Shown here: positions 1-53,218 of the stretch, one piece after another
How positions within the stretch are numbered: position 1 is the first letter of the stretch
How the letters are laid out: each line of letters starts with the position of its first letter
Translations under genes and position numbers: made by a program
The notes under the pieces: model-generated
What the model was told of the DNA's origin: nothing
Database searches by the model: none
What the model saw: only the letters and a program-made list of their open reading frames with translations
Source: a virus
Reading direction: 5' to 3' (one strand)
Virus record (IMG/VR): IMGVR_UViG_3300032116_000277
Coordinates: 1-53,218 of that record
Length of the DNA stretch: 53,218 nucleotides

Positions 1-658
1 CTTTAAGACCGTAAGCTTTGTTACTGAACTCTGCACTTACAGGTAATTCATTGATTACTTCTTTGCTGTCAAACTCAGTTACATCACATCCAATAAGCCT
101 ACACACTTGCTCATTAGTCTTAATAATGTCAACCGCGTCTGTACAAAACTTAAAAGTGTCAGGATCAATAAGTGTTTTATCCCCTTTGGTTTTTAAGAAC
201 TCCCAGTATGATATAGCTTCAGGAGTAACAATTTTGTCTAGGCGTTGCTGATCTGTCTTAAGATTCTGGAAGTAGTTCATGTCTTTCATAACATCCAGGA
301 TAGCACCGTCAAACTGTGCAAGCTCTGTACGGTCATCACCGTTACGACTTAGTTCTGTGTAGTGTTTAAATACTCTGTCAACTACTACTCTAAGATTTCC
401 TGATGGAAGAGTGGAAGGAGTCATCATAAACTCTTTCTCAAACTTTTCAGGCTCTAATAGGAGTAGGTGGATTAGTTTACCTTGAACTAGATGTGCATCT
501 AGCTTCTCTTCTTTCAGACCCAGTACATACATTTGATAAAAGATCTGAGGATTCCAGATCAGTTTGTTCAAGCTACTGTACGAGTAGAAGAACTTTCTAT
601 TATAGAAATCTTTTTCTAAGACTTCTATTGATTCTTGCATTATGCTTTCTAGTTCCAT
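1..658 (-). CDS. PD-(D/E)XK (RecB/exonuclease-like) nuclease, N-terminal part
   Basis: Open reading frame that runs off the left edge of the window; 219 codons are visible, starting with ATG at 658. The N-terminus has the pattern YSYSSLNKLIWNPQIFY, followed by a Gly-Lys-Leu-Ile-His segment (LVQGKLIHLLLLEPEKF). This pattern is typical of phage RecB-like/exonuclease VIII-like PD-(D/E)XK proteins that sit in crAss-like replication modules. The catalytic D/E-x-K core would lie beyond the edge and cannot be confirmed. It is the last visible gene of a minus-strand operon with primase, SSB and DnaB, which supports a role in DNA recombination or replication. The start lies 2 bases after the stop of the upstream zinc-finger gene. 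Confidence 0.6.
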   Translation of the reverse strand, partial: MELESIMQESIEVLEKDFYNRKFFYSYSSLNKLIWNPQIFYQMYVLGLKEEKLDAHLVQGKLIHLLLLEPEKFEKEFMMTPSTLPSGNLRVVVDRVFKHYTELSRNGDDRTELAQFDGAILDVMKDMNYFQNLKTDQQRLDKIVTPEAISYWEFLKTKGDKTLIDPDTFKFCTDAVDIIKTNEQVCRLIGCDVTEFDSKEVINELPVSAEFSNKAYGLK

Positions 659-660
659 AG

Positions 661-1083
661 TTATGCGTTATTGATTTTCCAAGTTGATTGTTCTTTACCA
701 CACTCTTCACATAGTGTAGCTATCCAACCTTTTGTTTGTCCTATGTTTTTCTCAGATCCACATTTTTGACAGGTTAGTGAGCACAAGTGCTCTGCCATAT
801 AGATCATACCGTCTGTATGATTATCTCCTCCGTTTACATAGAAGCGTAGTCCACCAAACTTCTCTTTCATCTGCGTGCAGGTTACTTGAGGAGTCTTATA
901 TGTTTTACCTTCTGTATATCGGGTTACATTATCTATGTATGATTGAATAGCTCCACATAGTTTATCTACTACTGGTATCCAACCTTCAGGCAGATCTAAC
1001 CAGTTAACCATACCAGGATTACCTTCGTACTGCTCAAAAATCTTAGGATACTTGAGTATTAGTTCTTCTAGTTTACTGGCCAT
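661..1083 (-). CDS. small zinc-finger protein, function unknown
   Basis: 140 residues. The C-terminal 40 residues carry two Cys pairs (CQKCGS and CEECGKE, about 20 residues apart), a treble-clef or zinc-ribbon pattern. The N-terminal two thirds are soluble and include a conserved-looking stretch, MKEKFGGLRFYVNGG. I do not recognise a named family with confidence; similar small zinc-binding proteins are common in phage operons. It lies in the replication operon between a 51-residue gene, which it overlaps by 16 bases, and the PD-(D/E)XK nuclease gene. Confidence 0.7.
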   Translation of the reverse strand: MASKLEELILKYPKIFEQYEGNPGMVNWLDLPEGWIPVVDKLCGAIQSYIDNVTRYTEGKTYKTPQVTCTQMKEKFGGLRFYVNGGDNHTDGMIYMAEHLCSLTCQKCGSEKNIGQTKGWIATLCEECGKEQSTWKINNA

Positions 1084-1223
1084 ATGCCCAACTGTTGAAG
1101 TTTTCTACGAATACGCTCCTGCGTTCTTGGGTCTACTGTAAATGCTTCTTCGTATTCCAGAAATGCAATGATCTGGTCATATTCTTTTTGAATGTCTTCT
1201 ACAGACTTAGTTACGGTTTCCAT
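1068..1223 (-). CDS. small protein (51 aa), unknown
   Basis: Short gene starting at ATG 1221-1223 and ending with TAG at 1068-1070. The protein is charged and helical (begins METVTKSVEDIQKEYD, ends RRKLQQLGIWPVN). The start overlaps the stop of the upstream gene by one base (TAATG), the usual translational coupling in this operon, and the 3' end overlaps the next gene by 16 bases. No family was recognised. The gene fills what would otherwise be an empty 140-base gap, and the phase and coupling support it being real. Confidence 0.6.
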   Translation of the reverse strand: METVTKSVEDIQKEYDQIIAFLEYEEAFTVDPRTQERIRRKLQQLGIWPVN

Positions 1224-1432
1224 TATAGTGAATTTATAAGGTTGATTACGTCAGCTTGGTTCTTTGGCTTGAATACACGTATTGGACCTTGTTGTTCATC
1301 GTTGTAAATAGTAACAACGGCATATTTTATAAGCTTATTAAGTTCTTTTCTAGCATCTGTTAAGTTGCTGAATGCTAGATTAAAAGTCTCATTAGTATCG
1401 TTGTTAGTATACTTTATCAAATAGATAGTCAT
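1223..1432 (-). CDS. small hypothetical protein (69 aa)
   Basis: Short soluble protein with alternating hydrophobic residues (MTIYLIKYTNNDTNETFNLAFS at the start) and a KPKNQADVINLINSL end; it is likely an alpha/beta fold. No family was recognised. It is coupled at both ends: its ATG overlaps the TGA of the upstream GIY-YIG-like gene (ATGA), and its TAA shares a base with the ATG of the next gene. Its role is unknown; the operon context is DNA replication and recombination. Confidence 0.6.
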   Translation of the reverse strand: MTIYLIKYTNNDTNETFNLAFSNLTDARKELNKLIKYAVVTIYNDEQQGPIRVFKPKNQADVINLINSL

Positions 1433-1884
1433 GATTTAAAACAGTTTTGCATATCCCGGATATAGTAACGGCCCAGGATGTTTCCGTTATAGCTTCCGCC
1501 ATTTAATACTTCTAGTTTAATCTGCCACTTAATCTCACAGAAGCTTAAATATTTCTTTGTGCAGCAGAGTTCTAGTATTGTGCGTTTAAATCTTTGCTTA
1601 CCATACTTCTGTATGTCATCTTGTAGTTCTTTACAAGAGCCATGATAATCTTTCCAGTCAGACTCTTTTATAGTCCGCTGATATGTTTTACGGGTCTTAG
1701 TAGCTTTCTTTAAACGCTGTGAGATTTTTGTTTTACGAACATTACGCAGGACCTTTTTACCTACGTAGAATTTGTATGTAATTGTATCTTGTATCAGATA
1801 TACAAACCCGTGGATGTTCTCATGATCTGGAAGGTCTTCTATAGTATGGACCTCTTTGTTTTTATAAAACCAGGGTTGTTGCAT
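1429..1884 (-). CDS. GIY-YIG-like endonuclease
   Basis: 151 residues. The N-terminal part has a GFVYLI ... FYVGKK pair (about residues 26-44), matching the two beta strands of the GIY-YIG nuclease core. Then comes a basic Arg/Lys-rich segment and a DYHGSCKELQDDI...YG motif with a later conserved Glu (FCEIKWQ), as in phage endonucleases of the T4 endonuclease II/Seg type. It would cut DNA, either host DNA or recombination intermediates. A promoter-like TTGTAGA motif lies at 1901-1907 just upstream, so this gene may head its own transcript. It could also be a homing-type nuclease, but no intron or split gene is visible nearby. Confidence 0.6.
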   Translation of the reverse strand: MQQPWFYKNKEVHTIEDLPDHENIHGFVYLIQDTITYKFYVGKKVLRNVRKTKISQRLKKATKTRKTYQRTIKESDWKDYHGSCKELQDDIQKYGKQRFKRTILELCCTKKYLSFCEIKWQIKLEVLNGGSYNGNILGRYYIRDMQNCFKS

Positions 1885-1900
1885 AGGGATATGGATTAGC

Positions 1901-1920
1901 TCTACAAATATAATGTAGAA
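1901..1920 (-). promoter_or_regulatory. candidate promoter element (TTGTAGA motif)
   Basis: On the minus strand the sequence reads TATATTTGTAGAG, 17 bases before the ATG at 1884. TATATTTG fits the Bacteroidota -7 box TAnnTTTG. The same TTGTAGA extension recurs ahead of other first genes in the window (7276, 7318, 27582, 33533, 51957). A second inverted copy (ATGTAGAAC) follows at 1913. No -33 box was located with confidence. Confidence 0.4.
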
Positions 1921-1925
1921 CTTAT

Positions 1926-2894
1926 TTAGTTCTCCAACTTTTTATTCAGAATGGGGACTAATCTGTCACGCACTTCCCGTGCAGTATAATCTCTGATAGA
2001 GTCAGATACATCTTTGCTCATTGGTAGTACAGCTGTCTGGACACCTGGGTACACTTCTTGGTAACGTTCCATGGCTTTTATTCCTGCTTCGTCATAGTCA
2101 AAAAGAACAACCACCTTTTTGTACTTTTTCAGGTACTCATTCATTAGCTCCTTTTTGATCAGGGAGTTCTCTGAGTCTGGGGCTATGATGTCTATAGAAA
2201 GCTTTAGACTTTTTAGAGACATGATATCTTTAAGAGAACTGGTTATGATTAAAAATGGGTGGTTTTTAATCTGTTCAGAACCTTGAACATAGTCAGAAAC
2301 TTTAATGAACTTCTTATCCAGGGTCTTTGGTTGGTAGATTTTGTAAAGACTGCCGTCTGCTTTATGATATCCGTATAGATAGTTTCCTTTGATACAAAGT
2401 TCTTTATCATCTTTTATCATATAGTATGACTCTAAAGGAATCACATGGTGCTCAGTTAAAAGCTTGGTTCCAATATTAAACTGGGTCCAGAAATACTGAT
2501 CCGATGTATTCCACTGTCTAGACTTAGTAGACGATACTTTGTATTTACTTGCCTGTTTAAACTCTTGAAGATCATAGCCTCCGTTGTTATGCAGGACAAA
2601 GTCATTATACTTTTCTACTACCTGCTGACAAGCTTTATAGTATGAAAGCTGGGTAATATCTTTAACCAGATCTATTGCAGAGCCATATTTACCTGATGAG
2701 AAATCCTTATATCTGTATACGTTATCCTTATTAAGATAAATACACATGCTAGGAGTACGTTCTTTAGGATTGAATATACTCTTGATTTTTACGTCATGAC
2801 CGTTAAGCTTTTCTTTGAGCTTGCAAAAGTGCTCAAATATCCAGGACACCGGGACATCTTTGACGTCATGCACTAAGTTTTTTGTAATAAACAT
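1926..2894 (-). CDS. DNA primase, DnaG-type with TOPRIM domain
   Basis: 322 residues. The N-terminal 110 residues look like a primase zinc-binding (CHC2-like) fold that has lost its Cys/His ligands (FNPKERTPSMCIY ... YKDFSSGKYGSAIDLVKDI). The C-terminal third is a TOPRIM domain: an acidic strand VVVLFDYDEAGIKAM and a preceding Asp-containing strand (IIAPDSENS). It makes RNA primers for phage DNA synthesis. At 322 residues it is about half the length of bacterial DnaG and lacks the C-terminal helicase-interaction domain, as in other short phage primases. It is flanked upstream by a hairpin terminator and the SSB gene. Confidence 0.85.
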   Translation of the reverse strand: MFITKNLVHDVKDVPVSWIFEHFCKLKEKLNGHDVKIKSIFNPKERTPSMCIYLNKDNVYRYKDFSSGKYGSAIDLVKDITQLSYYKACQQVVEKYNDFVLHNNGGYDLQEFKQASKYKVSSTKSRQWNTSDQYFWTQFNIGTKLLTEHHVIPLESYYMIKDDKELCIKGNYLYGYHKADGSLYKIYQPKTLDKKFIKVSDYVQGSEQIKNHPFLIITSSLKDIMSLKSLKLSIDIIAPDSENSLIKKELMNEYLKKYKKVVVLFDYDEAGIKAMERYQEVYPGVQTAVLPMSKDVSDSIRDYTAREVRDRLVPILNKKLEN

Positions 2895-2919
2895 AGCAGC
2901 GGTGTTAGAAATAAAAAAT

Positions 2920-2943
2920 GGGGACTAGTAAAAACCAGTCCCC
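2920..2943 (-). terminator. intrinsic terminator after the SSB gene
   Basis: Stem GGGGACT-A-GT/AC-C-AGTCCCC with an AAAA loop and one mismatch. On the minus strand it is followed by ATTTTTTATTT. It sits between the SSB stop (2961) and the primase start (2894), so it would cap transcripts from the upstream ssb-sak4-dnaB block. Confidence 0.7.
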
Positions 2944-2960
2944 GTGATAACCATTAAACC

Positions 2961-3572
2961 TTACATTGAAAAATCATCAGTGGCTGGCTCAAAGCTTCCA
3001 ACAGTCTTTGTTACTAAAGCTTTATAGTGATACTTATTTGATTTATCAAACTTGTCAAGCTTAGCTTCATCAATAGAAACAAACTTGTATTTTGGCAGAG
3101 ATAGTTTTACAATAGTCTTTCCATTGTATTCTTCCTCTGTACCCTTTAAGAACCAATATAAGTTCTGACCTTTTACTAGATCAATTACTTCTTTAACCCA
3201 TTCTTCAATGGTGTTAGCCTGAATAGAATCTAGTTCATGTTTAAGACCAAGTTCTGTAGCAATAATAGTTAGCTTATACATGATCTCATTACGAGATACG
3301 TTTGTATTAGCAAACTCGTCAGTCCACATAGTGGCTCCAACACGAGCTGTCTGACCTTTGTACTTAGGTCCATCAGGGTTGTCTTTGTCAATTGGCCATC
3401 CTTCAAAGTTTTCAAGAGCTGGTCCCTCTAAATAGAGTTCCAGTACTTTCTTGTCACCTTTGTTTGATGTACGCAGTTGACCACTGTTAATGTGAGCATA
3501 AACTACTCCGGGGTTAAATGACTTGGAAGAACCGCCACTTTGTTTTACTTCCTGTCCGCTTGTACTGAACAT
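2961..3572 (-). CDS. phage single-stranded DNA-binding protein candidate
   Basis: 203 residues. The body is beta-rich with the order expected of an OB fold (VVYAHINSGQLRTSN, KVLELYLEGPALENFEGW, ARVGATMWTDEF). It ends in an acidic tail with a terminal aromatic residue (EPATDDFSM), as in SSB proteins whose tail recruits partners. Crassvirales carry a divergent SSB next to a Sak4-like ATPase, and that is the arrangement here. I did not see a match to bacterial Ssb itself, so the call rests on fold pattern, tail and position. It would coat single-stranded DNA during replication and recombination. Confidence 0.65.
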   Translation of the reverse strand: MFSTSGQEVKQSGGSSKSFNPGVVYAHINSGQLRTSNKGDKKVLELYLEGPALENFEGWPIDKDNPDGPKYKGQTARVGATMWTDEFANTNVSRNEIMYKLTIIATELGLKHELDSIQANTIEEWVKEVIDLVKGQNLYWFLKGTEEEYNGKTIVKLSLPKYKFVSIDEAKLDKFDKSNKYHYKALVTKTVGSFEPATDDFSM

Positions 3573-3604
3573 ACGCTGTGTTTTTGAATTTAAAAAATGA
3601 GGAA

Positions 3605-4288
3605 TTAGTTTTCATAAGTATATATAGACTCTTTAACAAGAGCCAAGTCATTAGCTATCTCAAAGCTGTCAAACATGCCTTTAGGACTTTTGCATGTATT
3701 CTCACCATTGTTTTGTGTCTCAAATACAAAACGGATGTTGCCATCTTTGTCTTTCTTGACTTTACCAAAGAGAACAATAGAGAACAAACCTTCTAGGCTA
3801 AGCTTCTCATCAACCATACGGCCGATAGTCTTTGCTTTAAACTTGCGTTTACCTTCTAAGTCTGTTGACTCTTCAGCATGTGTAAGAAAGAAAATAGTAA
3901 GATCATCTCTGAGATCCTTAGGCATACGTGCAATGCGAGCTAGGTTAGCACCGATCTGAGTAAATTTCTCATAGCCTTTCTCATCGCTGCGGTCAAAGAA
4001 CTCAAAGCTAGACATGTACTGAAAGTCATCAATGACAATAGTCTTGATTTCAGGACGTTTAGAGTTGATGTAACCTAAAGCTGCTTCAATTTGTTGTGCG
4101 GAAGAACCGGTGTACAGATTACCTGTAGGGTTATCTTTACTCCATTGGATGTACTTTTTCTTCCAGCCTTTGAAAGGGAGAGGCTTGTTAGCTACGTTAA
4201 TAATAAATGTTTCTTTTGGGTCCAGGTTTTCTATACTGGTAGATTTACCAGCACCGGACTCTGCAATAACTAGGATGCCTTGTGCCAT
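3605..4288 (-). CDS. Sak4-like RecA-fold ATPase (single-strand annealing/recombination)
   Basis: 227 residues. Walker A is near the N-terminus (ILVIAESGAGKST, residues 5-17). Walker B is KTIVIDDFQYM (about residue 83), followed by a FFLTHAEE sensor strand near residue 135. The fold order and length match the Sak4/AAA_24 ATPases of phages, which stimulate annealing and pair with a phage SSB. The neighbouring SSB candidate supports this. It lies 1 base after the 191-residue gene upstream. The other possibility is a DNA-packaging-unrelated P-loop ATPase, but position favours recombination. Confidence 0.75.
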   Translation of the reverse strand: MAQGILVIAESGAGKSTSIENLDPKETFIINVANKPLPFKGWKKKYIQWSKDNPTGNLYTGSSAQQIEAALGYINSKRPEIKTIVIDDFQYMSSFEFFDRSDEKGYEKFTQIGANLARIARMPKDLRDDLTIFFLTHAEESTDLEGKRKFKAKTIGRMVDEKLSLEGLFSIVLFGKVKKDKDGNIRFVFETQNNGENTCKSPKGMFDSFEIANDLALVKESIYTYEN

Positions 4289-4289
4289 A

Positions 4290-4865
4290 TTACTTAGATG
4301 TTGATTTTATAAGTTCGTTAAGCCATGTTTTAGCACTAACAGGTTTGCCTGTAGTAATAGCCATAAAGTCACGGATTGTCATCTCGCTGTATGGACCATC
4401 TTCCATAGGAGCAGGTGCTTTATAAGCTGTAACTTGTTTTATGTTTTGAGGCTTAGCTGTTTCTAGTAACGCTGATTGACCATTGATAGCAACACTTTGT
4501 GCATCAATAGCTCTTAGCTCTTCTAACGGTACTAGATAAGAACCTTTTTCATTGATCTCATACTCCTCTTCAAATGAAGAGTTATATGGTATACGATATA
4601 CTGTTCGGTTAGGATCTGCTGGTTCTAGATCACGAGTGATTAGTTCAAAGTAGAATCCTTTTTCTTTCTTAAACTCAGATGCAAAAATTCCAACTACCAT
4701 TCTAGCTTGCTTATCATAGAAAGCCATCTTCATATTGAAGTCTGTTCTAGGAATGCCAAGGTTATTAATTAACGACTGATGGTAGTCTCTGACTTCTTCA
4801 AGTCTTTGTTTCTTAAACTCTTTGACATCGTCTTGAGTTAGTGTTTGTTGTGATGTGTTGAACAT
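4290..4865 (-). CDS. hypothetical protein of the replication operon (191 aa)
   Basis: Soluble protein, N-terminal half rich in charged helices (DDVKEFKKQRLEEVRDYHQSL), then a beta-rich middle (FYFELITRDLEPADPNRTVYRIPY) and a short helical C-terminus (IRDFMAITTGKPVSAKTWLNEL). No family was recognised. It sits between DnaB and the Sak4-like ATPase with gaps of 11 and 1 bases, which suggests a replication or recombination accessory. A helicase-loader or mediator role is possible by position only; no P-loop is present. Confidence 0.65.
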   Translation of the reverse strand: MFNTSQQTLTQDDVKEFKKQRLEEVRDYHQSLINNLGIPRTDFNMKMAFYDKQARMVVGIFASEFKKEKGFYFELITRDLEPADPNRTVYRIPYNSSFEEEYEINEKGSYLVPLEELRAIDAQSVAINGQSALLETAKPQNIKQVTAYKAPAPMEDGPYSEMTIRDFMAITTGKPVSAKTWLNELIKSTSK

Positions 4866-4876
4866 GTGATTGTGTT

Positions 4877-5938
4877 TTAATCTAATTCACTACCAATAGG
4901 AGCAGATATATTTCTTGTACCTCCACCTCCTGTTCTTTGTGAATAACGTAAGTATGTTCCGTCAGGTCTTGTTGCTGTGAACTCTGGTACTTCTACCATA
5001 CGCTGGTTCTTGCCATCCATTTTTAGGAAGACAATACTTTTTTGTTCGTCACCATTACGTACTTTAAGAAGGTGCATAAAGACATCTTCTTTGTTTACTT
5101 CGTAAGCATAAGGACCGTATGAACGAATGTCAGATTTAAAAGGTCTTGATAGAGCTACTACCATATCAGATCCTTGCATCAGTGCGTCACCGCCAAAGAT
5201 GTCAGAGCTTGTAGGATAGTTTGCAATAGACCCAGGTGTTTTACGTGAAGACTCATCCATGGATCTGTTTAACTGAGTGATCATTACAACAGTAATAGGA
5301 ATCTCATTTTTTAATCTCATGAGAACTTCTGTTGTGTTGTAGAGAACATCAAACTTATCTTTTTCTGAGCTTGTTCTTTTGATAAGCCAACTGTGATCTA
5401 TTGTAACAATCATTGGCTTACGTCCGCCATCCACGTACTTGATCTTTATAGCGTCTTCTATTTCTTTGTGATTAAGAGATATAGGAAACATATCTCTGTG
5501 TATTCCTTTAGAAAAAAGGAACTTCGTTTCTTGGATATACTGTTTAGCTCTTTCGTAGATAAAATTATCTAACGCTTTTTCTGTACTTAAGATGACTCCA
5601 TAGTCTTCAGCAACCTCAGCTGCAAACTGACGTGCTGCGTACTGCTTGGCACCCATCTCAAACTGGAACTCAACAATATTAAACTTCTGATCAGGATTAA
5701 GGCGGTGTGCTTCTCTTATTATTTGAGAGGCTATCATAGTCTTTCCTGCACCAGGACGTGCACCGATAGTGAGCATAGATCCCCACTCAAGTCCACCAAC
5801 GCCTGCTTGATTAAAGCCAGGCCATGGTGTCTTAAGAGACTTGATCTCACCGGTCATTCTCTTTTCTATGTATGTCAAACCTTCTTCTAGAACGCTGACA
5901 TAACTTCTGCATCCGTATTTTTCTTCTGCTAGCCCCAT
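4877..5938 (-). CDS. replicative DNA helicase, DnaB-type (RecA-like motor domain)
   Basis: 353 residues, essentially the C-terminal motor of DnaB without the N-terminal primase-binding domain. Walker A is GARPGAGKT at residues 59-67, preceded by the typical GLEWGSMLTI strand. Walker B is MIVTIDHSWLI (about 172) and motif H3 is VVMITQLNRSMDESS (about 215), followed by SSDIFGGDALMQGSDMV. It unwinds DNA at the phage fork and would work with the primase in the same operon. The Arg finger region (ALSRPF) is present. Confidence 0.85.
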   Translation of the reverse strand: MGLAEEKYGCRSYVSVLEEGLTYIEKRMTGEIKSLKTPWPGFNQAGVGGLEWGSMLTIGARPGAGKTMIASQIIREAHRLNPDQKFNIVEFQFEMGAKQYAARQFAAEVAEDYGVILSTEKALDNFIYERAKQYIQETKFLFSKGIHRDMFPISLNHKEIEDAIKIKYVDGGRKPMIVTIDHSWLIKRTSSEKDKFDVLYNTTEVLMRLKNEIPITVVMITQLNRSMDESSRKTPGSIANYPTSSDIFGGDALMQGSDMVVALSRPFKSDIRSYGPYAYEVNKEDVFMHLLKVRNGDEQKSIVFLKMDGKNQRMVEVPEFTATRPDGTYLRYSQRTGGGGTRNISAPIGSELD

Positions 5939-5952
5939 AATGTAAGTATGAA

Positions 5953-6168
5953 TTACTTTGAAAAAACTTCGTCCATCAGGCTTTGAAGAGAATCAAGACC
6001 TTCAGCTTTACCTGTGTAGTAAGCTTTATTCATCATCTTACTTACGATAGTCTCAAGAATAGAGTAGTTAATTAATTTAACTTCATCACCGGTATCTCCG
6101 GTGAGCCTAGCAGAGGGGAGTTGAGTAAAGAGCTGTTTTAGCTCCTCTTTGTGTGTTAGTGTTTCCAT
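5953..6168 (-). CDS. small hypothetical protein (71 aa)
   Basis: I chose ATG 6166-6168 (METLTHKEELKQLF). A longer in-frame start at 6294 would overlap the upstream gene and add a Cys-rich, unlikely N-terminus. The protein is helical and acidic (YSILETIVSKMMNKAYYTGKAEGLDSLQSLMDEVFSK). No family was recognised. The spacing to the DnaB start is 14 bases. Repeated TTGTAGA/GTAGAC-type motifs lie at 6226-6244, so a promoter here may drive this gene and dnaB. Confidence 0.6.
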   Translation of the reverse strand: METLTHKEELKQLFTQLPSARLTGDTGDEVKLINYSILETIVSKMMNKAYYTGKAEGLDSLQSLMDEVFSK

Positions 6169-6191
6169 GTGGAATGTGTTTTGTAAGTGTA

Positions 6192-6248
6192 AATGTAGAA
6201 CTAAAACTGTAGAACAACAAAAAAGTCTACATAATAATCTACAACTTT
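6192..6248 (-). promoter_or_regulatory. cluster of TGTAGA motifs upstream of the dnaB block
   Basis: In about 55 bases there are four copies of a TGTAGA/TCTACA core (near 6194, 6209, 6226 and 6239), in both orientations. The same core recurs at other unit starts in the window. It lies upstream of the gene at 6168 and partly inside the 3' end of the 6249 gene's trailer. It is a candidate promoter/operator array; no experimental support can be seen from sequence. Confidence 0.35.
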
Positions 6249-6827
6249 TTAGGCAGTTTTTAGAATCTCTGGGTTGTCTAATATCATCTGGCAATGGTCG
6301 GCCAGGGCTGAGCGGCTAATCTTAGTACGAGGGTCAGTCTTCTGTATAAAATAAGAGCTGTTAATCATGTACAAGTAACCGTCTTTCTGCTTGGTATACA
6401 CGTAGTAATCAGTGGCATCCAGTACCAGGTCCCAGTCAAACTCAGGATAGGTTTTAAAGAACCAAACAAACTTGTCCTTAAGTTCCTGTACCGACTGTCT
6501 AGCCAGTTCTCCAGAAGGTAATTTCTGGGCAGGAAACATGTTTCTGTAGGTAGTTATAGCGTTAAATGCGTCAGTACCAAGGATTTCTGAAGCTACCCTC
6601 TTTTTTGTCTTGGCTAGTAAAGTTTCAAATTCATCCAGGATAAATAGTGCCCCGGGAGTTAGTTTACCATCTTGTCCGATATGACCTCTGTTTGTAGCGG
6701 ATTCTCTTTCAGCATCTACATCTATGAGGCTGGTCGGTTTAATTTTGTTTCTGCAGCAATCAAGGAAGTAGAGCTGGTTCGGGCTCACATTGTACTTGAT
6801 TAGCGTTGTCCATAGTTGGTGACTCAT
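6249..6827 (-). CDS. hypothetical protein coupled to DnaA-like protein (192 aa)
   Basis: Mostly helical soluble protein beginning MSHQLWTTLIKYNVSPNQLYF. The middle contains LDEFETLLAKTKKRVASEILG and the C-terminus contains MINSSYFIQKTDPRTKISRS. No P-loop or known motif is seen. It overlaps the preceding DnaA-like gene by 68 bases and has no other plausible start, so the two are probably co-translated. The position between a DnaA domain IV protein and the helicase makes a replication-initiation partner or loader a fair guess, not more. Confidence 0.65.
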   Translation of the reverse strand: MSHQLWTTLIKYNVSPNQLYFLDCCRNKIKPTSLIDVDAERESATNRGHIGQDGKLTPGALFILDEFETLLAKTKKRVASEILGTDAFNAITTYRNMFPAQKLPSGELARQSVQELKDKFVWFFKTYPEFDWDLVLDATDYYVYTKQKDGYLYMINSSYFIQKTDPRTKISRSALADHCQMILDNPEILKTA

Positions 6828-7266
6828 AATGTTCTTTTATATAGGTGAGGATTGTAAGATATTTCTGCCTAAAGGTTTCACAGGTCTGTAAAAGGTTTTT
6901 ACAAGAACTAACATTATGGATTACCGTTGTATGATCTCTTTTGCCTAGACTTTCACCTATACTTATTAGGCTGTAACCCAGCTGTCTGGCAAGAAAACAG
7001 TATATGCTTCTGAGTTCTACGATTTCTCTATACCGGTCTTTACTTTGAAGTCTTACTATCCTGCCATACTTAGTAGGTAAGAATGGTTGGAAGAATTCTT
7101 CCAGTGACTGCAGGCTCATCATAGGTATGTACTGATCCATGTCTGTTTGTACTCGGGTTATTACTGTTGGGTAATACCCCATCTTTTCATAGAAAGAGTC
7201 TTTAAACTGCTCTATCAGCTTCTTTTCAAGCTGGATAGCATAGGTTTTTGGGTCCATAAATTTCAA
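6760..7266 (-). CDS. DnaA domain IV-like DNA-binding protein
   Basis: 168 residues with no AAA+ domain. Residues about 79-125 match the DnaA C-terminal DNA-binding domain: an EIVELRSIYCFLARQLGYSL helix pair, then IGESLGKRDHTTVIHNV. GxxxGxRDHTTVxH is the signature loop and helix of DnaA that reads DnaA boxes. The protein therefore probably binds DnaA-box-like sites in the phage origin or host oriC and recruits phage or host initiation factors. It is the first gene of the minus-strand replication block, directly after the divergent promoter region. An alternative start is Met4. Confidence 0.8.
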   Translation of the reverse strand: MKFMDPKTYAIQLEKKLIEQFKDSFYEKMGYYPTVITRVQTDMDQYIPMMSLQSLEEFFQPFLPTKYGRIVRLQSKDRYREIVELRSIYCFLARQLGYSLISIGESLGKRDHTTVIHNVSSCKNLLQTCETFRQKYLTILTYIKEHYESPTMDNANQVQCEPEPALLP

Positions 7267-7370
7267 AGGGTTTGGTCTACAAATATAGGTAAGTTCTACA
7301 AAATTTCGTATATTATATTGTAGAGTTTATTTAGGCCCTACATATTCTAGGTTTATAAATCTTATATAAG
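7267..7370. promoter_or_regulatory. divergent promoter region between replication and lysis blocks
   Basis: AT-rich 104-base gap between divergent genes. On the minus strand TTGTAGA cores occur at 7276-7282 (as TATATTTGTAGA, a good TAnnTTTG-type -7 box) and 7294-7301. On the plus strand TATATTGTAGAG occurs at 7314-7325, 46-51 bases before the plus gene. No repeats suggesting an origin were evident beyond these motifs. Confidence 0.5.
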
Positions 7371-7643
7371 ATGTCAAAGAAGTTCTATGCTCAGAAAGAT
7401 GCTCTGGGCTGGCCTATCCCCGGTACAATGATGAGTGGTGCTAAGGTGCCTGCTAATCTCGTTGAGATTCCTGCAGCTAATGTAGCTCCAGGTGCTAATC
7501 AGGTAGCTGTTTCTCACCCTGAGAAGCTCCGCTATTTTGTACGTAAGGACAAGAAAGGAAACATCATCCCTAACACATTGATTATCAGCTTGAAAAAGCC
7601 AGCTGGGGATGTCTATGAGTTCAAACTTGTAAAGGCTAGCTAA
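7371..7643 (+). CDS. small hypothetical protein (90 aa), first gene of the plus block
   Basis: Soluble, basic, beta-rich small protein (begins MSKKFYAQKDALGWPIPGTMM, later FVRKDKKGNIIPNTLIISLKKP). It has repeated short GNIIP/GWPIPGT turns. No family was recognised; proteins of this size and composition occur near lysis or structural genes of Bacteroidota phages. It lies 2 bases before the next gene and follows the divergent promoter region. Confidence 0.6.
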   Translation: MSKKFYAQKDALGWPIPGTMMSGAKVPANLVEIPAANVAPGANQVAVSHPEKLRYFVRKDKKGNIIPNTLIISLKKPAGDVYEFKLVKAS

Positions 7644-7645
7644 AG

Positions 7646-7948
7646 ATGGTAAAGGAAAATCCGGCTATTGCAGCATTCAAAGTCTGGGTGTTTCCCAGTC
7701 TTGTGTCTATTGTCAGTCTGATGATCTGGAATGACGTCAACGAAATTAAAGCTGATGTCAAGGCTCTTATGGCCCAGTCTAATATAGACAAGACTCGTAT
7801 AGACAACCTAGAACGTCAAGTCTACGGAGGAAAGACAGCAGCTAATACTCCGGGTAAAGAAAACCCTAAGCCTTTTATAGCCAACGAGTTATATGCTGTG
7901 CTACCTGACAATACATCTAATCCTAAACCTAAAAAACGTACTATATGA
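7646..7948 (+). CDS. single-pass membrane protein with coiled coil (lysis cassette)
   Basis: 100 residues. One membrane segment near the N-terminus (about residues 11-28, VWVFPSLVSIVSLMIW), then a heptad-like segment (VNEIKADVKALMAQSNIDKTRIDNLE) and a Pro/Asn-rich tail. The layout resembles small holin-associated or spanin-like phage membrane proteins. Its stop overlaps the start of the holin candidate (ATGA), so the two are co-translated. Family not recognised. Confidence 0.6.
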   Translation: MVKENPAIAAFKVWVFPSLVSIVSLMIWNDVNEIKADVKALMAQSNIDKTRIDNLERQVYGGKTAANTPGKENPKPFIANELYAVLPDNTSNPKPKKRTI

Positions 7949-8193
7949 GTTTTAAGCAATGGTTATTGGACCTCTTCAAAGATGAACGCGGGTCTACATC
8001 TATTAAGCCGGTAGTTGGATTTATGGGTGCACTGTTTCTCTGTGTAACTCTTACAGCAAACTCTTTTACTCACGGTGATATCAAGCCGTCTGATGCTCTT
8101 GTGGACGCTGTTCTTATTATGACCTGTGTGGGTATAGGAGCAGACAGCGTAGATAAATTCAGCCACAAGAAAAAGAAAGAAGATGAAGCTTAA
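7945..8193 (+). CDS. holin candidate (two membrane segments)
   Basis: 82 residues with two hydrophobic stretches (about 20-41 and 50-68) and a strongly charged C-terminus (SHKKKKEDEA), the usual layout of a class II holin. It is the third gene of a cassette that also holds a spanin candidate and the GH19 endolysin, which supports the call. It would form pores in the inner membrane to release the endolysin. The assignment is by topology and position, not by a recognised family. Confidence 0.55.
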   Translation: MSFKQWLLDLFKDERGSTSIKPVVGFMGALFLCVTLTANSFTHGDIKPSDALVDAVLIMTCVGIGADSVDKFSHKKKKEDEA

Positions 8194-8815
8194 TAAGTAT
8201 ACGATAGGTATTCTGGTAGTTATTGGTCTTATCCTGCTATCCCGCGTTGGTTGCAACAACGGATTTGGCTTTTTTGATAAGCCTAAAGCAGATACTGTAG
8301 TAGTTCGTGACACTGTATGGAACGAGCATGACAGTACTATTATACGCCAAATGACTATCCGGGAAGTAATCTATGATATTGATACTCTTCCTCCTCAGTA
8401 CTTGCCTGATACAAACTATGCAGCTTTAAAGTTGCAGTTTGAGGCACTGGTTAAAGAGCATGCTTCAAAGAATGTATACTCTGATACTTTGAAACTAGAT
8501 ACTCTGGGTTACATAGCTGTAGCAGATACTACACAGTTTAATAAACTATTAAATAGATCCTACGACTATAAATATAAGATTCCTACTATAACCGAAAAGA
8601 TCACCATTACCAAGTATCCTCCTAAACGTAATCAAGTTTATATAGGAGGTGCTATAAATGTTGATGCAAAGCTTGCTCCCAGCACAGCTGAAGTAGGATT
8701 AATTCTAAAGACCAAGCGTGATCAGATTATGGGTGTAAAAGCCGGTTCTGATATCAATGGCAATGTAAACTACGGATTCCAGAGTTACTGGAAGATCGGA
8801 TCTAAAAACAGATAA
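8183..8815 (+). CDS. membrane-anchored periplasmic protein, candidate unimolecular spanin
   Basis: 210 residues. An N-terminal anchor (about residues 7-22, YTIGILVVIGLILLSR) is followed by a long polar domain and a C-terminal beta-rich part (VYIGGAINVDAKL ... VGLILKTKRDQIMGVKAG ... YGFQSYWKIG). This last pattern of short strands recurs in small envelope proteins of Bacteroidota phages. Position between holin candidate and endolysin suggests a spanin-type role in outer-membrane disruption; that is inference. It overlaps the upstream gene by 11 bases. Confidence 0.6.
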   Translation: MKLNKYTIGILVVIGLILLSRVGCNNGFGFFDKPKADTVVVRDTVWNEHDSTIIRQMTIREVIYDIDTLPPQYLPDTNYAALKLQFEALVKEHASKNVYSDTLKLDTLGYIAVADTTQFNKLLNRSYDYKYKIPTITEKITITKYPPKRNQVYIGGAINVDAKLAPSTAEVGLILKTKRDQIMGVKAGSDINGNVNYGFQSYWKIGSKNR

Positions 8816-8816
8816 T

Positions 8817-8975
8817 ATGAAAATGTTGATTCAAAAGCTTCTCAGCCTCTTCAAAAAGAAAGTAGTGAAGAAGGTTGAAGAGGTAAAGGCACAAACTATG
8901 CCTGCACCCGCTGCTCCAGTACAGCAGAAGAAGAAAAAGAAGTACTACAAACCCAAGCCTAAGGCTAATATTTAA
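8817..8975 (+). CDS. short, highly basic protein (52 aa)
   Basis: Begins at ATG 8817 one base after the previous stop (TAATATG) and ends at TAA 8973-8975. An amphipathic N-terminal helix (MKMLIQKLLSLFKKKVVKKV) is followed by an Ala/Pro linker and a C-terminus of Lys, Tyr and Pro (QQKKKKKYYKPKPK). This resembles small nucleic-acid or membrane-binding phage peptides. No family recognised. It sits directly before the endolysin, so a lysis-related or membrane-active role is possible. Confidence 0.6.
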   Translation: MKMLIQKLLSLFKKKVVKKVEEVKAQTMPAPAAPVQQKKKKKYYKPKPKANI

Positions 8976-8985
8976 TTCTTAGTAT

Positions 8986-9585
8986 ATGGATTTATCACGT
9001 CTCAAAGGTCATGTACCTGATACTGTTATTGCACAGATCCCTGAAGTGATGCAGAAGTTTGCAGTGAACACACCGCTACGTCTTGCTCACTTCTTAGCTC
9101 AGTGTGGACACGAGTCAGGTGGATTTAAGTTAACGCAAGAGAACCTTAACTATTCAGCTAAGGGTCTTATGGGCATTTTTAAAAAGTATTTTCCTACACA
9201 GGCTTTGGCTGATCAGTATGCACGCAAGCCTGAAAAGATTGCTAACCGTGTATACGGTGGACGTATGGGTAACGGTCCTGAAGCTTCTGGTGAAGGATAT
9301 AAGTTTCGTGGTCGTGGATATATCCAATTGACCGGTAAGCAGAACTATACTGCATTTGATGCTTCTGTACCAGAGAGTATAGTAGATAATCCTGATCTAG
9401 TAGCTACCAAATATCCTTTGGCATCTGCTGCCTGGTTCTGGAGTAAGAATGGTCTTAACGCCATTGCTGACCAAGGTTCTAGTGTTGAGACTGTTACAAA
9501 AGCTACAAAGCGTGTAAACGGTGGTACTATTGGTTTAGCAGATCGTATCAAACACTTTAAAGAGTATCACGCATTACTTGCATGA
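8986..9585 (+). CDS. GH19 family endolysin (chitinase-like muramidase)
   Basis: 199 residues, the size of a single-domain phage GH19 lysin. Catalytic Glu43 is in AQCGHESGGF. The second acidic residue lies in EASGEGYKFRGRGYIQLTG (about residues 103-121), followed by NYTAFDASV and AAWFWSKNGLN, all hallmarks of GH19. It hydrolyses peptidoglycan at the end of infection. There is no signal peptide, so it needs the holin candidate upstream for export. It is the best-supported gene of the lysis cassette. Confidence 0.9.
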   Translation: MDLSRLKGHVPDTVIAQIPEVMQKFAVNTPLRLAHFLAQCGHESGGFKLTQENLNYSAKGLMGIFKKYFPTQALADQYARKPEKIANRVYGGRMGNGPEASGEGYKFRGRGYIQLTGKQNYTAFDASVPESIVDNPDLVATKYPLASAAWFWSKNGLNAIADQGSSVETVTKATKRVNGGTIGLADRIKHFKEYHALLA

Positions 9586-9616
9586 TAAAAAAAGTTATTA
9601 CTAAAAACTTCAAGAT

Positions 9617-9751
9617 ATGGCTAAGGCCAAAGGCTCCAAAGCCGGAGAATCAAGAAAGGTCACCTTTGGAAAACGTAAGGGCGGTAAAGCTGCCAAAAGC
9701 AGAGGACCAAAGGACAAGGCAGTCTCCAAGTACCGAGGACAAGGACGCTGA
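9617..9751 (+). CDS. small basic Gly/Lys/Arg-rich protein (44 aa)
   Basis: Begins MAKAKGSKAGESRKVTFGKR and ends SKYRGQGR. It is nearly free of hydrophobic residues, with a pI well above 10, so nucleic-acid binding is likely. Small proteins of this type with a YRGQGR-like end seem familiar from Bacteroidota phages, but I cannot name a family. A second frame starting at 9582 (ATGA overlap with the endolysin stop) is open across the same stretch. I prefer the 44-residue frame on composition, with real doubt. Confidence 0.5.
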   Translation: MAKAKGSKAGESRKVTFGKRKGGKAAKSRGPKDKAVSKYRGQGR

Positions 9752-9784
9752 TTCATAATAAAACCAACCTCTAAATCTAACGTT

Positions 9785-10267
9785 ATGAACCTTAGAGGTT
9801 ATTTTATAATGCTATTCTGTACTGTGTGGGTATCATCATACTCACAAAGTATATATATTGATAGTGTACGGAACAATATTCCTACTGGTCCGCTTACTGC
9901 TAATAAGAATCTAAGCTTTGGTGTAAAGAACATCTTGGCTGAAGTGCTTCAGGACAAAGGACTTGACCTGCTTCCTAAAAAGTATGAGGGTGAACTAAGT
10001 CTAGTTACGGAGATATACTTCTTTGATATCGTACAGACAAATGGTGGTGTTTCTGTCTTTAAAAAGCAGAGTAATACTACTATTATGGGTTTGAAAGGCA
10101 TGCTATATAAAAACGGCAAGCTTGTAAGCTCAAAGAAAATTGAAGAGTCTTCTTCTGAAATAGTTATGGCCAACTTGGTCGTACCTGAGGATGGAAAACC
10201 TAATCAACAATCTGTTAGTAACGTAATCAAAAAAGCCTGTCAGGCTTTAATTGACAAACTCCTATGA
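9785..10267 (+). CDS. secreted small protein (160 aa), first of the exported island
   Basis: N-terminal signal peptide (about residues 1-20, YFIMLFCTVWVSSYSQ, cleavage before S/Q as is common in Bacteroidota). The mature part is soluble alpha/beta (FGVKNILAEVLQDKGLDLLPKKYEGELSLVTEIYFFDIV). The NILAEVLQDKG...LVTEIYFFDI layout resembles that of the CsgG-like protein at 14663, so it may be a short CsgG/LpoB-like relative. Its stop overlaps the start of the T9SS-targeted gene (ATGATAA), so the two are coupled. It probably acts in the periplasm. Confidence 0.65.
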   Translation: MNLRGYFIMLFCTVWVSSYSQSIYIDSVRNNIPTGPLTANKNLSFGVKNILAEVLQDKGLDLLPKKYEGELSLVTEIYFFDIVQTNGGVSVFKKQSNTTIMGLKGMLYKNGKLVSSKKIEESSSEIVMANLVVPEDGKPNQQSVSNVIKKACQALIDKLL

Positions 10268-12165
10268 TAAAAAAACTTTTGCTTGCTTGCTTTCTTCTTC
10301 TTTCAACACTCACTTACTCACAAACAATCGGACACTTTCAGCAGTTAGCTAGTGTAAAAAGAGGAGATACTTTAGATGTGGCGTGGTACTACCAGCCTAG
10401 TGGTTCTGTGGATATCAGAACGTTTCAGGTTGACTTTCAGTTTAAGAAGGACCTGTTTACGCATCTGAGTACTCACATAGACACTCCGTATGTAACTACT
10501 GGTCGTCAGCCTCAGCTGGACTATAGACAATTTAATGACTATAAGTACAGTGGGTATAGTAATGGAAGTTATGTCTACTCTGCAGACAATGCCTGGTCAG
10601 TAGGACGTAACTATCTTACGCTTCCTGCCGGCAGTGGATTTGGTACAAACAATGGATACATAATCCATAATAAGTTTAAGATCAATGCTGTTGCAGCCAA
10701 CTTCGTATCAGATACGATTACTGTTAACTGGGCAAGACTTTTTAGAGTAGACGGTACCAGTATAGGAGATAACGTAGCAACGCTGACTAATAAGAAGCTT
10801 GCTATTTTCTTACAAGGTAACCTGACTATCTCTGGTAAAATATGGATGGGTGCTAGTACTGGCCTTCCTACACTTATTGCTTATGATAACAATACAGGTG
10901 TAGAAGCATCACGTACAGTTCCTGCTGCAGATGGTACTTATACATTAAGTAACATAGAGCAGAACACTAAGTATAAGATTAAAGTAGTGTTTCCTCAGGA
11001 TAGTTTGATCACAATGCGTGACCGTGCTGTTACTGTAGCAGATGCTGTAAAGACTTTAAATGAGTTTAAGAATGCTGATATTAATCAGAACTTTCCAAGG
11101 ACGTATCTAACCAACGGCTTGGCTTATTTGATAGCAGATGTTAGCCGTAATGGAGTATTAGATGGTGGTGATCCTTATAACATCTATGCTTCTGTATCAG
11201 GACTACAGCCAATTGATACAGCTCGTCTTGTGAATGTATTCTTGAAGAATGAGTTTGACTCATTGGCTATGGGTGCAAACCAGTGGACCACTTGGGCCAA
11301 TAACCGTGATAAAGGTTTGTTTGTATATGACTCTGTGACTACAGTTAACTCTACAAACATTGATATCAAGTATATGTTACTGGGTGACGTAGATCGTTCT
11401 CACTCTTCACCAGTATATAATGCACAGGGGCAACTTGTAGCTCGTACAATATACCGTGGTAACATAAATGTAACTGTACCTGATACTTATGTAAACAATA
11501 CACAGCCTTTGTATGTACCGTTTAACGTAAGCTACGCAGGGTACAAGAACACAGGTTTACAGTTTGAGATGAAGTATGATCCTGCGGTTGTTCGTTTTGA
11601 GCAGATCCAGTCTAACATTGACGGACCTTGGCTTCAGTATGTAACTAACGACAGTATAAAAGGTATAGTAAGGTTTGGTGGAATGAATAACCAGGATAAG
11701 GGTTTCTTAACTGGAGACTTTACTCCTTATAAGCTTAAGTTCTCACCTAAGAATCCTGGTACAGACATCACCAGCTTTGTATATGTGAGGCGTTTGATGG
11801 ATGCATCTGATGAAAACGGTGATCACTACAACATTGTGTTGCAGTCAGACCGTATAGTTCTTAGTTACCGCATGAATGGAGGAGGTCCAGTATTTGCAAA
11901 CATGGAGCCTACTATCACGGTAAATCCTAATCCGACTACCGGCATGTTTGAGGTAGTAGTATTTCTACCAAAGAACAGCAACATGAATGCACTGGTCTAT
12001 GATATGCAAGGTAGACTTATTATGGACTTAGGTAAGTTCAAAACAGAAGACACTGAGTTTACATTTCGTAAACCAGTATCAAGTTCTAGCATGCCTGTAG
12101 GTATGTATAATCTAGTATTATTTGATAACCGTAAACGTATAACAACTAAACTAATAAAATCATAA
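10264..12165 (+). CDS. secreted multidomain protein with T9SS type A sorting domain
   Basis: 633 residues. Signal peptide 1-19 (KKLLLACFLLLSTLTYSQ). Residues about 20-185 are beta-rich. Residues 186-250 look like a carboxypeptidase-regulatory/Ig-like module. Residues 290-375 hold a dockerin-like stretch (ADVSRNGVLDGGDPYNIY, then LLGDVDRSHSS). Residues 400-530 look cohesin-like (LYVPFNVSYAG ... GLQFEMKYDPAVVRFEQI). Residues 549-633 are a T9SS C-terminal sorting domain (ITVNPNPTTGMFEVVV ... VYDMQGRLI ... GMYNLVLFDN ... TKLIKS). It would be carried across the outer membrane by the host type IX system and attached to the surface or released. Such a domain on a phage protein is very unusual. It is the largest gene of the island. 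Confidence 0.8.
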   Translation: MIKKLLLACFLLLSTLTYSQTIGHFQQLASVKRGDTLDVAWYYQPSGSVDIRTFQVDFQFKKDLFTHLSTHIDTPYVTTGRQPQLDYRQFNDYKYSGYSNGSYVYSADNAWSVGRNYLTLPAGSGFGTNNGYIIHNKFKINAVAANFVSDTITVNWARLFRVDGTSIGDNVATLTNKKLAIFLQGNLTISGKIWMGASTGLPTLIAYDNNTGVEASRTVPAADGTYTLSNIEQNTKYKIKVVFPQDSLITMRDRAVTVADAVKTLNEFKNADINQNFPRTYLTNGLAYLIADVSRNGVLDGGDPYNIYASVSGLQPIDTARLVNVFLKNEFDSLAMGANQWTTWANNRDKGLFVYDSVTTVNSTNIDIKYMLLGDVDRSHSSPVYNAQGQLVARTIYRGNINVTVPDTYVNNTQPLYVPFNVSYAGYKNTGLQFEMKYDPAVVRFEQIQSNIDGPWLQYVTNDSIKGIVRFGGMNNQDKGFLTGDFTPYKLKFSPKNPGTDITSFVYVRRLMDASDENGDHYNIVLQSDRIVLSYRMNGGGPVFANMEPTITVNPNPTTGMFEVVVFLPKNSNMNALVYDMQGRLIMDLGKFKTEDTEFTFRKPVSSSSMPVGMYNLVLFDNRKRITTKLIKS

Positions 12166-12168
12166 ACT

Positions 12169-12477
12169 ATGTCAGAAGAACAAGTAACACAAGAAGAAGG
12201 TACTTGGTCAGGTCTTAAGAAGACTTTGATTGGTACTATCAGTACAGTAATCCTTGGTGCAGGCACCTGGGTAGGTACAACATTTTTTGGAGGTAAAGAA
12301 GAAGCTGCTCCAGCTCCTGCCGCTGCACAGCCAAGTATTATCATTAATAATACACAGGCTCAGCAACAAGCTGCCGGTGGTACTAAAGTAATTGAGCGTG
12401 TGGTTGAGAAACCAGCTGCTAAACCTGCAGAACCAGCTCCAAAGAAGAAAGAGTTTTCAGAAGAACCAAAGTGGTAA
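12169..12477 (+). CDS. small membrane protein with Ala/Pro-rich tail (102 aa)
   Basis: One hydrophobic stretch at about residues 18-40 (LIGTISTVILGAGTWVGTTFFGG) follows an acidic N-terminus, then an Ala/Pro/Gln-rich linker and a charged tail (EKPAAKPAEPAPKKKEFSEE). This resembles TonB- or PspA-like linker-bearing anchors in layout only. It starts 3 bases after the T9SS protein stop. The role is unknown; the neighbours suggest envelope association. Confidence 0.6.
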   Translation: MSEEQVTQEEGTWSGLKKTLIGTISTVILGAGTWVGTTFFGGKEEAAPAPAAAQPSIIINNTQAQQQAAGGTKVIERVVEKPAAKPAEPAPKKKEFSEEPKW

Positions 12478-12493
12478 TATAAAACCTAAGTAT

Positions 12494-13102
12494 ATGTTAT
12501 TTAAAAAGAAAGAAGAACAAACAACACCAGTAACGGGATTTCAAGCCTTGCTCAATTCAATGATGAGGAGACGCTGGTTTATTACAGCTCTTGTTCTTGG
12601 GTCATTTATGTTTATTGTTGGTGGCATATTTATTGCCATAGAGTTGGGTCATCCCATAGCTGGTGAGTGGAAAGAACTTCTACTTCTTATGCTGGGTGCT
12701 TTCATCGGCTCATATGGCAAGATCATTGACTACTGGTTCTCTGATACCGACAAGGACAAGATGTTAGTTCAGAAAATGGATGAAGAAGACGGTGTTAGTC
12801 TGTCTCATACTAATGAAATGAAAGAGTCAGCTAAGCCTGCCGGTGGAAGTCTTGTAGATCCAACATTTGCTGCATTTGCTGCTAAAGCAGGAGATTCTAA
12901 ATCTGATACAGCACCAGTTTCTAAAAAAGGTACAGAGATTGACGAAGACGGTGATGGCGTAATGGACGGTCTAGACTTTGATGGTGATGGTAAGATTGAT
13001 GAATACTTTGCCCACAGACAGTGTGAACACGTATGGGGTGATGTAGACGGTGATGGTGATGAAGAGTGTGTTAAGTGTGGCAAGATTAAAGATCCGGAAT
13101 AA
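12494..13102 (+). CDS. two-pass membrane protein with DxDxDG calcium-binding-like loops
   Basis: 202 residues from ATG 12494; a longer in-frame start at 12392 would overlap the upstream gene and adds an unlikely segment. Two membrane segments (about 28-49 and 60-81), then a soluble tail. The tail has DEDGDGVMDG and DFDGDGKIDE at about 150-169 and DVDGDGDEE near 183, the Asp-rich loops of EF-hand/thrombospondin type 3 repeats. Cys177, Cys192 and Cys195 around the last loop could bind a metal. A calcium-dependent envelope protein is plausible beside dockerin-like proteins that also use calcium. Family unknown. Confidence 0.65.
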   Translation: MLFKKKEEQTTPVTGFQALLNSMMRRRWFITALVLGSFMFIVGGIFIAIELGHPIAGEWKELLLLMLGAFIGSYGKIIDYWFSDTDKDKMLVQKMDEEDGVSLSHTNEMKESAKPAGGSLVDPTFAAFAAKAGDSKSDTAPVSKKGTEIDEDGDGVMDGLDFDGDGKIDEYFAHRQCEHVWGDVDGDGDEECVKCGKIKDPE

Positions 13103-13135
13103 TATTTTTCACTTAATCCTGTAATATGGAAGCTG

Positions 13136-13381
13136 ATGAACAAAAGAAAAAGATTAAAGATTTTACGTTCCTCCCGGGATATAAGCTTGATGTTGGCAAT
13201 GTTTTTTTTGCCACTGGGCTACGACTTTTTGTTCAAGACGCTTTTAGATATTACGGGCAGCTTTTGGCTTACCGATATGATATTTTATTGTTTATCAGGA
13301 GTCTTTTGGCTGTCATACTGGCTGCTTTCAAAGTACTCTAATAAAATCAAAGATCATGGCAATGCCGTGTCCAATATGTAA
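13136..13381 (+). CDS. small two-pass membrane protein (81 aa)
   Basis: Basic N-terminus (MNKRKRLKILRSSRD) followed by two hydrophobic segments (about 16-36 and 43-64). It overlaps the next gene by 26 bases. A competing frame begins 10 bases earlier (13126, MEADEQKKKIKDFTFLPGYK) and is equally clean for its first 28 codons up to a run of eight T at 13202-13209. The first part of one frame may be joined to the second part of the other. I kept the frame with continuous membrane segments. Confidence 0.45.
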   Translation: MNKRKRLKILRSSRDISLMLAMFFLPLGYDFLFKTLLDITGSFWLTDMIFYCLSGVFWLSYWLLSKYSNKIKDHGNAVSNM

Positions 13382-13559
13382 AAATCAACTGGGTTTTGAT
13401 TTAGACTTTATAATAAAAAACCCCAAAAGCAAATGTCCTCACTGTAATACTGTTTTTAACTTTTCTGTAAGTGAAGATGTCAAATCATCCTTTTATTCTG
13501 CAACACATGAGATAAAGGAGATTAAAAAAAAGTATGAGAAGATGGTAAAATTTACTTAA
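13356..13559 (+). CDS. zinc-ribbon small protein (67 aa)
   Basis: Two CxxC knuckles (CPIC at residues 5-8 and CPHC near 28) form a classical zinc ribbon, followed by a helical tail (SATHEIKEIKKKYEKMVKF). It resembles the zinc-ribbon start of many small bacterial and phage proteins. Function unknown; it overlaps the upstream membrane-protein gene and precedes the DUF2589-like pair by 18 bases. Confidence 0.6.
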   Translation: MAMPCPICKNQLGFDLDFIIKNPKSKCPHCNTVFNFSVSEDVKSSFYSATHEIKEIKKKYEKMVKFT

Positions 13560-13577
13560 CCTATAAAACTCAAAACT

Positions 13578-14168
13578 ATGGCAGATTCTATTGCAGATCA
13601 GTTCAGGGGACTTCCTATTGAAGAACTTATTGTTAGTCCTATTATTGGCATGGCCAAAGGTCAAGCCAAGCTAAATGAAGTAACCTGGAGATATATCTCT
13701 GAGGTTGCTTTTGAAAAGAAAGGAGACGCTCAGGTGGCTCGTTCTTTAGATGTACAGATGGAAAGAGTGTTTACTAATGGTGACACTGGTGTTCAAGAAC
13801 TTAAAACTGTTTACAGTAAAGTTCCTATGCTTCCTTTGGTTCCACTTCCTTCTCTTGCTATTACTTCAGCTGATATTAACTTCACAATGGAAGTTAAAAC
13901 ATCAGAAGGATCAAAAGAAACTAGTGATACCCAGACTGGCTATGAAGTTTCTGCTGGTGGTAAATGGTGGGGTATGAGCTTTAATGCTAAAGTAAGTGGA
14001 AGCGTAAGTACACACAAAGAAAATACCAGAAGTACTGATAATTCAGCTAAGTATGAAGTTAAAGTTCATGCTGAGCAGTTACCTCCTACAGAAGGTATGT
14101 TAAAGTTATCTGATTTTTTGACTGCTATGCTTGAGCCATCTTTGGTTCCATTGTCTAAGGAAAGCTAA
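13578..14168 (+). CDS. DUF2589-family protein
   Basis: 196 residues. It begins with a helical part (IADQFRGLPIEELIVSPIIGMAKGQAKLNEVTW), then PMLPLVPLPSLAITSADINFTMEVK, then a long amphipathic strand region, and ends AKYEVKVHAEQLPPTEGMLKLSDFL. This order (helical start, VPLPSL strand pair, ENTRSTDNSAKYEVKVHAEQ) matches my recollection of DUF2589. The family has no established function. A second, shorter relative follows immediately. There is no signal peptide, so it acts in the cytoplasm or at the inner face of the membrane. Confidence 0.65.
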   Translation: MADSIADQFRGLPIEELIVSPIIGMAKGQAKLNEVTWRYISEVAFEKKGDAQVARSLDVQMERVFTNGDTGVQELKTVYSKVPMLPLVPLPSLAITSADINFTMEVKTSEGSKETSDTQTGYEVSAGGKWWGMSFNAKVSGSVSTHKENTRSTDNSAKYEVKVHAEQLPPTEGMLKLSDFLTAMLEPSLVPLSKES

Positions 14169-14184
14169 ACAGTAAAAATACTTT

Positions 14185-14673
14185 ATGGCAAGATTAAACG
14201 TAGAGGAACTCATAGGCGGTCTCTTAGAGGCCGCCATGGTTTCTCAAAGTATAAGTGAAAGACAGCATATTAATGCAATAAGAAACTATTTTAATGAAGA
14301 TGGTACTCCTAAAACTACTTCGTTTAATGTAGGTGGTAAAGACTTGGTAGTACCTCTTTATATTTTAGCAGATCACTCATCTATAGGATTAGATGAATTA
14401 GATATTGAGTTTAGCTGTAGACTGCTATTTGGAGACGAAGAAAAAGATGTTTCCAATCTTAAAAAATCTCTGTTAGGACTATTTAAGAAAAAGGGATACC
14501 AGCATAACATAAAAGGAATAGAAGTTGATTCTGGATTTAATCCTAATAGTTCTGGGCAAGCTAAAATAAGGGTAAAGTTTAAATCTGATGAAAAGCCAGA
14601 AGCTGTTTCTAGATTAATTGATTCTTATATCCAAGCTCTTGAGCCTATAAAATCTAATGATGATGAAAGTTGA
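14185..14673 (+). CDS. DUF2589-like second copy (162 aa)
   Basis: Parallels the upstream gene: helical start (VEELIGGLLEAAMVSQSISE), then VPLYILADHSSIGLDELDIEF, aligning with VPLPSLAITSADINFTM of the 196-residue protein, and a late strand with RVKFKSDEKPEAVSRL. It is more divergent in the middle. The two genes are 16 bases apart and probably form a heteromeric pair. It overlaps the start of the CsgG-like gene by about 11 bases. Confidence 0.55.
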   Translation: MARLNVEELIGGLLEAAMVSQSISERQHINAIRNYFNEDGTPKTTSFNVGGKDLVVPLYILADHSSIGLDELDIEFSCRLLFGDEEKDVSNLKKSLLGLFKKKGYQHNIKGIEVDSGFNPNSSGQAKIRVKFKSDEKPEAVSRLIDSYIQALEPIKSNDDES

Positions 14674-15424
14674 TAAAGATATACTTAAGATTACTTTGAT
14701 TGTAGGCCTGTGGTTTTTATCTATGTTCTTGATCAGTTCACTTTTAAATAAGTGTACAGCTCAGACAGTAGGGTCTACTAAGACCGAACAGTATCAGGCT
14801 GGCTTTGAAAAGAAAGTAAACATTGATTCTTTGATGGACTATAACGGTCCAACTATTCCTATACAGCTATTAAGCTTAGGTATCAATGAAGATGTATATG
14901 CTATGTACCCAGAGCTTAAAGACAAACGTGTAGGTCTGGGCGTTACTAATATCATTGTTGAGTATCTGGAGGAGACCGGTAGGTTCACCTTTACAGAAGA
15001 TAAGACTGAGATTAAGAACCGCATGGTAAAGCAGTTTCAGGCCAGTCAGTCTGGTATTACTGAGAACAAACTGGATGGACGTGGTAAGATTATGTTAGCA
15101 CGTTACTTTGTGTACATAGAAGTATATGACTTTTCTGTATCTGTTGACGAGGAGGTGAAGCTTGCAAATGGTGTAAAAGAAACTATGGTAACACGACTTG
15201 GTTTACAAGCTAAGTTCGTGGATGCTGAAACAGGAGAATACTTCACTGCCTCAGGTCTTGGAGAAGCCAAGACAGTAAGAGAGCTTACTCTTCTTAATGA
15301 TGATAACCTCTCTGAAATTAAGTTCAACCAATCAACGATTGGTATCACTACTAAGAAGGCTCTGGAAACAGCGGCTTCAAGAGTAGTTCTGCGTATGATC
15401 AAGAAGCAGATCTTCAAGAACTAG
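14663..15424 (+). CDS. CsgG/LpoB-like exported protein
   Basis: 253 residues from ATG 14663; in-frame ATGs at 14657 and 14660 are equally possible. The N-terminal hydrophobic segment LKITLIVGLWFLSMFLISSLL, followed by KCTAQ, looks like a membrane anchor or lipoprotein-like signal. The mature domain has RVGLGVTNIIVEYLEETGRF ... LARYFVYIEVYDFSV ... LGLQAKFVDAETGEYFTASGLGEA, the strand/helix order of CsgG-type proteins. CsgG forms the outer-membrane pore for curli; here no curli subunits are visible. Its neighbours are a Ser-rich barrel candidate and exported proteins. It is coupled to the next gene (TAGTG). Confidence 0.65.
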   Translation: MKVDKDILKITLIVGLWFLSMFLISSLLNKCTAQTVGSTKTEQYQAGFEKKVNIDSLMDYNGPTIPIQLLSLGINEDVYAMYPELKDKRVGLGVTNIIVEYLEETGRFTFTEDKTEIKNRMVKQFQASQSGITENKLDGRGKIMLARYFVYIEVYDFSVSVDEEVKLANGVKETMVTRLGLQAKFVDAETGEYFTASGLGEAKTVRELTLLNDDNLSEIKFNQSTIGITTKKALETAASRVVLRMIKKQIFKN

Positions 15425-16845
15425 TGTGGCACCGTGCCCTTTATATCATAACATTGCTTGCCCTTACTTTGACTGCAAGAAGTCAGGTATTAACGTATAA
15501 CTTCACAGATCCTTGTACAAAGGTGGTGACTACGTTCAATATACCTGTAACGGGTACTACTACAATATACTTTCTAAATCGTACAGCCTCGTTTACTGCA
15601 GCAGATGTCAGTAGCGGGGCTTTTGCTGTTTGGGTAGATGCTACATATGCTGACTATAGAAAGATTTCACCCTGCGGTCAGCAATCCGGGCAGGTTACCC
15701 AGAATCAGATTACTAGTCAGATTATTGGTAACACAGTACAAAGTGTGGTGGGATCAATCATGAGCTCTGCACAGAGTCAGGCTACATCTTCTGTAGTCTC
15801 AAGTGCAACAGGAAGCTCAGTGTCATCTGGGGGAGGTGGCGTATCCAACGCTAGCTCAAAGGATAACAAGGACTCTAAATCTAATAACAATGGAAATACT
15901 TCTAATAGTTCTTCTAATTCTTCTAATACCAGTTCTAATAACCAATCAGGAGGCTCGTCAGGGTCTACTAGCTCTAGTCAAAATACTACTGGTACTGGTA
16001 GCTCTAGCGGGAGCAATAGTAGTAGCTCATCTTCATCTGACCAAAAGTCTTCTACAGAAGGGTCTCAAGAAGTTGCGGCTTCTACCACAATGAGTGCTGA
16101 TGCCTCATCAGATAAATCTGGAGGAGACAATAGTTCTTCTTCAGGAGGAGGAGGTAAATCAGGTAGTAAAGGTGGTGGTAAAGGCGGAGGGAATAACCCC
16201 ATACTAGTATCATCTGACTTTACTACGGCACAGAACTTGGATAAGACGTTTACGCCTATCCTGAATCTATCTATGAGTCAGTCATCACTGACTGGTAAGA
16301 CCAGTTGGGGAATGACTGGAATGATATGGTTTAACTTTAAGCAGTTTGCTCTTAGTGGTAAGTATACTAAAATGAGTGTAAACAAAAGTGGGAAGCTTAA
16401 GTATATATCCAACTTTGCACTGACTGCAGTTTACAGCTACGGAAATATCCTTGGCTTTATTGGGTACAGTGGTATTCTTAATGCTGGCAAGTTTGGGGTG
16501 ACCGGCTTTAATGTATCAGGTGCAGCAAGTGTAATAAGTGAAGATGATAATACATTCTTTAGTCCGTCTATTACTGCGTTTTACACTAAGCCTTTTTACC
16601 TAAATAAACGTAAGAGGTTAACTATATCACCTGAACTGTATATAATTTCTACTCCTCTGATATACTCAACAAAAGATAAAGTAACACAGAGTGATAGAAC
16701 TTTTAGTTTCTTTGCAGGATCTGGATTTGACTATCAGATAAGCAAGAAGTTTAAGTTTAACGTAAACTATAAGCTTAACGCTAGTACAAACAGAGAGTTT
16801 CCTATCCTGAGTTTCTTTTTGGTAGGAAGTAAAATCAACCTATGA
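15424..16845 (+). CDS. exported Ser/Gly/Asn-rich protein with C-terminal beta-barrel-like domain
   Basis: 473 residues, GTG start overlapping the upstream TAG. Signal peptide about 1-20. Residues 20-100 form a small beta domain with two Cys (PCTKVV, PCGQQ). Residues about 105-255 are very low in complexity (Ser, Gly, Asn, Thr). Residues about 270-473 consist of alternating strands (FNFKQFALSGKYTKM, GNILGFIGYSG, FSPSITAFYTKPF, FNVNYKLNAS) ending FFLVGSKINL, the pattern of an outer-membrane barrel or OmpA-like beta protein. It is inferred to sit in the outer membrane, perhaps as partner of the CsgG-like protein. Family not recognised. Confidence 0.6.
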   Translation: MWHRALYIITLLALTLTARSQVLTYNFTDPCTKVVTTFNIPVTGTTTIYFLNRTASFTAADVSSGAFAVWVDATYADYRKISPCGQQSGQVTQNQITSQIIGNTVQSVVGSIMSSAQSQATSSVVSSATGSSVSSGGGGVSNASSKDNKDSKSNNNGNTSNSSSNSSNTSSNNQSGGSSGSTSSSQNTTGTGSSSGSNSSSSSSSDQKSSTEGSQEVAASTTMSADASSDKSGGDNSSSSGGGGKSGSKGGGKGGGNNPILVSSDFTTAQNLDKTFTPILNLSMSQSSLTGKTSWGMTGMIWFNFKQFALSGKYTKMSVNKSGKLKYISNFALTAVYSYGNILGFIGYSGILNAGKFGVTGFNVSGAASVISEDDNTFFSPSITAFYTKPFYLNKRKRLTISPELYIISTPLIYSTKDKVTQSDRTFSFFAGSGFDYQISKKFKFNVNYKLNASTNREFPILSFFLVGSKINL

Positions 16846-18281
16846 GAATCTTACTTGTCATATTACTATGCTTGATGACTGTGCTTACTCAAGCTCAGTC
16901 TATTACGGCTCCTCCTGGTAGAACATACCAGGTTAATGTGAGCGGGCAAGATGCAAGTGGGTTTGTTATTAGTGGATTTAGTACACAGTCATTATTAACT
17001 TCTATAGGGTTAGTTGACCCACCTGCAGGAGTTACATTTAGTATTACAACTACTACAGGTTTATCTTTTGCTACAGGATATAATTCCTGGACCAATCAGA
17101 CACGTATAAGTTTTACTGGTACTCAAGCTAACGTAAATAATGCATTAGCTACTTTAAAGATCAATACTGGATCTACACTTGGTAACGTACAGATATCTGT
17201 ATCTACCACAGAAAACCCAGCTGGCTATTATTATAATGCTATCAATGGTCACTTTTATAGACCAATATCTACTACTGCTTTTTATTCTGCAGCAAAGACA
17301 GCTGCTTCACAACAAACTTTTAAAGGTCAGACTGGTTATCTTGTGACTATAACTTCTCAGTCTGAGCAAGACTTTATTGTTGCTAACGTACCACAGAATA
17401 ATATTTGGTTTGCACTCTCAGATGTAGCTCAAGAGGGTTATTGGCGTGTAGACGCAGGTCCTGAGAATGGTACGTTAATCAAGACAGCAAACGGTCAGAC
17501 TGCCGGTAATATTGCCGGTCAGTACAACAACTGGTGTGGAGGTGAACCTAACAACGCAGGTGGTGAACACTATGCAGTTACCAAATGGGGCGGGGGAGGA
17601 TGTTGGAATGACCTTCCAAACAACTATAACTGTGCTTACATAGTAGAGTTTGGTACTTGGTCAAATCCTGCTGATGCTACCTTTACTGGATTCTATACAG
17701 CTAATACAACTAACACAGTAGCTGTAACAAATACGTTGACAGGAACAGTTACTATTCCTGCGGGACTAACATCTAGACCTCTGCTCACTTTATACAGAGT
17801 TGTTAATGGATCAGATGTACTGGTAGACTATAAGACCGTAAATACTAATGGGACTTATACGTTTACTTTACCTAATCAGAACTCTACATACAAGATTGTA
17901 CCCTCATTAACAATGCAGGGTATAACCTCAGCTGACTTTACAGCAACATGGGCGGAGTGCTTGAACATTAATACGCCTAACAATCTTAGTCCTGGATTAT
18001 CTATGACAGGAACTAAACAGTGGAAGGCAGCAGATGTAAACAAGAACGGTATATTAGACCTTGGTGATGCTTTCTTAATCATAGCACACACCACAGGGTT
18101 AAGATCAATTTCAGAAGTCTTATGGTTCAATTCATCAGACTATGACAGTATCACGAGATCTAACTTTTCTACTGTCAACTCGGTCAGCTCGTTTACTATA
18201 AACGTAGCTACCAGTGATGTTATACAGAACATAAAGTACTGTGTACTAGGGGATGTGAATCTATCTCACAGTTCAAACTAA
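16842..18281 (+). CDS. secreted C-type lectin protein with dockerin-like C-terminus
   Basis: 479 residues. Signal peptide 1-19 (ILLVILLCLMTVLTQAQ). Residues about 20-125 are beta-rich. Residues about 128-270 are a C-type lectin domain: NGHFYR, SQSEQDFI, NIWFALSD, EGYWRVDAG, GEPNN (235-238), GGCWNDLPNNYNCAYIVEF. The EPN and WND motifs are the calcium/sugar ligands of mannose-type lectins. Residues 290-360 resemble the Ig-like module of the T9SS protein. Residues 390-479 hold AADVNKNGILDLGDAFLIIA and end CVLGDVNLSHSSN, matching the LLGDVDRSHSS site of that protein, then stop. There is no T9SS domain. It is the last gene before a terminator. Confidence 0.75.
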   Translation: MRILLVILLCLMTVLTQAQSITAPPGRTYQVNVSGQDASGFVISGFSTQSLLTSIGLVDPPAGVTFSITTTTGLSFATGYNSWTNQTRISFTGTQANVNNALATLKINTGSTLGNVQISVSTTENPAGYYYNAINGHFYRPISTTAFYSAAKTAASQQTFKGQTGYLVTITSQSEQDFIVANVPQNNIWFALSDVAQEGYWRVDAGPENGTLIKTANGQTAGNIAGQYNNWCGGEPNNAGGEHYAVTKWGGGGCWNDLPNNYNCAYIVEFGTWSNPADATFTGFYTANTTNTVAVTNTLTGTVTIPAGLTSRPLLTLYRVVNGSDVLVDYKTVNTNGTYTFTLPNQNSTYKIVPSLTMQGITSADFTATWAECLNINTPNNLSPGLSMTGTKQWKAADVNKNGILDLGDAFLIIAHTTGLRSISEVLWFNSSDYDSITRSNFSTVNSVSSFTINVATSDVIQNIKYCVLGDVNLSHSSN

Positions 18282-18313
18282 AAAAAGACCAGTGGGATTT
18301 CTCCCACCGGTCT
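18281..18313. terminator. bidirectional intrinsic terminator between convergent blocks
   Basis: Stem AGACC-A-GTGGGA / TCCCAC-C-GGTCT with loop TTTC and one mismatch. It has A residues on the left and an AT-rich right flank. It lies between the stop of the lectin gene and the stop of the minus-strand gene at 18322, so it can serve both directions. The terminator at 26655-26688 has the same TTTC loop. Confidence 0.75.
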
Positions 18314-18321
18314 ATATACAA

Positions 18322-18924
18322 CTACTCGTCCTCATTAGAAAAAAGTTTCCTTAACAAGTCATCAATATCAGGCTTCTTTTCTGTATTGTTTGAATTATTA
18401 CCATCAGCCCATCTACGTAACATATTCATGTACGTATCAAAATTGTGGTGACTCTTCTTTACAAAACTAATACGCTTCATCATAGACTTTTTATCAAGTT
18501 TATCTATAGGAGCGTCTTCTTCATCATCATCTTCTTCTTCGTGCTTACTTCTCATTTCAGATACAAGCTCTATAATCATAGACTTAAGTCTATCTTCTTT
18601 GTTGTCTTGGTTTTCTTGAAGATGTTTGTAGTAGCCAAAGATTTCTTTAGCCATACGTTGGTAGCCTGTAAAGATCATAAGAGTATATTCATACTCTAAC
18701 TGATCTGTTATGCTTTGTAAACATCTTTGCAAGTCACCGCTGACAGTACGAAGTTCTTTAGGAGCGTCATCTGGGTCTTCAAAGAGTTCTTCTCTTTGGA
18801 ATGCATTACTAATTGCTGTAAAGAAAACACGTTCTCTACATTTAGTACGGATATCCCCGGGGATACCAAGTGATTCATGAAAGCTATCTGTTTCATGATT
18901 AAACTTTCTGTTTGCAAGTAACAT
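18322..18924 (-). CDS. acidic helical protein of the VWA/MoxR block (200 aa)
   Basis: Soluble helical protein with an acidic middle (MRSKHEEEDDDEEDAPIDKLDKK) and helical ends (VKKSHHNFDTYMNMLRRWAD). No family recognised. It is the last gene of the unit carrying the VWA protein (17 bases upstream), so it is a likely partner or substrate adaptor of the VWA/MoxR machinery. It ends 9 bases from the bidirectional terminator. Confidence 0.6.
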   Translation of the reverse strand: MLLANRKFNHETDSFHESLGIPGDIRTKCRERVFFTAISNAFQREELFEDPDDAPKELRTVSGDLQRCLQSITDQLEYEYTLMIFTGYQRMAKEIFGYYKHLQENQDNKEDRLKSMIIELVSEMRSKHEEEDDDEEDAPIDKLDKKSMMKRISFVKKSHHNFDTYMNMLRRWADGNNSNNTEKKPDIDDLLRKLFSNEDE

Positions 18925-18941
18925 AGGATACTTTTTGGATT

Positions 18942-20453
18942 TTAGTTATTCTCAATAGTGTTTCCATACTGATCTACTTTGGAGATCTTACTACCGTCAA
19001 AGACTACAACTTGTCCTCTTTGAGAGTATTGCTTGATAACTTCACTATCAAAGTGATTGAACCTTGCTCCTTCTAGACCTATAAAGAATGCTTTATCGGT
19101 AAAGTGATGACATCTGTCTTCTGCATCGGTAATGACAAGAGCGTTCTTGTCTCCGCGTGCAATGTTATTAACGGCTACATCAATACTAGTACCGCCTCCG
19201 CAGTCAATCATAGAAATAGATATGAGATCATTACGGTATTTCTTTAACCGGGTGTCAAAGAGATAGACTTCATTTAACATATCCATCTCTTTTAGTTTAG
19301 CTATCATAGACTTAGCAAAGTCTATACGGGTTATTTGATTACCTTGAGCGTCTTTTGTGCCACAACCTGAAGACATAGATCCGGATATATCTACATACAC
19401 ATCTATCTTACCTACTGCTTTAGTATCCTTGATTTGTATATCTTCTGCAAAGATCTTACGCAGTTGTGGATGTAAGAGTTCATAGTCTTCTAGACCAGAT
19501 ACATCCTGGGCATTGAATAGATCCTCGTAAGTTGTGATCTTCCGGGATGAGAAATAACTAGTAGACTTATCTAAGAGCTTTTTGAGTTTCTCTTTAAGAG
19601 CACCCATAGACATCTTGATATTTGCGAGTCTACCTGCAACCTGACGCATATAGTCTGGGCTAAGCTTTCCTGCTTCTCCACTACCAGATTGGTTAGCCTG
19701 GTCAAACATTTGTTCTTGGATATCTTGACCCATTGACTCGTCCATCATCTTACAGGTTTCCTGTGCATCTTGCATGGCACGTTCTAATGCATTCTTGCTG
19801 GTTTGTGAGCCAAACATCTTATTTAGTGCATCATCTGCAGCATCGTTACCAAACTCTGAGTCAGAGTCTAGTCCGTTTTGCAGATCCTGTGCCGCCTGTG
19901 GATCAATGTACTCCAGCTGCGTCATCTGCATCATGTAGTACATCATCATGTTACGAGTATAGATTGCAGACTTAAGGTTACCACCTTCGGTCATGATCTT
20001 ACCAACAGGATTGTTTGCTTTCTCCAGAAACCTGAACCGGGTATGATTCTTGTCTGTACGCTCTTCAAACTCAAGTTTATCCATCTTGTTGTAGTACATC
20101 TTGAAAATGTCCAGCTTAAGATGCTTAGGAAACTTTTCATAAGTATCACGTACTTTTTGATAGTATGCACTAAAGTCTGGCTTCTTGTCTTCATCTAGCT
20201 TTTTAAAAGCTGCACTTTTACTGAAGTTGTTATACTCTTCTTTCATCTTACTGGCATCCTGAAAAGCTACATCTACAATACGAGATATTTTTCCCTCATC
20301 TATGTAGTGTACATACGGTTTAATAAGATCGGCTTTTTTATAAAAGTTTAGTTTGCCGAAGAGACCTTCGTTGTCTTTGTAATGAGACTGTATTTCACCT
20401 TTCTTTACTTTCTCAAGTATAGTGTATACATTCTTATACTGTTTGTTTGACAT
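18942..20453 (-). CDS. VWA-domain protein (CoxE/CobT-like partner of MoxR ATPase)
   Basis: 503 residues. The N-terminal 330 residues are helical, with an Asp/Asn-rich middle. The C-terminal 170 residues are a von Willebrand A domain with a full MIDAS motif: IDVYVDISGSMSSG, then a CGGGTSID threonine site and LVITDAEDR. It binds a metal and probably couples to the MoxR ATPase encoded upstream. Such pairs remodel protein complexes or insert metals; phage versions are known but their substrates are not. A terminator hairpin lies between this gene and moxR, so expression may be partly uncoupled. Confidence 0.8.
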   Translation of the reverse strand: MSNKQYKNVYTILEKVKKGEIQSHYKDNEGLFGKLNFYKKADLIKPYVHYIDEGKISRIVDVAFQDASKMKEEYNNFSKSAAFKKLDEDKKPDFSAYYQKVRDTYEKFPKHLKLDIFKMYYNKMDKLEFEERTDKNHTRFRFLEKANNPVGKIMTEGGNLKSAIYTRNMMMYYMMQMTQLEYIDPQAAQDLQNGLDSDSEFGNDAADDALNKMFGSQTSKNALERAMQDAQETCKMMDESMGQDIQEQMFDQANQSGSGEAGKLSPDYMRQVAGRLANIKMSMGALKEKLKKLLDKSTSYFSSRKITTYEDLFNAQDVSGLEDYELLHPQLRKIFAEDIQIKDTKAVGKIDVYVDISGSMSSGCGTKDAQGNQITRIDFAKSMIAKLKEMDMLNEVYLFDTRLKKYRNDLISISMIDCGGGTSIDVAVNNIARGDKNALVITDAEDRCHHFTDKAFFIGLEGARFNHFDSEVIKQYSQRGQVVVFDGSKISKVDQYGNTIENN

Positions 20454-20467
20454 ATAGTCAAAATTTA

Positions 20468-20499
20468 AAGTAGAGTCAGCTGTTACACTGACTCTACTT
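20468..20499 (-). terminator. strong hairpin between MoxR and VWA genes
   Basis: Perfect 12-bp inverted repeat AAGTAGAGTCAG / CTGACTCTACTT with an 8-base loop. On the minus strand it is followed by TAAATTTT, so it could terminate or attenuate transcripts after the MoxR gene. It lies in the 60-base gap before the VWA start at 20453. Confidence 0.65.
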
Positions 20500-20513
20500 G
20501 ATTAATAAATACA

Positions 20514-21824
20514 TTAAGCCTGTTCTGCCATCAATGTATCAAACTCTTCTGAAGTTTGATAGTCTTTACGAGCAGGGTGGCTACCTAAGATATACTGCAT
20601 AGAAAGTTCTATTTCTTCTACTTGTGTCTCATCCATGATACCACGGGAAACATAAGTATTGATTAGAGATTCTATGTCTGCAATAGCCAGCTCCAGCTGT
20701 TCATTGGTAGTATAGCTCTGCAGCATTTCTACTTTAGACATTACAGCCTTCACCTCGGGGCTCATCAGTTTGTTCTGTAGTTCAGAACCAGCTGACTGGC
20801 CGATCATGATCTGTGCTGTCTTTACTAGGGCTTTATCTACTGAAATATCCCAGATGTAACTAACTGCTTTGGTAAGCTTTGGTACGAAAGTAAGCGTACG
20901 GTCAGAGCTGTGTTGGTAACCAACTTCAAGATACTTCTCTAGTTTGTTTACAGGGATTTCTACCTGCTCAATTTCTGCACTGTTAGGTACACCAATAGTA
21001 AACTTCTCACGGTAGTTACGGGCTCCCTTGTTATAATACTTAACAAGCTCACCTGCAGATACACGGTTCACAGTCATCTTTAACATAAAGCGGTCCCAGA
21101 ATGGTGAGTCTTGCTCATCTTTAGGGATCTCATTACAAGTAGCAATGAACAGCTTCCACTTACATGGAATCTTGTGCTTACCGTTAAAGAGAAACTTCTC
21201 GTTCATTACACCTAGCATCGCATTACGGATTGCAGAGGAAGCTTTGTCAACCTCGTTGATAATAACAATCTCTGCATCTGCAATTGGAGCAGCTAGTTCA
21301 TACTTGTTCTCTGTGAACAGTTTACCCAGATCAGGCATACCCTTGATCTCTGAAGCTTTAGTACCCTCATCTGTTTCTAGGATATAAATCTTCTGAGCAA
21401 AGTCTTGAGCTGTCATCTTACCGTCTTTATTAAGCCATGCTTTTGCATACTCAATAACTGTTTTAGTCTTTGCAACACCGGGCTCACCTACAAGCAGACA
21501 GGGTAGACCTGTTGATTCTGCAAGGGCCATCATCTTAAATACTTCTTCCTTGTTGATTAAGGAAGTTTCAATTGTACGTACCTCTTGGGTAGTTTTCTTG
21601 GTGATTGTCTTCACTTTAGACATGTTTACTTTGTTTGTAATGTTAGGACTTGGATTTACTGTAGTTTGTATTTGATGTGCATTATTTACATGATAGGCTT
21701 TTACCCATCTTTGTACACCAGTTGAAGAAGCTCTTACTTCCCATAAATTTCCGTCATTGCCAGTCATTATATGACCGACAGGATATAGTGTTGCACTGTC
21801 TGTTGGACTTGGTCTAGGCTGCAT
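20514..21824 (-). CDS. MoxR-type AAA+ ATPase with small N-terminal domain
   Basis: 436 residues from ATG 21822-21824, 4 bases after the upstream stop; a longer frame to 22019 would overlap that gene. Residues about 15-40 hold a small domain (YPVGHIMTGNDGNLWEV...GVQRWVKA), a pattern often seen in virus proteins. The AAA+ core has Walker A LVGEPGVAKTKT, Walker B AEIVIINEVDKA, sensor FIATCNEIP and the FWDRF arginine-finger region. MoxR ATPases act as chaperones with VWA partners; the partner is the next gene. The CobS-like cobaltochelatase subunit is the closest alternative. Confidence 0.8.
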   Translation of the reverse strand: MQPRPSPTDSATLYPVGHIMTGNDGNLWEVRASSTGVQRWVKAYHVNNAHQIQTTVNPSPNITNKVNMSKVKTITKKTTQEVRTIETSLINKEEVFKMMALAESTGLPCLLVGEPGVAKTKTVIEYAKAWLNKDGKMTAQDFAQKIYILETDEGTKASEIKGMPDLGKLFTENKYELAAPIADAEIVIINEVDKASSAIRNAMLGVMNEKFLFNGKHKIPCKWKLFIATCNEIPKDEQDSPFWDRFMLKMTVNRVSAGELVKYYNKGARNYREKFTIGVPNSAEIEQVEIPVNKLEKYLEVGYQHSSDRTLTFVPKLTKAVSYIWDISVDKALVKTAQIMIGQSAGSELQNKLMSPEVKAVMSKVEMLQSYTTNEQLELAIADIESLINTYVSRGIMDETQVEEIELSMQYILGSHPARKDYQTSEEFDTLMAEQA

Positions 21825-21828
21825 AGTA

Positions 21829-22188
21829 TTAGAGGTTGACGAAGGCTGAGAGGTCGTCTTCTGTTTGATTAACTCCCACCGCTGAGTAGTTGTCATCCAC
21901 TGATACCACTGGTTGTTCCACAGGATTTGCTGTCCTAGCAGTTGTGGGTTCTTGGGTTTGATTAACGGTCTCATTAGTGTCGTCAATAATGTTAAATACT
22001 GTGATATTAGTTTCTGCATCTCTTAGTTTTGCATTTCCTTTACGGATTACTGCAATCTGTTGCTCTTTTGCATTATACTTTTCTTGGATGTTACCGTAAC
22101 CGATATCATCACGCTTCAGCCATGTAAGGCCGTTGTTGAGGTCTTCTAAGATCTGTGATACGTACAGATCTACTTTGTTTACTGCCAT
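21829..22188 (-). CDS. hypothetical protein upstream of MoxR (119 aa)
   Basis: Helical N-terminus (VDLYVSQILEDLNNGLTWLKRDDIGYGNIQEKY), then a polar, disordered-looking Thr/Val/Pro tail ending LSAFVNL. No family recognised. Stop at 21829-21831, four bases before the MoxR start chosen here. It probably belongs to the same functional unit. Confidence 0.6.
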   Translation of the reverse strand: MAVNKVDLYVSQILEDLNNGLTWLKRDDIGYGNIQEKYNAKEQQIAVIRKGNAKLRDAETNITVFNIIDDTNETVNQTQEPTTARTANPVEQPVVSVDDNYSAVGVNQTEDDLSAFVNL

Positions 22189-22214
22189 AGTAGTTGTTAT
22201 TAGATTTTGTTTAA

Positions 22215-22790
22215 CTAATAGATTTCAAAGCCTCCACAGTTTTTTAGGAAGGCTATCCAGTTTTTGAGATGACCAAGTGAAGTTCCGTGGCTTGGATATG
22301 CTACGGTTCCATCTTCTAGTACTACTCCGTTAAAGAGCACTGTACCAAAAGGATACTGTTCTTGCAGTTTATCATCAACTTCTTTAGTCAAGAACTTTCC
22401 TTCATCTGTACACCAAGATCCCATACAGAGATAGATCCGATCATTATCTTCTTTTAGTTCTTCTGTTAAATGCGTGTTGATATGATCTTCTAAAGCGTTA
22501 GCTAGCTCTTCGCATTTCTTGGGGCTTCTAAGTCCGTAACCGGAGTTCTCTCCCCATCCGTTTGTATTAACTCTGAGTTGATATTTTCTGGATACTATTT
22601 CACATAGCATGTGTATAGGTCTCCAGGCCCACCAGTTAGAGCGGAAATACTCACCGGGATTTTCTTCTTGCCATTTATTTACAGCTTCCCAATAAGCTTC
22701 CCTTTCTGTTTCTGTAGCATTTTCAAAGTCAATACGTTCAGGACGTTCACTAAGTATAGTAGGGTTTAACCCTGATATATCTACTCCCAT
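22215..22790 (-). CDS. hypothetical protein (191 aa), coupled to UDG
   Basis: Start chosen at ATG 22788-22790, one base after the UDG stop (TAATATG); a longer start would overlap UDG by 70 bases. It begins MGVDISGLNP and contains WWAWRPIHMLCEIVS and LRVNTNGWGENSGYGL, with Trp and Cys richness. Proteins beginning MG(V/I)DISGLNP are common unknowns in phages. No catalytic motif was identified. Confidence 0.6.
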   Translation of the reverse strand: MGVDISGLNPTILSERPERIDFENATETEREAYWEAVNKWQEENPGEYFRSNWWAWRPIHMLCEIVSRKYQLRVNTNGWGENSGYGLRSPKKCEELANALEDHINTHLTEELKEDNDRIYLCMGSWCTDEGKFLTKEVDDKLQEQYPFGTVLFNGVVLEDGTVAYPSHGTSLGHLKNWIAFLKNCGGFEIY

Positions 22791-22791
22791 A

Positions 22792-23508
22792 TTACCATTG
22801 AATTTTGTACTGAGGTCCGTTGTTTTTTGCAAGGATCTCATTGGCTTTATTAAATATGTCATTGCAGTCCCATACTGTTTTGGTATACGCTGCAGATGCC
22901 GGATGACTGGCTTTTAAGATGTAGTGGTTCTGACCAATGACAGATTCCAGCTCCTGGGCTTTTGCACCTAGCAGCATGAAGATGAGACCTGAGTTAGTCA
23001 GGCTGAGCATGTCTAGAACATACATGATAAAGTCTTTCCAGATATCGTAGTGGGTGCCCACTTTGTCTATCTGGGTTGTTAGTGCACTGTTAAGCATAAG
23101 TACTCCTTGATTAGCCCAGCGTGTTAAATCTGGATCTTGATGAGTGGGGTACCCTTGAAATACAGTTTCTTCTATAGCCTCAAACATATTTTTAAGGCTA
23201 GGTTGGGGCTTTCCAGTAAGACCACAAGAGAATGCTATACCGTCAGCCACGCCCATGTGAGGGTATGGATCTTGTCCTATCATTACTACTTTGAGTTCTT
23301 TTTCTGGGCACTCCTCAAATGCTCTAAAAGTGTACTTTAAAGGAGGAGTAAACCTTTTGCCGGCATCTCTTTCTTGGAGCAGGTTGTCCAGTATTTTATC
23401 AAAATCACTGGACATAATAAACCCCCGTAGCTTAGTAGCCCAGCCAGAAGGGGTAAGCTTTTCTATAAGTTTGCATTTAATTTCTGCAAGGTCTACAGTT
23501 TGTGTCAT
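22792..23508 (-). CDS. uracil-DNA glycosylase (UDG family 1-like)
   Basis: 238 residues. The catalytic water-activating loop is MIGQDPYPHMGVADGIAFS with Asp80. The second motif, GVLMLNSALTTQ, lies near 130 and the Leu-intercalation loop, HPASAAY, near 206. These define a UDG family enzyme. It removes uracil from DNA and is a recurring gene in crAss-like phages. It is first in its transcript with its own AT-rich leader (23509-23542) that diverges from a small plus-strand gene. Confidence 0.9.
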   Translation of the reverse strand: MTQTVDLAEIKCKLIEKLTPSGWATKLRGFIMSSDFDKILDNLLQERDAGKRFTPPLKYTFRAFEECPEKELKVVMIGQDPYPHMGVADGIAFSCGLTGKPQPSLKNMFEAIEETVFQGYPTHQDPDLTRWANQGVLMLNSALTTQIDKVGTHYDIWKDFIMYVLDMLSLTNSGLIFMLLGAKAQELESVIGQNHYILKASHPASAAYTKTVWDCNDIFNKANEILAKNNGPQYKIQW

Positions 23509-23542
23509 AAAAGTTGTCTAAATTTGTTACAAATAATATCCT

Positions 23543-23836
23543 ATGGCTACTTATACAGCTATCAAAAGAGATTCTACATTTCCTATAACTGTTGGAGGAA
23601 ACACCCTTATTAACTTTCAGAAGCTTCTTCTTTTTCTTTTGTCAGATAAAACTGAAGAAGAAATAAAAACAGCTTTTGAAAAAATTACTAAGAAAGAGTA
23701 CGAAGAAGACTGGTATGAGCATGTTGCTTTTGTCTCTCTTATGATAAATGTTTTAGAAAAAACAGCTCATGAAAAAGGTCTTACTGTTATAGAAAATTTG
23801 GAAGAACCTCCTTCTCAAGACTCTACCATACAGTAA
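23543..23836 (+). CDS. single plus-strand gene, small hypothetical protein (97 aa)
   Basis: Soluble helical protein (LINFQKLLLFLLSDKTEEEIKTAFEKI ... EDWYEHVAFVSLMINVLEKTAHE). It runs against the surrounding minus-strand genes, diverging from UDG and converging with the gene at 23823 with a 14-base overlap. No family recognised. Isolated orientation hints at a separately controlled or acquired gene. Confidence 0.55.
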   Translation: MATYTAIKRDSTFPITVGGNTLINFQKLLLFLLSDKTEEEIKTAFEKITKKEYEEDWYEHVAFVSLMINVLEKTAHEKGLTVIENLEEPPSQDSTIQ

Positions 23837-24218
23837 ACCCTACTTCTTCTCCTATTTCTATGCATGCTTGAATAGCTAAGCTCAGCTCATCTTTTGAGCA
23901 TTCAGAAAAGCTCTTAGGTAAAAAATATTCTTTACCTGAGACTTCTCTTGCTATACATAGTCCTGCTCTATCTTTTACAAGGATTTTCATGTTTTCTGCA
24001 GTCTCACCAATATGTGTAGCTAGCTGTTTGATTAATACGTGCAACTTGGCTAACTGAGGTAAAGTGCCATCATCATGTTGTTCCTCATAGAATACTTCTA
24101 CTATTTGCCCATCAGGTATATGAGAGACAAATAATTCAAACTGTTTTGAAGAGGCCAGAGTAGAGAACTCCAGCCGTCCGTTACGTTTAATATATTTACC
24201 TGTAAAGTGTAAGTTCAT
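23823..24218 (-). CDS. NinB/Orf-like recombination protein candidate (131 aa)
   Basis: The central segment DGTLPQLAKLHVLIKQLATHIGETAENMKILVKDRAGL, then SFSECSKDELSLAIQACIEIGEEVGF, follows the layout of lambda Orf/NinB-type proteins, which help load recombinases onto SSB-coated DNA. Identity is low and the call is tentative. The gene overlaps the SF2 helicase gene by about 23 bases, in keeping with a recombination role. Confidence 0.4.
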   Translation of the reverse strand: MNLHFTGKYIKRNGRLEFSTLASSKQFELFVSHIPDGQIVEVFYEEQHDDGTLPQLAKLHVLIKQLATHIGETAENMKILVKDRAGLCIAREVSGKEYFLPKSFSECSKDELSLAIQACIEIGEEVGFTVW

Positions 24219-25332
24219 CATAGGTGGATAAATTTACTTCGTGATACTTAATCTTAGTTTGATCAAGATCTTTCAGTGCTTCAGAAACCCAGCGTTCATC
24301 TACAGTATCTTTATAGCAAAGTATATGTACTATAGCAGTGTCATCAGGATTGAGTCTGAGTAATCTTCCTATGCGTTGATTACTTTTACGCTCGTTACCG
24401 TAAGCATGCATAATAATGCCTGCTCTGAGGTTAGGAATGTTTACGCCTTCATTAAGCTGAAGTACACAGGATAGCTTATCAATCTTGTCTTGCTTAAACA
24501 TCTCAAGATTAACTTCACCATTAGGATTTTCTGAGTGTACAGAATGTTTACATACTCTGTCTGCTTGGGCTTGGGTATTACAAAATACTATGCACTTATC
24601 TTCTATTTCATTAAGAAGATATTTTGCATACGTTTCTTTGGTTTTAAAGTCCATCAGTACTCTCATTCGCATAACAGAAGCTATCTGTTCTTGCTTTTTA
24701 GTTTGAGCTTCTAGAATTCTTTTGCTCCAGTATGCATAGCTTTTTTGTTCTGATGTATAGAAGTTGCTGTTCTTTAGTGATACAGGTATGTTGTTATCTT
24801 TACCTAATGGCATTTTGTGTACAACAATTCTATAATCATTTAAGATATCATCATCTATAGCATCATCTGTGATATACTTGTAAAGTACAGGACAGTATTT
24901 AGCTACCATTCTACCTTTTTCAGATTGTCCATATCTAGGTGGAGTACCCGTAAGCCCCAGTATACGACCTTCATAGTTGGCTAGAAAGGTTTCGTGCGAT
25001 TCTAAAAGACTGTGGCATTCGTCCAGCACAACTACATCAAAGTTGTGTGGGTTATATTTATTCAAGGAAAGGTATGTAGTGAATGTAGTTTGATTTATTA
25101 CCTCTTGAGGTATATCAAACTTTACTGCATCATCTTTCCAGGTATCAAATATGCTCAGCTTAGGTGCTACTACTAGTACGTTAAGCTTGTACATATTTTG
25201 TTCTTGTAAATGACTAAGGTATTTGAGTCCGATGAGAGTCTTGCCAACACCCATAGATATACCTAAGCCACTACGTTTGTACTTTAAGGCTATATCCAGA
25301 GCTTGTTGCTGGATCTCTTCTCGTTTATTCAT
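24196..25332 (-). CDS. SF2 DNA helicase/translocase
   Basis: 378 residues. Motif I is GLGISMGVGKTLIGLKYL (residues about 19-36), motif II (DECH box) VVLDECHSLL, motif III LGLTGTPPRYG, motif V/VI LQLNEGVNIPNLRAGIIMHA and NQRIGRLLRLNP. It matches phage UvsW/SNF2-like SF2 translocases that act in recombination and fork processing. It is short, without accessory domains. Start coupled (ATGA) to the 53-residue gene upstream. Confidence 0.85.
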   Translation of the reverse strand: MNKREEIQQQALDIALKYKRSGLGISMGVGKTLIGLKYLSHLQEQNMYKLNVLVVAPKLSIFDTWKDDAVKFDIPQEVINQTTFTTYLSLNKYNPHNFDVVVLDECHSLLESHETFLANYEGRILGLTGTPPRYGQSEKGRMVAKYCPVLYKYITDDAIDDDILNDYRIVVHKMPLGKDNNIPVSLKNSNFYTSEQKSYAYWSKRILEAQTKKQEQIASVMRMRVLMDFKTKETYAKYLLNEIEDKCIVFCNTQAQADRVCKHSVHSENPNGEVNLEMFKQDKIDKLSCVLQLNEGVNIPNLRAGIIMHAYGNERKSNQRIGRLLRLNPDDTAIVHILCYKDTVDERWVSEALKDLDQTKIKYHEVNLSTYDELTLYR

Positions 25333-25490
25333 TTAGAAAGATTTTTTATTATTTGTAATCCTTCTTCTTGACTATTTACTGGTATCATTTTGTTATTACC
25401 TAATACATACCATCCGTCATATCTTTTTTCAAGACGAAGAGGACCACTCAGATCAAATTCTTCTCCATCTGTAAATTTTAGCTTACTCAT
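25329..25490 (-). CDS. small protein (53 aa), unknown
   Basis: Start ATG 25488-25490, stop TGA 25329-25331 overlapping the helicase ATG. It begins MSKLKFTDGEEFDLSGPLRLEK and ends EEGLQIIKNLSK, a small beta plus helix fold. No family recognised. Coupling to the helicase supports it. Confidence 0.55.
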   Translation of the reverse strand: MSKLKFTDGEEFDLSGPLRLEKRYDGWYVLGNNKMIPVNSQEEGLQIIKNLSK

Positions 25491-25494
25491 TTTT

Positions 25495-25878
25495 TTAATT
25501 TAATCTTGTTTCAGAATAGCCTAACTCTTTTGCTGCATCTGGATTTTCTTCTATCCATCTATGACAGGTTCTACATACAGCTAACCAGGTAGAGATTTTT
25601 AGATGATTTTCACCTCGGCCAGCTTTGTGATGTACATCAGTTGCTTTACCTGTACAGCCAACTAGTTTAGCTTGGCATTGATTATGTATTACAAGGAATG
25701 CTGTACGTCTTTTAGAATACTCATCCATAGTCTCACGCATCTTTTTAGATACAGGTGAAATCTTTTTGGGTGGGTCAAGAGTATACCAACATTCCTTGCA
25801 ATACTTTTCTTTACCGTGAGATTTCCAGATGTGTTTCAGTTTGTTGCAACTGTTGCACATCTTCAGTTTTGTTTGCAT
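25495..25878 (-). CDS. HNH endonuclease with N-terminal zinc knuckles
   Basis: Start assumed at ATG 25876-25878 (MQTKLKMCNSC); it overlaps the upstream gene by 68 bases, and Met at 25860 is an alternative. The N-terminus has CNSC and CKEC knuckles. The C-terminal half is an HNH core: CQAKLVGCTGKATDVHHKAGRGENHL, then LAVCRTCHRWIEENP. The protein cuts DNA; possible roles include packaging-associated nicking or homing. No flanking intron is visible. Confidence 0.75.
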   Translation of the reverse strand: MQTKLKMCNSCNKLKHIWKSHGKEKYCKECWYTLDPPKKISPVSKKMRETMDEYSKRRTAFLVIHNQCQAKLVGCTGKATDVHHKAGRGENHLKISTWLAVCRTCHRWIEENPDAAKELGYSETRLN

Positions 25879-26068
25879 CAGGCACGGGTTTAGTTCTGAC
25901 AATAATGGCATCTTTTACAGACTTACCTAGTATACTTACAGGCTGTCTTATTACTTCTATTTCTACAGGACCGTTTCCTATTAGCTTATTTAGAAGTAAA
26001 CTGTCTAACTCATTTGCCGGCAGTAAGATTAACTGAACCTTTTCGTCAGAGATAAAAATACTTTCCAT
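25811..26068 (-). CDS. small hypothetical protein (85 aa)
   Basis: Begins MESIFISDEKVQLILLPANELDSLLLNKLIG, then a beta segment (VEIEVIRQPVSILGKSVKDAIIV) and a Gln/Thr-rich tail. The first 65 residues look like a small alpha/beta protein; the tail overlaps the HNH gene. No family recognised, and the overlap lowers confidence a little. Confidence 0.5.
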   Translation of the reverse strand: MESIFISDEKVQLILLPANELDSLLLNKLIGNGPVEIEVIRQPVSILGKSVKDAIIVRTKPVPDANKTEDVQQLQQTETHLEISR

Positions 26069-26084
26069 AGAATACGGACTGGGT

Positions 26085-26606
26085 TTATGCTAATTGGAAG
26101 AAGTTGTTTGGTAGGAACCCAACTTCAATTAGCTTAGAGGCAATCATTTCTTGGCTAAGACCTAGTTCTTTAAAAGACTGTCTATTAATATGAGCTCTGT
26201 TATATCCTTTTACAGAACACATATCTTTTGCCATAGATGATTTGGGGAATAGTGTAGAAAGTAAACTGTTTACTCTACTGTCTAGGATCTCTTGCTTCCA
26301 GCGGTTTAGAAAGAATTGAGCCCGTCTGTGCAAGGAATTTATTCTTAGTACATCTTTTTGGGATAAACCCATGAGTTCTTCTTGGTCATAAGTTTTAATA
26401 CCATAGAGTACTTCAGAATAAAGCTTTTTCTGTGTCCTGTTAAAAACAGGTTTGTCAATCGGTTGATACTTTACCTTTCCAAATTGCTGAATTTCAGCTA
26501 CTTCTTTGGATTTGTAGGCTATGTATCTTGGCCGGCTGCCGTCTCCATAGGATATAAGTATACCCTTAGAGTTTGCTGTAATAGTTTTGTTAGGGTTGTT
26601 GGCCAT
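26085..26606 (-). CDS. hypothetical protein (173 aa), first gene of its unit
   Basis: Basic, with an N-terminal beta part (GILISYGDGSRPRYIAYKSKEVAEIQ) and a helical C-terminus with repeated basic helices (LHRRAQFFLNRWKQEILDSRVNSLLSTLFPKS, then FKELGLSQEMIASKLIEVGFLP). The last part is helix-turn-helix-like, but I do not recognise a family. A TTGTAGAAC motif lies 43 bases upstream (26649-26656), just past a terminator, so it likely begins a transcript. Confidence 0.55.
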   Translation of the reverse strand: MANNPNKTITANSKGILISYGDGSRPRYIAYKSKEVAEIQQFGKVKYQPIDKPVFNRTQKKLYSEVLYGIKTYDQEELMGLSQKDVLRINSLHRRAQFFLNRWKQEILDSRVNSLLSTLFPKSSMAKDMCSVKGYNRAHINRQSFKELGLSQEMIASKLIEVGFLPNNFFQLA

Positions 26607-26654
26607 ACATCTACAATTAGAGAGGTGAAGTTATACAATAATTACGAGTTCTAC

Positions 26655-26688
26655 AAAAAAAAGCCCAGGATTTCTCCTAGGCTTTTTT
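26655..26688. terminator. bidirectional intrinsic terminator
   Basis: Stem AAAAAAGCC-C-AGGA / TCCT-A-GGCTTTTTT with loop TTTC and one mismatch, flanked by A and T runs on both sides. It lies between the minus genes at 26709 and 26606 and terminates the upstream transcript. Confidence 0.75.
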
Positions 26689-26708
26689 GTAGTTAGTTAC
26701 ACAAACAT

Positions 26709-27188
26709 TTATAATTCAGCAGGTTCTCCTGTCTGAGCTCTCTTTATTTTGAGGCTTGAAACAGCTCGCTGAGCAGCTTGTACTTCACGGATTTCTTCAC
26801 TATTTGTGTGCATAATGAGCTCATCCTGTAAGTTGTTATTAGTTGTGTAGAAAGACTGACGATAGATAGGTTGATCGTCAATACGGCATACTACACCTGT
26901 TTCACCTGCAATCTTAAGATCTTTGTCAGGATTTTCAGGATTAAAAGGGTTCAAAGATTCTACTACAATAACTTTACCATCAAGTTCTTGACCTTCGGTA
27001 AAACCTGTTTCCATTAGATCTTTTACAAGACCTTTAATAAGTGCTGAACGTTTGCTAACACGCAACCATCCTTGGTCATTAATAAATGAACCTGTTTGCT
27101 CAACCCGTACGTAACCGTAATCGGGGTTGTTTTCGGATACACCGATAACATTGCCGTTCTTGTCGGCAGTAACTACAACTTTACCCAT
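26709..27188 (-). CDS. hypothetical protein (159 aa)
   Basis: Soluble beta-rich protein beginning MGKVVVTADKNGNVIGVSEN, with DQPIYRQSFYTTNNNLQDELIMHTNSEEI near the C-terminus. No family recognised, though similar uncharacterised proteins occur in Bacteroidota phages. It is a single-gene unit flanked by terminators at 26655-26688 and 27218-27248, which suggests high and independent expression. Confidence 0.6.
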   Translation of the reverse strand: MGKVVVTADKNGNVIGVSENNPDYGYVRVEQTGSFINDQGWLRVSKRSALIKGLVKDLMETGFTEGQELDGKVIVVESLNPFNPENPDKDLKIAGETGVVCRIDDQPIYRQSFYTTNNNLQDELIMHTNSEEIREVQAAQRAVSSLKIKRAQTGEPAEL

Positions 27189-27217
27189 TGTTTAGGTATT
27201 TAGTGATTAAAAAATAA

Positions 27218-27248
27218 AAGCCTCTGAAGTATATTACTCCAAAGGCTT
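27218..27248 (-). terminator. intrinsic terminator upstream of 27188 gene
   Basis: Stem AAGCCT-C-TG-A-AGTA / TACT-C-CA-A-AGGCTT, 14 positions with two mismatches and a 3-base loop. On the minus strand it is followed by TTATTTTTTAA. It terminates the transcript of the 27270 gene. Confidence 0.7.
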
Positions 27249-27269
27249 CGTTACAAAATATTTACAAGA

Positions 27270-27533
27270 CTAGTCGTCTTCCGGTTTATAGTCTATATCC
27301 GTATAACTTATTTTATCTGTGTCAGGTATATCGGTTAAGTCAGGAAGTATATCGGGGGTATCCTCTGTGAAAGTAGTAGTATCTCTTTTATTAAGTACAG
27401 AGCCAAACCAAGGATCTTCCAGGGTGTCTCCGTAATTATATGCAATAAGGTACTCAAGTTCTTCATCGGACATTTCAACATACTGTTCTGTACTTATCTC
27501 AATTACCTTTCCGTTAGGTAACTGGTACAGCAT
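27270..27533 (-). CDS. acidic small protein (87 aa)
   Basis: Begins MLYQLPNGKVIEISTEQYVEMSDEELEYLIAYNYGD. This start is seen in small conserved proteins of many phages of Bacteroidota and other hosts. The remainder is very acidic (DTPDILPDLTDIPDTDKISYTDID), so it may bind a basic partner or RNA polymerase. A TTGTAGAAC motif lies about 50 bases upstream (27582-27589). It is monocistronic with its own terminator. Confidence 0.6.
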   Translation of the reverse strand: MLYQLPNGKVIEISTEQYVEMSDEELEYLIAYNYGDTLEDPWFGSVLNKRDTTTFTEDTPDILPDLTDIPDTDKISYTDIDYKPEDD

Positions 27534-27610
27534 AGGGTTAGATTTGTTATAAAGCTAACCTCTATAATAATACTAACCAAGTTCTACAACAATAAGTTCG
27601 GATAATAGGG

Positions 27611-27787
27611 CTATAAGTTAGGCGTACGGTTCCTGCGAAGTAAGTCATTGAACCGCTTCTTCCAGTAGGCATTAGTTTTATTAATAGCCTCTTGTCTCTG
27701 CATCAGCTTTTCATAAAGCTCTTTATTTTCTTTCTCTAGCACTTTTATACGGGCACAAGGAAAGATCTTACTTAACAGTTTAGACAT
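27611..27787 (-). CDS. small coiled-coil protein (58 aa)
   Basis: ATG 27785-27787 to TAG 27611-27613. Basic protein with a heptad-like helix (RIKVLEKENKELYEKLMQRQEAINKTNAYW) and an Arg-rich end (RFNDLLRRNRTPNL). It starts 6 bases after the stop of the HTH-like gene at 27793. No family recognised. Confidence 0.5.
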   Translation of the reverse strand: MSKLLSKIFPCARIKVLEKENKELYEKLMQRQEAINKTNAYWKKRFNDLLRRNRTPNL

Positions 27788-27792
27788 GCGTT

Positions 27793-28137
27793 TTAGTATT
27801 TTACATCTACGAACTCAGGAGTTACATATATACTCTTTGCATCTTTAAAGTACAAAGCTGTACCATTAACAACTAAAGTAAAAGTTTTATCTGTACTTGT
27901 TGTTAGTACAGGAGTTGTAGGTGTGTTGTTAGTGATTGTTCTGTTTTTTCTAACTTTTCTCTTCGTTGTTTTATACAACGGATTTAGTGCACCAGCTTTA
28001 ACAAGCTTTTTACGGAAATAGCAGGCATGTTGGTAGCTTACATTATTACTAGTTGCTACGTCAGAGAGGCTTCCTCCATTAATAAGATCTTGATTGATCT
28101 TTTGGATTTTCTGTTTGTCCAATTTGCTTTTGAACAT
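27793..28137 (-). CDS. HTH protein, paralogue A of a three-member family
   Basis: 114 residues. The N-terminal 50 residues form a helix-turn-helix (INQDLINGGSLSDVATSNNVSYQHACYFRKKL). The middle is basic (KTTKRKVRKNR) and the C-terminus is a beta segment (KTFTLVVNGTALYF...IYVTPEFVDVKY). The gene at 28212 has the same plan. It is likely a DNA-binding regulator close to the integrase/attP region. Confidence 0.6.
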   Translation of the reverse strand: MFKSKLDKQKIQKINQDLINGGSLSDVATSNNVSYQHACYFRKKLVKAGALNPLYKTTKRKVRKNRTITNNTPTTPVLTTSTDKTFTLVVNGTALYFKDAKSIYVTPEFVDVKY

Positions 28138-28165
28138 GTTTTAGGATATTTAAGATTAAAAAAAA

Positions 28166-28187
28166 AGGTACAAGTTTTCTTGTACCT
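28166..28187 (-). terminator. intrinsic terminator between the two HTH genes
   Basis: Perfect 9-bp stem AGGTACAAG / CTTGTACCT with loop TTTT. On the minus strand it is followed by TTTTTTTTAATC, so it terminates the transcript of the 28212 gene. Confidence 0.8.
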
Positions 28188-28211
28188 ATTTAGTTTGTGA
28201 TAAGAGTTTAT

Positions 28212-28577
28212 TTAGAAATTTATTTCCATACTATCCTTATCAATGTTAATGTTTTTTGCGTGCCCAGATATTTGTACTGATGTTCCATTAACTATAAACT
28301 TGTAAGTATCACCACTAAGTGAGCTAGAAGAATCTACTGACTTTATTTGACCAATTGTTTTACTTGTTGATGGTCTTACATCAACAGAACCGGTCGGGCG
28401 TTTACCTCTAACTGAAGGAAAGTTAACTCCCTCAGCTTTAAATCTAGCTTTATAGTTATGTACGGATGATATTGCTACACCAAAGTGCTTGGCAATGTCT
28501 TCAGGAGCAGTTCCTTTTTGCACCATTTGTTTCATCTGTTCAACCTGATCTAAAGAAAGACGTTTTTTATTAGCCAT
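28212..28577 (-). CDS. HTH protein, paralogue B (121 aa)
   Basis: The N-terminal resolvase/MarR-like helix-turn-helix (LDQVEQMKQMVQKGTAPEDIAKHFGVAISSVHNYKARF) resembles HTH_38-type recombinase regulators. A Pro/Arg linker follows and a C-terminal beta segment (YKFIVNGTSVQISGHAKNINI) is shared with paralogue A. It is next to the integrase and the palindrome at 28641, so it is a good candidate for the lysis-lysogeny or integration regulator. Confidence 0.65.
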   Translation of the reverse strand: MANKKRLSLDQVEQMKQMVQKGTAPEDIAKHFGVAISSVHNYKARFKAEGVNFPSVRGKRPTGSVDVRPSTSKTIGQIKSVDSSSSLSGDTYKFIVNGTSVQISGHAKNINIDKDSMEINF

Positions 28578-28640
28578 ATTTATTGAATTATTTAGCCGTT
28601 ACAAAAATACATCTTTTCAAAAGATAATGGATTTGTGTAT

Positions 28641-28654
28641 ATTCACATGTGAAT
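28641..28654. promoter_or_regulatory. 14-bp perfect palindrome, operator candidate
   Basis: ATTCACATGTGAAT, a perfect dyad in the intergenic space between the HTH gene (start 28577) and the integrase gene (28793). Position and symmetry fit a repressor operator, perhaps for paralogue B. No second copy was found nearby. Confidence 0.4.
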
Positions 28655-28672
28655 TTATTGACAAAACGCAAT

Positions 28673-28766
28673 GTAACTAACTGATAGTCAACACTGTTAT
28701 CTGCCTTACAAGCAGAGGGTCGGCGGTTCAAACCCGTCAACTCCCACTTGATAATCAGTAAGTTAC
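28673..28766. other. attP: attP-like site: 3' part of a tRNA-Val gene inside an inverted repeat
   Basis: Bases 28699-28746 match the 3' part of a bacterial tRNA-Val gene: anticodon stem-loop TCTGC-CTTACAA-GCAGA (anticodon TAC), variable loop, T-arm GGCGG-TTCAAAC-CCGTC, acceptor 3' strand AACTCCC and discriminator A. The 5' half (GGGAGTT and D-arm) is missing, so it is not a working tRNA. Such fragments are the identity block that phages use to rebuild the host tRNA after integration. Flanks 28673-28691 and 28748-28766 form an inverted repeat matching at 16 of 19 positions, probably arm-type or excision sites. The integrase starts 27 bases further on. Phage genes lie on both sides, so this is attP, not attL or attR. 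Confidence 0.75.
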
Positions 28767-28792
28767 AAGGTTTTTAACTAAAAAAGTTAGCC

Positions 28793-29662
28793 ATGTTTCT
28801 TACTAAATCTTTAGATTACGCTTTTTCAAAGCTAAAAGTGGAGCCACATACTAAGGAGTGTGTGGCTTCTTCATTAAAGTATATCCAACTTTCTATACGG
28901 GCCCTGGGATATAATCAGGTAGAAGCACATCGTATAAAGCGTAAGCATATTCGTTTTATCATGGATCACTGTGAACAGGAAAGAAACCTTTCTGCCCGTA
29001 GCTGGAACGCTTACAGAACCTATCTTGCTATGCTGTTTGAACAGCTGTTGGACTATGAGCTGGTGGAAGAAAATCCAGTGCTACAACTCCGTAAAAAGCA
29101 GGAAGATGAGGTTGTGCGTACCATTCTGACGCTAGAACAAAGAAAATTACTGATAGAACACTTAAAAGAAACCGATCCGGTGTTCTTAAGGTTTATACAA
29201 ATCTTCTTTCACTCTGGTGCCAGGCGTACTGAGCTACTAAGTTTACGTATAGAAAACACATACTTGGATAAAGGATATTACCAGGTCTTTGTCAAAAAGG
29301 GACGAAAGAAACGCTGGGTAACCAAGGTAATTAAGGAAATAGCCCTGCCCTTCTGGAGGGAACAGATTGGTAATCACATATCCGGTTATATATTTTCTAT
29401 AGGCTTATTACCTGGTGATAAACCCATTCGTCCAGAACAGGTTACCCGCAGGTGGAAACGTCATGTAAAAGATAAACTTGACATTACAGCAGATCTGTAC
29501 AGTTTGAAGCATCTCAATACAGATGAGGTATCATCTGAGCTTTCTCTTATGGAGGCAGCTAAGCATAACTCTCACTCTGTTCAGATGGCCAAAAAACATT
29601 ATGCTGTTAATGAAACGTTGCGTGAATTGGAAAGAGTTAGGAAGATTAAGAATGAGCTTTAA
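28793..29662 (+). CDS. int: tyrosine recombinase (integrase)
   Basis: 289 residues: SAM-like N-terminal domain (about 1-100) and catalytic domain. Catalytic elements: Arg144 in HSGARRTELLSLR, Lys in VKKGRKKRW (about 168-173), LYSLKHLNT at 235-242, where the usual HxxR becomes YSLK (a K-for-R variant also seen in Bacteroidota integrases), HNSHSV around 258, and nucleophile Tyr270 in KKHYAVNE. It would integrate the phage into a host tRNA-Val gene through the attP just upstream. It is the only plus gene here, converging by 17 bases with the 29646 gene. The family assignment is firm; activity is unproven. Confidence 0.85.
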   Translation: MFLTKSLDYAFSKLKVEPHTKECVASSLKYIQLSIRALGYNQVEAHRIKRKHIRFIMDHCEQERNLSARSWNAYRTYLAMLFEQLLDYELVEENPVLQLRKKQEDEVVRTILTLEQRKLLIEHLKETDPVFLRFIQIFFHSGARRTELLSLRIENTYLDKGYYQVFVKKGRKKRWVTKVIKEIALPFWREQIGNHISGYIFSIGLLPGDKPIRPEQVTRRWKRHVKDKLDITADLYSLKHLNTDEVSSELSLMEAAKHNSHSVQMAKKHYAVNETLRELERVRKIKNEL

Positions 29663-30191
29663 CAAACTTACTTAGTAATCCGCTAAACCTTCCGCTTATA
29701 CTATCAGCACCTGACATAGTCTGATCTTCTATAAGATCAATATGGTCTACTAGGTCACCTTCTTCGTTGACTTGTTTACCCATGCGTTTAATATCATAGA
29801 CAATTGCTTCTGTCTTGTGTTTAAACTCCAGGTTAATAAACAGTACTTCTCTTTTGATGGGAAGATCCTTCCAGTTATCTGGAAGTTTATCATCTTTAGG
29901 TGATGTTCTAACCCAGGCTTCTGTTGCCCAGCCTACACCATAAGGTATAAACTTTTCATGTATACTGTCAGCTATACCGGGTAAGACAACATCAACGAAC
30001 TTATCTTTCATGTCTTCTGACTTTAGAAACTCGTCAGGTATAGGGATGTGGATGATGGCATCTTTATCATTACCATCTTTATGTGCACCGAATACGGTGA
30101 CGTGAGGAAACAGGTCTCCTACAGAAAGCATATATCTCTTGATATTGTCAAGATATCCTTTCTTGATTTCTTCATATTTTTCTTCTGTCAT
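29646..30191 (-). CDS. hypothetical protein (181 aa), downstream of AAA+ ATPase
   Basis: Soluble protein, beta-rich middle (FPHVTVFGAHKDGNDKDAIIHIPIPDEFL ... REVLFINLEFKHKTEAIVYDI). The C-terminus overlaps the integrase end by 17 bases. No family recognised. It lies 11 bases after the AAA+ gene, so it may be a partner or adaptor of that ATPase. Confidence 0.6.
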   Translation of the reverse strand: MTEEKYEEIKKGYLDNIKRYMLSVGDLFPHVTVFGAHKDGNDKDAIIHIPIPDEFLKSEDMKDKFVDVVLPGIADSIHEKFIPYGVGWATEAWVRTSPKDDKLPDNWKDLPIKREVLFINLEFKHKTEAIVYDIKRMGKQVNEEGDLVDHIDLIEDQTMSGADSISGRFSGLLSKFVKAHS

Positions 30192-30202
30192 AAGACTTAA
30201 GA

Positions 30203-31234
30203 TTAAAATACCAGATCCTGGTTAGCAAATGCCTTATGTACTTTAACAGCTTTTTCCATGACGTAAACTTTTGTAATGTCTACCTGCTCCTCATCATCAA
30301 AGTAGCTAACAATGACCTGATTTGCAGAGAGTACCTTTACAATGTTACCCATGTAACGGCTGTTGATACGGAAGTCACTGCCGGTTGAATAATCATTTAA
30401 GTATGATGGACTAACTGTAGCATATGTACCAGCTTCTTCTTTCTTGCCGTCTACCAGCTCATAAACATTATAAAGTTCCTCACGGTCAGAGTGGATGTTA
30501 AATACATCTCTGAAGTTTGCAGGATCTTCATTGTGAATGTTTACTTCCTCCACTATGGACTTGATAAGATCCATTGTAATGATGGGAAGCTCACTGATAA
30601 ACTTTACAGTCACATCATAGAGATGCTTATGCGTGAGTTTATCATTTACCACTTCCATGATTACCGGTAAAGTAAGATCAGAAAAAGTTTTTACATAACG
30701 TACACGGCTTGGACGCTGTAAAAGATTACGGTCCACCCTGAGTTCATTGGTAGTTAACAAGAAGAACAGTCTGTGCTTTGTCTTCAAAGCTCCGTCCATT
30801 ACGGTGAGCAGTTTGTTTTCCCATCCGTCGTAGATCTTTTCAAACTCATCTATAAAGATGATAACGTCCTGCTGGATGTCGTTTAGAAAAGAGATCACAG
30901 ACTTGTGGTGAAAAGAGACAATGATTACAGGCAGTTCCAGCCTATTTGCTATGAGTTCAGCAGTTACTGTTTTGCCGGTACCTTTAAGCCCATTGAGGAT
31001 AACACCAAAGTTGCCGTTGGTTTTTCCCCATGATGTTACTACGCGGTCAATAAACTCTGTTTCTACTCCGTATACTTTGTACGGGAAATAGAATTCATCC
31101 TGTACCCTAGATAAGAAAGGGTTTTCAAATACGTCTACCTGGAATTTATAAACTCCTTTTGGTAACATTGGTTTCTGCGTAGACACTTCTCTGAGTGAAT
31201 AGTTGTTTGCAGATTCTACCCATACATTGTTCAT
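30203..31234 (-). CDS. AAA+ ATPase (Crassvirales-type accessory)
   Basis: 343 residues. Walker A ILNGLKGTGKTVTAE (about 81-93), Walker B DVIIFIDEFEKIYD, sensor LLTTNELRV, arginine finger near NLLQRPSRVRYVKTF. The overall layout is close to FtsH/CDC48-type single-ring AAA modules. The last 90 residues form an extra beta domain (YMGNIVKVLSANQVIVSYFDDEEQ). It could act as an unfoldase or remodeller for phage DNA or host protein complexes. The substrate is unknown. Confidence 0.8.
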   Translation of the reverse strand: MNNVWVESANNYSLREVSTQKPMLPKGVYKFQVDVFENPFLSRVQDEFYFPYKVYGVETEFIDRVVTSWGKTNGNFGVILNGLKGTGKTVTAELIANRLELPVIIVSFHHKSVISFLNDIQQDVIIFIDEFEKIYDGWENKLLTVMDGALKTKHRLFFLLTTNELRVDRNLLQRPSRVRYVKTFSDLTLPVIMEVVNDKLTHKHLYDVTVKFISELPIITMDLIKSIVEEVNIHNEDPANFRDVFNIHSDREELYNVYELVDGKKEEAGTYATVSPSYLNDYSTGSDFRINSRYMGNIVKVLSANQVIVSYFDDEEQVDITKVYVMEKAVKVHKAFANQDLVF

Positions 31235-31249
31235 AGTTATAATTGGTTT

Positions 31250-31834
31250 TTAGTCCCACCAGTGGTTTAGTTTGTAATGCATGAGCTTCCAAAAGATACG
31301 CTCACACTTTTGTTGGTTGTAATCAGATACTCTAAAAGCTAGTTTTTCTGTATCTGCTACTTTTAGTTTATACTTCTTACGAAGTTTCTTGGCTGTACGT
31401 TTATACTTAGCCAGATAGTCTTCAAGATTGTCTTCTAGGATGGTATCTTCCATGGTGAGGTAATCACCTGTAGCATCAGCCGGTACGAACTCATATGATT
31501 TCTTTAGATAATCATACATTTCAAGTTCGTAATAGCTCTGCTTTATACGCTCTAGCAGATTAAGTGCTAGAGTAATGTCTTTATTTACAGCTTCTACGCC
31601 AACAAACCGGTTAGCTGTTACGAGTTCTTCTCTCATAAACTCTAACTTCTTCTGTAATAGGTCGGTAATAAAACTGTGGTCCCAATGACGGTCCCGGTAG
31701 ATAGTTGGCATCCATCTAATAATATTGTACAGTCCCTGAAAGAACTGTTTAATAAAGATTGGCACGTATCCGAGCCATTTGTTTCTGCCCCAGGCTGAGT
31801 CATCAGGTACTGGTAGTTGATGATACTGTTTCAT
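31250..31834 (-). CDS. hypothetical protein (194 aa)
   Basis: Start chosen at ATG 31832-31834 (MKQYHQLPVPDDSAWGRNKW); a start at 31927 would run through the zinc-ribbon gene. It is rich in aromatic residues and basic helices (FFQGLYNIIRWMPTIYRDRHWDHSFITDLL), a Lys/Arg-rich segment (AKYKRTAKKLRKKYKLKV) and a terminal WWD. No family recognised. It overlaps the zinc-ribbon gene by 32 bases. Confidence 0.6.
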   Translation of the reverse strand: MKQYHQLPVPDDSAWGRNKWLGYVPIFIKQFFQGLYNIIRWMPTIYRDRHWDHSFITDLLQKKLEFMREELVTANRFVGVEAVNKDITLALNLLERIKQSYYELEMYDYLKKSYEFVPADATGDYLTMEDTILEDNLEDYLAKYKRTAKKLRKKYKLKVADTEKLAFRVSDYNQQKCERIFWKLMHYKLNHWWD

Positions 31835-31970
31835 CTGTACTGATTTGTTCTGTACTGCAAGTTTCACCTTGACAGCAGGGTTGGATATTGTTCTTACAAA
31901 CACTACATTGTATGTGTCCGTGAACATCTACTGGAATGTATGGATGGTTACATACGGGACATAGATTCAT
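31803..31970 (-). CDS. small zinc-ribbon protein (55 aa)
   Basis: Four-Cys zinc ribbon: CPVC (residues 4-7) and CSVC (about 22-25), with an intervening HPYIPVDVHGH, then CCQGETC and a Ser/Thr tail. Its ATG overlaps the stop of the upstream membrane-protein gene (ATGA), and its 3' end overlaps the 194-residue gene. A compact metal-binding protein; partner unknown. Confidence 0.65.
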   Translation of the reverse strand: MNLCPVCNHPYIPVDVHGHIQCSVCKNNIQPCCQGETCSTEQISTDETVSSTTST

Positions 31971-32080
31971 AAGCTAATTACTATTAGTATGATTATTGTA
32001 ATAACAAGACCAAGCATTGATATAAACGCAATAGTCTCATTTGTTTCCTGTTGATCAGGACGTCTACCTTGGTTATTCAT
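31967..32080 (-). CDS. small membrane protein (37 aa)
   Basis: ATG 32078-32080. Polar N-terminus (MNNQGRRPDQQETNET) followed by one hydrophobic segment (IAFISMLGLVITIIILIVISL) that runs to the end. A single-pass micropeptide. It sits 22 bases after the terminator at 32103, with an AT-rich leader. Confidence 0.55.
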   Translation of the reverse strand: MNNQGRRPDQQETNETIAFISMLGLVITIIILIVISL

Positions 32081-32102
32081 AGGTATAGGATTTTAAAATA
32101 AA

Positions 32103-32126
32103 ACCAGGGTGTAGAAACACCCCGGT
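32103..32126 (-). terminator. intrinsic terminator closing the 32.1-33.2 kb region
   Basis: Stem ACC-A-GGGTGT / ACACCC-C-GGT with loop AGAA. On the minus strand it is followed by TTTTATTTTAAAA. It caps transcripts coming from the largely non-coding region 32127-33212 and from the HTH gene before it. Confidence 0.75.
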
Positions 32127-32155
32127 AACGATTGCTTGCTTGCCATTAAGGCAGT

Positions 32156-32198
32156 AAAGATGAGAGGACTTGAACCTCTTGATATACCTATCATCTTT
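32156..32198 (-). ncRNA. tRNA-like minihelix (acceptor stem plus T-arm only)
   Basis: On the minus strand: 7-bp stem AAAGATG/CATCTTT, a 12-base connector, 5-bp stem AGAGG/CCTCT with loop TTCAAGT. The stem lengths (7 and 5), the 7-base T-loop consensus TTCRANY and direct stacking are those of the acceptor/T-arm half of a tRNA, with no D-arm or anticodon arm. The 3' flank is ACTGCC, not CCA. It could be a recognition or processing element at the 3' end of the region A RNA. Confidence 0.5.
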
Positions 32199-32338
32199 AT
32201 TTAACACTCTTATTTTATCCAGCTTACAAGTGTTTTGGCTGTCCCCACAGGAGGCTGACTTTCCTCCACTGCTATTTTTTCTAAGGTGGGTTAGGAATAA
32301 GTATTTTAGTTTGACCCCAGGTTACCAACCTGCTGTTA

Positions 32339-32413
32339 CTAAGTAACCGCCACTTGACCATATATGCAGCTAGCATACTTCTCATCGTCTAGATCCAGAC
32401 TATCCGGTAGCAT
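32339..32413 (-). CDS. possible micro-gene (24 aa)
   Basis: ATG 32411-32413 to TAG 32339-32341: MLPDSLDLDDEKYASCIYGQ, then VAVT. The residue composition looks coding, but the length is marginal and start context weak. It follows the 51-residue micro-gene. Confidence 0.25.
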   Translation of the reverse strand: MLPDSLDLDDEKYASCIYGQVAVT

Positions 32414-32434
32414 ATCCGGATCGTATCTTTTACT

Positions 32435-32454
32435 AGGTAATAAATTTATTACCT
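32435..32454. repeat. 20-bp perfect palindrome
   Basis: AGGTAATAAATTTATTACCT, an exact dyad. It includes the stop codon of the 51-residue micro-gene on the minus strand. It could be an operator or a weak hairpin; not seen elsewhere in the window. Confidence 0.45.
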
Positions 32455-32604
32455 GTCAATAATCACAAAATCTATACTCCATCTAAGCCACACTATTTCT
32501 ATAGACAGCATGCATAAGTCACCTTCAAAAAATCTATCGTGCATAACACGTAAAGTAGGTGTGATATAAGTGCTGTTATAGTTTTTAGATACTTGTAATT
32601 TCAT
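32449..32604 (-). CDS. micro-gene (51 aa), unknown
   Basis: ATG 32602-32604 to TAA 32449-32451. Begins MKLQVSKNYNSTYITPTLRV and ends IEIVWLRWSIDFVIIDR, with strong alternation of hydrophobic residues. The start overlaps the stop of another micro-gene (ATGA), the coupling style used across this phage, which argues that it is translated. Confidence 0.45.
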   Translation of the reverse strand: MKLQVSKNYNSTYITPTLRVMHDRFFEGDLCMLSIEIVWLRWSIDFVIIDR

Positions 32605-32687
32605 ATAGAGAGTTTAAAAAGGTGGTATACTTGTGATGCATACCAGATCCCATCTGAATTGACGCCACAGATACGGTATGACGGCAT
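32601..32687 (-). CDS. micro-gene (28 aa), unknown
   Basis: ATG 32685-32687, TGA 32601-32603. MPSYRICGVNSDGIWYASQV, then YHLFKLSI. Its stop overlaps the start of the 51-residue gene by 3 bases (ATGA). Too short for family recognition; kept because of the coupling and protein-like composition. Confidence 0.35.
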   Translation of the reverse strand: MPSYRICGVNSDGIWYASQVYHLFKLSI

Positions 32688-33212
32688 CTAGTTAAAGTCT
32701 ATTAGCTAGACTGTTCATTAAAAGTTTTTAAAGTCTATCTGAGGGACTACCTTTGAAGGTTGCCATCAGACAGGCTACTAGGTTAAACAATGCTCGTGAA
32801 CCGGTTACATGGTTTTTGGGGTTCTTCACCTTAATACCAAGGAGTATGTAGTAGCGGTTTTATCTACGGTATACTCTTAACTTTACAGTACTGATTGAGT
32901 AACGACTTCGCGGTCACAGGAGGTTATCTTAGATAGGCTCCTCAGATCAGACTTTTTGATTATTGACTACCATAACAGGTCAATGCTGGCCAAAGGCCAC
33001 TTGTCTTATATGACGTTATTATGATCAGACAAAAAGTTTGGCTATTAGATAGACACTATACCTTGGTTTCAGTCAATAAAGCCTACTTTGATGGTACATA
33101 GAAAAGACTTAGACCATGGGGAGCACGTGCATATAGGCCAGCTCGTTTAGGTTTTGTTTGAGTTTGGTCAAACCCAAACTAAGTCTTAGCTGTGGTTATC
33201 TAATCAGCCAAT

Positions 33213-33512
33213 TTATTTTAGAACAACAGTAACCTTACTTAAACCACGTCCACGATTAATTCGTGATATGATCTGTTTAGTTTCTAGTTCTTTCAAAGAA
33301 CGTTTAACAGTAATAGGTGTGATGTTTAATTCTGAAGCCATCTTTAAAACACTGACAGTTAATTGGTTATTTATACTATCAGCAAAAGTGCACAGATAAG
33401 CATACACAGCCTTATCACGTATTTTTAAATTAGGATCTCTCATTACAGTACTGGTGCACTGACCAAACCCACCTTTTAATCTACTGTTCTGATATATCAT
33501 ATTGTAGAACAA
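33213..33512 (-). CDS. winged-helix/HTH protein (replication or regulatory)
   Basis: Up to 99 residues; Met5 (33500) is also a possible start. GGFGQCTSTVMRDPNLKIRDKAVYAYLCTFAD is the typical opening of HTH_36/replication-initiator-like winged helices. It is followed by a second helix pair, LTVSVLKMASELNITPITVKRSLKELE, and a QIISRINRGRG wing. It probably binds DNA or acts as a regulator of the minus-strand block. TTGTAGAAG lies 21 bases upstream (33533-33540). Confidence 0.65.
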   Translation of the reverse strand: MFYNMIYQNSRLKGGFGQCTSTVMRDPNLKIRDKAVYAYLCTFADSINNQLTVSVLKMASELNITPITVKRSLKELETKQIISRINRGRGLSKVTVVLK

Positions 33513-33619
33513 TATTAGAGAACTTTTTTGACTTCTACAAATAAATGTACCAGGAAAGTCCCACTAGGGGACCCCCGGTACTTACCAACCCTAATCCTCA
33601 TTAGTTAAATAGTAAAAAG

Positions 33620-33640
33620 AGCCGGCTTGACGTACCGGCT
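33620..33640 (-). terminator. intrinsic terminator closing region B
   Basis: Stem AGCCGG / CCGGCT with a 9-base loop. On the minus strand it is followed by CTTTTTACTATTT. It marks the 3' end of a transcript coming from 33900. Confidence 0.65.
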
Positions 33641-33900
33641 GTGCTGAGTTTCCTACATCTGAGCAGCTAAGCTGCCAGGTTCAGTATTGTATAACTACTT
33701 GCTTGGCGTATTCTGGCTAACATGAACCTAGTTCAATGCAGTATACAAGCGTTTGTTGCCCCCTTTACGACAGGCGTTACTACGTACACAGTAAATGCGG
33801 TAGCTTTTTCCTCCTGTATCAGCTCATGGTTGATCAGTATCCTAGTACCAGGGTTAGGGTAAGAGCGTGCCCACGCTAGCTTGTGCTAGCCTCACCGAGT
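33641..33900 (-). ncRNA. region B: approximately 260-nt structured RNA candidate
   Basis: No gene fits between the stop at 33901 and the terminator at 33620-33640. The minus strand has many hairpins, for example GCTAGC-ACAA-GCTAGC near 33872-33888 next to GTGGGCAC, and GCAGCTTAGCTGC at 33660-33675. GC content is higher than in coding neighbours. It ends at an intrinsic terminator. A small ncRNA or a long leader for the downstream HTH gene are both possible. Confidence 0.4.
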
Positions 33901-34227
33901 TTAATTATGTTTACCAAACTTAAGTACAAGATTAGTAACACCGTTTACTTTTCTAATCTCCCAGTTATTAATAGGGATAATAAACTCACCTTTTCTAAAA
34001 GTTGAGCTTTTGTAATTAGAATCAGTAGTTGGATTACTTACTGTTTTTCCAAGTTTAGATCTTTGATCGTATACATACTGTCTTAAACTACCAACAGTTC
34101 TGTTAAGTTCTTTAGCAGTTTTTTCAAGATAGTCTTGAGTAAGTTTAATTTGACCTTGAATAGCAGGTTTCAGAGTGTTGTACTCTGATTCAGAATAAAA
34201 GCGGATTGTTCTTTTAGCTTTTTTCAT
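33901..34227 (-). CDS. HTH-like protein, paralogue C (108 aa)
   Basis: The N-terminal helical part (IKLTQDYLEKTAKELNRTVGSLRQYVYDQRSKLG) is a helix-turn-helix resembling those at 27793 and 28212. The C-terminus is a beta segment (FIIPINNWEIRKVNGVTNLVLKF) with the same NG turn. It is a candidate DNA-binding regulator. It lies 19 bases after the gene at 34247. Confidence 0.5.
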   Translation of the reverse strand: MKKAKRTIRFYSESEYNTLKPAIQGQIKLTQDYLEKTAKELNRTVGSLRQYVYDQRSKLGKTVSNPTTDSNYKSSTFRKGEFIIPINNWEIRKVNGVTNLVLKFGKHN

Positions 34228-34246
34228 TTGGATTGGATTTTATTTT

Positions 34247-34837
34247 TTAAAAATTGGTTTGATCAGTAATACTAATCATTGGCACAGTGTCTTTGTATAT
34301 ATAACACTGGTATTCCTTTGTTACTGTTTTAAGAACATAGGATTTGTACTTTGAATACTTGTCACAGTGACTATACATAAGTTTAAGTTCAGGATGCAGA
34401 GTATTATCTATTAGTTTGGCAAACTGTTTTATAGTTTTATCAAGGCCAATTGGTCTTATAGATAATGTAAAACATACATTCTTAGTAAACTTAGGTATAT
34501 GTAAGCGTGCGTTATTAATACTGCAGCAGAAGTCAAGATCGTAAAAAGTATTTGGTTGATTAGCGGTGGCATGATAAACATCTGAGTATCTTATTTCACT
34601 ATCTATTACAGGCATATAGTGATCTAGTTGCAAAGTAAGCTTAGACATATCGTATTCATATATCTCTGCACTTTTAACTTTATATGACCGTAATAAAAGT
34701 AGATAATCAGTGATGTTTGGTCCTCCAAGACCTACAACCTTGTTTAGTTTATTCCATTTAAGCTTTTCGTATATGCTGGCTTGTACTGCACGTTTGTTTA
34801 TTGACTGAGTATAATCAGTTTTATGTGAGTAAGGCAT
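34247..34837 (-). CDS. Rossmann-like protein, possible SAM-dependent methyltransferase (196 aa)
   Basis: It contains LNKVVGLGGPNITDYLLLLRSYKVKSAEIYEYD, resembling a nucleotide-binding GxGGP loop followed by an acidic strand end, then FYDLDFCCSI near residue 100, where a methyltransferase catalytic strand would lie. The rest is divergent. DNA methyltransferase relatives in crAss-like phages have this shape. The call is tentative. Confidence 0.4.
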   Translation of the reverse strand: MPYSHKTDYTQSINKRAVQASIYEKLKWNKLNKVVGLGGPNITDYLLLLRSYKVKSAEIYEYDMSKLTLQLDHYMPVIDSEIRYSDVYHATANQPNTFYDLDFCCSINNARLHIPKFTKNVCFTLSIRPIGLDKTIKQFAKLIDNTLHPELKLMYSHCDKYSKYKSYVLKTVTKEYQCYIYKDTVPMISITDQTNF

Positions 34838-34931
34838 AGAATGAATATTGGGTTAGAAAAGTTACGGTTTAAAGCTTACCGTAAACTGCCCATTGAATGA
34901 AGTCCAACGGGTCTAAGTCCTTTAATAAAGG
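34838..34931 (-). other. segment in frame with the preceding micro-gene beyond its TGA
   Basis: The stretch after the TGA at 34932 stays open in the same frame to TAA at 34869-34871 and encodes PLLKDLDPLDFIQWAVYGKL, which reads as natural protein. There is no ATG in that part. See the entry for 34932-35102. Bases 34838-34868 hold only an AT-rich leader for the 34247 gene. Confidence 0.4.
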
Positions 34932-35102
34932 TCACATGTGCACAGATAGTTTACCATGCATCATGCTTACCCGAAACTCTTTACACCATTCTGAGTATGG
35001 TGGTGGGTTTTCGGGATAGGTGGATTTAAACGTGCTGATACACAGCTTTTGGTTTTCACAGGAGGCTTTGGATATACCGAGCCAAGTAAGTAGTGTTTTC
35101 AT
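34932..35102 (-). CDS. small protein (56 aa) with possible TGA readthrough to 76-77 aa
   Basis: ATG 35100-35102, TGA 34932-34934. Begins MKTLLTWLGISKASCENQKL and contains TYPENPPPYSEWCKEF. The TGA is followed by C (TGA-C, a leaky context), then by 20 more sense codons in frame ending at TAA 34869. This suggests readthrough, or a recently broken gene. No family recognised. Confidence 0.55.
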   Translation of the reverse strand: MKTLLTWLGISKASCENQKLCISTFKSTYPENPPPYSEWCKEFRVSMMHGKLSVHM

Positions 35103-35113
35103 ATAAGGATAAA

Positions 35114-35581
35114 TTAAGATTCCATGAGTTCCATGATTTCAATTGCTCTCTCATAGTTTTCAGCCCATACTTCAGCTCCCTTTATAACCCACATTTTTCT
35201 TCCAGTTGTTATATCAATCTGAACAGGAGGAGGATTTAGCTCATGACCAATTCCCCACTCACTCTCTGGTCTAAGAATACATACTGGTATCCATACAAAC
35301 CCTGATTGAACACCTCGGTTTGTTGGGTATACTATATTATTCTCAGTTAAAAAGTTGAGCATACCTTCATTTTCAGAGTAATCTTTTATTAGAATTTCAT
35401 CCTCATCTAATAATACATCTGGAAGATTTACGCTTGCTATAGCGTAAGGAAAGCCATAATCTTCAGAGTTCTCATCTGCATATAGCAGTTCAAGAGAAGG
35501 TCTTCCGTTATTATACTTTCTTTTGCGTATTGACACTGGGCAGGGGTCACTGCCTTCAAGTGTCACAAAAAATTTCTGCAT
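35114..35581 (-). CDS. DUF4313-like protein (155 aa)
   Basis: It contains YADENSEDYGFPYAIASVNLPDVLLDEDEILIKDYSENEGMLNFLTENNIV, which follows the pattern of the DUF4313 family of plasmids and phages of Bacteroidota. The remaining C-terminus (GRKMWVIKGAEVWAENYERAIEIMELM) is an extra helical element. Function of the family is unknown. It overlaps the PcfJ-like gene by 26 bases. Confidence 0.55.
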   Translation of the reverse strand: MQKFFVTLEGSDPCPVSIRKRKYNNGRPSLELLYADENSEDYGFPYAIASVNLPDVLLDEDEILIKDYSENEGMLNFLTENNIVYPTNRGVQSGFVWIPVCILRPESEWGIGHELNPPPVQIDITTGRKMWVIKGAEVWAENYERAIEIMELMES

Positions 35582-36653
35582 GTGTAATGTTTTTTACAGT
35601 TTTAGGATAATTATTTATATCATTTAACCATTGCTTTACTTCATGTAAAATGCTAGAATCAGGACGTTGATTGAACTTACCCATTAGCTGATTGAAATGT
35701 AGACCTGTAGTTTTATCATAAGCTAAACCAAGAGTAAGACCGTATGTAGAGCCATCATTAACATGAAAGACTACAAAGTTTTCATACTTTATAGCATTCC
35801 AATAGTTCGTATAAACACAGTGCTTCATCACTTTACCTTCTTTGAATACATCATATTGATTATCAAGAAGTGTATACCTATTGTCATTATACTTTTGAAA
35901 TTTCTTTAACCAGTTAAGAGGTTCTCTAGACATACTATCAGATTCTAATTCCATTAGTTCTTCTGTCCATTTCTTGTGCTCTTCTTCCATACGTCTTACA
36001 GACCAGTTAAAATCAATTTTACGATCAAGTATAAGAGCTTGCTGCATTAGATCATTTATTGAACCATGCTGAGAAAAACTATCAGCAGTACTTTGAACAA
36101 AATCTAAATAGTGATCCAAGTTCTTTGCAACAGATATACCTTCTAGCAACTGAGTTTTAGTTACATTATTTTCTACAGCATGTTTAAGATAGTTAGCAGA
36201 AGCATTTTTAACTCTGTATAGTTTAAGAATGGTAGTAAACAAATCATGCGGATTAGTAATCTTTCCTACAATTATTTTACCCATAATAGAGTTAGTAATA
36301 AACTGCAGATACTTTTCCTTAACCCATTCTTTACCTAGCTTAGAAAGAACATCGTGCAAGTATGGTATAGTGTGAAGTTTACCACCAAACCAAACATTCA
36401 TTTTACCTTTTGGATCTACGGTAAAACCATAATGACTGTTCTTCTTCATAAAATATTCTTTACCCCGACTTATTTTGTACACTGTATATGAATAGTGTAC
36501 TGTTCCGTCTTCACGGATTAATATGTTTCCACATGGAAAGTGGTTACCTTGAAACTGTCGGTGATAGAGTATATTTTTTGCTATGGACTGTGGCATAGCT
36601 AAGAAGTCTTTTACTTCTTGATTAATTTCTTGTATAGCAATCGTTTTTTCCAT
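35556..36653 (-). CDS. PcfJ-like protein
   Basis: 365 residues from ATG 36651-36653 (MEKTIAIQEINQEVKDFL); a longer start at 36713 would run into a terminator. The C-terminal third has MKHCVYTNYWNAIKYENFVVFHV and LGLAYDKTTGLHFNQLMGKFNQRP, the signature of the PcfJ family, first seen in conjugative plasmids and common in phages and mobile elements. Biochemical role unknown. It follows the hairpin at 36681-36704. Confidence 0.7.
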   Translation of the reverse strand: MEKTIAIQEINQEVKDFLAMPQSIAKNILYHRQFQGNHFPCGNILIREDGTVHYSYTVYKISRGKEYFMKKNSHYGFTVDPKGKMNVWFGGKLHTIPYLHDVLSKLGKEWVKEKYLQFITNSIMGKIIVGKITNPHDLFTTILKLYRVKNASANYLKHAVENNVTKTQLLEGISVAKNLDHYLDFVQSTADSFSQHGSINDLMQQALILDRKIDFNWSVRRMEEEHKKWTEELMELESDSMSREPLNWLKKFQKYNDNRYTLLDNQYDVFKEGKVMKHCVYTNYWNAIKYENFVVFHVNDGSTYGLTLGLAYDKTTGLHFNQLMGKFNQRPDSSILHEVKQWLNDINNYPKTVKNITHAEIFCDT

Positions 36654-36680
36654 ATAGGATTTATTATTAATTAATAAAAA

Positions 36681-36704
36681 ACCCGGTAGCCGAAGCCACC
36701 GGGT
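36681..36704 (-). terminator. intrinsic terminator upstream of the PcfJ-like gene
   Basis: Stem ACCCGGT / ACCGGGT with an inner GC/GC pair and small loop. On the minus strand it is followed by TTTTTTATTAATT. It ends the transcript of the lipoprotein/archaemetzincin genes. Confidence 0.75.
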
Positions 36705-36728
36705 AATAACCATTAAACCAACACCATA

Positions 36729-36884
36729 TTACTGAGGTACTCTTGTAATCAGCTTGCTTCTTCCTTTGCATCCGTAGCCTTGTGTGCTACAACTACATAA
36801 ACCAGCAAGAAGTGCTAGAAATACAATAGTGATAAGAAGATATTTTGCAGCAGTTTCATTTTGCTGACGTTGATTTTCTTTCAT
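36729..36884 (-). CDS. small lipoprotein candidate (51 aa)
   Basis: ATG 36882-36884, TAA 36729-36731. Polar start (KENQRQQNETAA), hydrophobic segment (KYLLITIVFLALLAGL), then C-S-C: a lipobox-like LAGLC. The mature tail would be about 25 residues with another Cys (CKGRSKLITRVPQ). It lies 9 bases after the archaemetzincin stop. The host membrane is the likely site. Confidence 0.55.
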   Translation of the reverse strand: MKENQRQQNETAAKYLLITIVFLALLAGLCSCSTQGYGCKGRSKLITRVPQ

Positions 36885-36893
36885 GACTTATAA

Positions 36894-37469
36894 TTATAAA
36901 CGTTTATTAATAAGTTTAGATCTACATATGTTGCAGAAGTAGGTACCTTCTTGATCAACTTGTTTGATTGTACCTTTTGCAGAACTCATTAAGCATTTAG
37001 AGTCATTAGTACAATGATCAAGACCAAAGTTGTGACCTACTTCATGTATTGAAACTTTATTAATACGCTCAAGAACTAGTTTTTTAGAAAAGCCTTTTAA
37101 TCTATAAACAGATACAACGCATATGTTACTATTGCGTTTTGCAAGCCCAAATATTCCCCACTCAGGTTGACCGGGTGTTTTAGTATAGCAAACATCTTTT
37201 TCAGTAATAAGTATCGTATGATTAGATGTTTCATACTTATCAAGCATTTTTTGAGCATCATATCTACTACTTCTTATTTTAGCATGTATATCTTTAGTTC
37301 CACTTATAGGCGTATTAACTATACATCTGATACTATAAAAAGATTCTAATGAAGACTTGATCGTATTTATGTAAGCTTTGTCTACATTATCTATAGGTTG
37401 TATGTATATAACTGACTTAGAATCTATGTGAAAAAGATGAATAATAAATAAAAACAGTAGAGTTTTCAT
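36894..37469 (-). CDS. secreted archaemetzincin-like zinc protease
   Basis: 191 residues. Signal peptide about 1-16 (LLFLFIIHLFHIDS). The motif IHEVGHNFGLDHCTNDSKCLM places His142, Glu143, His146 and His152 as the metzincin zinc site, with Cys153 and Cys159, and Met161 as the Met turn, exactly the archaemetzincin form. A further pair CNIC at about 179-182 gives the second zinc site. It would hydrolyse proteins outside the inner membrane. Exported archaemetzincins in phages are unusual. A 71-base hairpin lies upstream. Confidence 0.8.
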   Translation of the reverse strand: MKTLLFLFIIHLFHIDSKSVIYIQPIDNVDKAYINTIKSSLESFYSIRCIVNTPISGTKDIHAKIRSSRYDAQKMLDKYETSNHTILITEKDVCYTKTPGQPEWGIFGLAKRNSNICVVSVYRLKGFSKKLVLERINKVSIHEVGHNFGLDHCTNDSKCLMSSAKGTIKQVDQEGTYFCNICRSKLINKRL

Positions 37470-37495
37470 ATGGTACTATTTTAATTATCAAATAT

Positions 37496-37566
37496 CACTG
37501 GAGGCATGTATAACATAGAGATATAGTTTTAAATTAATAATATGTTATTAAGACATACCCCCAGTG
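37496..37566 (-). other. long imperfect hairpin in the leader of the archaemetzincin gene
   Basis: Outer stem CACTGG/CCAGTG, middle GG-C-ATGT/ACAT-A-CC, inner ATAACATA/TATGTTAT, together about 20 pairs over 71 bases, with an AT-rich loop. It occupies nearly all of the 107-base gap 37470-37576. It could be a leader structure, terminator or processing site. No T run follows on the minus strand, so a plain terminator is less likely. Confidence 0.5.
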
Positions 37567-37576
37567 AGAACTTAAA

Positions 37577-37897
37577 CTAAGGCAAATATTGAAACACAAT
37601 AACTCCTATAAAACTTAGTATACAAACAGACAGCATTACTGCCATTTTATATACTCCATCCTTTTTAAAAGAAGGACGTTTATAGAAAGGATCTGTTCTA
37701 ACATCTAAGTAAAAACCAAAGCTTACAATACCAGTACCCATAAAAAATGCATTAACGAAGTCTTTATCAGTAAGCTGAATAGTTATTGTGTGATTACCAA
37801 CAACACTAACTGATATTAAAGCGTACACTGCATAAATAAGACAAACTAGTCCTAAAATAAAACTAGAGTTTTTTAAAAGTTTAAGAGTAGGTTCCAT
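37577..37897 (-). CDS. membrane protein (106 aa), three hydrophobic segments
   Basis: Hydrophobic stretches at about 12-30 (SSFILGLVCLIYAVYALISV), 48-63 (VNAFFMGTGIVSFGFYL) and 85-103 (KMAVMLSVCILSFIGVIVFQ). No family recognised. It is followed by the hairpin 37496-37566 and preceded by a terminator. The role is unknown; small membrane proteins cluster here. Confidence 0.55.
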   Translation of the reverse strand: MEPTLKLLKNSSFILGLVCLIYAVYALISVSVVGNHTITIQLTDKDFVNAFFMGTGIVSFGFYLDVRTDPFYKRPSFKKDGVYKMAVMLSVCILSFIGVIVFQYLP

Positions 37898-37928
37898 AAA
37901 AGGATTTTAAAATTTTAATAAATAAAGT

Positions 37929-37966
37929 GGTTAGCCCCTTGGGTCAATGACTTACGGGGCTTAACC
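37929..37966 (-). terminator. hairpin between membrane-protein genes
   Basis: Stem GGTTA-GCCCC / GGGGC-TTAACC with one bulge and a 17-base loop. On the minus strand it is followed by ACTTTATTTATT. A likely terminator for the genes at 37973-38379. Confidence 0.6.
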
Positions 37967-37972
37967 AACCAT

Positions 37973-38182
37973 TCAAGCTTTAGATAATTTTTCTTCTAGA
38001 TCTATACATACAACTAAAGATGGAATCCAACCAAGAACTACCATAAAAAAGCCTATACCACCGCTAGTGGCGGCCTCTCGGAAAGTCCCTGATTCCATGC
38101 ATAAATATGTAAGTGTAGATAAGCATAACCAGGTAATTAGTAATGTACCTAGAAAGCCAAGCATAAGAATTGTTCCTTTCAT
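37973..38182 (-). CDS. two-pass membrane protein (69 aa)
   Basis: Two hydrophobic segments (about 5-28 and 42-60; LMLGFLGTLLITWLCLSTLTYL, GIGFFMVVLGWIPSLVV). Start coupled to the upstream gene stop (ATGA). Holin-like topology, but far from the lysis cassette. Function unknown. Confidence 0.5.
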   Translation of the reverse strand: MKGTILMLGFLGTLLITWLCLSTLTYLCMESGTFREAATSGGIGFFMVVLGWIPSLVVCIDLEEKLSKA

Positions 38183-38379
38183 AATGCGTTTCTTTTTTGT
38201 GAACGATTTGGTTTGTAAGGAAAAGCTCTGCGGTAATCAGATTCTAATGTGTCGTAAATGTCAGACCATTGTTTTTTCAAGCCATCAGTACGAAATGTCC
38301 ATACAGATACAAGAACTTCCCATAACAAGAATGGGATTGCAAGAAGACTTAATCCTAAGATTTTTAATAAGTACTTCAT
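38179..38379 (-). CDS. single-pass membrane protein (66 aa)
   Basis: N-terminal hydrophobic segment (YLLKILGLSLLAIPFLLWEVLVSVW), then a polar C-terminus (DIYDTLESDYRRAFPYKPNRSQKRN). It overlaps the next gene by 4 bases. No family recognised. It follows the giant RNA candidate (region C). Confidence 0.5.
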   Translation of the reverse strand: MKYLLKILGLSLLAIPFLLWEVLVSVWTFRTDGLKKQWSDIYDTLESDYRRAFPYKPNRSQKRNAL

Positions 38380-38389
38380 TTTGTTTGAG

Positions 38390-39586
38390 GTTGGTTAAAA
38401 AATATTTTTCTCCCTCTGCACTCAGTTGTAAGGCCCGCCCATAGAATTAACTATACGCTTGGATTCTTACAACTGCTAGCCCTTGGGAAGCTAGGATGGT
38501 GCATTAAGATTCTGACAGGCTGAGTGTTGACCTACAGATACTATCGTTTTCATAGAGTTACCTCTACTTATACACACGGTGGATTACTCCATCGTAGATA
38601 GCAGTACCAGTGTTTAACCTCACTCCTGAGGGATCTTTCTCGCGGGTTACATAGACTTTGATTTCTACCAAGCGGACTGGATGGTCCTAAGCTACATCCC
38701 TGCAGCTACTTAGATATACTTTCTCTATCTCACAGCGTTCCTTGCGGTACTGGCTGTGCTGTCATATTACAGACAGATAAGGTACTTTGACCCAGAGAAC
38801 TAACAGACTGTTGCGTTAATTAATTAGTATTAAATAACAATAGCATAATCCAGGACGTGCCGTTAGAGTATAGCTCACTCCCTTTTGAGGAATGCGTACT
38901 ATAACGCCCCAGTGCAGGTTACCAGCCCACGGTATATTCAAGACCCTGTTACCAGGCCTTAAGTATACTGGATAACGCAGTAAGTCTCTTGGTAAAGACC
39001 TTCCACATGTATCCTACAGGTTTCATCCTATTGCGGTTTCCCGCTCAACAGTGTATGCTGACACTGTAGTTACTCAGGGGTTTCCCCACTGCAACTGTTA
39101 CCCGTTTGCTTACTCGGCCGGTATTACTACCGTAGATGTGCTCTTGTTAAGACACACCTTTTATACCTGTCACCAGGTTTATCCTAACGACCATAAGCGG
39201 CCGTGTCAATTGGTAGCTGATCAAGTCAGCTTAACGCACACACCGTGAGTATTTAAACTCTGAAGGTTTGACATTGTGTGCTTTGCACTATGGTTCTCAC
39301 TCGCAAAGAGAAGACCGAAGCCAACTCACCCATAGCGGATATACATTCAGGTATATCAGCCTACATAGACGCACGTGCTGTCTATTGCCCCCATCAACTT
39401 AACGGGTTAGTGCCCCATATACAACGCTCGGTTCGTCAACCAAGCCTTCTGTGACACGAGAAGCAACGTAAGTGAACCCAGTGGCCTAAGCCAGCCAGGT
39501 TCACCAATATTATCAGGTATCTCCAGTGATACCTATAACATAGTAATACTATATAGTACTGGTATGTTAGGGTATCTGTAGAGATA
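38390..39586 (-). ncRNA. region C: very large structured RNA candidate (about 1.2 kb)
   Basis: No plausible gene between the MazG-like stop at 39587 and the membrane-protein start at 38379. The minus strand has several hairpins closed by GNRA loops: CCTG-GTAA-CAGG (38945-38956), GCGG-GAAA-CCGC (39033-39044), GGG-GAAA-CCC (39077-39087), CGGTA-GTAA-TACCG (39119-39132) and ACCTG-GTGA-CAGGT (39175-39188), plus a C-TTCG-G loop near 39313-39322 and GGTATC/GATACC at 39515-39532. All read on the minus strand. GC content is higher than in the flanking genes. This is what ornate phage RNAs such as GOLLD and ROOL look like; I cannot assign it to a known family. Confidence 0.6.
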
Positions 39587-39814
39587 CTATTCAGTATCAT
39601 CATCAGCTTCTACAAGAGAGTAGAGGTGAGACCAGGCGTCAATAAGATCTGACATCTCAGACTTAAGTTCCTGCCACCGTGTGTAATCTTTGCCGGGTGG
39701 TATCTCATTCCAAGAACCGTTAAAACGGTATAGCTTGGTAATCACCTGAATTACTTCAGCACATTCTTCGGCTAAGGTGAGTGCTGGGTCACCTTGATTC
39801 TTATACAGAGCCAT
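39587..39814 (-). CDS. MazG-like nucleotide pyrophosphohydrolase (short)
   Basis: 75 residues. The motif LAEECAEVIQVITKLYRFNG, followed by ELKSEMSDLIDAWSHL, gives the EExxE ... ExxD metal-binding pattern of MazG/all-alpha NTP pyrophosphohydrolases. Phage MazG-like proteins alter nucleotide or (p)ppGpp pools. The gene lies between two candidate RNA regions (C and D). Confidence 0.65.
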   Translation of the reverse strand: MALYKNQGDPALTLAEECAEVIQVITKLYRFNGSWNEIPPGKDYTRWQELKSEMSDLIDAWSHLYSLVEADDDTE

Positions 39815-39840
39815 ATGATTAGGTATTGGTTACAAAGAAG

Positions 39841-39876
39841 AAAGAGTGGTTTCACTTCGCATTATATCCACTCTTT
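39841..39876. terminator. hairpin at the 3' end of region D
   Basis: Perfect 9-bp stem AAAGAGTGG / CCACTCTTT with an 18-base loop. T-rich flanks on both strands (CTTTTT on plus, CTCTTTCTTCTTT on minus). It lies between the MazG-like start and region D, and may end a minus-strand RNA. Confidence 0.55.
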
Positions 39877-40638
39877 TTACCCCGCTTCTAGGGTAGATAC
39901 GTCTTAGTATCATCAGAAGGCTGTTTTGCATTACGCTGGATGACCTACAAGCCCAGCAACCCTTTACAGGGAACTTAGGTTAAAGACATAAACTCAGTGT
40001 ATTCTATTTTGCAGGACACTGAAAGAACTGAATGGTTTCAAAGGCTTACCAATAACCCTAAATAGTAGCATATATGTCTGCGGTATATGCTAGACCGCTG
40101 TGTCTGTAAGGCCTACCTAGTCAACACAATTCTAGGTAGTTTGGTACAGCTCCTGCCCATACATAGCTGTTTAATGGTAAACCCCATATATAACCGTAAG
40201 ACTAGGTAAAGGGCAGAACACTTCTGATACATCAGACAATATGAGTGTTAACTGTAGATCCTCAATAGCCTAGTCTCCAGGGTTATAGCCATCTTATCCG
40301 CGGCCAAAAGTTCTACGGAATAGGTGGTAGAAAAAGATAGAGAAAGGTGTGACTGCTTGACTACCACAGACAAACAGTCACACAAGTACTTGTGAATCAG
40401 CGTTTTATTCCTAGGGATTCCGGATAACGCTGTTAGAACCGGTTAAGACCTTACGCACTACGTAAGTCTTCTGCTAAACTCATCAGAGCAGCTATGCCTG
40501 TGACGAGTACAACAGTTCCACTGGCGGTGAAGACCAGCATATTTTTAGAGTGATTAACTCCTACGGTATATAATCAATCCCTACCAGGCTGTAAATGCTA
40601 AGACCTGAGTAAATGGGATTGAAAAGGATACGCAAAAA
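39877..40638 (-). ncRNA. region D: structured RNA candidate (about 760 nt)
   Basis: No gene fits. It is flanked by terminators at 40639-40660 and 39841-39876. Hairpins include GTGTGACTG/CAGTCACAC (40347-40383), AAGAC-C-TTACG/CGTAA-GTCTT around 40446-40471, the palindrome CACAAGTACTTGTG (40381-40394), and CCCT-GTAA-AGGG on the minus strand (39960-39971). Strand is inferred from the GNRA loop and neighbouring terminators. Its composition resembles region C. Confidence 0.45.
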
Positions 40639-40660
40639 AAAGGGGACACTTGTCCCCTTT
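40639..40660 (-). terminator. intrinsic terminator of the 40677 gene
   Basis: Stem AAAGGGGACA / TGTCCCCTTT with a minimal loop. On the minus strand it is followed by TTTTTGCG. Perfect 10-bp stem. Confidence 0.85.
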
Positions 40661-40676
40661 GGGTGGATACGGAAGA

Positions 40677-40982
40677 TTATTTCTTCCAGTATCCGCCCTG
40701 TTCGGCATCCGCGGGTATCAACCCGTGATAGCCGAACTCGTCAGCCGTTTCCGCTATGCGGACTTTCGGCCTGACGCGGAAGACACCTTCAGAGGTTTCT
40801 TCCACAACGTCTTCCATAGTGGAAGACCAGAAGGAAATTTGTTTGCCGTTGTCACATGTGACACGGAAACCAATATTTCCGGATTTGGAAGGATCTCCGA
40901 TCTCCAAATCTGCAAGCTTGAAAGTCAGTCCGTTTACGGCTGAGTCAAGCTTGGCTTGAACGAGTTTGTGTAACGAGTTCAT
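40677..40982 (-). CDS. GC-rich hypothetical protein (101 aa)
   Basis: Start chosen at ATG 40980-40982 (MNSLHKLVQAKLDSAVNGLTF); a start at 41075 would add a Gly/Pro-rich piece in the operator region. The protein has a small beta-rich body (IGFRVTCDNGKQISFWSSTMEDVVEE). It is clearly richer in GC than its neighbours, with several CGG/CCG codons, so it may be a recent acquisition. It diverges from the HxlR-type regulator across 41091-41123. No family recognised. Confidence 0.5.
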   Translation of the reverse strand: MNSLHKLVQAKLDSAVNGLTFKLADLEIGDPSKSGNIGFRVTCDNGKQISFWSSTMEDVVEETSEGVFRVRPKVRIAETADEFGYHGLIPADAEQGGYWKK

Positions 40983-41090
40983 GGCCAATGAATTGGGTTT
41001 TACGGGGGTTACCCCGGCCCAATTTATTGGTGGGGTAGTTTGTATGGGCGGGCCATCACCCCCTCCTGTATACAAGATTTAGGGTACCGT

Positions 41091-41123
41091 AGTTAGGCTA
41101 GTTAAGTCAGTTAAGCAGTTAGG
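41091..41123. repeat. four tandem AGTTARG repeats, operator candidate
   Basis: AGTTAGG, AGTTAAG, AGTTAAG and AGTTAGG begin at 41091, 41100, 41109 and 41117, spacing 9, 9 and 8 bases, on the same face of the helix or nearly so. They lie between the divergent 40677 gene and the HxlR-type regulator at 41257. A direct-repeat operator for that regulator or an iteron-like element is suggested. Confidence 0.5.
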
Positions 41124-41256
41124 AGGCGGGGGTATAGTTTAACTAGAAAGTACCCGGGGGTACTATTTACTGTATTAGGTACTATTTGGTCACTTAGTTA
41201 CCTGAAAGTAATCATGGGTACTCTGTCTGTATAAGATTACCTTGGGTCCGTTCTAA
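41124..41256. other. leader of the HxlR-type gene
   Basis: About 130 bases with a GC-rich start, repeated GGTAC/GTACC words (GTACCCGGGGGTAC) and an AT-rich end before ATG 41257. A promoter for the regulator probably lies here, but no clear -7 box was found. Confidence 0.3.
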
Positions 41257-41592
41257 ATGATAACCAAGGAAATACATGATATAATAAAATTTAAAAGATC
41301 TATCCTGCACAATAAGTGGGGCATAGAGTGTATTATTACCCTTGGAGACGGGGATCCCCTTAGATTTAATGAGATCCATGATAACCTACCCGGCTGCTCA
41401 GCCAAAGTATTAACCCAGGCATTAAAGAAGCTAGAAGCCCAGCATTTACTAGTTAGAACGTCTTATAACGAGATACCCCCAAGAGTTACCTACAAACTGT
41501 CTAATAACGGACTCTTAGTTCTTAAGTATGTAGAGGACTCTATACAGTTTTTTCGTGAGGCATTTATGCTCTACAATAAGTATGAAATTTAG
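41257..41592 (+). CDS. HxlR-type winged-helix transcriptional regulator
   Basis: 111 residues. The order W-GIECIITLGDGDPLRFNEIHDNLPGCSAKVLTQALKKLEAQHLLVRTSYNEIPPRVTYKLSNNG matches the HxlR winged helix through to its wing. There is no obvious ligand-sensing Cys. It probably controls the switch between the minus-strand genes and the late operon, since it sits between them. The AGTTARG repeats lie upstream. Confidence 0.8.
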   Translation: MITKEIHDIIKFKRSILHNKWGIECIITLGDGDPLRFNEIHDNLPGCSAKVLTQALKKLEAQHLLVRTSYNEIPPRVTYKLSNNGLLVLKYVEDSIQFFREAFMLYNKYEI

Positions 41593-41802
41593 TGATTCAC
41601 CAACTTCTACATTATTTGTTACTAAACGGTAACTTGTAGTTAAGGCACTGCACAAACTAAACCACCTCTTACTGCGTTATCTTTGTCGCTTTTTCACATC
41701 TGTTGAAAAGTCAGTAACTAATATGTAGAACTATGAAGTAAATTTGGAGAGTTTAAACTTTTTAGGTATATTATAGTGTAGACCTAATCAAAAACCGACC
41801 TT
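41593..41802 (+). promoter_or_regulatory. late promoter region upstream of the packaging operon
   Basis: About 210 bases with no gene. It contains a GTTAC/GTAAC hairpin near 41619-41634, a TGTAGAAC motif at 41724 and, closest to the gene, TATATTATAGTGTAGACC ending 17 bases before ATG 41803. The TAGA end and position match the motif seen at 7318 and 51957. It is likely the main late promoter. Confidence 0.5.
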
Positions 41803-42093
41803 ATGATACACACCTGTAACATCCACTGCCATACTATGGACCTGGACAAGGCAGACCTTATGGGAATCCAGGATAAGGGTAAATGGTTACCCTTTGCATT
41901 TCATCTAGATATTGTTATTGCCTGTAAACTTACTACTGATGATGAGGAAGAGATTGTTAGTGGATGCACTACTGTCTTTACTGATCACGGGGATACTTAT
42001 ATCATAGATACACCTTATACAGAGTTTCAAACAATCTTTCAGTTATATAACGCAGACCCTGATCCAGGAAAGTCTGAGGATCTTAATTTTTAA
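41803..42093 (+). CDS. hypothetical protein (96 aa), first gene of the late operon
   Basis: Begins MIHTCNIHCHTMDLDKADLMG and has a beta-rich core (FAFHLDIVIACKLTTDDEEEIVSGCTTVFTD). Several His/Cys at the N-terminus might bind a metal. No family recognised. Confidence 0.55.
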   Translation: MIHTCNIHCHTMDLDKADLMGIQDKGKWLPFAFHLDIVIACKLTTDDEEEIVSGCTTVFTDHGDTYIIDTPYTEFQTIFQLYNADPDPGKSEDLNF

Positions 42094-42105
42094 AACCAAC
42101 CCTAA

Positions 42106-42357
42106 ATGAGCACAGAAAACACCACAACCCAAGAAGAGCAAAAAGCTCCAACCAAAGAAGAGGTTATTTCTTTCTTTCAAGAACAAATTGAGGTAAAGAA
42201 AGTACAGCTTGAACTTCAAGAAATGAATACTGCACTTGCAGTAGCCAGAGCAGAAGAGCTCAAAGCACTTGCTTTTATAGCACAAATTACTAATCCACAG
42301 CAGCAAGAAGAAGAGTCTGATGAGCCCAAAGTCCGGAGTCTGAAAAAAGAAAAGTAA
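42106..42357 (+). CDS. hypothetical acidic helical protein (83 aa)
   Basis: Helical throughout (KEEVISFFQEQIEVKKVQLELQEMNTALAVARAEELKALAF) with a charged tail. A coiled-coil-like small protein often found ahead of late genes. Stop overlaps the GNAT start by one base (TAATG). Family not recognised. Confidence 0.6.
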   Translation: MSTENTTTQEEQKAPTKEEVISFFQEQIEVKKVQLELQEMNTALAVARAEELKALAFIAQITNPQQQEEESDEPKVRSLKKEK

Positions 42358-42788
42358 TGACCACGCTCTATAAGCTCAGAGACTACCGTGAAACGATGGT
42401 GTTTGAACGTGAGCATCCTAAAGAACTAAGATGGGATGAGCGGTATAAGCTATACATGCTCAATGAAAGTAAAGAGTGTCAAGGCATCTGGTTCAAAGAT
42501 AAAAAGTATTTAGTGGCAGAAGCTATCATGACGTGGAGTTCAGATAACGTGATTCATGTTGATAGCTTTACTGTTCATCCTCATCACCGAGGTCAAGGTT
42601 TAGGATACGATCTAATATCTACTGTCCTTGAATATGCAAAGGACATGAAAAAAGAGTACGTAACTGGTGAAGCAAGAAAAGGAGCATCTTGGCACATCTT
42701 TGAAAACCTAGGAGCAGTCCCCGTGCTTCTACATAAAAACTGGCATAACACCGGGGAAGATTATATGAGTTTTAAAATAGAACTGTAA
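42357..42788 (+). CDS. GNAT-family N-acetyltransferase
   Basis: 143 residues. Motif A is FTVHPHHRGQGLGYDLISTVLEYAK, with the acetyl-CoA binding GQGLG loop, followed by a beta bulge (TGEARKGASWHIFENLGAVPV) typical of GNAT. It may modify a host or phage protein. It is in the late operon, between an acidic protein and the 42788 gene with one-base overlaps on both sides. Confidence 0.8.
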   Translation: MTTLYKLRDYRETMVFEREHPKELRWDERYKLYMLNESKECQGIWFKDKKYLVAEAIMTWSSDNVIHVDSFTVHPHHRGQGLGYDLISTVLEYAKDMKKEYVTGEARKGASWHIFENLGAVPVLLHKNWHNTGEDYMSFKIEL

Positions 42789-43159
42789 TGGCATTAGTTA
42801 ATCAGGTGGAAAAAAGAGTAAGAATGAATACTTGGCAAGCTGTCAAGTATCAGATTCTTACGCACTGTTACCTGTATGACATACCAGTTAGTGAAGCAGA
42901 TCTGAACTGTCTTACTCTTCTTGCCATAGAAGGAGATCAAGAACTTACAAGTTTTTGTAGCAAGGCTTTTGAGAAGAAGATATTTTCTTCTACTCAATCT
43001 GTAAGAAACTGTCTTACAAAAGCTGAAAAGAAAAACTTGATTAAGAAAGAAGGAAAGAACAAGAAGAAGATATATATCAATCCTGATATGAAAGTCAGCT
43101 CACGAGGAAACATTTTATTGGATTTTAAATTCCTCTGCGTTGCGACCCAGGAAAGCTAA
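42788..43159 (+). CDS. hypothetical winged-helix-like protein (123 aa)
   Basis: Helical, basic protein with WQAVKYQILTHCYLYDIPVSEADLNCLTLLAIEG, then FSSTQSVRNCLTKAEKKNLIKKEGKNKKKIYIN, which is a winged-helix-like last part. It lies next to the HU/IHF-like protein, overlapping it by 20 bases. Possible role in transcription or packaging; not proven. Confidence 0.55.
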   Translation: MALVNQVEKRVRMNTWQAVKYQILTHCYLYDIPVSEADLNCLTLLAIEGDQELTSFCSKAFEKKIFSSTQSVRNCLTKAEKKNLIKKEGKNKKKIYINPDMKVSSRGNILLDFKFLCVATQES

Positions 43160-43559
43160 AGAGTTTATACCTGAAGTGGCACAGCAGACGGGCTTGAGTC
43201 CAGATGCTGTTGAAACTATTGTGTCATACTACTGGCAAGAAGTAAGGAAAAGTCTTAGTGCCCTTAAACATTCCAGAGTGCACATCACAAATCTTGGTGA
43301 TTTTGTGACAAAGCATTGGAAGCTGGATGATAAGATACAAATGCTTGAGAAGTTTGAAGAGAACAACAAGCAAAAAGGTCTTCAGCAAATGACTGCTCGT
43401 TATAAAACAGCAGAAACGCTTTATGATCTAAGGAATCTTAAAAAAATAATGGAGGAAGAGCAACAGAGAGCTGAGTTTATAAAAATGCATAAACGAACAA
43501 GCTATGAGTCTAAAAGAGAACGTGATCAGAATCTGGAAGAACAAGGGTCAGATACTTGA
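43140..43559 (+). CDS. HU/IHF-like DNA-binding protein
   Basis: 139 residues, TTG start at 43140. FIPEVAQQTGLSPDAVETIVSYYWQEVRKSLSALKHSRVHITNLGDFV follows the first helices and beta arm of HU/IHF (helix, helix, then HITNLGDF). A helical, charged C-terminal extension follows. crAss-like phages carry IHF-like genes near terL, as here. It would bend DNA in packaging, replication or transcription. Confidence 0.7.
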   Translation: MRPRKAKEFIPEVAQQTGLSPDAVETIVSYYWQEVRKSLSALKHSRVHITNLGDFVTKHWKLDDKIQMLEKFEENNKQKGLQQMTARYKTAETLYDLRNLKKIMEEEQQRAEFIKMHKRTSYESKRERDQNLEEQGSDT

Positions 43560-43833
43560 AGGTATCACAAACTCAATCTTTAAGAAAGAGGATGTAGAGC
43601 AGATTGCTAAAGAAAGAATGAGCATCTGCCGGCAATGTGATTTGTTTACAGAAAAAGATGCTGGTTGTGTTGTTGCAGGAACAACTCCATGTTGTGATCA
43701 GACAAAAGGAGGATGTGGCTGCTCTCTTGCATTTAAAACCAGATCACTTTCTTCAGATTGTCCTTTAGGTAAATGGAAAGCTGAAATAACTCAGGCTGAA
43801 GAAGATTTTTTAAAAAGTAAGTTAGGCATTTGA
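43504..43833 (+). CDS. Cys-rich zinc-binding protein (109 aa)
   Basis: Begins MSLKENVIRIWKNKGQILEG. Then CRQC, CVVAGTTPCC, GCGC and CPLGKW make a Cys-rich cluster (at least 8 Cys in 60 residues) suited to two zinc sites. It overlaps the previous gene by 56 bases in another frame. The CPLGKW end is a recurring phage motif. Function unknown. Confidence 0.65.
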   Translation: MSLKENVIRIWKNKGQILEGITNSIFKKEDVEQIAKERMSICRQCDLFTEKDAGCVVAGTTPCCDQTKGGCGCSLAFKTRSLSSDCPLGKWKAEITQAEEDFLKSKLGI

Positions 43834-44213
43834 TTCCGCATGATTCTATACAACTAGAAGTGGTTCATTCAATCTACAAGACCAAGACTATCTATCAAAA
43901 GATGGAAGGCGGGGATTTATTTCCAGAAAAGAAAGAAGTTCTTGTCAAACAGATTAAGGTAAAGAAATGGTTTAAGAAAGAATGTATTAGTTCTATAGAA
44001 GAGTACGTCAATAGTAAAAATAAGATTAGCAAACACAGATCCGTAGTGTTTGACAAATTCTCCGGAAGGTTCTACGCAACCTTTCATAGTCCTCAAGAAG
44101 TACTTCAAGCAATATCTACAACCCCTATGAATAACCCAATTGGATTCACCCATGATAATAACATTCACCCCTCAACATCACAAGTACAGCAGCATAGAAC
44201 CAGACGATATTGA
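43830..44213 (+). CDS. hypothetical protein (127 aa)
   Basis: TTG start overlapping the upstream TGA (TTGA). Beta and helix mix (LEVVHSIYKTKTIYQKMEGGDLF ... IKKWFKKECISSIEEYVNSKN). No family recognised. It overlaps the nuclease gene downstream by 62 bases. Confidence 0.5.
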   Translation: MIPHDSIQLEVVHSIYKTKTIYQKMEGGDLFPEKKEVLVKQIKVKKWFKKECISSIEEYVNSKNKISKHRSVVFDKFSGRFYATFHSPQEVLQAISTTPMNNPIGFTHDNNIHPSTSQVQQHRTRRY

Positions 44214-44985
44214 CTGGTTAAGTGTAACGTCTTTTATATCAAACTTTAAACAGCCTTTTGAAGCAGATAAGATAGCAGAAAAATCAAGTAAGAGTAAAAA
44301 ATCAAAGTGGTATGGTATGACTCCTGAGGCAATCAAGGATGCCTGGAAGTCAGAAGCAAACAGAGCCACAAGTCTTGGTACCTGGTATCACAACTGCAGA
44401 GAAAAAGATATATGTGAAGTAGAATCCATGGAACGCCATGGTGTAGTTATACCTGTTATAAAACCCATAGAAAAAGACGGAGTTAAGTATTCTCCAAACC
44501 AGAAGCTTTCTAGTGGAGTCTATCCCGAGCATATGGTTTATTTAAAGTCTGCTGGTATTTGTGGCCAGTCAGATCTAGTAGAAGTAGTCAATGGAGAAGT
44601 ACATATTACAGACTACAAGACCAACAAAGAAATTAAAGTAGAAGGATACACAAACTGGGAAGGTATAACACAAAAAATGTTTCCTCCTATTAGCCACCTT
44701 GATGATTGTAATCTTAATCATTACGCTTTACAGCTTAGTACTTACATGTTCATGATACTAAAGCATAATCCAAAATTAAAGTTTGGAAGCTTGACAATAC
44801 ATCACATCATGTTTGAAGAAGTTGATAAAGATAAGTTTGGTAATCCCATAACTGCTCTTGACAGTAATGGTGATCCCATAGTAAAAGATATTGTACAGTA
44901 TGATCTGCCTTATTTAAAACAAGAAGTTATTTCACTACTGCATTGGTTAGAAGATAATCGTCACAAGTTAAAAGCTAAACAATGA
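44152..44985 (+). CDS. PD-(D/E)XK nuclease (RecB/Cas4-like)
   Basis: 277 residues from ATG 44152; in-frame ATG 44140 is also possible. The core motif is GICGQSDLVEVVNGEVHITDYKTNKEI (about residues 142-168): Asp, then D-Y-K with the catalytic lysine, as in RecB-family nucleases. The Gln-rich helix after it (NHYALQLSTYMFML) matches motif IV/QxxxY of Cas4/RecB. It would process DNA ends. This is the second nuclease of this type in the window and it lies in the late operon. Confidence 0.75.
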   Translation: MIITFTPQHHKYSSIEPDDIDWLSVTSFISNFKQPFEADKIAEKSSKSKKSKWYGMTPEAIKDAWKSEANRATSLGTWYHNCREKDICEVESMERHGVVIPVIKPIEKDGVKYSPNQKLSSGVYPEHMVYLKSAGICGQSDLVEVVNGEVHITDYKTNKEIKVEGYTNWEGITQKMFPPISHLDDCNLNHYALQLSTYMFMILKHNPKLKFGSLTIHHIMFEEVDKDKFGNPITALDSNGDPIVKDIVQYDLPYLKQEVISLLHWLEDNRHKLKAKQ

Positions 44986-45200
44986 TTGTACAAACCATCC
45001 ATGAAATACTTAATCCTTTTGATGTAGAAGTTCGTGAGCTTGGTCATGGCGTGGCTTTGTTTATGATTGCAGGATCTATACATAGCAATCCTCAGTTTAT
45101 TGTACGCTTTTATCACACGGGAGAACTAAGAACAGTAGACCAAAATGATATAAAAGTTTACGGAAATCCAACAGCAGGAGAAAATTTAATACCACAATGA
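44982..45200 (+). CDS. small hypothetical protein (72 aa)
   Basis: Beta-rich small protein (MIVQTIHEILNPFDVEVRELGHGVALFM ... FIVRFYHTGELRTVDQNDIKVY). No family recognised. Starts with a 4-base overlap with the nuclease stop and its stop overlaps the next micro-gene (ATGA). Confidence 0.55.
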   Translation: MIVQTIHEILNPFDVEVRELGHGVALFMIAGSIHSNPQFIVRFYHTGELRTVDQNDIKVYGNPTAGENLIPQ

Positions 45201-45277
45201 AAAAGTTTATAAAGTTTTTAAAATGGCTAGAAGAATACCGGCTTGAACTTATGACAAGAGCAGGTAGACCCTGGTAA
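45197..45277 (+). CDS. micro-gene (26 aa)
   Basis: ATG 45197 overlapping the upstream TGA, TAA 45275-45277. A basic amphipathic helix (MKKFIKFLKWLEEYRLELMT) followed by RAGRPW. Short but coupled on the upstream side and in a dense operon; translation is plausible. Confidence 0.4.
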   Translation: MKKFIKFLKWLEEYRLELMTRAGRPW

Positions 45278-45287
45278 ATAAAATATT

Positions 45288-45800
45288 ATGATAAGATTAT
45301 TTGATATACAGAACGGAAAGGTAACAGCAAGTGAACACTGCTATACTCTTAAGTTTCTTAAAAATATTATGGACTCATATCCAGATGAACATTTGCGGAT
45401 ATATGCGTATCTGTTTTACATGACCTGCCCTAACCCTGATCTAAACCCCTTCTTTGATGTACCCGAAGCTGAGAAAGAAGAGATTATTCTTCAAGAGATT
45501 GATGCTGACTTTTCCACTGATGATGACCTTATTGTCGTTGGTCTTAGAATGTGTGAGAAACTATACCAAACTCCCACGTACAGAGCGTACATGGGTATTA
45601 AGACAATGTTGGATAGGCTTGCGAAGTATATGGAGACCACGGAGATTGAGCACGGTAGAGACGGTAACATTACAGCACTTGTTAATGCAGCCGCGAAGTT
45701 TGAGGCTATCCGGCAAAGTTTTAAAGGTACGCTACGAGATCTGGAAGAAGAGCAGCAGTCTCAAGTAAGAGGAGGACAAAACTTAGCATACGACCAATGA
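45288..45800 (+). CDS. hypothetical protein upstream of terL, candidate small terminase/portal accessory (170 aa)
   Basis: Helical protein with a conserved-looking segment YLFYMTCPNPDLNPFFDVPEAEKEEIILQEI, then MLDRLAKYMETTEIEHGRDGNITALVNAAAKFEAIRQSFKG. It lies three protein genes and two tRNAs before the large terminase, where a small terminase could be encoded, but no HTH of TerS type is seen. Not assigned. Confidence 0.5.
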   Translation: MIRLFDIQNGKVTASEHCYTLKFLKNIMDSYPDEHLRIYAYLFYMTCPNPDLNPFFDVPEAEKEEIILQEIDADFSTDDDLIVVGLRMCEKLYQTPTYRAYMGIKTMLDRLAKYMETTEIEHGRDGNITALVNAAAKFEAIRQSFKGTLRDLEEEQQSQVRGGQNLAYDQ

Positions 45801-46447
45801 CAATAGTATCTATAAGAGAATATAATAAAAGAATAGAGTCTGTTCTTTCTGACTCATATAAAGTTGTACTAACCGATGAGGAGTATAACTATAGAAAAGA
45901 ATATTCTGTAGACTGGTCAGATAAAAAACGAGACGCAGGTCCTCAGTACATTATTGATGACAACTACTTAGAGAAAAGAAGTACTAATGGGCACATGGGG
46001 CAAAGAGCTGTAGAGAAGTTTTTAGGTATAGAATTTACAGATCCTGATACTTCATATGATATAAAAAAGAATATCCCTGATTTATTACCTGCAGGATTAC
46101 ATATTGGAGTAAAGACGCATAGAGTAGCTAATCCTCCAATGCTTGATTTTATACCGGATCAAGTATATGAGAAGCTTGATCCTGTAAAACAAAAGAAAGC
46201 TCGTTATCCTCAGATTATTGTAACAAAGGATAATAACTGTGAAAAGACCTTTTATATACTTGGTGTTTATGCTCCTAAAGTTCTTTGGCATAAAGACTAT
46301 GTAGATAAAGGTCTGATATATGATGATAAACTTTTAGAGAAGGGAACTAAGATTCCTTTTATTGGTGTACATAAACGTGTACCATTTAAAAACAAGGAAG
46401 AACTAGTTTCTATCATAGGTCCTACATGGACTTCTACTGTAAGGTGA
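45797..46447 (+). CDS. PD-(D/E)XK-like nuclease candidate (216 aa)
   Basis: Contains GQRAVEKFLGIEF, then DLLPAGLHIGVKTHR and YPQIIVTKDNNCEKTFYILGVY. The D...IGVKT pattern resembles the catalytic strands of restriction-endonuclease-like folds. Similarity is partial. The gene lies between the 170-residue gene and the tRNA pair; its end overlaps the first tRNA by 10 bases. Confidence 0.45.
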   Translation: MTIVSIREYNKRIESVLSDSYKVVLTDEEYNYRKEYSVDWSDKKRDAGPQYIIDDNYLEKRSTNGHMGQRAVEKFLGIEFTDPDTSYDIKKNIPDLLPAGLHIGVKTHRVANPPMLDFIPDQVYEKLDPVKQKKARYPQIIVTKDNNCEKTFYILGVYAPKVLWHKDYVDKGLIYDDKLLEKGTKIPFIGVHKRVPFKNKEELVSIIGPTWTSTVR

Positions 46448-46527
46448 CGGAACTGGCAGACGTGCCTCCCTGTCTCGGAGGTGGATAGGGTTTCTTATCC
46501 TTGGAGGTTCAAATCCTCCCCTTACAG
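46438..46527 (+). tRNA. class II tRNA, Leu-like body with nominal GTC anticodon
   Basis: Acceptor TGTAAGG (46438-46444)/CCTTACA (46520-46526), discriminator G46527. D stem ACG/CGT with Leu-type loop GAACTGGCAGA. Anticodon stem CCTCC/GGAGG with loop CTGTCTC (46470-46476), anticodon GTC at 46472-46474. Variable arm GGATA/TATCC. T-arm GGAGG/CCTCC with loop TTCAAAT. A long variable arm belongs to Leu or Ser tRNAs, but GTC would decode Asp codons. The mismatch between body and anticodon is odd. CCA is not encoded. It overlaps the preceding gene by 10 bases. Confidence 0.7.
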
Positions 46528-46536
46528 CAAAAATAC

Positions 46537-46610
46537 CGCGGGGTGGTGTAACGGTAGCACACTGGGCTCATAACCCAGGAATCCTAGTTCAACTCTAGGC
46601 TCCGCAACCA
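46537..46610 (+). tRNA. initiator tRNA-fMet (CAT)
   Basis: Acceptor CGCGGGG (46537-46543) with CTCCGCA (46600-46606) gives the C1-A72 mismatch of initiator tRNAs; the anticodon stem CTGGG/CCCAG with loop CTCATAA has the three consecutive G-C pairs, also initiator-specific. T-arm CCTAG-TTCAACT-CTAGG. CCA is encoded (46608-46610). The D-arm is short (GTG/CAC). The phage therefore carries its own initiator tRNA, 9 bases after the first tRNA, which suggests they are co-transcribed. Confidence 0.85.
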
Positions 46611-46626
46611 CATTAAATTAATTCTT

Positions 46627-46845
46627 ATGGAAAACAATGACTATGCCCTTTACAACTATGTGTTTCACTACAATGCTCATAATAAAAACTGGGCAGCTAT
46701 TCCTAGAGAACTTTATAATGACTACTGGAGTGACTCTACTAAACCTGGTATTCTAAGAAGTAAGTCTATTGATACTTTGATAGAAATCTTACACAAAACA
46801 GGTGGAGATAAAAAGAAAATAAGCAAGCTAGTTGGAGAAAAATAA
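46627..46845 (+). CDS. small hypothetical protein upstream of TerL (72 aa)
   Basis: MENNDYALYNYVFHYNAHNKNW, then a helical end (ILRSKSIDTLIEILHKTGGDKKKISKLV). It overlaps terL by 14 bases and has a WAAIPRE segment. A short protein of this type often precedes terL in crAss-like genomes. No family recognised. Confidence 0.55.
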   Translation: MENNDYALYNYVFHYNAHNKNWAAIPRELYNDYWSDSTKPGILRSKSIDTLIEILHKTGGDKKKISKLVGEK

Positions 46846-49039
46846 ACCATATATAGAAGTACCAACCTATGAAAATGGGCAGTGGGATCTAACTACTTTT
46901 TACTCAAGAGAAGAGTTCAGAGACTATTTGGTTAAGTTATTTAAAGAGCCTGGTCAATATGGTTTTGATGAAAGCAGTCAGATATTTAATGCTGAAGCTA
47001 GAAAATACCAACAACAAGGTTTTTACTGCCCAGCCCCTGTAAAAACTAAAGACTTTATTAATTACTGGGATGACCAGAAAATGAAGTGTAAGTCAGGCAT
47101 TATTGTAAAAAATAACGGTAATGCATGGTATATCAGTCGGGATTATTACATGTGGCTGAATTTTCTTCCTATCTACGACAAGGAAGAAAAACGTTTTGAC
47201 TTTGCAAAAGTCAGAGATGCTCAGTATCACATGGCTTTGTATGAACAGCTAGCAGAACTGCACTACAAACACTCAGCTATTTTAAAGAAACGTCAGATAG
47301 CCTCATCGTATTTCCATGCAGCTAAGTTGATCAACATGTTCTGGTTTGAGAACGGTGCCGTTCTTAAGATGGGAGCAAGTCTTAAAGATTATATTTCAGA
47401 GAAAGGTACTTGGCGTATGCTTACTGAATACCGTACATTTCTAAACGAGCATACTGCTTGGTACAGACCATCTGATCCAGATAAAGTATTTTCCTGGCAG
47501 CAGCGTATTAAGGTTCGTATTAGTGGACGAGATACTTACAAGGGTAATAAATCTATTATTACTGGAACCTCTTTTGAAAAAGACCCAACAAATGGTGTCG
47601 GTGGTCCGTGTACTTACTTCTTTCACGAGGAGGCTGGTATTGCTCCAAAGATGGATCAGACCTATGAGTATATGAGACCAGCCATGCAGAGTGGTATGAT
47701 TACTACAGGTATGTTTATTGCTGCAGGCTCAGTGGGTGATTTAGAAGCCTGTGAACCTTTGAAGCTAATGGTACTTCAACCAGAAGCTAATGATATCTAT
47801 GCAGTAGATTCAAATCTTATAGACAAAGAAGGAACTATAGGAAAGACTGGATTATTTATTCCTGAGCAGTGGAGCATGCCACCATTTATAGATCAGTATG
47901 GTAACTCTAAAGTAGAAGAAGCTCTTGCCGCAATAGTTGAAGAGAGGATAAGGTGGAAGAGAGATCTTACTCCTGAGCAGTATCAGTTAAGGATATCACA
48001 GAAACCAACAAACATAGAGGAAGCTTTTGCCACAAGAAAAGAATCGGTATTTCCTCCTCACCTTGTATCCAAACAGATTCAACGTATTCAGGATAAAGAA
48101 TACTCAGTAGAATACTTAGATCTTTCTAGAAACGCAGAAGGTAAGATTATAGATAAGCCTTCAAGGAAGATTCCAATCATGGAGTTTCCTATATCTAAAA
48201 AGACAGAAGACAAAGAAGGAGTTATTTGTGTGTATGAAAGACCTGTAAAAGATCCTACGTTTGGGATGTACTATGCCGCTGTTGACCCTGTAGGAGAAGG
48301 TAAGACTACAACTTCTGAATCACTTTGTGCCATCTATATCTACAAAAACCCGGTGGAAGTTATAAAAGATGAGGGCAACGGAAAGGTTACTAACACTATT
48401 GAGCGGGATAAGATTGTAGCCTCTTGGTGTGGCAGGTTTGATGACCTGAACAAGACGCATGAACGTCTGGAGCTAATGATTGAGTGGTACAACGCCTGGA
48501 CCGTAGTGGAAAACAACGTAGCCTTGTTTATTCAGTACATGATTAGTAAGAAGAAACAGCGTTACCTGGTACCAAAGGATATGATCCTGTTCCTAAAAGA
48601 CATCGGGGCTAACCGGAACGTATTCCAAGAATACGGGTGGAAGAACGTGGGTACACTTTTTAAGGGCACGATCTTGTCTTACGGGATAGAGTTTCTAAAA
48701 GAGGAACTTGACCATGAAACCAAAGCTGACGGAGAGATTGTAAAGACCTTCTACGGAGTAGAGCGTATTCCTGATATCATGCTTCTAAAAGAGATGCAGG
48801 CTTACCAGGACGGAATAAACGTAGACCGGCTGGTAGCTTTTTGCTCCTTGGTTGCGTTTGCTAAGGTCCAACAATCTAACCGTGGGTTGGCTAAACGTGT
48901 AGAGGTTACAGAACAAAAGTTGGATAACTCCCAGAAATTTAGTAAATTAAATTGGAGCCCCTTTAGACATTTAGGTGGCTCTAAAGGTGCTAGTTCTGGT
49001 ATGAAAGCTCCCAGAAACCCCTTTAAAAATATAAGATGA
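46832..49039 (+). CDS. terL: terminase large subunit
   Basis: 735 residues, TTG start. The N-terminal ATPase has a degenerate P-loop region (ILKKRQIASSYFHAAK) and a Walker B/catalytic Glu (CTYFFHEEAG). The C-terminal nuclease has MYYAAVDPVGEGKTTTSES (first Asp), then VVENNV (second acidic residue), typical of the RNaseH-fold packaging nuclease. This length (over 700) fits crAss-like TerL. It packages DNA into procapsids with the portal encoded downstream. Confidence 0.85.
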   Translation: MEKNKPYIEVPTYENGQWDLTTFYSREEFRDYLVKLFKEPGQYGFDESSQIFNAEARKYQQQGFYCPAPVKTKDFINYWDDQKMKCKSGIIVKNNGNAWYISRDYYMWLNFLPIYDKEEKRFDFAKVRDAQYHMALYEQLAELHYKHSAILKKRQIASSYFHAAKLINMFWFENGAVLKMGASLKDYISEKGTWRMLTEYRTFLNEHTAWYRPSDPDKVFSWQQRIKVRISGRDTYKGNKSIITGTSFEKDPTNGVGGPCTYFFHEEAGIAPKMDQTYEYMRPAMQSGMITTGMFIAAGSVGDLEACEPLKLMVLQPEANDIYAVDSNLIDKEGTIGKTGLFIPEQWSMPPFIDQYGNSKVEEALAAIVEERIRWKRDLTPEQYQLRISQKPTNIEEAFATRKESVFPPHLVSKQIQRIQDKEYSVEYLDLSRNAEGKIIDKPSRKIPIMEFPISKKTEDKEGVICVYERPVKDPTFGMYYAAVDPVGEGKTTTSESLCAIYIYKNPVEVIKDEGNGKVTNTIERDKIVASWCGRFDDLNKTHERLELMIEWYNAWTVVENNVALFIQYMISKKKQRYLVPKDMILFLKDIGANRNVFQEYGWKNVGTLFKGTILSYGIEFLKEELDHETKADGEIVKTFYGVERIPDIMLLKEMQAYQDGINVDRLVAFCSLVAFAKVQQSNRGLAKRVEVTEQKLDNSQKFSKLNWSPFRHLGGSKGASSGMKAPRNPFKNIR

Positions 49040-49128
49040 TCAGTTATAGCATACTTCCTGAACAAATAGTGTTTCAATCTACCAATACGTATGGGGTAGA
49101 AATAGTCTATAAATACGTAACTAATTAA
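49036..49128 (+). CDS. micro-gene between TerL and portal (30 aa)
   Basis: ATG 49036 overlapping the TerL TGA (ATGA), TAA 49126-49128. MISYSILPEQIVFQSTNTYG, then VEIVYKYVTN. It ends 5 bases before the portal start. Coupling suggests translation; function unknown. Confidence 0.4.
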   Translation: MISYSILPEQIVFQSTNTYGVEIVYKYVTN

Positions 49129-49133
49129 TTATC

Positions 49134-51875
49134 ATGCAGATATATAATGCTCTAGATCTAAAGGCTGGTAAGAAGGCCGAATATAACAAGATGGGTACCC
49201 TTACCCAGCCTATCCAGTTTTTATTAGAGAAGGAAAAGGATGAAGAATGGAGAGCGTGGAACCTAGATTGGCTAGAGTTTCAGGGAATGAAGCAGCTTAG
49301 GCGTAATGCCCGTAGGCTGATGAAGAACTACAAGCTTGCAAAAGGTATTATAGATAAGTCAGACTACATTGTAGAAGAGGATAACGAGATGGCAGATTTG
49401 ATAGATACTCTTACCAAAGAGGATGTATCAGCACTTGAGTTAAAGTTTTATCCTATTATTCCAAATGTAATCAATGTGTTATGCAATGAGTTTTCTAAAC
49501 GAAGCTCAAGAATAATGTTTAAAGCAGTAGACGATATTTCTTACAACGAGATGTTGGAAGAAAAAAGGTCTATGATTGAAAACATATTGCTAGAAGATGC
49601 AGAGCGTAAGATGATGCTAGAAATGCTATCAGCTGGTATTGAGCTTGATAGTGAAGAAATGCAAAAAGCAAATAGTCCTGATAATCTTAAGAAGCTTCCA
49701 GAAATAGAGTCTTTTTTTAGGAAAGACTATAGATCAATGATTGAGGAGTGGGCTACACATCAAATGAGTGTAGATGAAGAAAGATTTAAGATGCAAGAAC
49801 TTGAAGAGCGTGCTTTCCGTGATATGCTTATTACAGACCGCGAGTTCTGGCATTTTCGTATGATGGAAGATGATTATGAGCTAGAGCTTTGGAATCCTCT
49901 TTTGACTTTCTATCATAAGTCTCCAGACGTGCGATATATCAGTCAGGGTAATTGGGTAGGTAAGATGGATCTTATGTCTGTATCAGACGTAATTGATAAG
50001 TACGGATGGATGATGACACAGGATCAGTTAGAAGCTTTAGAAGCTATCTATCCTGTACGTTCTGCTGGTTATGCAATACAAGGTTATCAAAATGATGGAA
50101 CTTATTACGATCCAACTCGTTCTCATGAGTGGAATACTCAGATGCCATCCCTGGCTTATAGACAATTTACTTCTGTGTATGATGCCCAGTTTGGTACAGG
50201 CGATATAGTAGAATGGATACTGTCTGACTCAGAAGATACTGTTGACTTTGGAAAGAGTCATATGTTAAGAGTTTCTACTATTTATTGGAAGTCTCAACGA
50301 AAGGTTGGACATCTTACTAAAATCACAGATGAGGGAGAAGTAATTCAAGAGATAGTCAGTGATATTTATAAGGTTGTAGATAAGCCTATTTATAACACAA
50401 CTATTTATAAAGAAAAGTCAAAAGATAATTTAATCTACGGAGAACACATTGACTGGATCTGGATTAACGAAACATGGGGAGGTATTAAGATTGGACCTAA
50501 CCGTCCAGCATTCTGGGGTATGAACAATCCAGGTGGTATTAATCCTATTTATTTAGGATTAAATGGTGGCAAACCTGGTCGTATCCCATTCCAGTTTAAA
50601 GGAGATGCAACACTTTATGGCTGCAAACTTCCGGTGGAAGGTGCTGTATTTGGTGATAGAAACACCCGCAGTATTTCATTGGTTGATCTGATGAAGCCAT
50701 ACCAGATAGGTTATAATATCGTGAATAACCAGATAGCTGACATCTTAGTTGATGAGCTAGGCACGGTTATCATGCTGGACCAGAACGCTTTGCCTCGTCA
50801 CTCTCTCGGAGAAGACTGGGGTAAAAATAATCTGGCCAAAGCCTATGTGGCAATGAAGAACTTTCAGATGCTGCCTTTGGATACTTCTATTACCAATACA
50901 GAGAATGCTCTGAATTTCCAGCATTATCAGGTTTTGAATCTAGAGCAAACTAATCGTTTATTATCTAGGATTAATCTGGCAAGTTATTTTAAGAACCAGG
51001 CATTTGAAGTAATTGGTCTGAATCCTCAGCGTATGGGTCAGCAGATTGCTCAACAGCAAACTGCAACTGGCATTGAGCAGGCTATGAACGCCAGCTACGC
51101 CCAGACAGAGCAGTACTTTATTCAACATAGTGACAACCTTATGCCAAGGGTTCAACAGATGAGAACCGATCTGGCTCAGTATTATCATTCAAAGAAGCCT
51201 AGTGTAAGGCTTACCTATATTACTTCAAAAGACGAGAAAGTAAACTTTGAAGTAAATGGTACAGAACTTTTACTTAGAGACTTGAATATTTTCTGTACTA
51301 CAAAGACTAACTCTCGTGCTATTATGGAGCAGCTTAAGCAGTTGGCTCTAAACAATAATACAACCGGAGCTTCTATTTACGATCTTGGTAATGTAATTAA
51401 ATCTGAGTCTATAGCTGAACTTACTGGTGTTCTTAAAGCTGCAGAAGAAAAGAGTATGGCTCAAAAACAGGCAGAACTACAGCAGCAACAGCAAATGCAG
51501 CAGGAGATGCTTCAAAGCCAAGAGCGTCAAAAACAGATGGATCTTGAGTTTAGAGCTCAGCAGGCTGACATGGATCGTCAGAAAGATATTACAGTAGCTG
51601 AAATTAGAGCAGCTGGCTACGGATCTATGGCAGACATAAATAAAAATGAACAGTCTGACTTTCAAGATGCACTAGATAAAATAAGAAGTGAAGAACGCTA
51701 TCAAGAACAGATGAATATTAAAAAAGAGCAAGTACTTACTCAAAAAGAACAAGGAAATAGTAAGCTACAAATAGAAAAAGAAAAGTTACAGACTCAGCGT
51801 GAAATAGCTAATAAACAGTTAGAGATAGCTAGAGAAAACAAAAATAAGTATGATGTTTCTCCAAAAGGGAAATAA
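49134..51875 (+). CDS. portal protein (crAss-like)
   Basis: 913 residues, typical of the long crAss-like portals. Acidic helical N-terminus, central wing/stem region with WFWI-type aromatic strands (HIDWIWINETWGGIKIGPNRPAFWG, then LPVEGAVFGDRNTRSISLVDLMKPYQIGYN), clip helices (AQQQTATGIEQAMNASYAQTEQYFIQHSD). The C-terminal 200 residues are a Gln-rich coiled coil. It forms the dodecameric DNA gate at the capsid vertex. It lies directly after terL. Confidence 0.8.
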   Translation: MQIYNALDLKAGKKAEYNKMGTLTQPIQFLLEKEKDEEWRAWNLDWLEFQGMKQLRRNARRLMKNYKLAKGIIDKSDYIVEEDNEMADLIDTLTKEDVSALELKFYPIIPNVINVLCNEFSKRSSRIMFKAVDDISYNEMLEEKRSMIENILLEDAERKMMLEMLSAGIELDSEEMQKANSPDNLKKLPEIESFFRKDYRSMIEEWATHQMSVDEERFKMQELEERAFRDMLITDREFWHFRMMEDDYELELWNPLLTFYHKSPDVRYISQGNWVGKMDLMSVSDVIDKYGWMMTQDQLEALEAIYPVRSAGYAIQGYQNDGTYYDPTRSHEWNTQMPSLAYRQFTSVYDAQFGTGDIVEWILSDSEDTVDFGKSHMLRVSTIYWKSQRKVGHLTKITDEGEVIQEIVSDIYKVVDKPIYNTTIYKEKSKDNLIYGEHIDWIWINETWGGIKIGPNRPAFWGMNNPGGINPIYLGLNGGKPGRIPFQFKGDATLYGCKLPVEGAVFGDRNTRSISLVDLMKPYQIGYNIVNNQIADILVDELGTVIMLDQNALPRHSLGEDWGKNNLAKAYVAMKNFQMLPLDTSITNTENALNFQHYQVLNLEQTNRLLSRINLASYFKNQAFEVIGLNPQRMGQQIAQQQTATGIEQAMNASYAQTEQYFIQHSDNLMPRVQQMRTDLAQYYHSKKPSVRLTYITSKDEKVNFEVNGTELLLRDLNIFCTTKTNSRAIMEQLKQLALNNNTTGASIYDLGNVIKSESIAELTGVLKAAEEKSMAQKQAELQQQQQMQQEMLQSQERQKQMDLEFRAQQADMDRQKDITVAEIRAAGYGSMADINKNEQSDFQDALDKIRSEERYQEQMNIKKEQVLTQKEQGNSKLQIEKEKLQTQREIANKQLEIARENKNKYDVSPKGK

Positions 51876-51990
51876 GTTATAGCTCTATTATCCATACTTC
51901 AGGTCTTTCTACTCAGCAACTTTTAAATTTTTAGGGTTTAAAGTTGTATATTATTATTGTAGAAGTACCCCATAAAAACCAATACAACTT
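51876..51990 (+). promoter_or_regulatory. leader with TTGTAGA promoter-like motif
   Basis: About 115 bases between portal and the next gene, AT-rich, with TATTATTATTGTAGAAG at 51949-51965, 28 bases before ATG 51991. The motif equals those at 7318 and 33533. A separate transcript for the head genes may begin here. Confidence 0.45.
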
Positions 51991-53218
51991 ATGGAAAACC
52001 AAACAAATGTGCAGACATCTGTACAGCAAGTAGACGTAGACATTGATAGCTGGCTTGGAGCCCCCGGTGCTGAAAGCATTGTAACTCCAACAGCCGATGA
52101 GGCAAAAAAGCCTGAGGCTAAACCCAGTATCTTTTCTAGTAAAGAAGTAGATCTCAGTTTTATAGATCAAGAAGACAAACCTGAAGAGGTATCTAAAACT
52201 GAAGAAAAAGGTTCCACGGAAAACAAGGACACAGAAGTGCCAGTTTCCCGTGAAACATCTACAAATGTCTTTGATGAGCTAGATCAAGAAGAAGAGGATG
52301 AAAAGAAACCTAAAGGTGGTCGTCCAAGAACTGAAAAGTCTGGTCTAGTTGAGTTTTTAAAGAAACGCATTGAGTCAAAGGAAATGTTTGCCTTTGATGA
52401 CTATGATGAAAGTAAACAATCTCTTGATGACTACCTAGGTGGTCTTGGAGAGAAAGATATAGAGGAGCTCTGGCAGGCTAATATAGATAACCTTAAACAA
52501 GAGGTGGCAGCCAAGACTCCAAAAGAGTTCTTTGAGTCTTTACCTGATGAGTTGCAGTATGCAGCTAAATATGTAATGGACGGTGGTCAGGATCTAAAAG
52601 GTCTTTTCCAAGCTTTGGCTCAAGTTGAGCAGGTTCGTTCAATGAACCCAGCAGATGAAAATGACCAAGAAGGTATTGTAAGATCTTATCTACAAGCAAC
52701 TGGTTTTGGTTCTGAAGAAGAGATTCAAGAAGAACTAAACACTTGGAAGGATCTTGGAGTACTAGAAAAGAAAGCCAAACAGTTTAAGCCCAAGCTTGAC
52801 CAAATGCAAGAAGAAATTGTTCAGGCTCAATTAGCTGAACAAGAAGCAAGACAGCAGCAACAAGAACAAGCTGCTCAGGCTTACATGCAAAATGTATTTG
52901 AAGCTCTTCGTCCTGCTGAGATTAATGGTCTAAAACTTGACAAGAAAACACAAGCCCAACTTTATAGTGGTCTTGTCCAGCCTCAATATCCATCTATCAG
53001 CGGGCGTCCAACCAATCTTTTGGGACATCTTTTAGAGAAGTACCAGTTTGTTGAACCTAACTATCCGCTGATTGCTGAAGCTCTCTGGTTATTATCTAAC
53101 CCTGATGAGTATCGTCAAAGCCTTGTAAAACAAGGTAAGAACCAAGCAGTTGAACAAACTGTACGCCAGCTTAAGACTGAGCAGAGTCGTAAAAACGTCT
53201 CAACTTATCAGGAAGAAG
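51991..53218 (+). CDS. acidic head/scaffold protein candidate, N-terminal 409 aa
   Basis: Starts at ATG 51991 and remains open to the right edge. Long acidic, low-complexity N-terminus (residues about 1-115), then helical segments with Glu/Gln/Lys-rich stretches, for example LDQMQEEIVQAQLAEQEARQ. Position directly after the portal, composition and length fit a capsid scaffolding protein or the gene before the major capsid protein in crAss-like phages. No family motif recognised; the C-terminal part is missing. Confidence 0.6.
   Translation, partial: MENQTNVQTSVQQVDVDIDSWLGAPGAESIVTPTADEAKKPEAKPSIFSSKEVDLSFIDQEDKPEEVSKTEEKGSTENKDTEVPVSRETSTNVFDELDQEEEDEKKPKGGRPRTEKSGLVEFLKKRIESKEMFAFDDYDESKQSLDDYLGGLGEKDIEELWQANIDNLKQEVAAKTPKEFFESLPDELQYAAKYVMDGGQDLKGLFQALAQVEQVRSMNPADENDQEGIVRSYLQATGFGSEEEIQEELNTWKDLGVLEKKAKQFKPKLDQMQEEIVQAQLAEQEARQQQQEQAAQAYMQNVFEALRPAEINGLKLDKKTQAQLYSGLVQPQYPSISGRPTNLLGHLLEKYQFVEPNYPLIAEALWLLSNPDEYRQSLVKQGKNQAVEQTVRQLKTEQSRKNVSTYQEE

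Follow-up and report, generated by a model that had tools for sequence, protein, structure and literature searches.

A conserved gene module of Bacteroidota phages that may build an adhesin assembly across the envelope of the infected cell

The window analyzed here is the whole of a 53,218-nucleotide stretch of viral DNA (IMG/VR record IMGVR_UViG_3300032116_000277). Between positions 9785 and 18281 it carries eleven consecutive ORFs, all on the plus strand, many of which overlap and none of which is more than 33 nt from the next (Table 1). A preliminary description had reported this compact single-strand run, and the run itself is confirmed, but the limits set for it are not. The plus-strand genes form one unbroken unit of 18 genes from 7371 to 18281, the gene for a GH19 endolysin included, and the block is the 3′ end of this unit, which does not start at 9785. 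The hairpin thought to terminate the block has no U tract when read on the plus strand. Because its T-run is on the minus strand, it is best suited to the minus-strand genes that converge on it.

Table 1. Genes and other features of the region, with the main evidence for each.
Feature	Position	Strand	Evidence
Membrane-anchored periplasmic protein, candidate unimolecular spanin	8183..8815	+	ORF; in the core's transcription unit
GH19-type endolysin	8986..9585	+	Glyco_hydro_19, 3.8e-9
A, small exported protein, 160 aa, invariant core part	9785..10267	+	Present at all bait loci
B, exported scaffold protein	10264..12165	+	Pfam, AF2, Foldseek
C, single-TM protein with Ala/Pro-rich extension, invariant core part	12169..12477	+	40/40, 23/23, and 45/45 loci
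D, two-TM protein with C-terminal Cys/His cluster	12494..13102	+	27/40 I loci
E, small membrane protein	13136..13381	+	Adjoins core in close relatives only
F, zinc-ribbon-like protein with two CxxC pairs	13356..13559	+	Sequence
G, DUF2589 protein	13578..14168	+	4.8e-30
H, second DUF2589 protein	14185..14673	+	6.6e-15
I, exported CsgG-fold protein	14657..15424	+	AF2 pLDDT 74.6; Foldseek
J, exported protein with long Ser/Gly-rich linker and conserved C-terminal domain	15424..16845	+	40/40 I loci
K, exported C-type lectin with EPN...WND sugar-site motif and dockerin-type Ca loop (DVNKNGILDLGD)	16842..18281	+	Lectin_C
Hairpin terminator, T-run on minus strand, between convergent units	18286-18313	-	Hairpin and T-run

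The block is made up of two cassettes, a core A-B-C-D-(E)-I-J-K and a separable F-G-H insert. The insert (13356–14673), which holds the zinc ribbon and both DUF2589 proteins, is missing from three close relatives (L004, L006, and L007), where E lies directly 5′ of I. The assignment of G and H to DUF2589 (PF11655) is borne out by scores of 105 and 56 bits, respectively, against a cut-off of 23. There are 141 viral relatives of G, the F, G, and H products are without signal peptides, and the literature on DUF2589 gave only incidental mention.

Recurrence of the gene order in other phages had been suggested as a check on the block. The same order was found in over 70 viral contigs, a set that includes near-duplicates, and in one isolated phage of Flavobacterium, immuto, where homologues of Lectin_C, of Cohesin plus Por_Secre_tail, and of C, I, and J lie in a row. 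This recurrence rejects an assembly artefact from host DNA. Counting only viral loci with full flanks, we found A, B, C, I, and J at 40/40, 23/23, and 45/45 loci with I, K, and J as the bait, respectively. Relatives of I occur on at least 599 viral stretches, and I and D are the most conserved members of the core. The core is under strong purifying selection (dN/dS of 0.04–0.14 for A, B, D, I, J, and K) and has spread among unrelated phages of Bacteroidota; phages that share I at 53–82% identity have terminases without detectable relationship. An integrase family match was obtained in 2 of 28 records. Because integrases are this rare, the idea that the products are made in a lysogen or prophage is weakened. 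A search with PADLOC gave no meaningful match to a defence function.

A hydropathy heuristic repeatedly finds N-terminal export signals among members of the A, B, I, J, and K families, which agrees with the earlier claim of several signal-bearing exported proteins. The layout of B is a signal peptide, an Ig-like module, a dockerin-like module, a cohesin fold (~408–536), and a type IX secretion system (T9SS) sorting tail (~550–632); the N-terminal region may also be cohesin-like. In Foldseek the AF2 model of B (pLDDT 86) resembled cohesins with TMt values of 0.72–0.79. The window's own B is thus a cohesin by fold (TMt up to 0.79) and does not reach PF00963 by sequence, while across the family Pfam detected Cohesin (PF00963) in 25 of 40 members (best 3.3e-14), Por_Secre_tail in 20/40, and Dockerin_1 (PF00404) in 3/40. 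The proposed targeting of B to the T9SS was upheld by a Por_Secre_tail match (PF18962, 1.9e-6) of 28.5 bits against a cut-off of 27. With this sorting domain at the C-terminus and a Sec signal peptide, B has both marks of T9SS cargo, and most members of its family have a hydrophobic N-terminus by the same heuristic. In 17 of 24 phage records there is one T9SS tail per record. SprA, a T9SS component, was present in both of the two host MAGs with module contigs, which may not represent the host of the window.

The tail is not present on B in all lineages. At 35 loci B has the tail and no gene lies between B and C. At 39 loci B is tail-less, and 38 of these carry an ORF between B and C that encodes ~120 aa with a lipoprotein-like N-terminal Cys; 16 of the 38 gave a weak score with the T9SS-tail profile. 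K is missing from 37 of the 39 loci with tail-less B, so the core can do without the lectin.

The CsgG-like protein of the preliminary description is I, and the likeness is one of fold. When the model of I was compared with the PDB in Foldseek, the best 19 matches were all curli CsgG or CsgG complexes (E 7.6e-9, probability 1.00, TM ~0.5), even though none of 24 I members matched CsgG in Pfam and a profile search against the PDB also missed it. CsgG of E. coli is a lipoprotein. A lipobox-like motif was seen in just 2 of the 24 I members, both distant, and pore formation by I is doubtful because most members, unlike E. coli CsgG, are without a lipidated Cys. Pfam and PHROGs detected no CsgF or curli subunit family among the core proteins. 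We also considered a cellular origin of I and rejected it, the genome-contig matches being just two, both to MAG contigs that are probably phage. The possibility that A is a second CsgG-like protein was discarded after profile comparison with I gave a probability of 14; A matches no family.

No profile matched J to a family. An outer-membrane barrel had been proposed for it; this is a guess that no profile supports and that residue periodicity favors weakly (alternation z ~1.5). In L033 and some other loci of the lipoprotein class, the gene 3′ of J is for a collagen-like fibre with an S74 tail. The call of K as a secreted C-type lectin was correct, with Lectin_C at 2.3e-5 in the window and in 23 of 25 family members, matches to PDB lectins at E ~1e-6, and the recurring export signal. 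The EPN and WND motifs and the dockerin-type loop are present in 25/25 members. Compared with the two-repeat pattern of type I dockerins, K has one full loop in 25/25 members, a second that is partial, and a PF00404 match in 6/25. Truncation of K at the C end was considered and rejected; homologues end at the same place, so K is complete.

Genes of lysis type accompany the core. The candidate spanin gene is conserved beside the module in 19 of 40 I loci, but its product had no match in Pfam and the name spanin is a guess. The endolysin gene lies within 10 kb of I in 26 of 40 I-bait loci. From its topology alone D is a candidate holin; an alignment showed a near-invariant core of 45 residues in D, and identification as a known holin failed since neither Pfam nor PHROGs gave a holin family match.

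We think that the core encodes a trans-envelope adhesin assembly of the infected cell, most likely one for "sibling capture", and put the probability of this at about one-half. In this model, the infected Bacteroidota cell would make the products of A-B-C-D-(E)-I-J-K. The host T9SS would export B, which would stay at the outer surface as a cohesin scaffold; where B lacks the T9SS tail, as in other lineages, a separate lipoprotein seems to stand in for it. K would act as a Ca-dependent lectin of the EPN (mannose) type, held on B by a cohesin–dockerin-like contact through its dockerin-like loop. The envelope part, which may export or anchor components lacking a T9SS tail, would be formed by I and J together with A and two inner-membrane proteins, C and D. 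The assembly would then bind glycans on particles or on other cells, and its most likely effect would be to keep uninfected hosts near the lysing cell. The surface or adhesin system suggested earlier stands as regards exported proteins with lectin, cohesin, dockerin-like, CsgG, and T9SS-tail features, but F-G-H proved optional and the unit holds lysis genes. Superinfection exclusion, cell contact, or biofilm, the benefits first suggested, are each possible. More tentatively, large phages that infect aquatic Bacteroidota and are unrelated in other respects may share such a surface apparatus as a single module, by which the infected cell would become an adhesive trap for further hosts. The composition of this apparatus, that is, a CsgG-fold element, inner-membrane parts, a cohesin scaffold with an exchangeable anchor (T9SS tail or lipoprotein), and a dockerin-bearing lectin, is proposed with similar reserve.

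Superinfection exclusion as the purpose of the module seems rather unlikely to us. Here, the exported proteins would cover the cell surface or overload the T9SS with phage cargo, so that T9SS-dependent adhesins needed by phages are not displayed and a second phage is barred. Flavobacterium columnare acquires phage resistance through T9SS and gliding (gld/spr) mutations (PMC9233685), and for this reason blocking T9SS display would exclude phages; the T9SS tail on B and the spread of the module over competing, unrelated phages fit as well. However, the shared unit with the endolysin in the window and many other loci (26/40) suggests late expression, B of the lipoprotein class has no T9SS tail, and a plain tail peptide would be enough to block the T9SS, leaving cohesin, lectin, and CsgG fold superfluous.

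We regard an outer-membrane lysis step, in which I and J would permeabilize the outer membrane, C and D would serve as holin-like proteins, and B and K would be accessories, as still less likely. The endolysin in the transcription unit of the window, the near-invariance of the two-TM protein D, and the pinholin-like role suggested for the CsgG of phage Melnitz (PMC9004378) all speak for it. Yet many loci already have a spanin-like gene in the unit, in immuto replication and nucleotide genes surround the module, which is not near a lysin, D matches no holin family, and cohesin, lectin, and T9SS tail would have no use in such a step.

That the proteins are virion or tail-fibre accessories, with lectin and cohesin modules decorating the particle and aiding adsorption, is improbable. 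The S74-tailed fibre gene 3′ of J in loci such as L033 would suit this, but virion proteins assemble in the cytoplasm, whereas five families here have conserved signal peptides and B has a T9SS tail or a lipoprotein partner; the immuto module is also ~100 kb from the terminase. These core products are unlike the usual tail or capsid proteins, as had been argued from their export signals. A cellulosome-like display that captures nutrients or polysaccharide to feed the infected cell is very improbable, since no core gene has an enzyme domain, even though its cohesin, lectin, and dockerin-like domains are reminiscent of scaffolds that capture glycans.

If the adhesin model is correct, phages of a main group of aquatic polymer degraders commonly remake the host surface during infection, using the host T9SS together with a CsgG-like element. 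There would then be a second, differently built type of phage CsgG operon beside that of the SAR11 pelagiphages, and the purpose of such operons could be tested in the culturable Flavobacterium phage immuto. Phages with unrelated packaging genes would also have a strongly conserved non-virion module in common, and cohesin and dockerin-like domains would be placed in viruses.

The preliminary description knew of no system with this composition. Among the papers we searched, none described it, none treated CsgG together with the T9SS in a phage, and none reported a cohesin domain in a Flavobacterium phage genome, but only the combination is new because phage CsgG and phage T9SS cargo each have precedents (PMC7029224, PMC9004378, PMC9599517, PMC7468147). 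Pelagiphages of the HTVC008M, Melnitz, and HTVC023P type have type VIII (curli) operons with CsgG and CsgF, for which aggregation, superinfection exclusion, and lysis have all been proposed (PMC7029224, PMC9004378, PMC9599517); with Melnitz, which bears CsgGF, no aggregation was seen (PMC9004378). As in those operons, a phage CsgG-fold protein is central to a conserved block that has moved between phage families. The pelagiphage operons differ in their SAR11 and OM43 hosts and in their CsgF, curli-fibre, FecR, cyclase, and kinase genes, none of which was detected here, whereas the present module has a cohesin/T9SS scaffold, a lectin, and inner-membrane proteins, and resembles CsgG by fold only. 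The cohesin fold on B and the dockerin-type Ca loop on K recall cellulosomal scaffolds; in contrast to cellulosomes there are no carbohydrate-active enzymes, identity is low, K has a single loop where dockerins have a duplicated one, and the contact is putative. K shares Lectin_C with the EPN and WND sugar/Ca motifs with C-type lectins in the PDB such as mannose-binding protein, langerin, and CEL-I, but is phage-encoded and exported, has a dockerin-like tail, and is a putative sugar binder. Cryophage likewise encodes proteins with a T9SS type A sorting tail that are thought to exploit host export (PMC7468147). That cargo consists of variable enzymes and a PA14 protein in one phage, whereas here the tail belongs to a conserved scaffold encoded in a fixed operon in many phage lineages.

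We recovered relatives of protein I, the CsgG-fold protein among the consecutive plus-strand ORFs A to K, from at least 599 viral stretches. We examined 40 I loci flanked by 10 kb on either side, and each carries A, B, C, I, and J (40/40), accompanied by D in 27, a lysin in 26, and K in 22. Because I itself was the first bait, we used K and J as further baits and found the same five genes in 23/23 and 45/45 loci, respectively. Some loci are near-duplicates, so there are fewer independent observations than these counts; the I members form 24 clusters at 88% identity. The core order, A-B-C-(D)-I-J-(K), is almost fixed, and the recurrence of this order in other phages, proposed as a check in the preliminary description, is thus borne out. 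Against near relatives, dN/dS was 0.04-0.14 for A, B, D, I, J, and K and looser (0.22-0.48) for C. A is conserved, and a hydropathy-based heuristic scan gave an export signal in most A members.

No sequence profile identifies protein I. The 19 best PDB matches of its AF2 model (pLDDT 74.6) are curli CsgG (E 7.6e-9, probability 1.00; TM about 0.5, rmsd 6-10 A), and support for a predicted CsgG fold is good. The label CsgG-like therefore holds by fold but not by sequence profile, and the CsgG lipobox is absent in 22/24 I members.

For B, the scaffold protein, Pfam detected Cohesin in 25/40 members, Por_Secre_tail in 20/40, and Dockerin_1 in 3/40. Its AF2 model (pLDDT 86.1) matched cohesins at TMt 0.72-0.79, and from secondary structure we infer that the N-terminal half is also cohesin-like. 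Two classes of B were observed. The first, seen in 35 loci, has a T9SS tail at the end of B with C immediately behind it; in the second (39 loci) the cohesin is the last part of B, and 38 of these loci have at least one ORF between B and C, one of about 120 aa with a lipoprotein-signal-like Cys. The insertion is larger in loci L010 and L011, where it also holds K and J. A profile built from the B tails of the first class weakly matched 16/38 of the lipoprotein-type ORFs (E 4e-5 to 0.05), and one record with such an ORF reaches the Pfam cut-off for a T9SS tail. Judged by sequence, these ORFs possibly encode a surface lipoprotein. The simplest reading is that B must be anchored at the outer envelope, either through a fused tail or through a separate lipoprotein. 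In the K-less loci L033 and L036, a very long collagen-like protein lies directly after J; that of L033 ends in an S74 chaperone-type domain, and these proteins may be tail fibres or replacement adhesins.

Lectin_C was detected in 23/25 K members, with PDB lectin matches at about 1e-6. All 25 carry WND and EPN motifs, the latter being the mannose-type specificity motif of C-type lectins, and all 25 have a 12-residue dockerin or EF-hand-type loop, which occurs in 0.1% of shuffled K sequences. K was present in 31/35 loci with a T9SS tail on B versus 2/39 without. This near confinement fits a B-K partnership and could also reflect shared descent. K has a signal peptide but no aligned member has a T9SS tail, so it needs another way out; it might use the I/J proteins, leave together with B, or be freed at lysis. 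C and D are predicted from sequence to be inner-membrane proteins. In alignment, D has a near-invariant two-TM core of 45 residues and, without family support, is a candidate holin.

The window is a linear IMG/VR record of 53,218 bases with phage terminase and portal genes; tRNA-Asp and tRNA-Met genes lie directly upstream of the terminase gene. The block had been described as its own unit from 9785 closed by a single terminator. Plus-strand genes spaced by no more than 33 nt already run from 7371, including a GH19 endolysin, and the sign of GC skew flips along with this run. A hairpin does follow the block, but with the T-run on the minus strand. The endolysin suggests late action in the window. 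A MoxR-type AAA ATPase (bpMoxR 1.1e-23) adjoins a vWA-like protein, convergent with the module, and relatives adjoin the module in 8/40 loci. Elsewhere, an archaemetzincin-like M54 metalloprotease (Peptidase_M54 3.9e-14) with a hydrophobic N-terminus may be one more exported phage protein, encoded apart from the module. A region of about 2.8 kb with few, short ORFs and G+C of up to 0.446 (vs about 0.38) yielded neither an Rfam family nor a tandem repeat.

Positions of features in the window and in related viral loci
Feature	Record	Position	Strand	Context
Candidate spanin	window	8183-8815	+	inside 7371-18281 unit
GH19 endolysin	window	8986-9585	+	inside 7371-18281 unit
F-G-H unit	window	13356-14673		
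Hairpin	window	18286-18313	T-run on minus	between plus-strand unit and convergent minus-strand genes
MoxR-type ATPase/vWA-like	window	18942-22019	-	
M54 metalloprotease	window	36894-37469	-	
ORF-poor region	window	38450-41250		
tRNA-Asp, tRNA-Met	window	46438-46610		
Candidate lipoprotein ORF	L071	8431-8799		between B and C
Candidate lipoprotein ORF	L019	9341-9697		between B and C
Candidate lipoprotein ORF	L037	7585-7959		between B and C
Candidate lipoprotein ORF	35 more loci			between B and C
Collagen-like protein	L033	11875-17040		after J
Collagen-like protein	L036	11848-16713		after J

BLAST against 161 loci, mostly retrieved through I and G, showed that F (zinc ribbon), G, and H (DUF2589 pair) are a unit of their own. 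These genes are present in the window's block as first described, but as a separable cassette: L004, L006, and L007 lack it between E and I, and in other lineages its place relative to the core differs. Among 22 full-flank G loci, B, C, D, I, and J all lie within 10 kb in 12, so an association exists but is not obligatory; in 7 (L095, L101, L152, L156-L159) core genes were not seen nearby. The unit is often close to the core module and stands without it in some viral contigs. Its gene order varies (FGH, GHF, HFG) across the window and many viral contigs (L086-L161). L078 and L161 are one 310,691-base jumbo phage contig, with core and F-G-H apart near its two ends.

The window's terminase was found in 9/40 records. 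Among 14 phages for which a terminase was available (91 pairs), 25 pairs have terminases without BLAST similarity, yet their I proteins are 53-82% identical; in 39 further pairs terminases are 20-45% identical and I has a median of 68%. Thus, either the module was transferred among phage lineages or its conservation far exceeds that of the packaging genes. Cellular matches were limited to two contigs, both from Bacteroidota MAGs. One phage isolate, Flavobacterium phage immuto (complete, 160 kb), has consecutive genes for a lectin, a cohesin protein with a T9SS tail, C, I, and J. The only host indications for the metagenomic phages come from T9SS tails, the two MAGs, and immuto. In immuto the module adjoins replication and nucleotide genes, so linkage to an endolysin is not universal. 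Integrases are rare (2/28 records, many of which may be fragments), so the infected cell, rather than the lysogen also envisaged earlier, is the likely stage of action.

Alongside the observed co-inheritance, export signals, domains, folds, selection, and mobility among phages, we propose that B would be displayed on the cell surface with K docked on it, that I, J, A, C, and D would together form an envelope part, and that the assembled structure would bind glycans. Three benefits are conceivable. Superinfection exclusion is plausible because F. columnare gld/spr mutants are phage resistant (PMC9233685). The module could have a role in lysis, as proposed for the CsgG of Melnitz (PMC9004378). 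It could also serve sibling capture, as put forward for pelagiphage curli genes (PMC7029224), although clumping was not seen for Melnitz (PMC9004378).

Our searches, mostly outside subscription journals, found no literature joining CsgG, T9SS, and phage or joining cohesin and Flavobacterium phage; because of this coverage, the result does not prove novelty. Cryophage is a known case of phage T9SS cargo (PMC7468147), and CsgG operons, including their transfer across families, are known for phages of SAR11 and OM43 (PMC9599517). The window's module shares the CsgG-centered build of such surface operons, whereas all its partners differ, and we therefore rate it as akin to them but at the far end of their range.
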